From NCBI RefSeq assembly GCF_003584015.1, contig NZ_QXFM01000146.1:1-44965 (forward strand): a DNA stretch of 44,965 nt, written 5' to 3'. Position 1 is the stretch's first letter; each line of letters starts with the position of its first letter. This DNA comes from Aurantiacibacter xanthus. Its GTDB lineage: Bacteria; Pseudomonadota; Alphaproteobacteria; Sphingomonadales; Sphingomonadaceae. Positions 1 to 44,965 of the stretch are shown here, piece after piece. A program made the translations under genes and the position numbers. Below the pieces are notes generated by a model, which did no database searches, was not told the DNA's origin, and saw nothing but the letters and a program-made list of their open reading frames with translations.

Positions 1-666
1 GGTGAGAAATCGACCATCGCGATTTTCTACAAGAGCTACACCAAGGAGGTCGAGAACGCTGAAGGCGAGGCCGACATTGAAAACCGGCGCGTGCTGAAGG
101 CCTATGCCGTGTTCAACGCTGACCAGTGCGACGGCCTCCCTGCATTCTACCATCCCAAGCCGCTGGTTGCCGCACTTGAGCCCGAAGGACGCGAAGACCG
201 CCTTGATGCCTTCTTTGCCCATATTGGCGCCGACCTTCGCCACCATGGCGCGCAGGCCTATTACGAGCCGCTGCGTGACCGCGTTACCCTGCCGCCAGCC
301 GAACTTTTCGAAGCCTACGACTCCTACTATGCGACGCTCGCGCACGAGCTGTCGCACTGGACGGGGCATTGCTCGCGACTCGATCGCGATCTCAAGAACC
401 GCTTTGGCAGCGATGCCTATGCTGCCGAGGAACTCATCGCCGAGCTGTCCTCAGCCATACTTGGGGCAGAACTCGGTCTTCCGGTCACCCACCTCGACCA
501 TCACGCCAGCTACATCGCGTCCTGGCTCAAGATCCTCAAATCGGACGAGCGCGCGATCCTGACCGCTGCGGCCAAGGCCGAGGAAGCGGCCAGCCTGTTG
601 CTTGACCTTGGGGGTCACCAATCCAGCGAAAGCGAGCCCGACATTGATCTCGCTGATGCAGCCTGA
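1..666 (+). CDS. ArdC-like antirestriction protein / zincin-like metallopeptidase (5' truncated by window)
   Basis: The reading frame is open from base 1, so the gene starts before the window; 221 codons plus stop are visible. The start of the visible part contains a VFNADQ segment typical of the ArdC N-terminal (DUF1738) domain. Further on, HELSHWTGH gives the HExxH zinc site of the zincin-like C-terminal domain, followed by a conserved AEELIAELSSA helix. ArdC proteins are carried by conjugative plasmids and ICEs, where they bind single-stranded DNA and protect incoming DNA from restriction. The stop lies 11 bases before the next gene, which suggests co-transcription. A GTG at 91 could start an ORF but would cut the N-terminal domain, so I reject it as the true start. 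Confidence 0.88.
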   Translation, partial: GEKSTIAIFYKSYTKEVENAEGEADIENRRVLKAYAVFNADQCDGLPAFYHPKPLVAALEPEGREDRLDAFFAHIGADLRHHGAQAYYEPLRDRVTLPPAELFEAYDSYYATLAHELSHWTGHCSRLDRDLKNRFGSDAYAAEELIAELSSAILGAELGLPVTHLDHHASYIASWLKILKSDERAILTAAAKAEEAASLLLDLGGHQSSESEPDIDLADAA

Positions 667-677
667 GGAGCAGTGAG

Positions 678-1118
678 ATGGGACGTTCCGTCAGCTATCC
701 AACCGGCTCAGTGGTGGCCTTTCGCCTCCTTGATGAGGGCGAAGACGACGATGTCGACTGGGCCTACGAGTGCCTCGTCGACGAGGTCATCGATACCACG
801 CAGGCGACCTTTCCTTCTTTCGAGCGCTTCGATGGATGGCGCGGCCGCGAGGACCGTATCCTCCTGCGCAATGCCTACGCCGATTGCGGCATATCGACCT
901 ATTGCGGGCTCGCCGCGACCTGGCTCGCCGAACGCGACGATGCCCGGTACTGGGAGGCGGATTTCTACAACCCACGAACGGCGAGAGCACGGCACTGGCT
1001 TGGCCAGGTCTCGGGTAGGTTCATCCACCTGTTCGGTGAGCTGCGCATGGTCGGTCGGTTCTCGAATGGCGAAGCGATCTTCGAGCGCTCCCGATCCAAC
1101 TGCGACACCGGGTCCTGA
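678..1118 (+). CDS. Hypothetical protein, 146 aa
   Basis: I do not recognise a family with certainty. The ATG at 678 is preceded by GAGGAG at 665-670. The protein is acidic and rich in Trp and Tyr, with no signal peptide or membrane segment. It has an acidic stretch (LLDEGEDDDVDW) and a central segment with two Cys (DCGISTYCG). It directly follows the ArdC-like gene with 11 bases between them, so it probably belongs to the plasmid/ICE backbone operon rather than to the metal cargo. An overlapping longer frame at 673-1215 lacks a ribosome site and is low-complexity. Confidence 0.7.
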   Translation: MGRSVSYPTGSVVAFRLLDEGEDDDVDWAYECLVDEVIDTTQATFPSFERFDGWRGREDRILLRNAYADCGISTYCGLAATWLAERDDARYWEADFYNPRTARARHWLGQVSGRFIHLFGELRMVGRFSNGEAIFERSRSNCDTGS

Positions 1119-1337
1119 TCCTGCCTCATCCCTCTCCGCCGGGAGAGGCCCTTGGGCCGGTCGGGGCGAGCCGCAACCTGCGGCCCGTCGGCCCGTGTTG
1201 CCCGCGCCAGCCTAGGGCCGCAGGTTTCCCGCTACGCGGTGCGTCTTGCCCCTTTCCCCGGCCCTGATCGGGCTCCGGCGGACAGGCCCGAGGCAATGGT
1301 GCCTCCTCTCCTTGTCCCCGCGATCAGGAGACACCCC
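1119..1337 (+). other. Structured GC-rich leader before the DUF2493 gene
   Basis: This 219-base gap has no convincing ORF but strong dyad symmetry. A 7-bp stem CCTCTCC/GGAGAGG (1131-1137 and 1142-1148, 4-base loop) sits just after the upstream stop and may act as a terminator or RNA-processing hairpin. A perfect 12-bp inverted repeat AACCTGCGGCCC/GGGCCGCAGGTT (1175-1186 and 1215-1226) encloses 28 bases, and a smaller GCCGCA/TGCGGC stem is nested at its left arm. This may be a regulatory leader RNA; the role is unknown. Confidence 0.45.
1175..1226. repeat. Perfect 12-bp inverted repeat
   Basis: The left arm AACCTGCGGCCC is at 1175-1186 and the right arm GGGCCGCAGGTT at 1215-1226, with a 28-base spacer. 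The arms are exact reverse complements. It lies in the untranslated leader of the DUF2493 gene. Confidence 0.85.
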
Positions 1338-2276
1338 ATGTACGACAGCTTCATCGATCAGTTGAGCGGCCTCGACCTTTCAGGCCTCAGCATCAGGCCA
1401 GCCCCCTTCAACGAGACCGACTTTCCCTGCGAGGATGCAATCGACCAGACGCTTGGCGCCGTCTGGTCCGACCTTTTCGCGATGTTTTCCGATACGGCCC
1501 TGGAAGCAGATGCCGAGGATATTGCCTGGGGGGTGGTCAATGTCTTTCACCGCGCAGCCAGCCGCAAGTCGGCTCAACTTGATCGGGCCAGCGACGAGAT
1601 CCGGGTCCTCCTCGCATCGGCCGATGGCTCCGAAGTGCATTCGAGCAATCTGGAAGAGCAGGTCGAGCGTGCACAGGCCGCCGAAGCCAGCATGCTGGCC
1701 TTCGAGCAGATGCGCGAGGCAGCCGCAGCGCTGTACCGCGACGAGACCGGTTCGTCATGGAAGCCCGTTTCGGGCTCGCGGACCAGCCATTCGCGCAACC
1801 TCACTTCGGCCGTAATCGATGCCCGCGATTTCCTCCGCGCTCGCGCAGAGAACCGGCGCCACGCCCTGATCCCTGAAGGAACTCCGGTCGTTTTCGCCGG
1901 TGGTCGCCAGAGCTTCGAGAGCGCCGAGGATGCGCGTGTCTACGCCGACACTATCTGGGCGACGCTCGACAAGGTTCGCGATGTGGTTCCCGATCTCTTC
2001 CTGGTCCATGGCGGCGACGGCAAGGGAGCCGATCGCCTGGCCGCGAGTTGGGCCGAGCGCCGCGAAGTGCAGCAACTGACCTACTCGCTCGATCGTCGGC
2101 TTGGTGCCCGCGCCGGGTTCAAGCGCAACGAACAGATGCTTTCGCTCAATCCGCGTTATGTCGTCGCCTTTCCGGGCAATGGCGTCACCGAACGACTGGT
2201 GATCGACGCCAAGACGCGCCGGATCACCGTGGTCGATCGCAGGACCGTCACGTCCCGATCCAAGACTAAGGGATAA
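1338..2276 (+). CDS. DUF2493 (SLOG-like) protein
   Basis: A 312-aa protein starting at the ATG at 1338, with AGGAG at 1326-1330; the longer frame from 1152 runs through the structured leader and is rejected. The C-terminal third carries the DUF2493 pattern: a beta strand ending VVFAGGRQSF, then LVHGGDGKGADRLAASWAE, and GFKRNEQML before VVAFPG. This Rossmann-like fold is related to the SLOG and DprA-like nucleotide-binding superfamily. The N-terminal 200 residues are mostly helical with a coiled-coil-like stretch (LEEQVERAQAAEASM). Such proteins are common next to ArdC and SSB genes on alphaproteobacterial plasmids. The exact function is unknown. Confidence 0.8.
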   Translation: MYDSFIDQLSGLDLSGLSIRPAPFNETDFPCEDAIDQTLGAVWSDLFAMFSDTALEADAEDIAWGVVNVFHRAASRKSAQLDRASDEIRVLLASADGSEVHSSNLEEQVERAQAAEASMLAFEQMREAAAALYRDETGSSWKPVSGSRTSHSRNLTSAVIDARDFLRARAENRRHALIPEGTPVVFAGGRQSFESAEDARVYADTIWATLDKVRDVVPDLFLVHGGDGKGADRLAASWAERREVQQLTYSLDRRLGARAGFKRNEQMLSLNPRYVVAFPGNGVTERLVIDAKTRRITVVDRRTVTSRSKTKG

Positions 2277-2287
2277 TAGCCTGTTGG

Positions 2288-2324
2288 TCGCCGCAGCATT
2301 TCTACCATCGGTTAGCTGCGGCGA
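2288..2324 (+). terminator. Stem-loop after the DUF2493 gene
   Basis: A perfect 10-bp stem TCGCCGCAGC (2288-2297) and GCTGCGGCGA (2315-2324) with a 17-base loop begins 12 bases after the stop codon. There is no strong T-run, so termination may be weak. It marks the border between the plasmid-type genes and the metal cargo. Confidence 0.55.
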
Positions 2325-2407
2325 TCATCACAGACAATCGTCGTCGATTGCCTTTTCGGTTGGAGAGGGGATTTCTTGGAAAGGGCATCTCGGGGTATCA
2401 GCCTCGC

Positions 2408-3361
2408 ATGCATCACGCCGACTCCAATCCGCTCGCCCATGATCACAACTTCCTGAGCGCCTCGCACGACGCCCATGAGCGGCGCACGCGTTATGTCGTT
2501 GCCTTGACCGCCGCGATGATGGTGGTCGAAATCGTCGCTGGCCTGTGGACCGGATCGATGGCACTTCTCGCCGATGGTATCCACATGGCGACCCATGCAG
2601 GTGCCTTGGGCGTCGCGGCCTTCGCCTACTGGTTTGCCAGGCGCCATGCGAACAACCCGCGTTTCACATTCGGTACCGGCAAGGTAGGCGACCTGGCCGG
2701 CTTCGCGAGCGCGCTTGTCCTCGCCATCTTCGCCATCGGGATCGCGGTTGAATCGGCCCAAAGGTTCGTCAGTCCGCTCACGATTGCCTATACCGAGGCG
2801 ATCTGGATCGCCGTGCTCGGCCTCGTGGTGAACCTCGCGAGTGCCTGGCTGCTTGGTGCCGATCATCACCATGGCCATGATCACGACCATCATCATCACC
2901 ACGACCATGCGCATGCCGACAACAATCTGCGCTCCGCCTATTTCCACGTGCTTGCCGATGCCCTGACCTCGGTCCTGGCTATCGTGGCCCTTCTCGCCGG
3001 CATGTACCTCGGCTGGGCATGGATGGACGCGGCAATGGGGCTGGTGGGTGCATTCGTGATCGGGCGCTGGTCATGGTCACTGCTGCGCGATACCGCTGCC
3101 GTGCTTGTCGACGCCGAAGCGGCCTCTCAACGGTACACAGAGGTGCGCGAGGCGCTCGAGGACCGGGACGCCGCGATCGGCGATCTGCACATCTGGCGGA
3201 TCGGTCCCGGCAAGTATGCAGTCATCGCCTCGCTCATCGCCGATGATCCGCTCGCGCCCGACAATTATGCCAGCCGACTTTCAGAGCATGCAGAATATGT
3301 GCACGTCACGATCGAAGTTCATCGCTGCGAGCATCCGCATCCCGAGCTTCGCGCGGCCTGA
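2408..3361 (+). CDS. dmeF: DmeF-type cation diffusion facilitator (Co/Ni efflux)
   Basis: A 317-aa inner-membrane CDF exporter, expected to swap divalent cations (Co, Ni, possibly Zn/Fe) for protons. Hallmarks of the DmeF branch are visible: the N-terminal HDHNF followed by HERRTRYVV, TM2 with LLADGIHMATH giving an H59-x3-H63 metal site instead of the usual HxxxD, FGTGKVGDLAGFASA, and TM5 with FHVLAD. A His-rich loop lies at about residues 150-172. I chose the ATG at 2408 over the TTG at 2348 because the DmeF N-terminus begins there, although its ribosome site is weak. No RcnR/FrmR-type DmeR regulator is present nearby. A small dyad CAATCG/CGATTG (2335-2350) lies upstream. Confidence 0.85.
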   Translation: MHHADSNPLAHDHNFLSASHDAHERRTRYVVALTAAMMVVEIVAGLWTGSMALLADGIHMATHAGALGVAAFAYWFARRHANNPRFTFGTGKVGDLAGFASALVLAIFAIGIAVESAQRFVSPLTIAYTEAIWIAVLGLVVNLASAWLLGADHHHGHDHDHHHHHDHAHADNNLRSAYFHVLADALTSVLAIVALLAGMYLGWAWMDAAMGLVGAFVIGRWSWSLLRDTAAVLVDAEAASQRYTEVREALEDRDAAIGDLHIWRIGPGKYAVIASLIADDPLAPDNYASRLSEHAEYVHVTIEVHRCEHPHPELRAA

Positions 3362-3399
3362 TCGCGCCGTTCTTAAAGACCGAAACAGTATTCGAGGAA

Positions 3400-3438
3400 T
3401 GTTATACTGTAACAAAGACTTATACTTCATCGTGTTAC
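3400..3438 (+). promoter_or_regulatory. AT-rich promoter/operator region of the czc operon
   Basis: This AT-rich patch lies in the gap between dmeF and the czc operon. It holds a hyphenated palindrome TGTTA-5-TAACA (3400-3404 and 3410-3414), a third half-site TGTTAC at 3433-3438 about three helical turns away, and two -10-like TATACT hexamers at 3403-3408 and 3421-3426, the first inside the palindrome. A repressor or activator site is plausible. No matching regulator gene is adjacent. Confidence 0.4.
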
Positions 3439-3483
3439 GGGATTTGCAATCTTGATGCGGTTTGCTAGGAGCCGTTGGAATCC

Positions 3484-3858
3484 ATGACTACAAGCTATCG
3501 TCGCCTTGTCCTGCACCCTTTCGTCGTCCTGCTCATGCTGGTCGCGATGGTGTTCGTGACGGCGGCGGATGCTGCTGCTTGCGGTGCCGAAGTGGCGCCC
3601 GGAAGCACGCCCGTTCTGGCTTCGCTCGATAGCGCTTCTGCGTCATCCGCAGCCGCCGACGAAGTGCCGGGCGATCCGGATGCGCCGGCCGAGCAACACG
3701 GCGTGTGTGGACACGGCCATTGCCATCACGGGGCGAGCTTTGCCGGCACCGTGCAGAAGGATTCGGTCCCTCACTTGGTCGTGGTTCCCGATGCGCCTCC
3801 CGCCGAAGCGCTCGCTTCCGACATTACCGAGCGACTGAAGCGCCCCCCTCGCGCCTGA
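3484..3858 (+). CDS. Small secreted His/Cys-containing protein leading the czc operon (CzcI-like position)
   Basis: A 124-aa protein with an N-terminal signal segment (RRLVLHPFVVLLMLVAMVFV then AADAAA) and a short metal-ligand motif CGHGHCHHG near residue 80. It sits 63 bases upstream of czcC, the place occupied in many czc operons by a small periplasmic protein such as CzcI, but I cannot show sequence homology. The start is uncertain: ATG at 3484 lies 12 bases after TAGGAG (3466-3471), while TTG at 3475 would be too close. It is probably exported to the periplasm, where it could bind or sense Zn/Co/Cd. Confidence 0.65.
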   Translation: MTTSYRRLVLHPFVVLLMLVAMVFVTAADAAACGAEVAPGSTPVLASLDSASASSAAADEVPGDPDAPAEQHGVCGHGHCHHGASFAGTVQKDSVPHLVVVPDAPPAEALASDITERLKRPPRA

Positions 3859-3921
3859 CGACCGTCACCGCGCTGCATGCCGCAGCGCAGTTCGGATCGT
3901 CAGCAGAGGAATTTTCGAAAA

Positions 3922-5175
3922 ATGTCAGCCATTCATTGGCGAGGGGTCCTCCTTGGAGGGCTGTTCCTCGCCGCTCAAGCCACGACCGTGGCGGCGCAGG
4001 AGCGTGAGCTTCTGACGCTCGAAGCTGCGCTCGCTCGTGCGGGCATCGTCGACAGCGCAGATGAGCCCCCAGAAAATCCGCGCCTGATCGGACCGCGGGC
4101 CGAAGCCGACGCGGCGCGGGCCCTGGTCGACCAGGCGCGGCTGCGGCCCAACCCCGAAATTGCTTTCGAAGCCGAAAACATTGCCGGAAGCGGCGCATTT
4201 TCGGGATTGCAGGCCACCGAGTACACTTTGTCCCTGAGCCAGCGGCTCGAATTGGGCGGCAAACGAGGAGCGCGCGTCCGCGCCGCCCAGGCGGAGGCGC
4301 GCGTCGCGACCCTTTCAGGAGCGCTCTCGGTTGCTCAGCTCGGGCGATCGGTGCGCGAGCGCTATGTGGAAGCCGTCGCTGCGGCAGCCCGATTGGAACT
4401 CGCGCGGGACATAGTCGAGCGCAACCGCGAGCTTGCCAGGATCGCAGGGGTACTGGTCGATGTCGGGCGGGAGCCTCCCTTGCGTTCGCTTCGTGCCGAA
4501 GCGGCACTTGCGGAGGCGCTCGCGGAGCTTGAAGCGGCCCTGGCTGCCGACAGTGCGGCGAGGAATGCGCTGGCCGCGCTTTGGGGCGAGGCAGCACCTG
4601 CTGCGGACGTGCCTTCGGTGTTCCCCGAGATCGAACCTCCGGCAACGCTGCTCGCCTCGCCTTCGGCCTTACGTCTCCAGATCGCCCGTGCCGAACGCGA
4701 GGCTGCAGATGCCGCGATCGCCCGGGAACGCTCTTTAGGCATTCCGGATCCGGCGATATCCGCCGGTGTCCGACGGTTCGAGGAAAGCAGAGACCAGGCG
4801 TTCCTCGTAGGCGTTTCGATCCCGTTTCCGTTCAGTAATCGCAACCAAGGAAACATCGCTGCTGCCGAGGCGCGGCTTCGCGCCGCGACGGCACGGGAGG
4901 CGATTGCCCGCACCGATTTCGAACTCGAAGTCACGCAGGCTCGCGGACAATTTCTGGCAGCCGAAGCGCGGGTCGAGACCCTCGCGGAGACGTCCTTGCC
5001 CCAAGCCGAGGAAGCCTTGCGCCTCGTTCGGATTGGCTACCGCAACGGCAGATTTCCGCTGATCGAAGTTCTGGCTGCGGCCGAAGCGCGCGACACCATC
5101 CGTGAAGCATTGATTCAAGCCCAGGAAGATCGTGGCCGCCTGGCGGCGACGCTGATCTGGCTCGGCGCACAATGA
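3922..5175 (+). CDS. czcC: CzcC-type outer-membrane efflux protein (TolC family)
   Basis: A 417-aa outer-membrane channel of a heavy-metal RND tripartite pump. The N-terminus from ATG 3922 is a clear signal peptide ending TTVAAQ; the in-frame ATG at 3877 would place 15 charged residues ahead of it, so I prefer 3922 (GAGGA at 3905-3909). The body is Ala/Glu/Arg-rich alpha-helical with the LRPNPEIAFEAEN and GIPDPAISAGVRRFEE segments that recur in the two TolC repeats, and PFPFSNRNQGNIAAAEA, typical of CzcC/CusC. The stop overlaps the alternative czcB start (ATGA at 5172-5175), so the two are probably translationally coupled. Confidence 0.9.
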   Translation: MSAIHWRGVLLGGLFLAAQATTVAAQERELLTLEAALARAGIVDSADEPPENPRLIGPRAEADAARALVDQARLRPNPEIAFEAENIAGSGAFSGLQATEYTLSLSQRLELGGKRGARVRAAQAEARVATLSGALSVAQLGRSVRERYVEAVAAAARLELARDIVERNRELARIAGVLVDVGREPPLRSLRAEAALAEALAELEAALAADSAARNALAALWGEAAPAADVPSVFPEIEPPATLLASPSALRLQIARAEREAADAAIARERSLGIPDPAISAGVRRFEESRDQAFLVGVSIPFPFSNRNQGNIAAAEARLRAATAREAIARTDFELEVTQARGQFLAAEARVETLAETSLPQAEEALRLVRIGYRNGRFPLIEVLAAAEARDTIREALIQAQEDRGRLAATLIWLGAQ

Positions 5176-5186
5176 GGTATTTCCAA

Positions 5187-6335
5187 ATGAACCGTAGACG
5201 TCTGGCCGTTTTTATCGGCGTGATCGTTTCAATCGCCGCTGCAGTGTTTATGCTGTGGCCAAGTGGCAGTGCCGACCAGCACATTGAGGAAACGAGCGAG
5301 GAGGCCGAGCTTCCCGAAGGGCTTGTCCTGCTTGGCGCCGAACAAATCGAAGCGTCCCAGATAGAGGTCGAAACCGTCGGTCAGGGATCGGCGGTCGAGC
5401 TGGTCTTTCCGGCCACCGTCGCGGCAAGCCCGACGGCAAGTGCCCGCATCGATGCCCGCGCAGCGGGCGTAGTCCGCAGTGTCGGCAAAACGCTGGGTGA
5501 TTACGTGAGGCAGGGAGAGACGATTGCCCGCATCGAGAGCGCCGACGCCGCTGCTCTTGCGGCGCAACTCAGCGCAGCGGGCGCGCGGGTCAACGAATTG
5601 TCTGCTGCCTACGATCGAGAGCGCCGCCTTTTCGAAGCCAATGTCACCGCGCGGCAGGATCTCGAGGCCGCCCGAGCCAATCTGCAGGTTGCTCAATCGG
5701 AACTTGCGCGTGCCCAAGCGGCAGTCTCGGCGGCGGGTGTTAGCGGCGACGGGCGCTCCCTCGCGGTTACGAGCCCGCTCGCGGGCCGAGTGACCTCGGC
5801 GCCTATCGTTCTCGGGTCCTTCGTCGAGGCCGGAGAAGAACTCTACCAGGTCGTGAACCCGAGCGGCATGCAGGTCGAGGTTGCCCTCCCGTCGGCTGAA
5901 GCAAGCCGCATCCAGCCTGGCGACGAGGCGACGCTGGAATTCGCGGGCAATCGTGAAGTCGGCGCGCGCGTGCGATCCGTCACTCCCTCGCTCGATCCCG
6001 AAAGCCGCAGCGCGACGGCGGTCCTGTCGCTGGCAAGGCCGATCCCCGGCCTGCAACCCGGTGCGTTCTTGCAGGCACGTATCCGCCCCTCGGGTGAGGT
6101 CGATACCGGCCGCATGTCGGTGCCGGAAAGTGCCGTCCAGACAATCGATGGCGCAGAGGTGGTCTTCGTTCGCACGCGCCGCGGGTTTCAAACCCGTCGA
6201 GTGGTCACCGGTGCGCGTTCGGGAGGACGGGTGGTCATCGAGTCCGGTCTCGAAGCAAATTGGCGGATAGCCACCGCCAACGCCTTCTTGCTGAAGGCTG
6301 AACTCGAGAAGGAGGAGGCCGAGCATGGACACTGA
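5187..6335 (+). CDS. czcB: CzcB-type periplasmic adaptor (membrane fusion protein)
   Basis: A 382-aa adaptor joining CzcA to CzcC. It has an N-terminal membrane anchor (RRLAVFIGVIVSIAAAVFML), an acidic linker, a lipoyl-type half (ARIDARAAGVVRSVGKTLGDYVRQGETIARIES), a helical hairpin (ELSAAYDRERRLFEANVTARQDLEAARANL) and the second lipoyl half with VTSPLAGRVTSAPI. Two starts are possible: ATG 5172, overlapping the czcC stop, and ATG 5187. I prefer 5187 because TGAGG at 5173-5177 is well placed for it. The 3' end overlaps czcA by 11 bases. It has neither the heavy-metal-binding nor the CusF domain seen in the CusB of this window. Confidence 0.88.
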   Translation: MNRRRLAVFIGVIVSIAAAVFMLWPSGSADQHIEETSEEAELPEGLVLLGAEQIEASQIEVETVGQGSAVELVFPATVAASPTASARIDARAAGVVRSVGKTLGDYVRQGETIARIESADAAALAAQLSAAGARVNELSAAYDRERRLFEANVTARQDLEAARANLQVAQSELARAQAAVSAAGVSGDGRSLAVTSPLAGRVTSAPIVLGSFVEAGEELYQVVNPSGMQVEVALPSAEASRIQPGDEATLEFAGNREVGARVRSVTPSLDPESRSATAVLSLARPIPGLQPGAFLQARIRPSGEVDTGRMSVPESAVQTIDGAEVVFVRTRRGFQTRRVVTGARSGGRVVIESGLEANWRIATANAFLLKAELEKEEAEHGH

Positions 6336-9300
6336 TCACATGCAGGACGCGGATCGCCCCCACCGCCATGGCCTGATCGGCATGATCCTCGACGTCGCCG
6401 TGCGCTTTCGCTGGGCGATGGTCGTGCTGACCCTCGGTGTGGCAATCTTTGGCGTGGTGAATTTGCTCCGCCTGCCCATCGATGCTGTGCCCGATATCAC
6501 CAACGTACAGGTGCAGATCAACACCGAGGCACCAGCCCTTTCGCCCTCGCAAGTCGAGACGCAGGTCACCTATCCTGTCGAAACCGGGCTTGCTGGCATC
6601 GAGGGTCTGGAAATGACACGCTCGATATCGCGCAACGGGTTCAGCCAGGTGACCGCGATTTTCGAGGAAGGGACCGACATCTATTTCGCGCGTCAGCAGG
6701 TCAACGAACGGCTGACGCCCATAAGCGCTTCGCTGCCCGAGGGTGCCGAACCGGTGATGGGACCCATCTCGACCGGCTTGGGCGAAGTGCTCATGTATAC
6801 CATCGAGTACGAATATCCTGACGGCAAGGAAGCGCCGCGGGGCGGAGCGGTCGGATGGCAGTCCGACGGGAGCTTCGTGACCGAACGTGGCGACCGGCTC
6901 GACAGCGATGTTGCCAAGGCTGCCTATCTGCGAACCATTCAGGACTGGGTGGTTGCACCGCTCATGCGGTCGGTCGACGGTGTGGCAGGTGTCGACTCCA
7001 TCGGCGGCTTCGAAAAGCAATATCTCGTCCAACCCGATCCCGCACGATTGACCGGTTACGGTTTGTCGTTCGACGAGGTGATCGACGCGCTGGAAGCGGC
7101 CAATCTCGCCGAAGGGGCCAATTTCGTCGAACGGGCCGGTGAAGCCCTCCTCGCCCGGGTCGATGCGCGCCTCGGCAGCGTCGAGGATATCGAGCAGGCG
7201 GTCGTTTCCACCCGCGAGGGAGTGCCTATTCGCGTAGGGGACATCGCCACGGTCAGCATCGGCGGTGACCTTCGAACTGGCGCGGCGTCGCTGAATGGCG
7301 ATGAAGCGGTCGTGGGCACCGTGCTCATGCGCGCGGGCGAGAATAGCCGCACCGTTTCGGCCCAGGCGGCCGAACGGCTTGAGGAAGTCCGCAGCTCCCT
7401 GCCGGAAGGAATTGTCGCGGAGATCGTCTACAACCGGTCTTCCCTGGTCGATGCGACGATCGCGACCGTCGAGAAGAACCTTGTCGAGGGCGCGCTTCTG
7501 GTCATTGCGATCCTGTTCTTGCTGCTGGGCAACATCCGGGCAGCGATCATCGCGGCGCTGGTCATCCCCTTTTCCATGCTGATGGCATCGATCGGAATGA
7601 ACCGGCTCGGCGTTTCGGGCAATCTCATGAGCCTGGGTGCGCTGGACTTCGGCCTGATCGTCGATGGTGCCGTCATCATCGTCGAGAACAGCGTCGCGAG
7701 GCTCGCGGCTCGACAGGAACACGAGGGCCGACTTCTTACACTTGGTGAGAGGTTGACGGAAACGCGGCTTGCCGCGCAGGAAATGATCAAGCCAACCGTG
7801 TACGGCCAGGCGATCATTCTTCTCGTCTTCGCACCGCTTCTCACCTTTACCGGCGTCGAAGGCAAAACCTTTTCACCCATGGCGATCACGGTCATGCTCG
7901 CGCTCGCCTCGGCGTTCGTGTTGTCGCTGACCTTCGTCCCGGCAATGATCGCCATCCTGCTCAACAAGAAGCTGACGGAAAAGGAGGTCAAGCCGATCCG
8001 GATCGCCAAGGAGCGATACGGACCGCTGGTCCGCAAGGCGATCACCCGCCCCTGGCCGGTCATCGGCATGGGCGTCGGCATCTTCGCCTTTGCGGCCTTC
8101 GTGTTCAGCTTCCTCGGGAGCGAGTTCACACCGCAATTGGACGAGCGCGACATCGCCGTGCAATCGCTGCGTATTCCTTCGACATCGCTCGAACGTTCGC
8201 TCGCGATGCAAAGGCGGGTAGAGGACCGGCTCGAGCAATTTCCGCAAGTCGAGCTTGTCTTTTCGCGGACGGGCACGGCGGAAGTGGCCAGTGACCCGAT
8301 GCCGCCGAACGCTTCCGATGCGTACGTGATCCTCAAACCCCGTGAGGAATGGCCCGATCCCGACCTCGCCAAGGACGAGTTGGTCGCGCAAATGGAGAGC
8401 GCCCTCAGCAGTCTCGTCGGCAACCTTTACGAGTTCAGCCAACCGATCGAATTGCGGTTCAACGAATTGATCGCAGGCGTTCGCGGAGATGTTGCCGTCA
8501 AGATCTACGGAGACGATCTCAGCGCCATGACCTCGGCGGCGAACGAGGTTGCGGGCGTGCTGCGCAATGTCGACGGCGCCGCGGACGTCAAGGTCCAGCA
8601 AGTGACCGGGTTCCCCACCCTCGATATTGCCTTCGATCGGCCAGCGATTGCCCGTTACGGGCTGAAGGTCGAAGACGTTGCGCAATCGGTGGCGATCGCA
8701 CTGGGCGGTCGGCCTGCGGGCCTCGTTTTCGAAGGCGATCGCCGCTTCGATGTGGTTGTGCGGTTGTCGGACGCGACCCGCGACGATTTCGACCAGTTGG
8801 GTGCTTTGCCGGTGCTGCTCCCGAACGGGGCAACCATACCGCTACGCTCGGTTGCCGAGTTCCGTGTGGTGGATGGTCTCGCGGAGGTTCGCCGGGAACA
8901 GGGACGCAGACTGGTGATCGTTTCGTCCAACGTGCGAGAACGCGACCTCGGGTCTTTTGTAGAAGAGGCCCAGGAAAGGGTTGCGGCGCAGGTCGAACTG
9001 CCCGCTGCCGCGTTTATCGAGTGGGGCGGTCAATACCAGAACCTCCAGGCTGCTCAGGAAAGACTTCAGATAGTCATTCCTATCGCTTTCGCGGTCATTC
9101 TCTTGCTGCTTTACATGGCGGTTGGGGGCTGGGTGCCGGCGCTCGCCGTATTCAGCGCGATCCCGTTGGCCCTGGCAGGCGGGATTTTCTCCTTGGCTCT
9201 ACGCGGGATGCCATTCTCGGTATCTGCGGCGGTAGGCTTTATCGCCCTGTCGGGTGTGGCGACCTTGAATGGCCTCGTGATGGTGACTGCGATCCGTCAG

Positions 9301-9636
9301 CGGCTCGACAGGGGCATGGCGCTCGATGACGCCATCGTCGATGGTGGATTGGCGCGCCTAAGGCCGGTTCTCATGACCGCGCTCGTTGCATCGCTCGGCT
9401 TCGTGCCGATGGCCATTGCGACCGGGACCGGCGCGGAAGTGCAACGTCCCTTGGCGACAGTCGTCATTGGAGGGTTGATCACCGCCACCGCGCTGACCCT
9501 TTTCGTCTTGCCCGCAATCTTGAAGCTGGTTTTCGGGACCAGAGAAGATGACCGGACCTGGCGACAGCGTTGGTGGGACAGGCTGCGGCGCAATGTGACA
9601 AGCGATGAGCAGCGCGAGCTGAAGGACATCACATGA
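6325..9636 (+). CDS. czcA: CzcA-type heavy-metal RND transporter (HME1)
   Basis: A 1103-aa proton-driven inner-membrane pump, normal length for HME-RND proteins. TM4 carries DFGLIVDGAVIIVEN (D441 onward), the pattern of the HME1 group exporting Co, Zn and Cd, and clearly unlike the [15 protein letters not shown] of the CusA protein in this window. Other family segments visible are RLPIDAVPDITNVQVQINT, GGFEKQYLVQPDP and SGVATLNGLVMV near the C-terminus. The N-terminus is short but His-containing (HMQDADRPHRHG). ATG 6325 lies inside the end of czcB, indicating translational coupling. A SpoIIAA-like gene follows 22 bases later. Confidence 0.93.
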   Translation: MDTDHMQDADRPHRHGLIGMILDVAVRFRWAMVVLTLGVAIFGVVNLLRLPIDAVPDITNVQVQINTEAPALSPSQVETQVTYPVETGLAGIEGLEMTRSISRNGFSQVTAIFEEGTDIYFARQQVNERLTPISASLPEGAEPVMGPISTGLGEVLMYTIEYEYPDGKEAPRGGAVGWQSDGSFVTERGDRLDSDVAKAAYLRTIQDWVVAPLMRSVDGVAGVDSIGGFEKQYLVQPDPARLTGYGLSFDEVIDALEAANLAEGANFVERAGEALLARVDARLGSVEDIEQAVVSTREGVPIRVGDIATVSIGGDLRTGAASLNGDEAVVGTVLMRAGENSRTVSAQAAERLEEVRSSLPEGIVAEIVYNRSSLVDATIATVEKNLVEGALLVIAILFLLLGNIRAAIIAALVIPFSMLMASIGMNRLGVSGNLMSLGALDFGLIVDGAVIIVENSVARLAARQEHEGRLLTLGERLTETRLAAQEMIKPTVYGQAIILLVFAPLLTFTGVEGKTFSPMAITVMLALASAFVLSLTFVPAMIAILLNKKLTEKEVKPIRIAKERYGPLVRKAITRPWPVIGMGVGIFAFAAFVFSFLGSEFTPQLDERDIAVQSLRIPSTSLERSLAMQRRVEDRLEQFPQVELVFSRTGTAEVASDPMPPNASDAYVILKPREEWPDPDLAKDELVAQMESALSSLVGNLYEFSQPIELRFNELIAGVRGDVAVKIYGDDLSAMTSAANEVAGVLRNVDGAADVKVQQVTGFPTLDIAFDRPAIARYGLKVEDVAQSVAIALGGRPAGLVFEGDRRFDVVVRLSDATRDDFDQLGALPVLLPNGATIPLRSVAEFRVVDGLAEVRREQGRRLVIVSSNVRERDLGSFVEEAQERVAAQVELPAAAFIEWGGQYQNLQAAQERLQIVIPIAFAVILLLLYMAVGGWVPALAVFSAIPLALAGGIFSLALRGMPFSVSAAVGFIALSGVATLNGLVMVTAIRQRLDRGMALDDAIVDGGLARLRPVLMTALVASLGFVPMAIATGTGAEVQRPLATVVIGGLITATALTLFVLPAILKLVFGTREDDRTWRQRWWDRLRRNVTSDEQRELKDIT

Positions 9637-9658
9637 CCGATCGGGAAAGGAGAATACG

Positions 9659-10030
9659 GTGCTGGCACTGAAGGAAAAGAACGGACTGCTCTGGATACGT
9701 GCCGGAGGCAGGCAGGGGGATGAAGCTTATGACCGCTTTGTTCCCCAATTCGAACATATCGCAGAGCGCGAGGCCGGTACCGTCCCGATGGTGATCGAGC
9801 TCGCGCCTGACTTTTCGGGTTGGAACTTCGGAGGTCTCTGGCGCGATCTCAAGTTCGACATCCGGCATAAGGATTGTTTCGGCCGGATCGCCATAATCGG
9901 CGACAGCGAATGGGAAGAGTGGGGCACGAAATTGTCATCCTCACTCTTCCGCGCCGAAATGAAGTTTTTCCGGCCATCACAGCGTAGTCATGCGGAAAGC
10001 TGGGTACAAACCGGGGAGGACGCAGCATGA
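9659..10030 (+). CDS. SpoIIAA-like (STAS-related) protein
   Basis: A 123-aa cytosolic protein starting at GTG 9659, with AAAGGAGA at 9646-9653. The pattern resembles the SpoIIAA-like family: an N-terminal strand pair (NGLLWIRAGG), a central strand-helix (VPMVIELAPDFSGWNFGGLWRDLKFDIRH) and FGRIAIIGDSEWEEWGTKL. Family members have a STAS-like fold and may bind lipids or nucleotides; no role in metal export is established. Its stop overlaps the ATG of the next gene (ATGA at 10027-10030), so it is firmly part of the czc operon. Confidence 0.75.
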   Translation: MLALKEKNGLLWIRAGGRQGDEAYDRFVPQFEHIAEREAGTVPMVIELAPDFSGWNFGGLWRDLKFDIRHKDCFGRIAIIGDSEWEEWGTKLSSSLFRAEMKFFRPSQRSHAESWVQTGEDAA

Positions 10031-10656
10031 GTGGCGGACATGAGGTCGATGCCGGGTCGCCCGAAAAGCGCAAGACCCTGTGGGTTGTCCTGTGGCTTAA
10101 CGTCGCCATCGCGATCGGCTTCTTCGCGGTCGGATATTTTGCCGATTCCAACGCGCTGTTGGCAAACGGCCTCGATAATTCATCGGATGCAATCGTTTAT
10201 GCGCTCAGCCTGCTTGCGCTAACCCGCTCGCGGACCTGGAAACGCGGGGCCGCGCGTTTCTCCGGCATCATGCTGCTGGTCTTCTCCGCTGGGGTCATTT
10301 TCGATGCTTACCGACGGTTCGTGGAAGGTTCCGATCCGGGCGGCATGCTGATGATGGCGATGGCGTTCGTCGCGGGACTGGTGAATCTCTATTGCCTGCG
10401 CCTGTTGCAGAAGGTGGAGAACAAGGACGTCAATATGCGGGCGGCGACAACCTTCAGCTTCAACGACTTCATCTCCAATGGCGGGATCATCATCGCCGGC
10501 ATCGTTGTGCTGATTACCGGTGCCAACTGGCCCGACCTAGTGGTCGGAATAGCGGTCGCCTGCATAGCGCTTTACGGCGGAGTGCAGATCCTGCGCGATA
10601 CGCATATGGATGTGCACGACGAGGCGGGAACCGTCCACGGCGAGAAGAGGAATTGA
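10027..10656 (+). CDS. Short cation-diffusion-facilitator-like membrane protein
   Basis: A 209-aa, roughly six-helix membrane protein corresponding to the CDF transmembrane domain with almost no cytoplasmic C-terminal domain. TM2 has LANGLDNSSD, giving DxxxD in place of HxxxD. In TM5 the matching site reads FSFND, so the usual first ligand is Phe. This suggests altered metal binding or a non-transporting partner of the full CDF encoded 0.9 kb downstream. The start overlaps the upstream stop (ATGA), and its own stop overlaps a TTG start for the next gene (TTGA at 10653-10656). A similar short protein is encoded at 16216-16833. Confidence 0.75.
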   Translation: MSGGHEVDAGSPEKRKTLWVVLWLNVAIAIGFFAVGYFADSNALLANGLDNSSDAIVYALSLLALTRSRTWKRGAARFSGIMLLVFSAGVIFDAYRRFVEGSDPGGMLMMAMAFVAGLVNLYCLRLLQKVENKDVNMRAATTFSFNDFISNGGIIIAGIVVLITGANWPDLVVGIAVACIALYGGVQILRDTHMDVHDEAGTVHGEKRN

Positions 10657-11228
10657 CGCTAATCGATACCTTGTTTGCCGCGCAGGACCTTTCGCGGGTC
10701 CTTGTCCTGGCGATGCTATCAGGCATCGGGGTCATGATTGGCGGCAAATTGGCAAAAGGCAGTTGGAGCTTCCTGCATCCGCTCCTGGCGGGCGGCGTTT
10801 CGGGTGCTTTTGCCGCCCTTGCCGTCTTGCTAACTCTTCCGCTGGGACAATCTCCTCTCACCCGCTGGACACTCACTGGTTTGATGCTGGCGGGCGGCCT
10901 GCTGCTTCTGATTTTCAACGAGCTTGGTCGATACGCAAAACTCAGACCGGATGATGACGGACCTGAGCGATGCTCCGATAGGCCAACCCTGGTACGTCGC
11001 ATCTCGGTGTCGATGGCGTCCGATATCCTGCCTTACAGCGTTATCTTGGGTGCTGCCGCTGCTGCATCCGCGACGACAGCAATGGCGGTGTCTGCAGCGC
11101 TTGTTTTTGCGAACCTGGAAATAGGACGCCAGGCGATCGATGAATACCGATCCGCCCAAGTGAGCAGGATGGACCAGCTTGCGCTACTTGTCCTCTTTTC
11201 CCTGTTTTCATCGGGATCGCTCTCTTGA
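10653..11228 (+). CDS. Integral membrane protein, 5' part of a split gene
   Basis: This frame encodes 191 aa starting at TTG 10653, preceded by GAGAAGAGGA. It has hydrophobic segments VLVLAMLSGIGVMIGG, LLAGGVSGAFAALAVLLTL, LTGLMLAGGLLLLIFNELG and a long Ala-rich helix (VILGAAAAASATTAMAVSAALVFA). The segment lengths loosely recall ZIP transporters, but I see no HxxPEG motif, so no function is assigned. The last residues (FSLFSSGSLS) are unlike a membrane helix. Reading the T-run at 11196-11199 as five T instead of four joins this part in frame to the 98-aa ORF ending at 11521, giving one protein of about 289 aa. Confidence 0.55.
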   Translation: MTLIDTLFAAQDLSRVLVLAMLSGIGVMIGGKLAKGSWSFLHPLLAGGVSGAFAALAVLLTLPLGQSPLTRWTLTGLMLAGGLLLLIFNELGRYAKLRPDDDGPERCSDRPTLVRRISVSMASDILPYSVILGAAAAASATTAMAVSAALVFANLEIGRQAIDEYRSAQVSRMDQLALLVLFSLFSSGSLS

Positions 11229-11521
11229 CCTTTTGGGCGCTGCACGGATTCACCGACAACGGGCGAGGTTGGCTAGCGGCTATTATCCCGGGCTTTCTTA
11301 TAGTTGCATCGGCGCGCGCGCTGCTTCGCATGGGAACCGGATCGGTCGCCGCCAATCATATTACGCTCCTGGCATTCGTCGGAGGGTTCGCGCTGCTCGG
11401 CCTCGCGATCTCGGCGCTTGGAGAACTGTCGCGCGAACTCGATGTCTCGAACAGCACGTTCCAGCATTCCCCCGCGCAGTCCGTTACGACGACCAAGAGA
11501 ACAGAAAAAGGAGGCAGGTAG
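11225..11521 (+). CDS. Integral membrane protein, 3' part of the split gene
   Basis: This frame encodes 98 aa from a possible TTG at 11225, which overlaps the upstream TGA. It contains hydrophobic stretches LAAIIPGFLIVASARALLRMG and ITLLAFVGGFALLGLAISALG and a polar tail. The same frame is open upstream of the TTG and reads FPVFIGIALLTFWALHGF, a good membrane helix. That makes it likely that this is the C-terminal part of the preceding protein and that one base has been lost near 11196-11199, by mutation or sequencing error. The alternative is a separate coupled gene using the TTGA overlap. The stop overlaps the next GTG start by one base. Confidence 0.5.
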   Translation: MTFWALHGFTDNGRGWLAAIIPGFLIVASARALLRMGTGSVAANHITLLAFVGGFALLGLAISALGELSRELDVSNSTFQHSPAQSVTTTKRTEKGGR

Positions 11522-12480
11522 TGGCACAATCGGGCGGTCATGCCGGGCACAGTCACGGCGAAGAAAGCATGAGCGACGGCCGCCTTGTATTGGCCGTCGC
11601 CCTCAACGTCCTGCTGACTGTCGCCCAGATCATCGGGGGGATATTGTCGGGTTCGCTCGCACTGATCGCCGATGCGCTGCACAATTTCAGCGACGCGGCA
11701 TCGCTTGGACTGGCTCTGTTTGCGAGGCGGATCGGGCGCCGGCCAGCCGACAAGCTTATGACCTTCGGCTATGCTCGTGCGGAAGTCGTGGCGGCGCTCA
11801 TCAATCTGACGACTTTGCTTATCATCGGTTTCTATCTGCTCGTCGAGGCGATCAACCGTTTCGCAGACCCTCAACCCGTTGAGGGGTGGACCGTAATCTG
11901 GGTCGCCGGGATAGCGCTGGTGATCGACGTGGTTACGGCGGTGATGGTTTACGCCAGCTCGAAGAACTCCCTCAACATGAAAGCCGCCTTTCTGCACAAT
12001 GTGTCCGATGCGCTGGCGTCGGTCGGTGTGATCGTGGCTGGCGTACTCATTCTGCGATACGAACTTTATATTGCCGATCTGATCATCACTGTGGTCATTG
12101 CTGCCTATGTGATCTGGCAGGGCGTCACTTTGTTGCCTCGCACGGTGCGGCTCTTGATGGGTGCGGTGCCGGACGAAAGCGAGTTCGATCGCATTGTGAG
12201 CGACCTGCGTGACACAGAAGGCGTGGCCGACGTCCATCACGTCCATGTCTGGAGCATCAGTGAGCATTATCGCGCGCTTGAGGCGCATATCGTTCCTGCC
12301 GAATCTTCGTTGCAGGCTTTCGAGGATGTGAAGGCGCGGGCTCGCGGTATGCTCGAGACGCAGCACGCCATCGCCCATGCAACGTTCGAAGCCTGTCTCG
12401 CTGCAGACTGTGATCCCGACATGATCCCGGACCATCAGGTCGAGAAGAACCATCATCACGACCATGACCGCGACCATTGA
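11521..12480 (+). CDS. czcD: CzcD/ZitB-type cation diffusion facilitator
   Basis: A 319-aa full-length CDF exporter for Zn/Co/Cd. GTG 11521 is preceded by a near-perfect AAAGGAGG (11508-11515). The N-terminus is His-rich (GGHAGHSHG); TM2 has DALHNFSD (HxxxD) and TM5 has FLHNVSD (HxxxD), the standard tetrahedral transport site. The cytoplasmic C-terminal domain is present with VADVHHVHVWSISE, and the tail is again His-rich (NHHHDHDRDH). It closes the operon begun by the CzcI-like gene; the first base overlaps the upstream stop. Confidence 0.9.
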   Translation: MAQSGGHAGHSHGEESMSDGRLVLAVALNVLLTVAQIIGGILSGSLALIADALHNFSDAASLGLALFARRIGRRPADKLMTFGYARAEVVAALINLTTLLIIGFYLLVEAINRFADPQPVEGWTVIWVAGIALVIDVVTAVMVYASSKNSLNMKAAFLHNVSDALASVGVIVAGVLILRYELYIADLIITVVIAAYVIWQGVTLLPRTVRLLMGAVPDESEFDRIVSDLRDTEGVADVHHVHVWSISEHYRALEAHIVPAESSLQAFEDVKARARGMLETQHAIAHATFEACLAADCDPDMIPDHQVEKNHHHDHDRDH

Positions 12481-12572
12481 CAAGCGCGGCGATCGGGTCG
12501 GTCGCTGTGGGTAAGCTGCTTGGCAGCGCACGACATGAACCGCCCTGCAACCCGTAAAATGAGGACCAACGA

Positions 12573-14213
12573 ATGAAAGCTTCCGATCTTATGGTCGCCG
12601 CGCTCGAGGCCGAGGGCGTCGAATATGTTTTCGCCGTTCCAGGCGAAGAGAACCTGGATCTCCTGGAATCGCTGCGAACTTCCGCCATCACGCTGGTTCT
12701 GGCCCGTCACGAACAGGGCGCTGGCTTCATGGCGGCGACCTATGGCCGCCTGACCGGCAAGGCAGGTGTGTGCCTGGCAACGCTCGGGCCTGGTGCCACG
12801 AACCTGACCACACCGGCGGCCTATGCCGCGCTCGGGGCCTTTCCGCTCGTCATTATTACTGGGCAGAAACCGATCAAGACATCGAAACAGGCCCAGTTCC
12901 AGATTGTCGACGTCGTTTCCCTGTTTACGCCGCTCTGCAAGGCTTCGACCCAGATCGTGAACGGCAATCGCATTCCCTCGCTCGTTCGCGAAGGTTTCCG
13001 TCTGGCGCAGGAAGAAAGGCCGGGCGCTGTACTGCTCGAGCTGCCGGAAGATATCGCTGAAGAGGAAACGATCGAACCGGTCATACCTCCGCATTACAGG
13101 CGTTATGCGGTCGCCGGAGATGCTGCGCTCGACGAAGCGGCCGAGCGCATCATCGCGGCTGAGCGGCCATTGCTCCTGATCGGTGCCGGAGCGAACCGCC
13201 GCCGCGCTTCGAAAGCGTTGCGCAAATTCGTGTCTGATACCGGCTTTCCATTCTTCGACACCCAGATGGGCAAGGGCGTGGTCGATGAAGATAGCGAGCT
13301 CTATCTGGGCACCGCGGCGCTATCGTCGGGCGATTATGTTCACTGCGCAATCGAAAAGGCCGATCTGATCGTCAATATCGGTCACGACGTGGTGGAGAAG
13401 CCGCCCTTCTTCATGGAGCCGGGCGGGCAGACCGTCATCCATATCAATTACAAGGCAGCCGAAGTCGATCAGGTCTACTTCCCGCAGCTCGAGGTCATCG
13501 GCGACATCGCCGGATCGGTCGAGCGGCTGGGAAACCGTCTGGATGGCAAGCTGCAGTGCGATCGCAGCTATTACACTGTGCTGCACCACGAGATTGCTTC
13601 GCACATTTCCGAGACCAGCGACGACGAACGTTTTCCGATGGTCCCCCAGCGCGTGGTTGCCGACGTACGCAGCGTAATGGCGCGCGATGATATCGTTGCG
13701 CTCGACAACGGTATCTACAAGATCTGGTTCGCCAGAAACTACATTGCGAATGAACCGGGTACCATCCTTCTCGACAATGCATTGGCGACGATGGGCGCAG
13801 GCCTTCCATCGGCCATGATGGCGGCGATGCTGTCGCCGGGGCGCAGAGTGCTCGCGGTATGCGGCGATGGCGGGTTCATGATGAACTCGCAGGAGCTGGA
13901 AACGGCCGTCAGGCTGGGCCTGAACCTCGTCGTACTCGTCCTGAACGATGCGGCATACGGCATGATCCGCTGGAAGCAGGACCAGCTCGGCTTTCCGGAC
14001 TACGGCCTAACCTTTTCCAATCCCGACTTCGTCACCTACGCACAAAGCTATGGAGCGACCGGTCACCGGGTCGAGCGGAGCGCAGATCTTGTGGCGGTCC
14101 TGAACGCCGCATTCGAGGCGGGCGGCGTGCACCTTGTCGATCTGCCCGTCGACTACTCCGAAAACAAGAAGGTGCTGATCGACGAACTCGGCGCAAAGGT
14201 GTGCGAGCTATGA
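12573..14213 (+). CDS. Acetolactate-synthase-like thiamine diphosphate enzyme
   Basis: A 546-aa ThDP-dependent enzyme of the acetolactate synthase large-subunit family. The N-terminal PYR domain has the catalytic Glu (RHEQGAGF, E47) and GVCLATLGPGATNLTTP. The central domain contains an ALS-like fold with PLLLIGAGANRR. The C-terminal PP domain has the ThDP/Mg motif GDG at 431-433 ending in ND at 458-459. No small regulatory subunit follows, so it is probably not the biosynthetic isoleucine/valine enzyme. Its stop overlaps the start of an aldehyde dehydrogenase (ATGA at 14210-14213), suggesting the two act in sequence: decarboxylation of a 2-keto acid or carboligation, then aldehyde oxidation. 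The substrate is unknown. Confidence 0.85.
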   Translation: MKASDLMVAALEAEGVEYVFAVPGEENLDLLESLRTSAITLVLARHEQGAGFMAATYGRLTGKAGVCLATLGPGATNLTTPAAYAALGAFPLVIITGQKPIKTSKQAQFQIVDVVSLFTPLCKASTQIVNGNRIPSLVREGFRLAQEERPGAVLLELPEDIAEEETIEPVIPPHYRRYAVAGDAALDEAAERIIAAERPLLLIGAGANRRRASKALRKFVSDTGFPFFDTQMGKGVVDEDSELYLGTAALSSGDYVHCAIEKADLIVNIGHDVVEKPPFFMEPGGQTVIHINYKAAEVDQVYFPQLEVIGDIAGSVERLGNRLDGKLQCDRSYYTVLHHEIASHISETSDDERFPMVPQRVVADVRSVMARDDIVALDNGIYKIWFARNYIANEPGTILLDNALATMGAGLPSAMMAAMLSPGRRVLAVCGDGGFMMNSQELETAVRLGLNLVVLVLNDAAYGMIRWKQDQLGFPDYGLTFSNPDFVTYAQSYGATGHRVERSADLVAVLNAAFEAGGVHLVDLPVDYSENKKVLIDELGAKVCEL

Positions 14214-15604
14214 AGACGATCGTTCACAATCCGTTCGACCGCGAGCCGGTTGCAGAAGTGCCGCTTGTCGACTGGCCTCAAATCGATGAATGGCTGAATG
14301 AAGCGCAGTTGCTCCACCGCGACCGCCATGGCTGGCTTGCCGTGCACGAGCGTGTCGCCATCCTCCGGCGGGCTGCGGATATCATGCGCGAACGAGCCGA
14401 GGATCTGGCTCTCCAGATCGTCAGGGAGGGCGGCAAACCGCTGGTCGATGCGCGCGTGGAAGCCGGTCGCGCGATCAACAGCGTCGACTTATGCGTTCAG
14501 GCGCTCAGCGATGGCGGCGGTCACGAGATCCCCATGGACCTGACAGAAGCGGGTGCGGGAAGGACGGCATATACCTTCCGCGAGCCGATCGGTCCTGTCG
14601 TGGCGATCTCGGCATTCAATCACCCGCTCAACCTGATCGTCCATCAGGTTGGACCGGCGGTAGCAGCCGGGTGCCCCGTTCTCATCAAGCCTGCGCTGGA
14701 AACGCCTCTGTCATGCCAGAGCTTCGTGAGCATTCTTCATGAAGCCGGCCTGCCCGAGGCCTGGTGCCGGTTCGCACCTTGCGGCAACGATATTGCCGAA
14801 AGAATGGTAACCGATCCGCGCACGGAGTTCTTCTCATTCATCGGTTCTGCGAAGATCGGCTGGATGCTTCGCTCGAAGCTGGCGCCGGGAACCCGCATTG
14901 CTCTCGAGCACGGCGGCGCGGCGCCGGTAATCGTGGACAGCGGCGTGGAGCGCGCAGCAGTGATCGCCTCGTTGCTCAAAGGCGGGTTCTATCATTCGGG
15001 TCAGGTCTGCGTTTCCGTGCAGCGCGTGTACGTCCCTGCTGCAGAATTGAAAGACTTCGCTCATGACCTAAGGCGAGCTGCCGAAAAGCTGGTAGTGGGC
15101 GATCCCGCCGATGCTGAGACCCAATGCGGACCCCTGATCCGAACGGAGGAAGTTGACCGCGTCGAACGCTGGGTCGATGAAGCCATCGCAGCAGGAGGCA
15201 CCCTGGTGTGCGGGGGAAGCCGTCTGAGTGACACTCTTTTCTCCCCGACCGTCATTGTCGATCCTCCCGAAAGTGCCAAGATATCCCGGGAAGAAATCTT
15301 CGGCCCCGTGATCTGCGTGTATGGCTATGACGATATCGACCTGGCTATCGAGCAGGCCAATGCCCTGCCTTACGCCTTTCAGGCCGCTGTATTCAGCGAT
15401 CGGCTGTCAATCGCCAATCATTGCATACAGTCTCTGGCGGGATCGGCTGTGATGGTGAACGACCATACGGCATTCCGCGTGGACTGGATGCCTTTTGCAG
15501 GGCTGCGCCGCTCCGGGCTTGGCGTCGGCGGGATCCCCTACACTATGGCGGATATGAGCATTGAAAAAATGGCCGTCTGGAACTGGCCTGCGGCGGCATC
15601 ATAG
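14210..15604 (+). CDS. NAD(P)-dependent aldehyde dehydrogenase
   Basis: A 464-aa member of the ALDH superfamily. Visible elements are the cofactor strand (REPIGPVVAISAFNHPLNLIVHQ), PVLIKPALETPLS, the general-base Glu in ALEHGGAAP (E233), the catalytic Cys in SGQVCVSVQRVYV (C267), and EEIFGPVICVYGYDD near the C-terminus. It is slightly shorter than the common 480-500 aa, as in lactaldehyde- and glyceraldehyde-type members. It is coupled by a 4-base overlap to the ThDP enzyme and converges on the MerR gene, with a 137-base gap. Its presence between two metal-efflux modules is unexplained; an aldehyde-detoxifying role under metal stress is only a guess. Confidence 0.85.
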   Translation: MKTIVHNPFDREPVAEVPLVDWPQIDEWLNEAQLLHRDRHGWLAVHERVAILRRAADIMRERAEDLALQIVREGGKPLVDARVEAGRAINSVDLCVQALSDGGGHEIPMDLTEAGAGRTAYTFREPIGPVVAISAFNHPLNLIVHQVGPAVAAGCPVLIKPALETPLSCQSFVSILHEAGLPEAWCRFAPCGNDIAERMVTDPRTEFFSFIGSAKIGWMLRSKLAPGTRIALEHGGAAPVIVDSGVERAAVIASLLKGGFYHSGQVCVSVQRVYVPAAELKDFAHDLRRAAEKLVVGDPADAETQCGPLIRTEEVDRVERWVDEAIAAGGTLVCGGSRLSDTLFSPTVIVDPPESAKISREEIFGPVICVYGYDDIDLAIEQANALPYAFQAAVFSDRLSIANHCIQSLAGSAVMVNDHTAFRVDWMPFAGLRRSGLGVGGIPYTMADMSIEKMAVWNWPAAAS

Positions 15605-15741
15605 CCCGTTCGACAGACCCGGGATGGCGACACGGGCAGCTTCGCACTCGTCGGCCTTTCCCGAAGTTAAGTCTCTTATGGGCGGCCGACAAAAGCCGTG
15701 CATTGGCGAGCCTGACCGAACTGGCGCACGAGGCGCGGACA

Positions 15742-16140
15742 TCAAGGCTCGGCGGTACCCGCAAGTGCATCGATGATGCGGCAATCGCCTACAGTGTCTT
15801 GCTCGCAGGCAGCGATCATACGCCCAAGTTCCGTCCGCAACGCCTCCAGGCTCGCGATCTTGCGCTCGACCTCGCCGAGATGGCTTCTGGCCAGAGCGTC
15901 GATGCCCGCGCAGGACCGGTCGGCATCATCGGAGAGATCGAGCAATTCCCTGATGCGTGCCATGGAGAAGCCGAGATCACGCGCGCGCCGTATGAAGTTA
16001 AGGCGCGCTTCCTCTGCTGGTCCATAATCGCGATAATTGGCCCGCGTGCGTGGAGGGGCAGCGAGGATACCCTCACGCTCGTAGAAGCGGATTGTTTCGG
16101 ATTTGACGCCGGTTATCCGGGCAAGTTGACCAATTCTCAT
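15742..16140 (-). CDS. MerR-family regulator, CadR/PbrR/ZntR type
   Basis: A 132-aa metal-responsive transcription factor. The N-terminal winged HTH is clear (MRIGQLARITGVKSETIRFY then the wing NYRDY), followed by a dimerisation helix and Cys at 77, 112 and 120. That three-Cys spacing matches the Cd/Pb/Zn sensors CadR and PbrR and not the copper sensor CueR. The gene is divergent from the short CDF-like gene at 16216, and a MerR operator with a 19-bp promoter spacer lies between them, so it should activate that gene and control itself. The effector metal cannot be decided from sequence; Cd, Pb or Zn are candidates. Confidence 0.9.
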   Translation of the reverse strand: MRIGQLARITGVKSETIRFYEREGILAAPPRTRANYRDYGPAEEARLNFIRRARDLGFSMARIRELLDLSDDADRSCAGIDALARSHLGEVERKIASLEALRTELGRMIAACEQDTVGDCRIIDALAGTAEP

Positions 16141-16158
16141 GACAAAGGCTCCTGCCGC

Positions 16159-16189
16159 TTGACCTTGTAGTTACTACAAGGTGCATAGG
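16159..16189 (+). promoter_or_regulatory. MerR-type promoter and operator
   Basis: The -35 TTGACC is at 16159-16164 and the -10-like CATAGG at 16184-16189, with the long 19-bp spacer characteristic of MerR-activated promoters. The spacer is filled by a palindrome with perfect 10-bp arms, ACCTTGTAGT (16162-16171) and ACTACAAGGT (16173-16182), around T16172. It drives the CDF-like gene at 16216 and lies about 20 bases upstream of the divergent regulator start. Confidence 0.88.
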
Positions 16190-16215
16190 GCGGATCGACG
16201 CAAGGAGTCGAGTAA

Positions 16216-16833
16216 ATGGGAAAGACCTGCTGCGGCCCCGATGAGGCCGGTGCAAACAACAACGATCCGACATGGCGGCGCATTCTGTGGATCGCACTGG
16301 GCCTTAATGCAATCATGTTCGGCGTGGAGATCGTGGCAGGCATTGCTGCGGATTCGCGCGCCTTGCAGGCCGACGCGCTCGACTTTCTCGGTGATGCGGC
16401 AAACTATGCTATCAGTCTCGGTGTAGCGGGGATGGCGCTCGTCTGGCGCGCGCGTGCGGCTCTCGTAAAGGCGGCGACCATGCTGGCTTTCGGCCTGTGG
16501 GTGCTCGGCTCGGCCATCTGGGGTTTCTTTGTCGGGGCGTCGCCCGACCCGGGAACGATGGGCGCCATCGGTTCTCTTGCTCTGGCGGTAAATCTCGCCG
16601 TCGCCGCGATGCTGTTCCGGTATCGCTCGGGCGATGCGAACATGCGCTCGGTGTGGATCTGTTCGCGCAACGACGCGATCGGTAATATCGCCGTGCTGGC
16701 GGCAGCGATTGGCGTTTTCGGCACCGGCCGTGCGTGGCCCGATCTGGTTGTGGCGAGCATCATGGCAGGACTGGCGGTGTGGGGAAGTGCCGAAGTCTCC
16801 AAACAGGCCCGTGGCGAACTGCGCTCTACCTAA
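16216..16833 (+). CDS. Short CDF-like cation transporter with Cys-containing metal site
   Basis: A 205-aa CDF-family membrane protein lacking the cytoplasmic C-terminal domain. The N-terminus has a vicinal Cys pair (MGKTCCG). TM2 has DALDFLGD (DxxxD) and TM5 has ICSRND, which places a Cys where most CDFs have His (CxxxD). A Cys ligand in the transport site favours soft metals such as Cd or Pb, in keeping with the CadR/PbrR-type regulator next door. AAGGAG at 16202-16207 serves the ATG at 16216. It is transcribed from the MerR promoter. Compared with the similar 10027-10656 protein, this one keeps a plausible metal-binding residue. Confidence 0.8.
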   Translation: MGKTCCGPDEAGANNNDPTWRRILWIALGLNAIMFGVEIVAGIAADSRALQADALDFLGDAANYAISLGVAGMALVWRARAALVKAATMLAFGLWVLGSAIWGFFVGASPDPGTMGAIGSLALAVNLAVAAMLFRYRSGDANMRSVWICSRNDAIGNIAVLAAAIGVFGTGRAWPDLVVASIMAGLAVWGSAEVSKQARGELRST

Positions 16834-16894
16834 ACTCCAGAATATCCCCGCGATCGGGGGTTGGAGGAAATACATTTCCGTCTACACCCTGCTA

Positions 16895-16911
16895 TTGCGA
16901 ATTAATTGCAA
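16895..16911 (+). promoter_or_regulatory. Possible Fur-type box upstream of the FTR1 gene
   Basis: TTGCGAATTAATTGCAA is an interrupted palindrome (TTGC/GCAA outer arms, 6 of 8 positions symmetric) in the AT-rich gap 19 bases upstream of the permease start. Its core resembles alphaproteobacterial Fur-like sites, which would fit an iron-uptake-type permease. This is inference from pattern memory only. Confidence 0.4.
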
Positions 16912-16929
16912 CAGATATAGAGACCCCTC

Positions 16930-18882
16930 ATGCATCGCATCGTCTCCGCCACCGTCCATCCGGCACTGCGGCTCATTCTGCTGGCGCTTGCGCTGTGTCT
17001 GTCCGTCACCGCGAACGCGGAAGAACCCGACGTGCGAACCACCTGGCGTCTGCTCGATTATATCGCGGTCGACTACGCCTCCGCCGTTTCCGAGGGACGT
17101 GTTGCCGACGAATTCGAATATCGCGAAATGGTGGAGTTTTCCGATGTCGTGGCGCGGCAGATCGCTGCATTGCCGGATACTAAAGACAATCAAGCACTCA
17201 TCCGCCGATCGGACCAGCTGCGAGCTCTGATCGCCAATAAGGAACCCGCCGAGCGAGTTGGGCGCTTAGCGCGCGCGCTGGCAGCCTCGTTGCTGACAGC
17301 CTACCCGGTTCCGCTTGCCCCTTCGCAAGCGCCCGACCTTGACCGCGCCCGCACTCTCTTCGCGCAGAACTGCGCCTCGTGTCACGGCGCCGCCGGAAGT
17401 GCGCCACCGGCCGCAATGCAGGCACTTGATCCCCCGCCGATCGACTTCACCGATATCGACCGGGCGCGGCAGCGCAGTGCGTTCGGGCTTTACCAGGTCA
17501 TCACGCAAGGGCTGGAAGGAACGTCCATGGCCAGCTTCGCATCGCTGTCCGACGAGGATCGCTGGGCGCTTGCATTCCATGCCGGCAGCATTGCTTTTGA
17601 AGATGTGGCCAAGGGCGAGCGTATTTGGCGGGAAGATGATGGCATACGCCAGCTTGTCCCCGATCTCGAGACGCTCGCCGCGCTCACACCGGAAAGTCTG
17701 GCCGAGCAGATCGGCGAGGACCGTGCGCTCGCCGTCATGGCCTATCTTCGCGCCAATCCCGATGCGGTGGGACAGGCAAATGACGCAGGTTCGCTCGCCT
17801 TCGTTCGCGATACGCTCGATCGCAGCCTGTCAGCTTATCGGGCTGGCAACCGAGAGGAAGCGCGGCAGCTTGCCCTGTCTGCCTATCTCGACGGGTTTGA
17901 ACCCCTGGAGGCCCTCCTGGCAACGCGCGATGGCGGTTTGATGCGGGAGGTAGAACAGGCGCTCGGGCAATTCCGGGCCGGAATAGAGTCCGGTGCGAAT
18001 CCATCCGAACTACAGCAACTAAGGGCTCGCATCGATAGTCTGCTGGCCAGAGCCGAGGGAGCGTTGGCTCCTGAGGCGGCCAGCGAAATCTCGACCTTTC
18101 TCGGGGCGTTCACCATCCTGCTGCGCGAGGGGATCGAAGCACTTCTGGTTGTGATCGCCATGATCGCCTTTGTGAAAAAGTCGCAGCGCTCCGAGGTATT
18201 GCCCTATATCCATGGTGGGTGGATCGCTGCTCTTTTCGCAGGTGTCGCCACCTGGGTCGTAGCAACCTACTTCGTCAGCATCAGCGGGGCGAGCCGCGAG
18301 ATGACCGAAGGGATCGGCGCGCTGCTTGCGGCTGTCATTCTCGTATCGGTCGGGATCTGGATGCACGGCAAATCCCAGGCCGAGGAGTGGCGGCGCTATA
18401 TCCAGGAAAAAATGGGCAAGGCGCTTTCGCGCGGATCGGCATGGTTTCTCTTCGGTCTCGCATTCGTGGTCGTCTACCGGGAAGCGTTCGAGACCATCCT
18501 GTTCTACGCTGCCCTGTGGAACCCGCAGAGCAGCGGCATCATACTGGCAGGTGCCTTGTCCGCAGTAGCGCTGCTGGCGCTCATTGCATGGGCCATGCTG
18601 CGCTACAGCCGCAAACTGCCGATCACCCAGTTCTTCCGCTACAGTGCTATCCTGATTGCGATCCTTGCGGTCATTCTCGCGGGCAAGGGCGTGGGCGCTT
18701 TCCAGGAGGCCGGAGTTCTTTCCGCCACTTTCATTGCCGGCTTGCCGCGCCTCGCCGAACTCGGCTTCTTCCCGACTGTCGAGACGATCGGCGCGCAATT
18801 GCTCACGCTGCTGGCCCTGATTGCCGGATTTCGGGTAAGTCGATCACCATCGGGACCGCAGCCGGCAGCTGTCGAGGGATAG
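16930..18882 (+). CDS. pbrT: Cytochrome c-FTR1 family permease (PbrT/EfeU-like)
   Basis: A 650-aa protein with a signal peptide (residues 1-30), a periplasmic region carrying a cytochrome c haem site CASCH (C148, C151, H152), and a C-terminal FTR1 permease with about seven membrane helices. The two FTR1 metal motifs are visible as REGIE (399-403) and a variant REAFE (517-521). FTR1 proteins import ferric iron after oxidation. The cytochrome-fused version resembles PbrT, the lead-uptake protein of pbr operons, and here too it lies beside a PbrR/CadR-type regulator. A candidate Fur box upstream instead hints at iron control. No obvious Shine-Dalgarno precedes the ATG. Confidence 0.82.
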   Translation: MHRIVSATVHPALRLILLALALCLSVTANAEEPDVRTTWRLLDYIAVDYASAVSEGRVADEFEYREMVEFSDVVARQIAALPDTKDNQALIRRSDQLRALIANKEPAERVGRLARALAASLLTAYPVPLAPSQAPDLDRARTLFAQNCASCHGAAGSAPPAAMQALDPPPIDFTDIDRARQRSAFGLYQVITQGLEGTSMASFASLSDEDRWALAFHAGSIAFEDVAKGERIWREDDGIRQLVPDLETLAALTPESLAEQIGEDRALAVMAYLRANPDAVGQANDAGSLAFVRDTLDRSLSAYRAGNREEARQLALSAYLDGFEPLEALLATRDGGLMREVEQALGQFRAGIESGANPSELQQLRARIDSLLARAEGALAPEAASEISTFLGAFTILLREGIEALLVVIAMIAFVKKSQRSEVLPYIHGGWIAALFAGVATWVVATYFVSISGASREMTEGIGALLAAVILVSVGIWMHGKSQAEEWRRYIQEKMGKALSRGSAWFLFGLAFVVVYREAFETILFYAALWNPQSSGIILAGALSAVALLALIAWAMLRYSRKLPITQFFRYSAILIAILAVILAGKGVGAFQEAGVLSATFIAGLPRLAELGFFPTVETIGAQLLTLLALIAGFRVSRSPSGPQPAAVEG

Positions 18883-18899
18883 GAGATCCCGGTTTGCGA

Positions 18900-19376
18900 T
18901 CAGCGGGGTCCGGTGCCGAGACGGCGCGCGAGCCACAAGGTGGCCGTGGGAACCGCGACCCACATCACGATCGGTACCAGGCCGATTTTGGTCCCGGGCA
19001 CAAGCGGCATGATTGCACTATAGGACCACCCCCAGTCGGCACCGACAGCCAGCACTTCGACCATGGCAGTAATGGCCAGGCCGATTCCCAGGAACACGAC
19101 AAAACGCGAGATCGGCCAGTCTACGAGCCACGGCGTTTTACCACTGCCGACAGAGGCGCCGAGATAAGCGGCCACCATGATCCCGGCATCGCCGAACGAG
19201 GCCAGGCCGCAGCGACGTGCTGCCTCGGCAGGCGACAGACCTCCCGACTGGTAGAAAGGAAGCTGGAGCATCTCCCAGGCGAAAGCGATGAGAATTCCGA
19301 ATATCGCGATCCAGAGGGCTGGATGAGCACCGCGCCATTCGCGCGATTCCTCAGAGATTTGGTCCTGATCCTGCAT
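18900..19376 (-). CDS. Small membrane protein at the end of the copper operon
   Basis: A 158-aa protein with about four hydrophobic segments (LWIAIFGILIAFAWEMLQLPFY, GIMVAAYLGASVG, FVVFLGIGLAITAMVEVLAV, LVPIVMWVAVPTATLWLA). I chose ATG 19376; the longer frame to 19541 runs back over the ATPase gene. It begins 44 bases after the ATPase stop and is the last gene of the minus-strand copper operon, converging on the FTR1 gene with 17 bases between stops. I do not recognise a characterised family; the WEMLQLPFY motif may be diagnostic. Confidence 0.65.
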   Translation of the reverse strand: MQDQDQISEESREWRGAHPALWIAIFGILIAFAWEMLQLPFYQSGGLSPAEAARRCGLASFGDAGIMVAAYLGASVGSGKTPWLVDWPISRFVVFLGIGLAITAMVEVLAVGADWGWSYSAIMPLVPGTKIGLVPIVMWVAVPTATLWLARRLGTGPR

Positions 19377-19420
19377 CGTCTGATTCGTCACTCCTGCGAT
19401 CTCCGTCCCGTCCCCATCGC

Positions 19421-21760
19421 TCAGGTATCGAATTTGGGAAGAGCGAGGCCGCGCAGGCGCAGGGCGTTGCCGATCACCGATACCGAAGACAGGCTCATCG
19501 CTGCGGCCGCGATCATCGGGTTCAAAAGCAACCCGGTCCATGGATAGAGGACACCTGCTGCGACCGGTATGCCGAGCGCATTATACGCAAAGGCAAAGAA
19601 CAGGTTCTGCCTGATGTTGCGCATAGTGGCCCGAGACAGGACGAGCGCCTGAACAACGCCGACGAGGTCGCCGCGCACCAATGTCACGCCCGCGCTTTCG
19701 ATCGCGACATCGGTACCCGTTCCCATCGCGATGCCGACATGCGAAGCGGCAAGCGCGGGTGCGTCGTTTATGCCGTCGCCGGCCATAGCGACCCGGCGAC
19801 CCTCGCTCTTCAACTGCTCGATCTTGCGATGTTTGTCCTCGGGCGAGACGTTCGCTTCGACTTCGTCGATACCGACCTGGCTTGCTACCGCACGCGCGGT
19901 GGCTTCGCTGTCGCCGGTAAGCATCACGATCTTGATGCCGCGCTCATGCAACGCGGCAATAGCGGTGCGGCTGGTTGCCTTGATCGGATCGGCGACCGCG
20001 ATAAGGCCTGCCGGTGCCCCGTCCACGGCCACGAACATCACCGTCTGTCCGAGGCTTCGGCCTTCGTCCGCCGTTGACCGCCAGCCTTCTTCGAGCGCCC
20101 CTATACGCTCCATCATCTTTTCATTCCCGATCGCGACCAGGCGCTTGTCGACATTTGCCTGGATACCTTCGCCGGTCACGGATTCGATATCGGAAGCGTC
20201 GAGAATGGCAGCGCCCCTGTTTTGAGCCCCTTCCACGATCGCGTGGGCGAGCGGATGCTCGCTTCCTCTCTCAACGGCAGCGACAAGGCTCAGCAATTCC
20301 TGCTCGTCGAAATTTGGCTGCGGTTTTACGTCGACAAGATCAGGCTTGCCCCGGGTCAGCGTTCCGGTCTTGTCGACGACCAGCGTATCGATCTTTTCCA
20401 GCGTTTCGAGCGCTTCGGCGTTCTTGATCAGGATCCCGTGCTGCGCGCCCTTGCCGGTACCGGTCATGATCGACATCGGCGTCGCCAGTCCGAGCGCGCA
20501 GGGACACGCGATGATCAGAACGGCGACCGCGTTGACGAGCGCGTAGGCAAGGGCCGGTGCCGGTCCCCAGATGGCCCAGACGACAAAACTCACGATAGCG
20601 ACAAGGACGACGATGGGTACGAACCATCCGGTGACCTGGTCGGCGAGCCGCTGGATCGGTGCCCGGCTGCGCTGGGCCTCCGCGACCATCTGCACGATCT
20701 TCGAGAGCATGGTGTCCGCGCCGACCTGCGTCGCGCGCATGGTGAAGCTGCCGGTCTGGTTTACGGTGCCCCCGATCACGGGATCGCCCGCGCTTTTCTT
20801 GACGGGAATGGGTTCGCCACTGATCATGGATTCGTCGATGGCACTGCTTCCATCCTCGAGCGTGCCATCGACGGGGACCTTGTCGCCCGGACGCACGCGC
20901 AGCAGGTCCCCCGACGTCAATTCATCGAGCGGTACTTCGCGCTCGTCCCCGCGACCGAAGATCTTCATCGCGGTCGGGGGTGCGAGTTCGAGAAGCGCTC
21001 GCAAGGCGCTCGATGTCGATCCGCGCGCCTTGAGCTCGAGCACCTGCCCGAGCAGCACGAGGGTCGTGATAACCGCTGCGGCCTCGTAATAGACGCCGAC
21101 CCGGCCCGCATGATCGCGGAATGCCTCGGGAAAGATGTCCGGGGCGAGGGTTGCCACAAGGCTGAACAGATAGGCGATGGCGACGCCGAAGCCGATCAGG
21201 GTGAACATGTTGAGGTTCATGGTCCGGACCGATTGCAGCGCGCGGGTGAAGAAGGGCCAGCCGCCCCAAAGCACCACCGGAGTTGCCAGCAGGAGCTGCA
21301 GCCACTGCGCGATAGCGGGTTCGATGACCTGATCGAACGGTCGCGACGGGATCATGTCGCCCATCGCATAGGCGAAGAGCGGCAGCGTGAAGAGCGCGCT
21401 CCACCAGAACCTTCGCCGCATGTCGACGAGTTCGGGATCGGGGCCCTCGTTCAGAGTGACCGTTTCGGGTTCGAGGGCCATCCCGCATATCGGGCAAGAG
21501 CCCGGCCCCGGCTGCCGGATCTCCGGATGCATCGGACAGGTGTATATGGTACCTTCCGGGACATCCTCGACAGCATCGAGGTGCGCCTTCGAAAGATACA
21601 TCTCCGGATCCGCGCGGAACTTGTCGAGGCAGCGCGAGGAGCAGAAGTAATGGTCGCCACCCTCGTGTCGATCGACGAAGCGGGCGCCGTCCATCTTCAC
21701 GCTCATTCCGCAAACGGGGTCGGTCGCCATACCCTCGATTGCATTGTGCCCATCGCTCAT
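19421..21760 (-). CDS. copA: Copper-exporting P1B-type ATPase with YHS and HMBD N-terminal domains
   Basis: A 779-aa ATPase expected to pump Cu(I) from cytosol to periplasm. The N-terminus has a YHS-type domain ([13 protein letters not shown] and [10 protein letters not shown]) followed by a heavy-metal-binding domain ([22 protein letters not shown]) in place of the classical GMTCxxC HMA domain. The transport motif CPC is in [13 protein letters not shown] (about residue 418), the phosphorylation loop is [11 protein letters not shown] (about residue 460), and the hinge is [13 protein letters not shown] 21760 is 14 bases downstream of the multicopper oxidase stop, in the same operon, so cytosolic Cu(I) export is paired with periplasmic oxidation. 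Confidence 0.93.
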
Positions 21761-21773
21761 CTGTCGTTCTCCC

Positions 21774-23315
21774 CTAATTGGCCATCACCACGAACTGCCC
21801 CATCATGCCTGCGTCCTCGTGCTCGAGGATATGGCAGTGATACATGTAGGGAGTGTCGGGATCGGTATTTTCTTCGAACCGCAACAGCAGCCTGACCTGT
21901 TCACGCGGGTTGACGATTACGGTGTCCTTGAAGCCCGCCTCTTCCGCCCGCGGAGGCCGACCGTCCCGGTCGAGCAAGCGGAACTGCACGTTATGAATAT
22001 GAAAGGGATGGGCCATCATCGATGCGTTGGCGATTTCCCATATTTCCCACTGACCCACCGGTACGCGCTGATTGATGACGTCCATGTCCATGGTTTCGCC
22101 GTTGATCGACATGCCCCGGCCCATCATGCCCATATCGAGCACGAAACGGCGGCTGCGATCGGCGAGTGAGGGGTCTGGCGCAGCAAGCGCGGCCAGAGTG
22201 GGCGGGAGCATTACTGGAGTTGACGCGCCTGAGGGGCGCATATCGAGGATCGAAAACGTGCGCCCCTGCCTCTCGCGATCGGCCCGGTTTCCCATCATTC
22301 CGCCGCCCATCATACCCCCGCCTTGCCCGCCCATCATGCCCATGGCGTTAGCAGGGCTGCTGGCAATCAGCCGGAGCGGGCGCCCTTCGGAAAGATCGAC
22401 GATCACTTGTGCGCGTTCGCCTGGGGCAAGGGTAAGACTGCGAACCTCGCTTGGCGCGGCAAGCAGGCCGCCATCGCTTGCGATGAGTTGCATCGGACGA
22501 TCACCTTCGAGCGAGAAGGTGTAGAACCGCGCATTCGATCCATTGAGAAGCCGCAGGCGCAGCGGACCGGCGGCGGCCTCGAAAACGGCATTGGCCGTTC
22601 CGTTCACATAGATGCGCTCACCCATCACCCCCATCATCCGCGAGTGCATATCGAGCGGGTAAACAAGGCGGCCCGCGCCGTCGATCACGCGATCCTGCAC
22701 GACGAGCGGTATGTCATCTACACCGTACCGGCTCGGCAGATCGAGGCGATCCTCTTCCTCGTCGCGCACGTAGATCGGGGCAGCAAGTCCGGCATAGACC
22801 TGTGGTCCGGCCCGGCGATGCAGATGCGAATGATACCAGTATAACGAAGCGCGCTGGCGTATTTCGAAGGACGGGCTCCAGCGCTCACCGGGCCGTATGA
22901 GCTGGTGCGGCCCGCCATCCGCTGTGGCGGGAAGTTCGAAACCATGCCAGTGGACGGTCGCATCTTCGGCAAGCTTGTTGTCGATGTGAAAGCGAACCTG
23001 TTCGCCGCGGCGCATTTCGAGGGTCGGGCCGAGATAGGATGCGTCGATACCGATCGTCGGTGACGCCGTGCCGGGCACGAATTCTTTCTCGCCCGGTGTC
23101 AGGGACAGGCGAAAGACACGCTCGCCCCGTTCGATCGTTCCTGCCTGTAGCCGAGGTATGGCAAGAGGATTGCTTTCGCCTCCCTGATCGAGCGACATCC
23201 TGCTTTGCGTACCGCAACCCAGCAGCGGCAGCGCGGCGAAACCCGTCGCCGCGAGGCCGGCGCTCTTGATGAAGTCGCGGCGATCCTTAAAATCGGGCCT
23301 GTCGATACCTGGCAT
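21774..23315 (-). CDS. CueO-like multicopper oxidase
   Basis: A 513-aa periplasmic cuprous oxidase candidate. ATG 23315 (AGGTG upstream) gives a twin-arginine start ([25 protein letters not shown]) that also has a lipobox-like Cys. The copper ligands are visible: [26 protein letters not shown] and the C-terminal [17 protein letters not shown] Met-rich loop ([18 protein letters not shown]) in the middle resembles the CueO substrate-copper region. Distinct from the PcoA-type oxidase at 37638, this one sits between the Cus pump genes and the ATPase. The longer upstream frame to 23369 has no basis. Confidence 0.9.
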
Positions 23316-23373
23316 ATTCACCTGTTTTTGCGTGGGAGGCACCGGCGCAACCGAGCGCCTCCCACCCACCGTC

Positions 23374-23760
23374 CTATCGCGGCGTTACCGAGGTAACGAC
23401 GCTGCCTTCGGTTCCAGTACGAAATTCAAAGGCTATTCCCTCACCGACACTGACCTGTTCGAGGATTTGCGCGTCGGCTTCGAAGGTCATGGTCATCGCG
23501 GGCCATCCGATACTTTCGACCGGACCATGCTCGATGGTCACCGTGCCCGCCTCGGAATCGATGGCTGTAACCGTTCCCTCCGCGCTGGCGCTCTGCTCGC
23601 CGCCGGTCTCCTCCGCCATCGGCATTTCGCCTGACATGGGCATGCTGTCCGAGTTCGCCATGTCGTCTGACATCATGGTCTCTGAGCTGTCGTCTGCAGC
23701 GTCGCAGGCTGCAAGCGCCAGCGGTGCCGCGAGCAGGATCATGTAGGTTGGGGTACGCAC
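23374..23760 (-). CDS. cusF: CusF-like copper-binding lipoprotein
   Basis: A 128-aa lipoprotein: signal sequence then LAAC, an acidic Met-rich linker ([12 protein letters not shown]), then a CusF domain with WPAMTMTF, whose Trp and two Met form the Cu(I)/Ag(I) site in CusF. The start is GTG 23760, preceded by AAGGAG with 7-base spacing; the gene overlaps the end of cusA by 22 bases. It would hand periplasmic Cu(I) to CusB/CusA. Since CusB here has its own fused CusF domain, the operon encodes two CusF modules. Confidence 0.88.
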
Positions 23761-26700
23761 TCTTCTTCTCCTTGAGGGTTGGCCGGTTTTTCCGGACGGG
23801 GGCGCCGCAACAACAGATAGGCGGCGGGAAGCAGGAACATGGACAGGAGCGGGGCGGTGATCATGCCGCCAACCATCGGTGCGGCGATGCGGCTCATGAC
23901 TTCCGAGCCCGCGCCGGTGCCGATCAGGATCGGAAAGAGACCCGCAAGGATGACTGCGACGGTCATCGCCTTGGGCCGCACGCGCAGGAGCGCGCCTTCC
24001 CGGATGGCCTCGTCTACTTCTTCGGCGCTCAGATCACCGCGTCGCCGCTCCAGTGCGGCTTTCAGGTAAATCAGCATCACTACGCCGAATTCGGCGGAGA
24101 CGCCGGCAAGCGCGATGAAACCGACCGCAGTCGCCACCGACTGGTTGTAGCCCATCAGATAGAGCAACCAGTATCCGCCCGTCAGCGCGAAGGGCAGCGT
24201 GCCCATGATCAGCAAGGCTTCGTCCCAGCGCCGGAAAATGAGATAGAGCAGCAGGAAAATGATCGCAAGCGTCGCGGGAACCACGACCTTCAGTCGCTCA
24301 TAGGCGCGCGTCAGATATTCGAACTGGCCCGCATAGGACAGGCTGACGCCGGCAGGAAGATCGACACCCGCGGCGACGACCTCCTGCAGATCGGCGACCA
24401 CCGAAGTAAGATCGCGGCCCCGGACGTCGACGTAGATGTAGCTGGTCAGTCGGCCCTGTTCGCTCTTGAGCATGGGCGGACCGTCGCTGACGGCGATACG
24501 GGCGACAGTGCCAAGCGTGATCTGTTGGCCGGACGGCGTCAGAACCGGCAAGGCCCTGAGTTCCTCGACGCTGTCCCTGATTTCGCGGGGATAGCGCACA
24601 TTGATCGGATAGCGCGCCAGCCCCTCGACGGTCCGTGCGACATTGGCACCGCCAACTGCACCAGAGACGATCTGCTGGATGTCGGCAATGTTGAGCCCGT
24701 ATCGCGCGGCCGCCATCCGGTCGATATCGACATCGACATAGCGACCGCCCGACAGGCGCTCCGCCAGGGCGGAACTCACGCCAGGCACGGTCTTGGCGAT
24801 ACGCTCCACATCGAGTGCAACGCGTGCGAGTTGATCGAGATCGTCGCCTGAAACCTTGACCCCGATCGGGCTCTTGATCCCGGTCGCGAGCATGTCGATC
24901 CGGTTGCGGATCGGCGGCACCCAGACATTGGCGAGGCCCGGCACCTGAACGACCCGGTCAAGTTCCTCGACCAGCAGATCGGGCGTCATTCCCTCGCGCC
25001 ACTCCTCGCGCGGCTTGAAGCGGATCGTCGTTTCGAACATCGTCAGGGGAGCCGGATCCGTCGCTGTATCGGCGCGCCCCGCCTTGCCGAACACCGTTTC
25101 CACCTCGGGGACCGACTTGATCAGGCGATCGGTGCGCTGCAGCAGCGCCGAAGCCTCGCCGGGGGAAAGGCCGGGCAGCGCGCTCGGCATATAAAGCAAA
25201 TCGCCTTCATCGAGCGGCGGGAGGAACTCGCCGCCAAGCCGGGTGAAGGGGATCGCGGTGGTCAGGAAGATCAGCGCCGCGATCACCAGCGTTGCCTTTG
25301 GGCGCCGCATGACCCAGTCGAGCCCCGGACGATAGATTTTCGTCAGCCAGCGGTTGAGAAAATTGGAATCCTCCGAAGGGATCTTCCCACGGATCAGCCA
25401 TCCCATCATTACCGGCACCAGCGTTACCGACAGAATGGCCGCGGCCGCCATGGCATAGGTCTTGGTGAAAGCGAGCGGAGCGAACAACCGCCCTTCCTGC
25501 GCCTGCAGGGTGAAGACCGGTAGGAACGACAGCGTAATGATCAGCAGACTGAAGAACAACGCCGGTCCCACTTCCTTCGATGCATCGGCGATGATCCGCC
25601 AGCGTTCCTTCACCGCGAGCACGGTATCGGGATTCTCGTGTTCCCATCGCTCGAGATGCTTGTGCGCGTTCTCAATCATGACGACGGCGGCATCGACCAT
25701 CGCACCGACCGCGATGGCTATTCCACCCAGCGACATGATGTTGGCATTGACGCCCTGGATGCGCATCACGATGAAGGCCGCGAGCACGCCCAAAGGCAGG
25801 GTGATGATGGCGACAAGTGCCGAACGCGCGTGCCAGAGGAACAGCGCGCATACGAGCGCCACGACGATAAACTCTTCGATGAGCTTCGTGGTGAGGTTCT
25901 CTATAGACGCATCGATGAGCTGAGAGCGATCGTAGGTCGTGACGATCTCGACGCCTTCGGGAAGGCTTGCCTGCAAGTCGTCGAGTTTGAGTTCCACGGC
26001 TTGGATCGCGCTTCGCGCATCCGCGCCCTGGCGCAGGACGATGATGCCGCCGGCAACCTCGCCTTCGCCATTGAGCTCGGCGATGCCTCGGCGCAGTTCG
26101 GGGCCGACCTGGATCGTCGCTACGTCGCCCAGCGTGACCGGAACGCCGCCGCTCACCGCGCGCAGCGGGATCGCCCTGAAATCGTCGAGGTCGCCGAGAT
26201 AACCCGAGGCACGGACCATATATTCGGCTTCGCCCATCTCGACGATCGAGCCGCCCGCTTCCTGGTTGGCGGACTGGATTGCGCTCACGATCTCGGCGTG
26301 GGTCACGTCCAGCGATGCCATCCGGTAAGGCTCGAGCACGACCTGGTATTGCTTGACCATTCCGCCGACGCTCGCGACCTCGGCAATGCCGGGGATCGTC
26401 TTGAGCTCATAGCGCAGGAACCAGTCCTGCAGGCTGCGCAGTCCGGCAAGGTCGTGTCCGCCGCTGCGATCGATCAGCGCATATTCGTAGATCCACCCTA
26501 CCCCGGTGGCATCGGGGCCGAGCGTGCTCGTCACGCCATCGGGCAGGCGGACCTGCACCTGGTTGAGATATTCGAGCACACGCGATCGCGCCCAGTAGAG
26601 GTCGGTACCGTCCTCGAAGATGATATAGACATAGCTGTCGCCGAACATCGAGTAGCCGCGGACGGTTTTCGCCCCCGGCACCGAAAGCATGGTCGTTGCC

Positions 26701-26906
26701 AGGGGGTAGGTGACTTGGTCCTCGACGATCCGGGGGGCCTGCCCCGGATAGTTTGACCGGACCACAACCTGCACATCGGACAGATCGGGCAACGCGTCGA
26801 CCGGCGTCGTGCGCACCGCCCAGAAACCGGCCAGCGTTACCGCGACGGCGGCGAGAACGATAAACAGGCGGTTGGCGATCGAGGCATCAATTATCCGAGC
26901 AATCAT
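23739..26906 (-). CDS. cusA: CusA-type copper/silver RND transporter (HME4)
   Basis: A 1055-aa inner-membrane RND pump. ATG 26906 ([18 protein letters not shown]) overlaps the cusB stop by 4 bases; the longer frame to 27044 runs back into cusB and is rejected. TM4 has [18 protein letters not shown] (about residue 400), the HME4 signature of monovalent Cu/Ag exporters. Other recognisable segments are [51 protein letters not shown] and [10 protein letters not shown] near the C-terminus. It differs clearly from the CzcA at 6325. Confidence 0.93.
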
Positions 26907-28411
26907 TGTCCGGCCCTCGTGATAGACTCGATCCGGGGGCCGGCATCCTGCTGGGTGAAGGTGAAGCGCACCCTGTCGCCCGTCTCGAGCCCGCGCATTT
27001 GCGCCGCGCTCTTCGTGCGGAAGGTCATGGTCATCGCGGGCCAATCGAGCCGGGGCACAGGACCATGCCGCAGCGTCACCGAACCATTGGCGATCGACTG
27101 GATCGTGCCGGTGGCACCGAAGGTCGCTGGTTCGTCCTCGCCGCCGGTGGAAGCGTCATCTGCCTGATCGACCGGACGGACGTCGAGTCCGGTAAGGCTT
27201 GCTTCGGAATCGAGCAGGAACTGACCCGATGTCACGACCTGTTCGCCGGCCGACAGACCGGCCAGAACCTCGGTCCTGCCACCCGCTTCGCGGCCGATCC
27301 GGACCTCGGCGGGCATGAAACCGCCCTCGTCCTGCTTCACCATCACGATGGTTCGACGTCCGGTCCTGATAACGGCTTCGGACGGCACCAGCAGCGCGCG
27401 GCGTGTGTCCGGGGTCAGCGAGACCTGTGCGAACATGCCCGGCTTGAGGCGACCGGATGCATTGGACAGTTGCGCACGAACGGTGATCGTACGGCTTGCA
27501 TCCTCCGCGCTCGGCAGGATAGCGACAATGGGTCCGGAGAAGCGTTCCTCGGGGAATGCGGTCAGCGTCGCGCTGACAGGTTGCCCGACGCGTACATTCG
27601 CCGCCTGCGTTTCAGGCACCGCGGCTTCGAGCCAGATCGGTGAGAAACCGGTTATCTCGGCGAGCGTCTGTCCGGCCATGACTGTCATTCCCGGACGCAC
27701 GCCGAGCGATGTGATGGCACCTCCAATCGGCGCGGTAACGGTGATCGTGGACTGCGGACGTCCATTGCGCCCTACCGATGAGATCAGGCCTGGAGGCATG
27801 CCCAAAAGGCGCATGCGTTCGCGCATGGCCTGCGCAAGTTCTTCATCACCGCTGTTCAGGACGGCCAGATACTCCTGCTGCGCTCCGCCCCATTCGGGAA
27901 CCAGGATATCCGCGAGCGGCGCGCCCCGTCCAACGACATCGTCGGGCGCGCGGCCGTAGGTTCTTTGTACATAGCCTCCGGCACGTGGCTGGACGATCGC
28001 GACGTCGCGTTCGTTGTAGGCCAGAACGCCTGTGACGGTTATTTCCGGCTCGAGGACGCCGTACTCGGCTTCAGTGGTGCGGATGCCGAAATTCTGCACC
28101 AGGCCGGGATCTATCCTGACGCCTGCAGTGGCCTCCTCGCCCGCGCACTTGGGCACCAGCTGCATATCCATGAAGGGCGAATTGCCCGGCTCGTCGAAGT
28201 GCTGCCCCGGCACCATCGGGTCGTACCAGTAAAGGACCTCCTCGCATTCGGTCGCACTGCCGCCCGCGTCGCTTGCAACACCCTGGCCTTCGCCGAGCTG
28301 CGAGAGACCATAGCCGGCGGCAAGACTGATGAGCGCGACCGTGCCTGCCATCATCCAAGATTTCTGGCGCGGCGACAGCCTGTCCCACGCGGCTCCCATT
28401 GCGGCTCTCAT
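26903..28411 (-). CDS. cusB: CusB-type adaptor with N-terminal HMBD and C-terminal CusF domain
   Basis: A 502-aa periplasmic adaptor. ATG 28411 overlaps the cusC stop (ATGA); the upstream extension to 28642 is read through cusC and is not real. After an N-terminal anchor comes a heavy-metal-binding motif ([16 protein letters not shown] then [12 protein letters not shown]), then the barrel-sandwich/hairpin core ([34 protein letters not shown]), and finally a fused CusF domain with [14 protein letters not shown]. CusB-CusF fusions are known, but having a separate CusF-like lipoprotein in the same operon is redundant. Confidence 0.92.
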
Positions 28412-29643
28412 CGGCCATACTCCCCATAGGTCAGTCGCAGGTTCGCGGCGGCTTCGACGGTCGCTTCCTCGCGTTGCAGAATGTCCACCCGCAGCACGGC
28501 GAGCGTTTTGATGGCGTCGATGACGTCGAGCAGTTCCGCGCGGCCCGCGGCAAAGCTCGCGCGCTCGAGGTCCACGCGGCTTTCGGCAAGGGGAAGCAAT
28601 TCGTCGGTCGCGCGCTGCCATTGTCGATAAGCGCTGCGCCATGCCGCGAGATCGGTTTCGAACCGGGCTTCGAGTTCACGCAGCCGATCGGCTCTGGCCG
28701 ACTGTGCCGCAGCCGCTTCGGCTTCGGCGGCGGCTATACGCGGGTTTTGGCGCCGGTCCGCGAAAATCGGGAGCGTGATCGAACCCATCACCGAGATTGC
28801 ATCGCCAAAATCGGGATCGCGCCGTCCATAGCTCACATTGACGCCGAAATCCGGACGCCTTTCCGATCGCGCAAGATCGCTTCTCGCTTCCGCTTGGCGG
28901 ACCTGCGCAAGCGCCACGACAAGCTCCGGATTGCTTTGGAGCATGGCCCGCAAACCTTCGGGATCGAGATCGGCCGAAGGGATGGTTCCGGTCGCGGTAG
29001 CGTTCGGCAGAGCCGTATAGCGCGACAGCATGGCCTGAGCGGCCTCTCGGTCGGCTTCGATCCTGGTCCGCATGTCTGCGACTTCGAGCACGGCACGGCG
29101 TACTTCCAGACTTTCGGCGGGCCTGGCCGAACCGGCGGCGACAGAACTGCGCGCGAGTGGTACGAGCCCCTCGATTTCAGCGAGTGCATCGTCGGCGACG
29201 GTCAGAGCCCGTTGGGCATAAGCCAACGAGATCCATGCCATTCCTGCTCCGAGGCGCACCCTGTAACGGGTTTGACGCAACTGTGCTGCGGCAAGATCGA
29301 TGTCGGCGTCCGCTATTCCAAACCGGGCCCGACGTTTCGCGAGATTGGGGATCTCCTGTTCGATGCCGACTTGGATCTGCGTTGGGAGCTGGCGATTCAG
29401 CTCGAATGCAGCCGGCCCGCTTAGCGGCAGGTTCTGGATGCCCGCGCGTAGGCGCGGGTCTGGCAGTTCATCGGCAGCGTCGGCGATCTCGCGCCGGGCG
29501 TCCAGTCGCAGCTCGCTTGTTCGAACCTGCGGCTGGTCGCTCGTTGCTGCTCGTAAAGCTTCCTCATAGCCCACCGACTGGGCATTACTCGCCGGCGCAA
29601 GGGCCAGCAGGACCGGAAGCGCGGTCCAGCTTATTCGTTTCAT
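28408..29643 (-). CDS. cusC: CusC-type outer-membrane efflux protein
   Basis: A 411-aa TolC-family channel. The ATG at 29643 gives a signal peptide (MKRISWTALPVLLALAPASNAQ). The helical body has LPDPRLRAGIQNLPLSG and RRPDFGVNVSYGRRDPDFGDAISVMGSITLPIF, the paired segments of the family. It is followed by cusB with a 4-base overlap. It is the second gene of the minus-strand copper operon, preceded by a small secreted protein gene from which it is separated by a palindrome-containing gap. Confidence 0.9.
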   Translation of the reverse strand: MKRISWTALPVLLALAPASNAQSVGYEEALRAATSDQPQVRTSELRLDARREIADAADELPDPRLRAGIQNLPLSGPAAFELNRQLPTQIQVGIEQEIPNLAKRRARFGIADADIDLAAAQLRQTRYRVRLGAGMAWISLAYAQRALTVADDALAEIEGLVPLARSSVAAGSARPAESLEVRRAVLEVADMRTRIEADREAAQAMLSRYTALPNATATGTIPSADLDPEGLRAMLQSNPELVVALAQVRQAEARSDLARSERRPDFGVNVSYGRRDPDFGDAISVMGSITLPIFADRRQNPRIAAAEAEAAAAQSARADRLRELEARFETDLAAWRSAYRQWQRATDELLPLAESRVDLERASFAAGRAELLDVIDAIKTLAVLRVDILQREEATVEAAANLRLTYGEYGR

Positions 29644-29735
29644 GATCGTTCATCCGCAAAAGGAGCGCGTCAGGCACGCGTTCCGGATCACCGGCCCGCG
29701 TCGAGCGCAGGCCGTTCATCCAGAGGCAGGAGCGC

Positions 29736-29751
29736 GCAGGCTTAAGCCTGC
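29736..29751. repeat. Perfect 16-bp palindrome between the leader gene and cusC
   Basis: GCAGGCTTAAGCCTGC is a perfect palindrome, flanked by further G/C-rich dyad bases. It lies 8 bases after the stop of the small secreted protein gene and 93 bases before cusC. It could be an RNA hairpin tuning expression of the downstream genes or a protein-binding site. Confidence 0.6.
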
Positions 29752-29758
29752 ACGCGGG

Positions 29759-30115
29759 TCATGCCGGAAATTGCGGAGGTGGCGGTTCTGGCCCCAGCCT
29801 TGGGGCGGCGAGCGAATTGGAGATCAAACCGCTGAATTGAGCAGCCTGCGCCGGTAAGTCTTCGGAAAGGGTCGCATCAGCGCCGGGAGCGAGCGGCGCA
29901 ATGCACCCGAGCGCCACCAGACAATCCAGCCGAAGGTTCTTGCAAGGTGCGCTGCCGTCATCTTCCGTGGAAGTCGCGCCCGCCATCGTTTCCATCTCTG
30001 CGCAGGCCGGATCGCCTGCGTCGACGACCTGAGGAAGAGCAGAAGCATGCGCGGCCGACTGGACGAATAGCCCGCAGGCGATCAATAACAGTCCTAGGGT
30101 ACGCAAGGCTCGCAT
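29759..30115 (-). CDS. Small secreted Cys-rich protein leading the cus operon
   Basis: A 118-aa protein with a signal peptide (MRALRTLGLLLIACGLFVQSAAHA) and four Cys in the mature part (DPACAEM, APCKNLRLDCLVALGC), ending in a Pro-rich tail (GPEPPPPQFPA). ATG 30115 is preceded by AGGTG; an in-frame GTG at 30124 is the alternative. No family is recognised. It occupies the same operon-leading position as the 3484-3858 protein of the czc operon, though the two are not visibly homologous. Confidence 0.65.
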   Translation of the reverse strand: MRALRTLGLLLIACGLFVQSAAHASALPQVVDAGDPACAEMETMAGATSTEDDGSAPCKNLRLDCLVALGCIAPLAPGADATLSEDLPAQAAQFSGLISNSLAAPRLGPEPPPPQFPA

Positions 30116-30234
30116 CACACTCACCTAGAGCTTTGCCGCTTTTAAGACAAGTCATGCAGCCTGCGGAGAGTCTCAAAATTATCGTGACCCCTCCCGATTG
30201 TCGCCGTACGTGTCTCGAACATGCCGCCTCCTCC

Positions 30235-30954
30235 TCAGTCGATTCCCAGTTCGGCTTTCAGCGCTGTCATGCTTTCGAAGCGGTCTTCTTCTGGGCGGGC
30301 TATTGCGGGCTTGGCGTTGACCCAGGTGTTCTCGCAGACGAATTCGAGCATCGCTGCCGCAAGATCCGCGTGCCGGCAGCGAAAGCAACCTTCGGCAAGG
30401 CGCTCGTCGGAAATGACGGCTTCACCGGTATAGGGTTCGTCCAGGAGCCAGCCCGGTCGCGCAGCCGTCCATTCCAGGCCTTTCGCGCGCTCCAGAAGAT
30501 CTTCCATTGCGCGCATCTGTGCGAGAATTTTGTGCAAGGCTGGTCTTGCTGTGAGCTCGAACCATGCAGGAACGCTGGGCTGCGCCTCTACGAACGCTGC
30601 CGATATCACGACGATCCGGGAAATGCCGGTTGCCGACATCGCTTCCACCAGCCTGCGGGTTCCCTCCGTGTAAAGCGGAGGCGGATCGATCGCCGTCGAT
30701 GGACTAAACCCTATACCGAGTGCGGAAATAACAGCACGGCAACCTTCGAGCTCGCTGCTGAAGTCGTCATTGAGTACATCGCATTGGAAGTACTCGACGT
30801 TATCGACCCGGTCCGATGGTTCGGGCAAGGTGTGCTCGAACGCTCGAACCGCGATGCCCTTGCGAACCGCATGGCGCAGTATTTCCGTACCGGTCTTTCC
30901 TCCGGCACCGAAGACCGCAATGGGTGCTGCATCGGTCACAGGCTCAGCTGCCAC
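30235..30954 (-). CDS. NAD(P)-binding oxidoreductase (NmrA/atypical SDR)
   Basis: A 239-aa Rossmann-fold protein starting at GTG 30954. The dinucleotide-binding loop is IAVFGAGGKTGTEILRHAV, followed by VEYFQCDVLND, CRAVISALG and ISRIVVISAA, the usual strand order of NmrA-like atypical short-chain dehydrogenases. A conventional YxxxK catalytic pair is not evident, so it may bind NAD(P) as a redox sensor or act as a reductase on an unknown substrate. It lies 93 bases downstream of the lipoprotein gene and 119 bases upstream of the cus leader gene, possibly bridging the two operons. Confidence 0.75.
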   Translation of the reverse strand: MAAEPVTDAAPIAVFGAGGKTGTEILRHAVRKGIAVRAFEHTLPEPSDRVDNVEYFQCDVLNDDFSSELEGCRAVISALGIGFSPSTAIDPPPLYTEGTRRLVEAMSATGISRIVVISAAFVEAQPSVPAWFELTARPALHKILAQMRAMEDLLERAKGLEWTAARPGWLLDEPYTGEAVISDERLAEGCFRCRHADLAAAMLEFVCENTWVNAKPAIARPEEDRFESMTALKAELGID

Positions 30955-31047
30955 TGTCGTACCTCATTATGAATCTGGCCGCGCGTGCCGGGCCCGTCGT
31001 GATCATGGAGCGGGCGCCGACGCACGCTGGCGCCCGCTCGCTCGTGT

Positions 31048-31536
31048 TCACGCCTCGCTGTTGCCGCAGGTCGTGTACCCCCAGAACCCGAACTCGTCCT
31101 TCATCCGAGGTCCGGCGACGATGAGTTCCTGCATCTGCAGGCCCGCGTCTCCTTCGTCATCGAGAAGGCGCGTGCGGATACGAAGCTCACCATTCGCATA
31201 CTCACCCGAGGCGCTTGCTGTGACAGGGATCAGCTTGCCGTTGATCTTGATCGCGCCGCCACCGCTGTTGTCGTAGACGAACGACGGAAACGCGACCTCA
31301 GTCAGGCGAAACTGACACGTGTTCTCGGCTCCCAGCGTGGCGAGGTCCGCGTCGCTCATGGTCTCGGGCAGCATGAGGCCGGGGCTGAGGTTGGCAAGAG
31401 CGCTCGCAGCACTCTCTATCGGCGCCGCAGTTGCCGGGGGATCGAGCTGTGCTTCGCGATCATTGCCGACCGCGGTATTGGTGTTGCAGGCCGCCAGAGG
31501 GAGGGCTGCAAGCGTCAGGATTGCGATCTTGTTCAT
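31048..31536 (-). CDS. Hypothetical lipoprotein
   Basis: A 162-aa putative lipoprotein with signal sequence and lipobox (LPLAAC). The mature region has two more Cys (NTCQFRLTEVAFPSFVYD and YTTCGNSEA) that may form a disulfide, and a beta-rich pattern (AIKINGKLIPV, ELRIRTRLLDD). No family is recognised. Its ATG overlaps the stop of the DUF305 gene (ATGA), so the two are co-translated. Confidence 0.7.
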   Translation of the reverse strand: MNKIAILTLAALPLAACNTNTAVGNDREAQLDPPATAAPIESAASALANLSPGLMLPETMSDADLATLGAENTCQFRLTEVAFPSFVYDNSGGGAIKINGKLIPVTASASGEYANGELRIRTRLLDDEGDAGLQMQELIVAGPRMKDEFGFWGYTTCGNSEA

Positions 31537-32066
31537 TGCTGCATCTCCTCGGGCAGGCGTTCTTCGGTGCGCGGACCGTTTTCCTCGATGTCCTGGATGA
31601 GATATTTCATCTCGGCGATCTCGCGCCGCTGCGCGACGATGATGGCCTGCGCGAGTTCGCGAACCCGCGGATCCTTCAGGCTCGCCCTCTCGCTAGTCAT
31701 GATCGCGATCGAGTGGTGCGGGATCATCGCGGCCATGTATTCGGTATCGTCCACCGTGGTCTGGCTGCGTACGAGCCATAGCGCGAGCGCGAAGACGACG
31801 GCTCCGACACCCAAGATGATGAAGTTCTTGGTCCGGTCCTTGTACATGCCCCACATGAAGAGAAGCATGACCACCATCATCATCGCGCCCATGACGAACA
31901 TCATCCAGAAGCGCGTCTCGCTCCAGAAAACGTCGTCCATGTCGAAGCTGTTGGCATACATCAGGAAGAACATGATCACGGTCGAGGTCGATACCATTGC
32001 CATGAACCGCCAGTAGTTGCCGCCCCCTCCACCTTTTTCGTGTGCATCGTGCCTAGCTTCAGCCAT
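31533..32066 (-). CDS. DUF305 membrane protein
   Basis: A 177-aa protein with about three hydrophobic, Met-rich helices (SFDMDDVFW, MMFVMGAMMMVVMLLFMWGM) followed by a C-terminal DUF305 domain with the family motif YMAAMIPHHSIAIMTSERA. DUF305 proteins are frequently found in copper-resistance loci, and the His pair and Met residues are likely metal ligands, but the biochemical role is not established. The gene starts one base after the K+-channel-like stop and overlaps the lipoprotein gene at its 3' end. Confidence 0.85.
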   Translation of the reverse strand: MAEARHDAHEKGGGGGNYWRFMAMVSTSTVIMFFLMYANSFDMDDVFWSETRFWMMFVMGAMMMVVMLLFMWGMYKDRTKNFIILGVGAVVFALALWLVRSQTTVDDTEYMAAMIPHHSIAIMTSERASLKDPRVRELAQAIIVAQRREIAEMKYLIQDIEENGPRTEERLPEEMQQ

Positions 32067-32067
32067 A

Positions 32068-32484
32068 TCAATTCTCCTTTTCGCTCATGGTTTGATAGAC
32101 ATATTGGGCGGTGCAACTGATCATCAGGAACCCGGTAAGGGCGGCGATGCCGGAAATGGCGCGCATGTGCCCGGCGGGCAGAATATCGCCGAGACCGACC
32201 GTCGAGATCGTGATCAGCGCGAAGTAGTAATAATCCATCCAGCTGTTGATGACGTCCTTCTCGAGCCCGCCAAGGCCCCAGACGGAAGCGAGATACATTC
32301 CGCCCGCGAATATGCCGGCGATGACCAGATGGCTGAGAAGAACGAGGCTGGAGCCTGCAAGCAGCCGGAAATGGCGTGGGTCCTTGCCTGGCGGAGAAAC
32401 GGCTTTCGCCCCGCGCAGCATCAACATGTGGAAGTAGAGAGAGATCGCGAACAGCGCGAAACCGAGAAGCAGTGCCCAAATCAT
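32068..32484 (-). CDS. Small K+-channel-like protein (ion-channel pore domain)
   Basis: A 138-aa membrane protein with three hydrophobic segments and a pore loop ITISTVGLGDI; TVGLGD closely matches the potassium selectivity filter TVGYGD with Leu for Tyr. ATG 32484 overlaps the upstream stop (ATGA). No ligand-binding or RCK domain is present. In a metal-stress operon it could adjust membrane potential or ion balance, but this is inference. Confidence 0.8.
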   Translation of the reverse strand: MIWALLLGFALFAISLYFHMLMLRGAKAVSPPGKDPRHFRLLAGSSLVLLSHLVIAGIFAGGMYLASVWGLGGLEKDVINSWMDYYYFALITISTVGLGDILPAGHMRAISGIAALTGFLMISCTAQYVYQTMSEKEN

Positions 32485-33242
32485 AGCGAGACCCAACCCA
32501 GGGCCTTGGCACCCATCCAAAGACCCATACCGATCATGAACAGGTTCTCGGTCAACGATACGAAGCCGAGCGGCACGTTGCTGCCTCCGCCGACGCAAGC
32601 GCATTTCAACTCGCGCTTGTCGATGTAGACCGCCTTGAACACGCTGACCGCGCCGACCGTCCCTATGAACAGCGATACCGGAACCGAGACGATCGGAAGC
32701 GCGTGCGCGACCATTAATATTCCAGCCAAACCCTCACCGAACGGATATAGAAATCCATATCGTACCCAGCGTCGCGCCAGCAGATCGTAGTTGAGGAACA
32801 TGGTCGAGAAGCTGCGCACGTCCTGCAACTTCTGGATCGCGAGCAAGGCCATCGATAGGCTGACAAACCATTCGACCGCTTCCACCGTGAAAATCGTGTC
32901 GAAAACGTACCAGCTAATTGCCAGACCCAGGAGGAAAGCGACGCCGAAAATGGCAATGACGGGCTGGTAGCTGGTCTCGTCATCACCGGCTTGCGTTCTT
33001 TTCTTGCCGACATGCTCACGGACATCGTCGTAACCTCCGATGCGCTTCCCGCCGATGAAGGTTTGGGGGGTGGTTTCTACCCCATGCTGCTCTTTGAACG
33101 CATCGGTCTCCTCGCGCGTTTTCAAATGGTGGTCGTCCACCTCGAAACCTTCGCGTTTGAGCAAATCGACCGTTTTCAATCCATACGGACAAACGTGGTC
33201 CGGCATGACCATTCGGTAAACGGTGGCAGTTTTAGTCGTCAC
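32481..33242 (-). CDS. Glutaredoxin-MauE fusion protein
   Basis: A 253-aa fusion. The N-terminal glutaredoxin domain has an active site HVCPYG (one Cys, CPYG rather than CPYC) and the cis-Pro and GSH-binding segment TTPQTFIGGKRIGGYDD. The C-terminal half is a four-helix MauE/DoxX-like membrane domain with a CxC pair in LKCACVGG. I chose GTG 33242, which has GGAG seven bases upstream; the longer frame overlaps the permease gene and is low-complexity. MauE-like domains take part in disulfide exchange in the envelope, so the protein may pass reducing power from glutathione to periplasmic thiols under metal stress. Confidence 0.82.
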   Translation of the reverse strand: MTTKTATVYRMVMPDHVCPYGLKTVDLLKREGFEVDDHHLKTREETDAFKEQHGVETTPQTFIGGKRIGGYDDVREHVGKKRTQAGDDETSYQPVIAIFGVAFLLGLAISWYVFDTIFTVEAVEWFVSLSMALLAIQKLQDVRSFSTMFLNYDLLARRWVRYGFLYPFGEGLAGILMVAHALPIVSVPVSLFIGTVGAVSVFKAVYIDKRELKCACVGGGSNVPLGFVSLTENLFMIGMGLWMGAKALGWVSL

Positions 33243-33342
33243 GATATGCTCCGTCTTGAATTTCTTTTGATCCGCGAACTTGGCGCCTCGATCCTCGTCG
33301 GCTTTTGGTCGCTGCCTTTGCGCTCGTGTTCTACTAACGGGG

Positions 33343-34695
33343 TCACCGCCTCTCTTCCGCCGGTCTTTCTGAAGCGGAGTCCATCGCTTGCGAACGCCTG
33401 GACAAATAGAACCATTCGGCGATGAAAACGGCGGCAATGCCTGCGACCGCATAGGCGACGACCGCAGGGTCGGTTTTGAGCTTGGCGAAGGCAAAAGCTG
33501 TCAGGACTACGCTGTCCGCCACGAGTGCCGACCATAGCACCCAGGCACGCGCACCGATCTCTTCCCGCAAACCGCGCAGCACGCCCCAATGCACAAGCAT
33601 GTCCATTACGAGATAGAAAAATGCTCCGAGCGAAGCGATCCGCGACAGATCGAACAGGACCGCGAGCGTGCCGGCAATCACTACGGTATAGACCAGCATG
33701 TGACTGCGGATCGGTCCGCTCATGCCGAAATGGCTATGCGGGATCATCTTCATCTCGGTCAGCATCGTCAGCATTCGCGAAACGGCGAAAACACTGGCGA
33801 TGACACCCGAGGTCGTGGCTGCGATCGCGATTGCGACTGTGAAATAGAAGCCAAGCTCTCCGAGCGCGGGGCGCGCAGCTGCCGCAAGAGAGTAATCGCG
33901 CGCCTCGGCTATTTCTGAAGTGCTGAGGCTGGCGCCGACCGCCACCGCGACGAGAAGGTAGACGACCACGCATACTGCGATCGAAATGATAATGGTTCTG
34001 CCGACATTCCGATGCGGATCGATGATTTCGCCGCCGCTGTTGGTGATGGTGGTGAAACCCTTGAAAGCGAGGATCGAGAAAGCGACCGAAGCGAGCAACG
34101 CGTCGAGGCCCGAAAGCGCGACCGGCTCTGCGAAGGCACCGCCTGAAAATCCGGTGGCCCAGATCGCCGCAATTGCGAACAGGGCGATGCCGCCGATCTT
34201 GATTGCCGACATAATGAGCGAAAACCCGCTGACCGATTTGTTGCCGGCAGCATTCACGAAATAGGCGAAAACGATGAGGGCCAGTGCCGCGACGGAGACC
34301 AGAATGCCGCTGCTTTCGAGCCCAAAGGGCCGCAAGGCATAGGTCGCGAAGGTCCGAGCGACCAGGCTTTCGTTGATGACCATCGACAGCGCCATCAGGA
34401 GCGATGCCGATGCTGCAACGACGCCCGGTCCGTAAGCCTTCTGAAGGATCATCGCGATGCCGCCAGAGGAGGGCCAGCGGTTCGACATCTTGATGTAGCT
34501 GTAGGCGGCAAGCGAGGTAACCAGCGCGCCGACTATGAAAGAAAGCGGAAATAACGGTCCAGCCAGTTCGGCAATCTGGCCGGTCAGTGCGAAGATACCT
34601 GCGCCAATCATGACGCCGGTCCCCATCGCGACACCGCCCAGCAACGTTATCGAGCCCGCATTCTCGCTATGTTGATCGTCGCCATCTGTCTGCAA
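33343..34695 (-). CDS. APC-superfamily amino acid permease
   Basis: A 450-aa, about 12-helix permease with the N-terminal GVMIGAGIFALTGQIAELAGP signature of APC transporters. The best start is TTG 34695, with GGGGA upstream; the first in-frame ATG would cut the first helix. The substrate is unknown; a thiol-related amino acid such as cysteine or a glutathione precursor would fit the glutaredoxin gene that follows 100 bases later, but this is a guess. It is the first gene after the predicted ECF promoter at 34746-34769. Confidence 0.85.
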   Translation of the reverse strand: MQTDGDDQHSENAGSITLLGGVAMGTGVMIGAGIFALTGQIAELAGPLFPLSFIVGALVTSLAAYSYIKMSNRWPSSGGIAMILQKAYGPGVVAASASLLMALSMVINESLVARTFATYALRPFGLESSGILVSVAALALIVFAYFVNAAGNKSVSGFSLIMSAIKIGGIALFAIAAIWATGFSGGAFAEPVALSGLDALLASVAFSILAFKGFTTITNSGGEIIDPHRNVGRTIIISIAVCVVVYLLVAVAVGASLSTSEIAEARDYSLAAAARPALGELGFYFTVAIAIAATTSGVIASVFAVSRMLTMLTEMKMIPHSHFGMSGPIRSHMLVYTVVIAGTLAVLFDLSRIASLGAFFYLVMDMLVHWGVLRGLREEIGARAWVLWSALVADSVVLTAFAFAKLKTDPAVVAYAVAGIAAVFIAEWFYLSRRSQAMDSASERPAEERR

Positions 34696-34745
34696 GTCTT
34701 TCCCCTGTCTATGTCATCCCGTCCGAGAAGCATCACGACAAGCAG

Positions 34746-34769
34746 TACGTTGGGCAGAGGTTCACCCCT
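34746..34769 (-). promoter_or_regulatory. Predicted ECF promoter for the APC/glutaredoxin-MauE operon
   Basis: On the minus strand, TTTAAGGGG with AGGG at 34769-34766 is followed, after exactly 16 bases, by CGTA at 34749-34746. The start codon of the permease is 51 bases downstream. The element and spacing are identical to those before cnrY, pcoA, the methyltransferase and the DUF2231 gene. Confidence 0.7.
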
Positions 34770-34852
34770 TAAAAAGATCCAGCATTTCTGACCGAGCTTT
34801 TGACTATCGCATTTCTCCTATTTCGTGCGTGCTGCAATCATACAAATTGGAA

Positions 34853-34887
34853 GGGTCCGGGACTGTGGGGGCAGCCAGCCCGGACCC
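34853..34887 (-). terminator. Terminator hairpin of the methyltransferase/DUF411 operon
   Basis: A perfect 9-bp stem GGGTCCGGG (34853-34861) and CCCGGACCC (34879-34887) lies 95 bases past the DUF411 stop. Read on the minus strand it is followed by a T-rich stretch (TTCCAATTTG). It insulates this operon from the APC operon promoter downstream. Confidence 0.6.
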
Positions 34888-34981
34888 GGCGAGAAGTTCG
34901 ACAGGCTTCTGTGTCGCTTCCCGCAATTAGTCCTCATCGCCTGCAACCTTTCATGCCGACGCATGGAGTGGCTTCACCCCC

Positions 34982-35446
34982 TTACGGAAAGGACGCGAAG
35001 ACGCTCTGTCCGGTTGGGCCAAAGGCGATGACGTCGTAAGGCTGGATCCGGTTTCCGGCCTCCATGCCGGGCGATCCCAGAGGCATTCCCGGAACCGCGA
35101 GGCCGGCAACGCCGGCGGGCCGTTCGCGCAAAAGCTTGGCGACGGCTTCTGCAGGCACGTGACCTTCGATGATGTATCCATCGACCTCCATCGTATGGCA
35201 TGACCATAACTCTTGGGGTACGCCCCGCGCGGTCTTGATCGCCGCCATGTCGTTGCTGTCGACCGATGCCACCTTCGTGTTCATCCCGTCTTCGACATGG
35301 CCTGCCCAGTTGAGACAGCACCCACATCCTGGATCGCGGAACATCGTATAGGTCGCTGCCTGAGCCACGTTCGAACAGGCTGCCAGCACGAGCAAGGCCG
35401 CGCCGCTAATCGATCGCCGGAGCAGCGAAGGCTTTTTCAAATTCAT
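34982..35446 (-). CDS. DUF411 (CopG-like) copper-binding periplasmic protein
   Basis: A 154-aa exported protein: N-terminal signal region with LAAC (possible lipobox), then the DUF411 motif DPGCGCCLNWAGHVE. Further conserved parts are WSCHTMEVDGYIIEGHVPAEAV and VPGMPLGSPGMEAG. CopG of copper operons is a DUF411 protein with a thioredoxin-like fold and a Cys-bound copper cluster, so periplasmic copper binding or redox chemistry is likely. ATG 35446 overlaps the methyltransferase stop by 4 bases. Confidence 0.85.
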   Translation of the reverse strand: MNLKKPSLLRRSISGAALLVLAACSNVAQAATYTMFRDPGCGCCLNWAGHVEDGMNTKVASVDSNDMAAIKTARGVPQELWSCHTMEVDGYIIEGHVPAEAVAKLLRERPAGVAGLAVPGMPLGSPGMEAGNRIQPYDVIAFGPTGQSVFASFP

Positions 35447-36147
35447 TGTGCAATTCCTTTCTTGTATCCGCGCCATAGCGAGATCGTCCCGGTTGCCGTC
35501 GGGAACCGTTGGAGCAGGCATGGCTCGGTGAAGATTTCGGCGAACAGTTTTTCGACTCCGCCGTCGGCGCTGGGCTGCGTGTCGCTTATGCCGTCAAGAG
35601 ACTGGACGGTCGCCCGGAAGAGGCTCCGCATGAGTGGGCTATCCTGCTTCATATAATCGGAGATCAACACGGTTCCGCCTGGCACGAGCAAGCTTTCGAT
35701 GGTTTCCAGGATTGTCTGCTTCTTGCGCAAGGGGACCTGGTGCAGGACGAGGCTGCTGACGATCTTGTTCGGCTGCCACCCTGCGGGTAGCTTGAGGCTT
35801 TCGAGAAAGCCATTGTGCCATTTCACGAGATCGGCTCCCGCGCCAAACTTGCGCCGCGCAAGCGCGAGCGCATCCGGGTCGGGTTCGACACCGATCAGAC
35901 CCGCTTCCGGACAATCCGTCATCAAGGCCTTGAGAAGAGTGCCGGTTCCGCTGCCAACATCGATCACCCGGTCGCCGGGGACAAGGTGCAGCTCTTCGAC
36001 AATCCTTTGGCGCCAGAGATGTTCGCGGGTGAACAGACCGATCGCCCGGTCGTAAAGCGGCGTCAGAAAGCTCTTGCCAAGAAGAGGCGTAAATTCGCCG
36101 TGATCTTCAGGTGCGGTGATATTGCTCACGAGTTGGTTTCCATTCAT
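35443..36147 (-). CDS. Class I SAM-dependent methyltransferase
   Basis: A 234-aa cytosolic methyltransferase with the SAM-binding motif VIDVGSGTGTLLKAL, the acidic residue at the end of strand 2 (IGVEPD), and SSLVLHQVPL and LVPGGTVLISDYM in later strands, as in Ubi/COQ5-like and arsenite-methyltransferase-like enzymes. The three conserved Cys of ArsM are absent. The substrate is unknown. It is the first gene behind the minus-strand ECF promoter at 36185-36208 and is coupled to the DUF411 gene, which suggests a role in metal stress. Confidence 0.82.
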   Translation of the reverse strand: MNGNQLVSNITAPEDHGEFTPLLGKSFLTPLYDRAIGLFTREHLWRQRIVEELHLVPGDRVIDVGSGTGTLLKALMTDCPEAGLIGVEPDPDALALARRKFGAGADLVKWHNGFLESLKLPAGWQPNKIVSSLVLHQVPLRKKQTILETIESLLVPGGTVLISDYMKQDSPLMRSLFRATVQSLDGISDTQPSADGGVEKLFAEIFTEPCLLQRFPTATGTISLWRGYKKGIAQ

Positions 36148-36184
36148 CCCGGGTTCGACCCGATTCTGACAGACCCGTCTCGAT

Positions 36185-36208
36185 TACGTATGGTGGTGGA
36201 CATTCCCT
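36185..36208 (-). promoter_or_regulatory. Predicted ECF promoter for the methyltransferase/DUF411 operon
   Basis: On the minus strand, TTTGAGGGA with AGGG at 36208-36205 is followed after 16 bases by CGTA at 36188-36185, 38 bases from the start codon at 36147. It stands back to back with the cnrYXH promoter, only 16 bases separating the two AGGG elements. Confidence 0.72.
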
Positions 36209-36224
36209 CAAAAAAAGAAGTTTA

Positions 36225-36248
36225 AGGGATTGTGCAGGCGAGCGCGTA
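36225..36248 (+). promoter_or_regulatory. Predicted ECF autoregulatory promoter of cnrYXH
   Basis: TTTAAGGGA with AGGG at 36225-36228 is followed after 16 bases by CGTA at 36245-36248. The cnrY-like ATG is 32 bases downstream. Autoregulation is normal for ECF sigma factors and supports assigning this motif to the sigma factor encoded at 37022. Confidence 0.75.
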
Positions 36249-36280
36249 TAGGACACGTGCAACCCACAGGAGTTTTTCGG

Positions 36281-36577
36281 ATGCGTGACAATCACTCTCT
36301 TGATGCGGTGCTCGGAACCCTTTCCGCCACCACCACCAGCGAGGTCCCCGCCGACTTCATGGATGGCGTTTGGCAGCGCGCCGGACAGCTTGGCGAAATC
36401 GCCGACCGACGCCGCAGGACGGCTCTGTTCGTCGGTCTGTTCGTCGTCGGGCTTGGAGCTGGCGCCGGAACGAGCGGTTGGCCCGGCGGCTATGGCACGT
36501 CTTCCGCGTCATTTGGCGAGAGTCTTATCCTCGGCGAACAGCTGTCCCCATCGGCGCTCCTCCATGTGGAGCAATAA
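36281..36577 (+). CDS. CnrY-like membrane anti-sigma factor
   Basis: A 98-aa protein with a cytosolic N-terminal part (about 45 residues, ending in RRRR), one membrane helix (TALFVGLFVVGLGAGAG) and a short periplasmic tail. Size, topology and gene order fit CnrY, the membrane anti-sigma factor that holds CnrH until released by CnrX. Sequence similarity in this family is low, so assignment rests mainly on context. ATG 36281 has CAGGAG at 36267-36272. The next gene starts 3 bases after its stop. Confidence 0.72.
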   Translation: MRDNHSLDAVLGTLSATTTSEVPADFMDGVWQRAGQLGEIADRRRRTALFVGLFVVGLGAGAGTSGWPGGYGTSSASFGESLILGEQLSPSALLHVEQ

Positions 36578-36580
36578 GGT

Positions 36581-37015
36581 TTGAAGACGACGCATATCGT
36601 TCTCGCGGTGCTTCTCGCAGCACTTGCAGGATGCCTCGGCGCGATTGCCGCGGATCGCTGGGCCAATCACGAGGCTGGCTCCGGCCTCCACGATTTCGTG
36701 CACGACGAGCTCACCCTGACGGCCGACCAGGAGCAGCGTCTCGATGCGCTCGAGGCCCGTTTCGCGGTCGAAAGGGCACGGCTCGAAGGATCGGCGCGCG
36801 CAGCCAATGCCCGGCTCGCCCAGGCGATGGAAAACGAGCACGAGTACGGTCCCGAGGTCTCGGCCGCGATCGACGAGGTGCATGCGCGCATGGGCGATCT
36901 GCAGAAGGCAACGGTGCGCCATGTCTTCGATATGCGTGAAATTCTCGAACCCGAGCAGCAACGCCAGTTCGACCGCAAGGTCTCCGACGCCCTGACCCGC
37001 GACCCACGCGACTGA
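36581..37015 (+). CDS. cnrX: CnrX-like periplasmic metal sensor
   Basis: A 144-aa membrane-anchored periplasmic sensor, near the 148 aa of CnrX. After an N-terminal anchor it is a four-helix protein. H37, H41, E58, H114 and M118 are spaced exactly like the nickel/cobalt ligands H42, H46, E63, H119 and M123 of CnrX (constant offset of five). Visible stretches are GLHDFVHDELTLTADQ and VRHVFDMREIL. The start is TTG 36581 with GGAG at 36568-36571. Metal binding would release the sigma factor through the CnrY-like protein. Most predicted targets are copper genes, which makes the true inducer uncertain. Confidence 0.88.
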   Translation: MKTTHIVLAVLLAALAGCLGAIAADRWANHEAGSGLHDFVHDELTLTADQEQRLDALEARFAVERARLEGSARAANARLAQAMENEHEYGPEVSAAIDEVHARMGDLQKATVRHVFDMREILEPEQQRQFDRKVSDALTRDPRD

Positions 37016-37021
37016 AGCGCC

Positions 37022-37582
37022 ATGTCGGGGGCGGGCGACAATCCGAATGAGGCCCTTGTCTCGCAGGTGAGGGCCGGTAACAAGCGGGCTTTCAGCAAGC
37101 TCGTCGAGCATGAAACCGGTCGGCTTCTCGCGCTCGCGACACGCATGCTTTCCTCTCCTTCTCAGGCGGAGGACGTTGTTCAGGACAGCCTCGCTTCGGT
37201 GTGGCTGACGCGCCATCGGCTCGATCCGGACAAGCCGATCGGACCCTATCTGACAACCGTCGTCCTCAACCGCTGCCGGGACCGTTTGCGCAGGCGCAAG
37301 GTCGCGGGCTTTTTCGGACTGTCGGGTGATGACGAACTCCATTCCATCGCCGACGATTTGCCGGGTCCTGAAGCGTTGGCCGTTTCCAGGGAAGAGCTCA
37401 ATCTCGTTCAGGCCGAGATCGCGCGAATGCCTGTAAGGCTGCGCGAAGCGCTTGTGCTCGTGACCATCGAGGGGCGTAGCCAGGCCGAGGCGGCCGATCT
37501 TCTCGGAACGACCGAAAAGGCGATCGAAACCCGCGTATACCGCGCGCGCAACAGACTAAAGGAGCGCTTCGAAAAACTTTGA
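37022..37582 (+). CDS. cnrH: ECF sigma factor, CnrH-like
   Basis: A 186-aa ECF sigma factor. Region 2 has AFSKLVEHETGRLLALATRML and the core-binding AEDVVQDSLASVW; region 4 has the HTH segment LREALVLVTIEGRSQAEAADLLG followed by ETRVYRARNRLKE. It lies 6 bases after the sensor gene. Its predicted promoter motif (AGGG-N16-CGTA) occurs five times in the window. The pcoA promoter overlaps its stop codon, so pcoAB may be transcribed both by read-through and from its own promoter. Confidence 0.92.
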   Translation: MSGAGDNPNEALVSQVRAGNKRAFSKLVEHETGRLLALATRMLSSPSQAEDVVQDSLASVWLTRHRLDPDKPIGPYLTTVVLNRCRDRLRRRKVAGFFGLSGDDELHSIADDLPGPEALAVSREELNLVQAEIARMPVRLREALVLVTIEGRSQAEAADLLGTTEKAIETRVYRARNRLKERFEKL

Positions 37583-37605
37583 GGGGTTGGATGGGCGCGC
37601 GCGTA
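37582..37605 (+). promoter_or_regulatory. Predicted ECF promoter of pcoAB
   Basis: TTTGAGGGG with AGGG at 37582-37585 and, after 16 bases, CGTA at 37602-37605. The -35 element overlaps the sigma-factor stop codon, and the pcoA ATG is 32 bases past the CGTA, the same distance as for cnrY. Confidence 0.72.
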
Positions 37606-37637
37606 AGTAACGGTGAACGCCACGTCAGGAGCCCTTT

Positions 37638-39446
37638 ATGATCGCCGTCAATCGACGCAAGTTTCTCGGAGCCGGAGCAGGAGGAATGGGTCTGCTCGGC
37701 CTTGCCGGGGCGATGCCTGCCTGGGCACGCGGCGCGGACATCCTCGCAGGTAACGCCCGCAAGGGGCTGGACGAGGTATCCGGCCCCAATATCGACCTCA
37801 CCGTTGCCCGATCGGCCTTCGCGACCGGCAACAGGCGCGGCGGAGCGATCGCCGTCAATGGCACTATCCCTGGTCCGCTGTTGCGATTGCAGGAAGGCAC
37901 GACCGTCCGGCTCAATGTCCATAACCAGCTCGAGGAAGATACCTCGATCCACTGGCACGGTCTGCTCGTGCCGTTTCAACTCGATGGAGTGCCCGGCGTG
38001 AGCTTCCCCGGTGTCAAACCGGGAGAGACCTTCACCGCCGAATTTCCGGTTCGCCAGTCGGGCACCTACTGGTGGCACTCGCATAGCGGCCTGCAGGAGC
38101 AGGCCGGGCATTACGGCGCGATCGTGGTCGACCCCGCCGGACCCGATCCGGTTCAGGCCGACCGCGAATATATCGTGGTGCTGAGCGAATTCAGCGAAAT
38201 GTCGCCTCACACGATTTTCGACAAGCTCAAGAAGGGCGAAGGCTACTTCAACTACAACCAGAACACCTGGACCGACGATTACCCACTTTCGGGCGAGGAT
38301 CGCCGGATGTGGGCGAAAATGCGCATGATGCCGACCGACATCCTCGATGTGTCGAGCGCGGCCTATACCTACCTTCTGAACGGCCATGGCCCGCTCGACA
38401 ATCTGGAATACCTCTTCCGCCCGGGCGAACGCGTGCGACTGCGCTTCATCAATGCCGGCGCCATGACCTTCTTCAATATTCGCATTCCCGGCCTGCCGAT
38501 GACCATCGTTCAGGCAGACGGGCAGAACGTCGAGCCGGTTGAGGTCGACGAGTTCCAGATCGGTGTGGCCGAGACCTATGACGTCGTCGTGACGCCGGGC
38601 GCGCAACAGGCCTACACGCTGGTCGCGGAGTCGATGGACCGCTCGGGCATGGGTATTGCCACACTCGCGAGCGCACCCGGCGCTCGCGCCGCCATTCCGC
38701 CGCTGCGCGATCCGCCGCTTCTGACCATGGCCGACATGGGCATGAGCGGCATGGACCACGGCTCGTCTGGCGATGCCGGCATGTCGGGCATGGACCACGG
38801 AAGTGGCGGCGACATGGCGGGGATGGATCATGGTTCGTCCGGCCAATCCGAGATGGCAGGCATGGCCGGCATGTCGGGGATGCAGATGCGCGACACGTCG
38901 CTTCTGCCGCCCGATGTGAAGGTCGGGCCCGGTCTCGACATGGTCTCGATGAACCCGGTCGACCGCATGGGCGATCCCGGCATCGGTCTCGCCGATGTGC
39001 CGCATCGTACGCTCGACTATCGCAAGCTCCGCGCTCTGACTCCACACCGCGAGGGCCGCACGCCGTCCCGGCGAATGGAAATTCATCTGACCGGCAATAT
39101 GGAGCGCTACATGTGGTCGTTCGACGGCAAGAAGTTCTCCGCCGTCTCAGACGAGCCGATCCGTTTCGCCTATAACGAGCGCGTGCGCGTGAAGCTCGTC
39201 AACGACACGATGATGGCGCACCCCATTCACTTGCACGGTCATTTCTTCGAGCTGGTCAATGGCGCGCCGGCCGATCGTCAACCGCTCAAGCACACGGTCA
39301 TCCTGCAGCCGGGTGGCAGCGCGCAGTTCGACCTGACGGCGGACGAGCCGGGCGACTGGGCCTTCCACTGTCACCTTCTCTACCACATGCATGCCGGGAT
39401 GTTTCAGATCGTCACGGTCGCCAATCCCGACGGGAGCGAAGCATGA
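37638..39446 (+). CDS. pcoA: PcoA/CopA-type multicopper oxidase
   Basis: A 602-aa periplasmic copper oxidase exported by Tat (NRRKFLGAGAGGMGLLGLAG then PAWA). Copper-ligand motifs are HWHGLLVPFQLDG, YWWHSHSG, HPIHLHGHFFELV and the C-terminal HCHLLYHMHAGMFQ. A Met/His-rich stretch of MDHG/MSGM repeats at about residues 360-420 likely loads copper. The length and Met-rich insert match the CopA/PcoA class, unlike the shorter CueO-like oxidase at 21774. CAGGAG precedes ATG 37638. Its stop overlaps the pcoB start (ATGA). Confidence 0.93.
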   Translation: MIAVNRRKFLGAGAGGMGLLGLAGAMPAWARGADILAGNARKGLDEVSGPNIDLTVARSAFATGNRRGGAIAVNGTIPGPLLRLQEGTTVRLNVHNQLEEDTSIHWHGLLVPFQLDGVPGVSFPGVKPGETFTAEFPVRQSGTYWWHSHSGLQEQAGHYGAIVVDPAGPDPVQADREYIVVLSEFSEMSPHTIFDKLKKGEGYFNYNQNTWTDDYPLSGEDRRMWAKMRMMPTDILDVSSAAYTYLLNGHGPLDNLEYLFRPGERVRLRFINAGAMTFFNIRIPGLPMTIVQADGQNVEPVEVDEFQIGVAETYDVVVTPGAQQAYTLVAESMDRSGMGIATLASAPGARAAIPPLRDPPLLTMADMGMSGMDHGSSGDAGMSGMDHGSGGDMAGMDHGSSGQSEMAGMAGMSGMQMRDTSLLPPDVKVGPGLDMVSMNPVDRMGDPGIGLADVPHRTLDYRKLRALTPHREGRTPSRRMEIHLTGNMERYMWSFDGKKFSAVSDEPIRFAYNERVRVKLVNDTMMAHPIHLHGHFFELVNGAPADRQPLKHTVILQPGGSAQFDLTADEPGDWAFHCHLLYHMHAGMFQIVTVANPDGSEA

Positions 39447-40756
39447 AAATTCGTATTGTCAGCCTGCTCGCATCGGTCGCAGCCGGCTCAGTTCTCGCCT
39501 CCCCCGCGGCGGCGCAGCATGCCGGTCATTCGCCGGCGGAGCCGCAGCAAAGCGCCGAGGCGCAGGCTGACGCGAAGACGAAGTGCGAGGAAGAAGCCGA
39601 GCGCCATCGCGCGATGGGGCATCCGGTTGCAGATGGAGCATGCGAACCGGCTGCTCAACCTGAAGCCGCCATGGACCACTCCGAGATGGATCACTCAACC
39701 ATGGATCATGGTTCGATGACCGCTCGGGATGGCCATTCTAGCATGACAATGCCTGTGGACGCTGCCCGTCCACAGGCATCGCCCGAAAGTCATGAGGGAA
39801 TGGATCACGGCTCGATGCCGCAGGGCAAGCCTGCCGAAGGCGCGATAGATCATTCGCAGATGAATCACGGCGAGATGGGACAGGCGGAAGCCAGTTCGTC
39901 GATGGACCATGGGCAGATGGATCACAGCCAGATGAACCATGGGGAGACGCCTTCGCAGGACATGCAGGGCATGGACCATTCGGCGATGCAGATGGGCGCG
40001 GACGATGATATCCCGCTGCTGCCGCCTCCTCCAGAAGCCGGGAGCGGCCCCGCGCGCGCGGCGGTCGCCATCTGGGGCGAGGAAGCCATGAACGAAGCGC
40101 GCCGCGAGCTTGTCCGCGAGACCGACGGAGGAATGCGCTTATGGTTTCAAGGCGATCGGCTCGAATACCGCGCCCGCGAGGGGAAGGATGGATATCTGTG
40201 GGACATCCAGGGATATTATGGCGGCGACATCGACAAATTCTGGTTCAAGTCAGAGGGGGAGGGCAGCTTCGGCGAACCCATAGAAGGCGCCGAGGTTCAG
40301 GCGCTCTGGAGCCGCGCCATTGCGCCCTTCTTCGATTTCCAGGCGGGTGTTCGCCAGGACCTCACCGGTCCGGAGCGCACGCACGCGGTTATCGGCATAC
40401 AGGGTCTCATGCCGTACCGTTTCGAGGTCGATGCTGCGGCCTTCGTGTCCACCAAGGGCGATGTGACCGCGCGGATCGAGGGCGAACTCGACCAGCGCAT
40501 CACGCAGCGGTTGATCCTCCAGCCCAGAGCCGAACTCGCGCTTTCTGCGCAGGACATTCCCGAGCTGGGCATCGGTGCCGGTCTTGATCGGATCGAGGCG
40601 GGCCTGCGTCTACGCTACGAGTTCGCGCGCGAATTCGCACCCTATGTCGGCGTTTCGCAGGAATGGCGCATCGGCGACAGCGCGGATTTTGCGCGGGCCG
40701 CCGGAGAGGATCCGAGCGTCACCAGTTATGTCGTCGGCGTGCGATTCTGGTTCTGA
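39443..40756 (+). CDS. pcoB: PcoB/CopB outer-membrane copper-resistance protein
   Basis: A 437-aa outer-membrane protein. A signal peptide (ending SPAAAQ) is followed by a His/Met-rich region to about residue 185 with repeats such as MDHSEMDHSTMDHGSM, then the CopB beta-barrel domain: IWGEEAMNEARRELVRE, MRLWFQGDRLEYR, DIQGYYGGDIDKFWFKSEGEG, and a C-terminal Phe (VGVRFWF). The N-terminal part probably sequesters copper in the periplasm. It is translationally coupled to pcoA. Confidence 0.92.
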   Translation: MKIRIVSLLASVAAGSVLASPAAAQHAGHSPAEPQQSAEAQADAKTKCEEEAERHRAMGHPVADGACEPAAQPEAAMDHSEMDHSTMDHGSMTARDGHSSMTMPVDAARPQASPESHEGMDHGSMPQGKPAEGAIDHSQMNHGEMGQAEASSSMDHGQMDHSQMNHGETPSQDMQGMDHSAMQMGADDDIPLLPPPPEAGSGPARAAVAIWGEEAMNEARRELVRETDGGMRLWFQGDRLEYRAREGKDGYLWDIQGYYGGDIDKFWFKSEGEGSFGEPIEGAEVQALWSRAIAPFFDFQAGVRQDLTGPERTHAVIGIQGLMPYRFEVDAAAFVSTKGDVTARIEGELDQRITQRLILQPRAELALSAQDIPELGIGAGLDRIEAGLRLRYEFAREFAPYVGVSQEWRIGDSADFARAAGEDPSVTSYVVGVRFWF

Positions 40757-40780
40757 AATCTCAAAAAGGATAGAACTTCT

Positions 40781-41299
40781 ATGACCAAGACTTTGACACG
40801 CATCGCGGCGACTGCGTTTGTTGCCACGCTGATACCGCTGCCAGCCTTCGCGCAGCAGATGGACCACTCTTCCCATGCGAACCATCAGATGCACGCGATG
40901 GACGCTTCGGCGGACGATGTCGCGGGCGCTGAAGAAACCCTCAAGGCCTATCGCACCGCTCTTGAAGCGCGCGACGCGCAGGCAATGCGCGCGCTCTTCG
41001 CCGAGGACTCGGCGATCTTCGAGAATGGCAAGGCGGAAGGAAGCTTTGCCAATTACATGGAGCACCATTTGGGCCCCGAGCTCGACGCGATTGTGAGCTT
41101 CACCTTTACCGACCCCACGCTGACCGTCACCCGGATGGGGCACATGGCCCATGCCTATGAGACGTATGGCTATCGCATCGAACTTAGCGATGGCCGGGTG
41201 ATCGAGCGCGACGGCGTGGCGACATCGGTGCTTGCTCACGATGCGGACGGGTGGAGAATCGTCCAGTACCATTCCTCGTCGCGCGCGCCGCGCAACTGA
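40781..41299 (+). CDS. Exported SnoaL/DUF4440-like protein
   Basis: A 172-aa exported protein: signal peptide (ending PAFAQ), a short Met/His-rich segment (MDHSSHANHQMHAMD), then an NTF2-like (SnoaL/DUF4440) domain with ETLKAYRTALEARDAQAMRALFAEDSAIFENG and a final strand WRIVQYHSSSR. It is 24 bases after pcoB (AAAGGA upstream). The fold often binds small ligands, but the active role in copper resistance is unknown. The Met/His-rich N-terminus suggests direct copper contact. Confidence 0.8.
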   Translation: MTKTLTRIAATAFVATLIPLPAFAQQMDHSSHANHQMHAMDASADDVAGAEETLKAYRTALEARDAQAMRALFAEDSAIFENGKAEGSFANYMEHHLGPELDAIVSFTFTDPTLTVTRMGHMAHAYETYGYRIELSDGRVIERDGVATSVLAHDADGWRIVQYHSSSRAPRN

Positions 41300-41326
41300 T
41301 TACGGCTTTCGAAGAGGTAGCACCGG

Positions 41327-42058
41327 TTGGCAACGCCGTCGCTGAAGCTGCGCCTGCATGTGCTCGGCAGCAAGATCCACAAATGGCTGGCGATTTTCGT
41401 CGGTGTCCAGGTTCTCTTGTGGATGGGAACCGGCGCCCTCATGTCGTTTCTCGACCTGGAAGAAGTTCGCTCCGAACATGTCGTTTCGCGTGAACAAGAG
41501 GCGCTGCCCGCCGATGCCCCGCTTCCGGCCTGGGGCGCAAACGACGGTACTCTTGCGGCGGTGTCGACGCGTTCGCTCGACGGCGATGCTGTGACCGAGA
41601 TCCGAAAGGTCGACGGTAGCGTGAGCCTCCACGATCCGGTGACAGGGCGCAAACTCCCCCCCATCTCGGCTGCGACGGCAAGATCCATCGCGTTGCGCGC
41701 ATGGACCGGACCGCGCACGACGATCGAAGGCGCGCGGCTCGTTCACGAACCGGTGGGGACCGAGTTTCGCGGCCCTTTTCCGGCCTGGCAGGTCGCCTAT
41801 GCTGACGAGGCTTCGACGCGCCTCTACATCGATGCCAGCAGCGGTACCCTCGGGGCGGCGCGTAGTGATACTTGGCGCCTGTTCGATTTCATCTGGGGCC
41901 TGCACATCATGGACTGGACCGAGCGCGATCGTATCAACAGTTGGTGGCTTCTGCTGTTCGGCATTGGCGGCACGATCATAGCCCTGTCGGGTTTCGTCCT
42001 GCTGGCGAACCGGATGCCGAGGCTGCGTCGTCGCGCAAAGAAGAGCAAGCTCGCCTGA
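41327..42058 (+). CDS. PepSY-domain membrane protein
   Basis: A 243-aa protein with two membrane helices, one near each end (IHKWLAIFVGVQVLLWMGTGALMSFL and WWLLLFGIGGTIIALSGFVLLA), enclosing a periplasmic region with PepSY-like features (HDPVTGRKLPPIS, AWQVAYADEASTRLYIDASSGTL). It ends in a basic tail. The start is TTG 41327 with GAAGAGG upstream. PepSY-TM proteins occur beside metal-uptake or reductase genes; here it closes the pcoAB operon. Function unknown. Confidence 0.78.
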   Translation: MATPSLKLRLHVLGSKIHKWLAIFVGVQVLLWMGTGALMSFLDLEEVRSEHVVSREQEALPADAPLPAWGANDGTLAAVSTRSLDGDAVTEIRKVDGSVSLHDPVTGRKLPPISAATARSIALRAWTGPRTTIEGARLVHEPVGTEFRGPFPAWQVAYADEASTRLYIDASSGTLGAARSDTWRLFDFIWGLHIMDWTERDRINSWWLLLFGIGGTIIALSGFVLLANRMPRLRRRAKKSKLA

Positions 42059-42080
42059 GCCCATGGGGCTAATGTGCGTG

Positions 42081-42105
42081 GGCGAACGCCTTACCCTCGT
42101 TCGCC
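42081..42105 (+). terminator. Stem-loop after the pco operon
   Basis: A perfect 8-bp stem GGCGAACG (42081-42088) and CGTTCGCC (42098-42105) with a 9-base loop, 22 bases after the PepSY gene stop. No T-run follows, so it may be a weak or Rho-assisted terminator. Confidence 0.45.
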
Positions 42106-42215
42106 AGGCCGAACGCGGCCAGGAGCCGAATGCGTTCGACGATCGCGATGGTGCCGCCATCAGACGTGATACGGCGGACGCACATCTGTCGCGCTAATAC
42201 CATCAAATTAATGCG

Positions 42216-42239
42216 AGGGGCACGCGGCTGCCGTGCGTA
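42216..42239 (+). promoter_or_regulatory. Predicted ECF promoter of the DUF2231 operon
   Basis: GAGGGG with AGGG at 42216-42219 and, after 16 bases, CGTA at 42236-42239. The upstream TTT of the other four sites is replaced by TGC, so this is the weakest member. The DUF2231 ATG is 50 bases beyond the CGTA. Confidence 0.58.
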
Positions 42240-42289
42240 TCAGGCACATAGGTCGCACTTTAACTGCAGGGTCGGGAGACATACGAGAC

Positions 42290-42961
42290 ATGAAAGCCCC
42301 CTCATTTCTGGCGCTGCTCGCCGCAAGCCTGCTCTTCGTCGGACCCGTTCAGGCTCATGGCGACGAAAAACATGGCGAAGAGGCGAGCGCCGCGCCTGCT
42401 GCCACCAATGGCGATGCGCATGACGAGGCGGCCATGGCGCAGATGGGCGAGACTGCGGATGCTGGCGAGTCCTCCGGCGCGCACGATGAAGCGGGCGCAG
42501 CCCATGACGAGGCCGGTGGCCATGCGGATGAGGGCGAAACCGGCGTCATGGCCGTACTGAAGAAGTTGCATCCGGCAACGATCCATTTCCCGATCGCCTT
42601 GTTTCTCATGGCTGCGGCCACCGAATTGTTCGTGATGCGCCGGAAAGGAGCGGGCCTGGAAAGTGCGGTGCGCGTACTCGTCTACGGCGGAGCGGCCGGT
42701 GCGGTGATAGCTGCACTATTCGGATGGTTTCACACCGGGCTGTGGTTCGGCGGCGATACCGTCATGCAGGTGCATCGATGGAACGGTTTGCTGATCGCGG
42801 TTCTCGGTATTGCGATGGCATACCTCGCGAGCAGGCCGAGCCAGAGCCGCGCATGGTTGCGTACGGCTATCTTCTCGATGGCGGCACTTATTCTGGTGCA
42901 GGGCTTCCTTGGCGGCGAGCTCGCGCATGGGCCAAACCATCTTGGAATTTCCTGGCTCTGA
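42290..42961 (+). CDS. DUF2231-type membrane protein with His/Asp-rich N-terminus
   Basis: A 223-aa protein starting at ATG 42290 (GGGAG at 42274-42278). A signal peptide (ending VQAHG) leads into an about 70-residue periplasmic stretch rich in His, Asp, Glu and Ala with AHDEAG repeats. Four helices follow, with LHPATIHFPIALFLMAAATELF typical of DUF2231 and two further His (FHTGLWFGG, VHRWNG). DUF2231 proteins are often next to copper or haem genes; function unknown. It is the first gene behind the fifth predicted ECF promoter. Confidence 0.8.
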   Translation: MKAPSFLALLAASLLFVGPVQAHGDEKHGEEASAAPAATNGDAHDEAAMAQMGETADAGESSGAHDEAGAAHDEAGGHADEGETGVMAVLKKLHPATIHFPIALFLMAAATELFVMRRKGAGLESAVRVLVYGGAAGAVIAALFGWFHTGLWFGGDTVMQVHRWNGLLIAVLGIAMAYLASRPSQSRAWLRTAIFSMAALILVQGFLGGELAHGPNHLGISWL

Positions 42962-42975
42962 AGGAGTTGAACAGC

Positions 42976-43383
42976 ATGCGTACTTCCAGATTAAAAGCGG
43001 CGTTCGGGATTCTCGCGATCGTGCCACTAGTGTCCGCTCTTGCTGCTTGCGACGAAGCGCAGGAGAGCACACCGACCTCAGAGGTGTCGCCGATGGGCGA
43101 AGCGACGGTGATGCCCGGCACGGCACCCGAGGGTGGTCTTGCAGACCCGGCAACCTCTTCCTCCGAAAGTGAGTCAGTGGCTGCGCGGCAGGACGCTCTT
43201 TCGAAAGGCGATGCTGCCGCGCCTGCGTCTCGGCGAGCCGCCTCACCGGCACCACGCGTAATTGCCACATCCGCCGCGCCGGCACCGCGCGCGCAACCCG
43301 AGAGCGAGGCGACCCCGCCCGCCGATCCCCATGCCGGCCATGACATGTCCTCGATGGCCGATCACGACATGGAAGGCATGTAA
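42976..43383 (+). CDS. Putative lipoprotein with C-terminal His/Met tail
   Basis: A 135-aa putative lipoprotein: signal sequence and lipobox (LVSALAAC), a long disordered Ser/Ala/Pro-rich middle, and a C-terminal tail HAGHDMSSMADHDMEGM resembling the copper-binding repeats of PcoA and PcoB. AAGGAG precedes ATG 42976, 15 bases after the DUF2231 stop. It is probably a periplasmic copper-binding tether. No globular domain is visible. Confidence 0.72.
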   Translation: MRTSRLKAAFGILAIVPLVSALAACDEAQESTPTSEVSPMGEATVMPGTAPEGGLADPATSSSESESVAARQDALSKGDAAAPASRRAASPAPRVIATSAAPAPRAQPESEATPPADPHAGHDMSSMADHDMEGM

Positions 43384-43521
43384 TCCGGCGCATGGCCCAT
43401 CAGTCAGGATAGTCAGGAGAAATCGTCTGCAAGCAATCGCGACGGAATCCGGATATCAGAAAAGGACGGCCCCGCCTCCCCCCGAAGCCCTGCGGGTCGC
43501 AGGTGCCCATGGGGCCGTTCT

Positions 43522-43560
43522 GGAACCCCGCGTGAAGACCAACCCAACGCGCGGGGTTCC
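43522..43560 (+). terminator. Strong terminator hairpin closing the metal cargo
   Basis: A perfect 11-bp stem GGAACCCCGCG (43522-43532) and CGCGGGGTTCC (43550-43560) with a 17-base loop, followed by a T-rich run (GTCTCTTCGTCTTCGTTG). It lies in the 284-base gap after the lipoprotein gene. I see no other gene in that gap. Confidence 0.75.
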
Positions 43561-43667
43561 GTCTCTTCGTCTTCGTTGTCATCGTTCCAGGCGCTTCCCG
43601 GCATGGCTTCGTGCTATGCAAGCATTGCGCTGCCAATCGCCTGGTGGGACGTGGAAAGGAACTGCCA

Positions 43668-44021
43668 ATGACCGAGACAAGAAAGGCCGGTGCGCTGTCG
43701 CGCTGGGAAGACGAAGGCGGCGCGCTCCCTTGCGGGCCGCAGGAAGCCCTCGCGGCCGATTGCGAGAAATGGGACATCCCTCCGCTCACTGATGCCGAAA
43801 TCATCCAGCTACGCATAAGGGTGATCGCGCTGGAAAACATGGTGCTAGGATTATTGTCCACGGCAAGCGATCATCAGCTCACTGCGATCGAACAACTGGC
43901 CGAGTTCATCTCCCCACGCGCCGACGCGACGCAGCATCCGCTAACCTTGCACGCTGCCACACAAATGGAGCACTTTGTCGAGCGCGCTCGACGGTTTCGC
44001 GAGGAACCTTCAGCCGATTGA
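43668..44021 (+). CDS. Hypothetical protein, 117 aa
   Basis: ATG 43668 is preceded by GGAAAGGA. The protein is soluble, with a mid-region helix that may form a coiled coil (DAEIIQLRIRVIALENMVLGLL). No family is recognised. It follows the terminator that closes the metal cargo and precedes the SSB region, so it probably belongs to the plasmid/ICE backbone. The longer upstream frame from 43611 lacks a ribosome site. Confidence 0.62.
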   Translation: MTETRKAGALSRWEDEGGALPCGPQEALAADCEKWDIPPLTDAEIIQLRIRVIALENMVLGLLSTASDHQLTAIEQLAEFISPRADATQHPLTLHAATQMEHFVERARRFREEPSAD

Positions 44022-44092
44022 CCGACGTATGACCGGCCCTCGAACCCTGGCTCTCCTGCCTACGGCTGGATCGCTGACCTGAAGAGACTGCG

Positions 44093-44362
44093 ATGGACCT
44101 CGATACGCTCCTCGCCCGCTATTTCCGCACTGCCGATCTCGGAATGGTTGGCGCAGAGACATTGGCATCGGGGATCGAGCGGTGCCAGGTCGATCTCGGT
44201 CTCGAGCAGCACCGGGGCAAGCGCTTTGCCTTGTGGGCCATGCTCTACCTGCTCGGGTCTGCCCCTGACCTCGACGTGGCCTTCGAGAATGAGGAAGACC
44301 GGGAAGCAGCCCGCAACTTCATGGATCTCCTGGCGGCATCGGAAGGCGATGGGGTAAGCTGA
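44093..44362 (+). CDS. Hypothetical protein, 89 aa
   Basis: A small acidic soluble protein starting at ATG 44093. It has a predicted helical central part (KRFALWAMLYLLGSAPDLDVAFENEED). No family is recognised. It lies 71 bases after the previous hypothetical and upstream of ssb, in the plasmid-type flank. Confidence 0.62.
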   Translation: MDLDTLLARYFRTADLGMVGAETLASGIERCQVDLGLEQHRGKRFALWAMLYLLGSAPDLDVAFENEEDREAARNFMDLLAASEGDGVS

Positions 44363-44630
44363 TTGCAGCAGGGTCTTGGCACCTTCAGACCCGCACCCGA
44401 TACCCATCCGGCTTTTGTCGCGAACAGTCCTGAACCAGGTCAGCTGAGGACAGCAACCCGTTCCTTTCCGGCCGTGTGGTCGCGCTTCGCGCGCCTGCCC
44501 GCACCACCCGTCATGAACAGGTTTCCCTTGGAGCTTCGCTCCTGCGGTGCAGTCCTCCCATGCCCTGCTTCTTCTGGATGTTCGCAAGCCGGAGATGGTC
44601 TCCGGTTTGAGGAACTGAAGGACTACTATC
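44363..44630 (+). other. Structured leader upstream of ssb
   Basis: This 268-base gap has no supported ORF. It contains a hairpin GGAGC-TTC-GCTCC near 44538 and a stronger one, CCGGAGA/TCTCCGG (44589-44595 and 44599-44605, 3-base loop), just before the ssb ribosome site. Like the leader at 1119-1337, it is a GC-rich, hairpin-rich leader in front of a backbone gene. Confidence 0.4.
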
Positions 44631-44965
44631 ATGACCAATATCGCAATCCTCACCGGCCGCATCGCTCGCGATCCGGACACCCGCGAGACCAAGGGCGGCA
44701 CCAATGTCACCGGGATCACCGTCGTCACCGATCGCCCCGCTCGCGACAAGGACGGCAAGACCTACAAGGACGAGAACGGCTACACCGCCAAGGAAAGCGA
44801 GTTCCACCGGGTGACCTGCTTCAACGGCCTCGCCAAGACCGTCGGCCAGTACTGCTCCAAAGGCCAGCTGGTAAGTGTCCAGGGCCGCATCCACTACACC
44901 CAGTGGGAGGACAAGGACGGGGTCACGCGCTACGGCACCGAGATCCTCGCCGACAAGGTCGACTT
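44631..44965 (+). CDS. ssb: Single-stranded DNA-binding protein (3' truncated by window)
   Basis: The frame from ATG 44631 (GAAGGA upstream) stays open to the window end; 111 codons are visible. The sequence shows the OB-fold pattern of bacterial SSB: an N-terminal NIAILTGRIARDPDTRETKGG, a central ESEFHRVTCFNGLAKTVGQYCSKGQLVSVQGR and YTQWEDKDGVTRYGTEILADKV. The loop RPARDKDGKTYKDENG is longer than in chromosomal SSBs, as seen in plasmid homologues. SSBs coat single-stranded DNA during replication and conjugative transfer. Confidence 0.92.
   Translation, partial: MTNIAILTGRIARDPDTRETKGGTNVTGITVVTDRPARDKDGKTYKDENGYTAKESEFHRVTCFNGLAKTVGQYCSKGQLVSVQGRIHYTQWEDKDGVTRYGTEILADKVD

Follow-up and report, generated by a model that had tools for sequence, protein, structure and literature searches.

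Results

Gene Content of the Copper Island

The stretch of DNA analysed (the window) is 44,965 nt of the Aurantiacibacter xanthus genome and carries a copper island organized around three genes, in the order Y-X-H with the sigma gene last (36281–37582; Table 1). The multicopper oxidase and outer-membrane protein genes pcoA and pcoB follow, and the SnoaL-like and PepSY_TM genes likely belong to the pcoAB unit. DUF2231, methyltransferase-DUF411 and APC/glutaredoxin-MauE units flank this core, and a cusF-like gene, a multicopper oxidase and a P-type ATPase lie further away on the minus strand.

Table 1. Genes and promoter sites of the island. Scores are matrix scores in bits; locus counts give sites found before orthologous genes.
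Feature	Position	Strand	Evidence and remarks
Heavy-metal P-type ATPase	19421..21760	-	YHS, HMBD domains
Multicopper oxidase	21774..23315	-	downstream of cusF-embedded site
cusF-like copper-binding protein	23374..23742	-	PF11604, E 7.3e-25; harbours sixth site
Sixth candidate site	23418..23441	-	15.7; embedded in cusF-like gene, ahead of the multicopper oxidase and Cu P-type ATPase genes
Glutaredoxin-MauE fusion	32481..33245	-	
APC-family permease	33343..34695	-	Pfam match
Promoter site, APC/glutaredoxin-MauE operon	34746..34769	-	TTTAAGGG-N16-CGTA; 20.5; 35/52 loci with APC orthologue
DUF411 protein	34982..35446	-	
Methyltransferase	35443..36147	-	
Divergent promoter site, methyltransferase-DUF411	36185..36208	-	TTTGAGGG-N16-CGTA; 24.8; 35/37 loci
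16-bp spacer between back-to-back -35 elements	36209..36224	.	81% A+T; pair conserved across loci
Promoter site, cnrYXH	36225..36248	+	TTTAAGGG-N16-CGTATAG; 26.3; orthologous cnrY 55/56 loci
cnrY-like small protein, 98 aa	36281..36577	+	presumed anti-sigma, from position; one hydrophobic segment by eye
cnrX-like periplasmic metal sensor	36581..37015	+	Metal_resist; homology, five ligand residues kept
cnrH-like ECF sigma factor, 186 aa	37022..37582	+	best solved-structure match CnrH 4cxf, E 3.9e-28
Promoter site, pcoAB	37582..37605	+	27.7; 54/60 loci
pcoA/copA multicopper oxidase	37638..39446	+	TIGR01480
pcoB/copB outer-membrane protein	39443..40756	+	PF05275
SnoaL-like protein	40781..41299	+	Pfam match
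PepSY_TM protein	41327..42058	+	Pfam match
Promoter site, DUF2231 operon	42216..42239	+	GCGAGGGG-N16-CGTA; 25.7; 51/54 loci
DUF2231 membrane protein	42290..42961	+	Pfam match
Small ORF after DUF2231	42976..43383	+	His/Met-rich tail; without Pfam match

A Fixed-Spacing Motif in the Window

A first-pass annotation of this DNA had proposed a five-member sigma regulon marked by the motif AGGG-N16-CGTA. A motif scan of the window recovered the motif at all five proposed positions, with exact coordinates and strands. The extended form TTTRAGGGR was present in four of them, the exception being the DUF2231 site, which reads ATGCGAGGGG. Leaders from CGTA to the start codon fell within the proposed 32–50 bases at all five sites (APC 50, with a TTG start; methyltransferase 37; cnrY 32, counted by hand; pcoA 32; DUF2231 50). 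The first base of the pcoAB site is the final base of the sigma gene stop codon. The five sites thus stood, and the count of five proved too low: a sixth, less certain match in the window (23418–23441, minus strand) had been overlooked, and a second cluster elsewhere in the genome adds three sites.

The window contained six matches against 0.50 expected, a number reached in none of 100 shuffles. Among the 851,968 possible dyads of the window (4-mer, spacer of 10–22, 4-mer), the motif ranked approximately 24th in over-representation (p 1.3e-5) and was not significant after correction, so the case for the motif rests on comparison across genomes. In upstream regions (35 regions of 130 bases, starts chosen from ORF lists) it was the top dyad, found in 6 of 35 with the sixth site included, and the runner-up reached 4. 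A matrix built from 45 sites of other loci (own genome, L010–L038 and L044 left out) scored the six window sites at 15.7–27.7 bits versus at most 7.3 bits elsewhere in the window, a gap partly built in, since only exact AGGG/CGTA sites went into training the matrix. The same scan bears out the earlier statement that the czc, dmeF and MerR modules lack sites, as 7.3 bits was the best window score outside the six.

The Sixth Site within cusF

We somewhat favor the sixth site being a genuine promoter site. In 12 closer CusF homologues (65.7–76.3% protein identity), synonymous comparisons were identical in 87 of 107 cases inside the site versus 275 of 516 outside, although several of these homologues are near-identical to each other and the comparisons are therefore not independent. 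The oxidase lay downstream of cusF in nine of the 12 and was not found in the remaining three genomes, in two of which (L097 and L100, the latter from the genome that also gave L085) cusF is, by eye, followed by a Cu-ATPase-like gene. A chance match, kept by protein-level constraint or by common descent of cusF, is only a little less probable. The site sits in coding sequence without a T-tract and is missing in five remoter homologues (L094, L095, L098, L099 and L101; 47–58% identity), and L094 and L095 have, by eye, a Cu-ATPase-like gene next downstream yet no site.

Relationship of Y, X and H to CnrYXH

Sensor X matched CnrX (chain 3zg1, E 4.1e-22) and NccX (PDB 4clv, E 4.6e-22) in phmmer searches. 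The CnrX metal ligands, which we take to be H42, H46, E63, H119 and M123 (the chain numbering fits the alignment), all have equivalents in X: the first three were kept in 67 of 67 loci and the last two in all 65 loci reaching them. Presence of X in every locus is by construction, since the loci were fetched by X; H was present in 65 of the 67, and both misses are contigs ending inside X. The next best solved-structure match of H after CnrH was far weaker (E 3.4e-15). Y gave no convincing PDB match (best E 0.72, a ribosomal protein) and no Pfam match, and a Y profile with one misframed alignment row (L073) reached E 0.4 against two Cupriavidus CnrY proteins. By eye, Y and CnrY agree in size, a single hydrophobic segment and an SPxxLL-like tail.

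The cnrY and cnrC promoter regions of Cupriavidus contain AGGG-N17-CGTATA, and the cnrY promoter of the island carries these CnrH boxes with a spacer of 16 rather than 17, as read from sequence. The Cupriavidus start sites, placed by the available text 24 and 25 bases before the genes at promoters reported to depend on CnrH (PMC9045368), correspond to the ninth base after CGTA when counted by hand; the same text names no boxes for cnr.

With every one of the five CnrX ligands retained in the sensor, the CnrH-like factor could read these promoters in answer to nickel or cobalt, with the copper genes responding as a by-product. CopA, CopB and CopC are described as upregulated in nickel-adapted cells of Sphingobium sp. 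ba1 in the part of that report available (PMC5557971), which would fit such a signal. We nevertheless regard it as rather unlikely, since copper genes surround the system in seven annotated alphaproteobacterial loci (L069–L072, L076, L078 and L079) and no nickel/cobalt pump gene directly follows H in any of the seven. A copper-type CnrYXH system is the reading we prefer.

At L076, a TolC/RND operon of unassigned substrate starts ~1.4 kb downstream of H, with two hypothetical ORFs in between.

Distribution of the Motif across Genomes

The extended motif TTNRAGGG-N16-CGTA occurred five times in the 4.38-Mb genome of the strain, each time within one of two cnrYXH copper clusters. The genome encodes a second sigma factor, 55% identical to the first, so sequence alone cannot fix the reader of each site. 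Across genomes, extended sites averaged 3.18 in the 34 whose CnrX match was strong (E ≤ 1e-50; absent from three of them), 1.17 in 47 with a weaker match and 0.31 in 118 without one. A site preceded cnrY in 55 of 56 loci, and the pcoA, DUF2231 and methyltransferase orthologues were similarly placed (Table 1), with pcoA lacking a site in six of 60 loci. Placement was mixed before APC, and DUF411 had a site in only 3 of 57. For these counts, starts were extrapolated from tblastn, starts <170 bases from a locus end were skipped, Y genes missed by tblastn are not counted among the 56, and scoring excluded the Cupriavidus loci L068 and L077.

These distributions bear on whether a different sigma factor, such as the general stress sigma EcfG or a further ECF factor, is the main reader of a real motif, with the CnrH-like protein as a co-regulated neighbor. 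CGT at −10 is frequent among ECF promoters, EcfG reading GGAAC-N16/17-CGTT, and several ECF factors are usual in such genomes. Nearly all 118 genomes without a CnrX match should encode EcfG, however, and it is there that extended sites were scarcest. Together with the near-constant site before cnrY and the presence of both boxes in Cupriavidus promoters reported to depend on CnrH, this makes another reader improbable. The earlier proposal of the CnrH-like sigma as reader is thus supported: the motif follows the CnrX/sigma operon across genomes.

Two Caulobacter relatives, L074 and L075, have Y, X and H but not the exact motif. By eye, these loci show TGCGGG-N17-CGTATAG.

Conservation of the Motif

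The search of related genomes around cnrYXH orthologues showed the motif to be enriched, with the 16-base spacer far ahead of others. Pairs of AGGG and CGTA in 55 loci numbered 236 at N16 versus 1–37 at each other spacer (8–25), and the boxes in reversed order gave one site at N16. X was 94–99% identical in 29 of 53 fetched loci (L010–L038), which makes many of the 236 sites repeats of the same ones, as they would be had one island spread recently and carried the motif as shared, unselected DNA; that explanation is close to negligible, given that the 24 less similar loci alone (L009 and L039–L061, with L044 a 93% fragment) still yielded 86 sites at N16 versus 1–10 at other spacers, that 58 sites of <75% mutual identity over 48 bases retained the boxes but little of the spacer, in which 14 of the 16 columns held 0.01–0.41 bits, and that genes of the same islands lacked sites (X 0/65, H 0/63, pcoB 0/59 loci scored).

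Sites were likewise absent before SnoaL (0/40), PepSY (0/40) and every scored glutaredoxin-MauE gene. Positions outside the selected boxes were also conserved among 54 sites (T at −2 in 43, G at −1 in 47, T at +5 in 37, G at +19 in 44 and A at +33 in 28). Four sites judged non-promoter (L041 7297, L045 11529, L054 4062 and L071 6399) were excluded from the matrix and the 54-site statistics and retained in the set of 58. The back-to-back promoter pair was present in 56 of 65 loci, with a gap of 10–17 bp in all but one of the 56, where it is 26 bp.

Discussion

The signature precedes several copper operons, both in this island and in its relatives from other bacteria. It is most likely read by the island's own sigma factor, kin of a nickel/cobalt-sensing system, and we hold with good confidence that a copper-type CnrYXH ECF system uses the sites as its promoters. 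By analogy with CnrYXH, the presumed anti-sigma Y and the periplasmic sensor X would keep H at the membrane until a metal signal at X releases it. H-RNA polymerase would then read TTTTGAGGGGT as the −35 element and GCGTA(T/A) as the −10 element across a largely unconserved spacer, with transcription predicted to start about 9–10 bases after CGTA. In this model, H would transcribe its own operon as feedback, the back-to-back operon whose −35 element lies 16 bp from its own, pcoAB from a promoter beginning on the sigma gene stop codon, and the putative APC/glutaredoxin-MauE and DUF2231 operons. It may also transcribe the multicopper oxidase/Cu-ATPase operon from the site inside cusF.

More tentatively, and with about an even chance of being right in full, a nickel/cobalt-type sensor with an unchanged five-residue site may have become the switch of an entire copper-detoxification regulon carried through Sphingomonadales by mobile islands. 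Such a regulon would use like promoters, among them a conserved back-to-back pair at a common A/T tract and one concealed in the cusF coding sequence, and its two diverged versions within a single cell would share one promoter language.

What the analysis offers for a copper-linked ECF system is a specific promoter signature together with a list of targets. Two questions can now be put to the test: by what means a CnrX-type site serves a copper regulon when its ligands are unchanged, and in what way back-to-back ECF promoters separated by 10–17 bp are shared. The signature also allows genes of obscure role (DUF2231, DUF411, APC/glutaredoxin-MauE) to be linked to metal stress.

Several copper-linked ECF systems are known. 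SigF-NrsF of Caulobacter crescentus is, like H, an alphaproteobacterial ECF factor with a copper link, being copper-induced (PMC8224329), but a SigF-type assignment was rejected: the available text names other targets (DUF2282, DUF692, DoxX) and mentions no CnrX-type sensor. SigAb of Acinetobacter is an ECF factor that responds to copper and shares its operon with anti-sigma genes; its direct regulon is given, in the text available, as sigAb, relA and an sRNA, with metal-resistance genes affected indirectly (PMC12153292). CorE of Myxococcus xanthus, the copper ECF factor named in a 2023 copper-signalling survey whose main text, as far as available, does not include CnrX, controls a multicopper oxidase and a copper ATPase and reportedly works via a Cys-rich C-terminal extension (PMC10141476). 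A CorE-type factor was likewise rejected, as the island sigma has one cysteine and ends seven residues past its region-4 match, without such an extension.

Two further close systems are NccYXH and CnrYXH. The island X matches NccX, and a cnr/ncc-like cluster of Cupriavidus sp. USMAA2-4 (L077) has AGGG-N17-CGTA before Y and behind H; the differences are those from Cnr. A nickel/cobalt cnr/ncc determinant was rejected as an assignment, as copper genes (pcoAB) stand behind H in place of the RND nickel/cobalt pump cnrCBA. CnrYXH/CnrCBAT of Cupriavidus metallidurans further differs in its 17-base spacer and in a CnrY to which the island's Y is not recognizably related by sequence, and the island has more operons and a back-to-back promoter at cnrY. 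The two systems nevertheless share the Y-X-H order, an X with the same five ligands, an H nearest to CnrH among solved structures, one site upstream of Y and another upstream of the gene that follows H, and identical −35 and −10 boxes.

Motif sites in the window

The first-pass annotation had proposed a five-member regulon marked by AGGG-N16-CGTA. Its five sites, before the APC, methyltransferase, cnrY, pcoA and DUF2231 genes, were recovered at the exact positions and in the correct orientation, with leaders of 32–50 bases and the form TTTRAGGGR in four of them. The membership was too small, given a sixth exact match in the window and three sites on contig C103 of the same genome. The chance expectation is 0.5 matches per window. 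In a search of all dyads in the window, the motif ranked only about 24th, so the window by itself is suggestive and no proof; it was the top dyad in 35 hand-picked upstream regions (6/35; next best 4). A matrix trained on sites from other loci gave 20.5–27.7 bits for the five sites, 15.7 for the sixth and 7.3 for the best remaining window match.

Conservation and placement in related loci

Using the cnrX-like sensor (X) as the query, 53 related loci were fetched. Searching relatives for the motif near cnrYXH, as the first-pass annotation had suggested, bore it out: the N16 spacer exceeded every other length from 8 to 25, including in 24 less similar loci. The consensus of 58 divergent sites (<75% mutual identity, from 256 sites in 64 loci) was TTTTGAGGGGT-N13-GCGTA(T/A), with low information in the spacer. 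Unselected positions were also conserved, for example A at the tenth base after CGTA (28/54 sites). X is 94–99% identical to the window X in 29 loci of many genera (L010–L038), which suggests a recent horizontal spread of the island.

Placement was counted as a site within 150 bases upstream of a gene. Sites preceded cnrY in 55/56 loci, pcoA in 54/60, the DUF2231 gene in 51/54, the methyltransferase gene in 35/37 and the APC gene in 35/52. None lay upstream of X (0/65), H, the sigma factor gene (0/63), pcoB (0/59), SnoaL (0/40), PepSY (0/40) or glutaredoxin-MauE (0/20). The DUF411 gene had a site in 3/57 loci (L046, L048 and L070), and in L070 it faces cnrY. Sites also preceded copC in the annotated plasmid loci L071, L072 and L079, genes for a four-helix copper-binding protein and a DUF305 protein in L071, and multicopper oxidase and copper-binding protein genes in L076.

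Back-to-back sites occurred in 56/65 loci, with 10–17 bp between AGGG blocks (26 bp in one) and 50–87% A+T in the gap among the distinct sequences listed; two polymerases there would presumably crowd one another. The pair was missing from L024 (a contig beginning near the site), L054, L069, L072, L073, the two Caulobacter loci (L074 and L075), L076 and L078.

Two further arrangements were observed. L039 (16327) and its equivalents in L040–L043 carry an extra site before an uncharacterised ORF of 132–146 aa, which in L039 had no Pfam match. L046 and L048 carry tandem overlapping sites before cnrY (9631 and 9657 in each, 26 bp apart), the −10 (CGTA) of the first running into the −35 (TGAGGG) of the second.

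Distribution across genomes

Among 199 family genomes, the extended motif TTNRAGGG-N16-CGTA averaged 3.18 per genome in the 34 with a strong CnrX (E at most 1e-50), 1.17 in the 47 with a weaker one and 0.31 in the 118 with none; reversed-pattern controls averaged 1.32, 1.43 and 1.48, respectively. Three strong-CnrX genomes (G100, G135 and G146) had no extended site.

The 4.38 Mb genome itself held 39 matches to AGGG-N16-CGTA, of which the window accounts for six and a single stretch of C103 for three; the other 30 lie elsewhere. The C103 sites belong to a second cnrYXH-pcoAB cluster, diverged from the window one (L009, G000:C103:10000-22000), which also holds DUF2231, DUF411-like and Cu-ATPase genes. 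One site lies before its cnrY, one before its pcoA and one before a divergent DUF2231-DUF411-Cu-ATPase series. The sigma factor and X of this cluster are 55% and 60% identical to the window counterparts, and cross-talk between the two clusters' sigma factors is likely. All five genome matches to the extended form fell within these clusters, the window having four and C103 one; the window DUF2231 site and two C103 sites did not match it. Four background matches (C25:26701, C63:6415, C106:113834 and C128:30582) are alike, AGGGGAG-NNNN-GTGGMTCAGCGTA, and are perhaps a dispersed repeat.

The sixth site

Location of the additional motif site
Feature	Coordinates	Strand	Context
Candidate embedded promoter	23418-23441	-	in cusF-like gene 23374-23742, before multicopper oxidase and Cu-ATPase genes

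The sixth site was exact in 12 CusF homologues of 65.7–76.3% identity, and in near-identical ones, and was not found in five at 47–58% identity. Synonymous conservation was raised inside it among the closer homologues. The multicopper oxidase was found downstream of cusF in nine of the 12. In L097 and L100, where the oxidase is missing, a Cu-ATPase-like gene comes next as judged by eye, but the same is true of L094 and L095, where the site itself is missing. We lean towards a genuine site. An inverted repeat seen by eye between the cusF and multicopper oxidase genes (23332-23365, GTGGGAGGC/GCCTCCCAC) is perhaps a terminator or attenuator.

Comparison with the Cupriavidus system

The CnrH-like sigma factor, the reader named in the first-pass annotation, very likely does recognize the motif, judging from the genomic comparisons. 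Among the matches listed in text searches of open-licence papers, judged mostly by title and the start of the abstract, none dealt with a CnrH-type copper regulon or with this motif in sphingomonads; the regulon may be undescribed.

X matches CnrX and NccX, and H matches CnrH; the neighbouring genes were assigned from Pfam. Y had no detectable sequence match to CnrY and is therefore no more than a putative CnrY. The Y C-terminus (e.g., window 36281-36577) has an LSPSALLHVE tail, and two Cupriavidus CnrY proteins end in SPFGLLIG; the tails may possibly represent a shared contact with X.

According to PMC9045368, Cupriavidus transcription starts 24 bases upstream of cnrY and 25 upstream of cnrC; PMC4803752 likewise has cnrC transcription beginning downstream of cnrH. 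When these distances were counted by hand (± one base) on L068, a Cupriavidus locus from strain FDAARGOS_675 and not CH34, both starts fell on the ninth base after CGTA. The Cupriavidus CnrH promoters of cnrY and cnrC have the same boxes as the sites described here, but a spacer of 17 bases, whereas the N16 spacer here is one base shorter.
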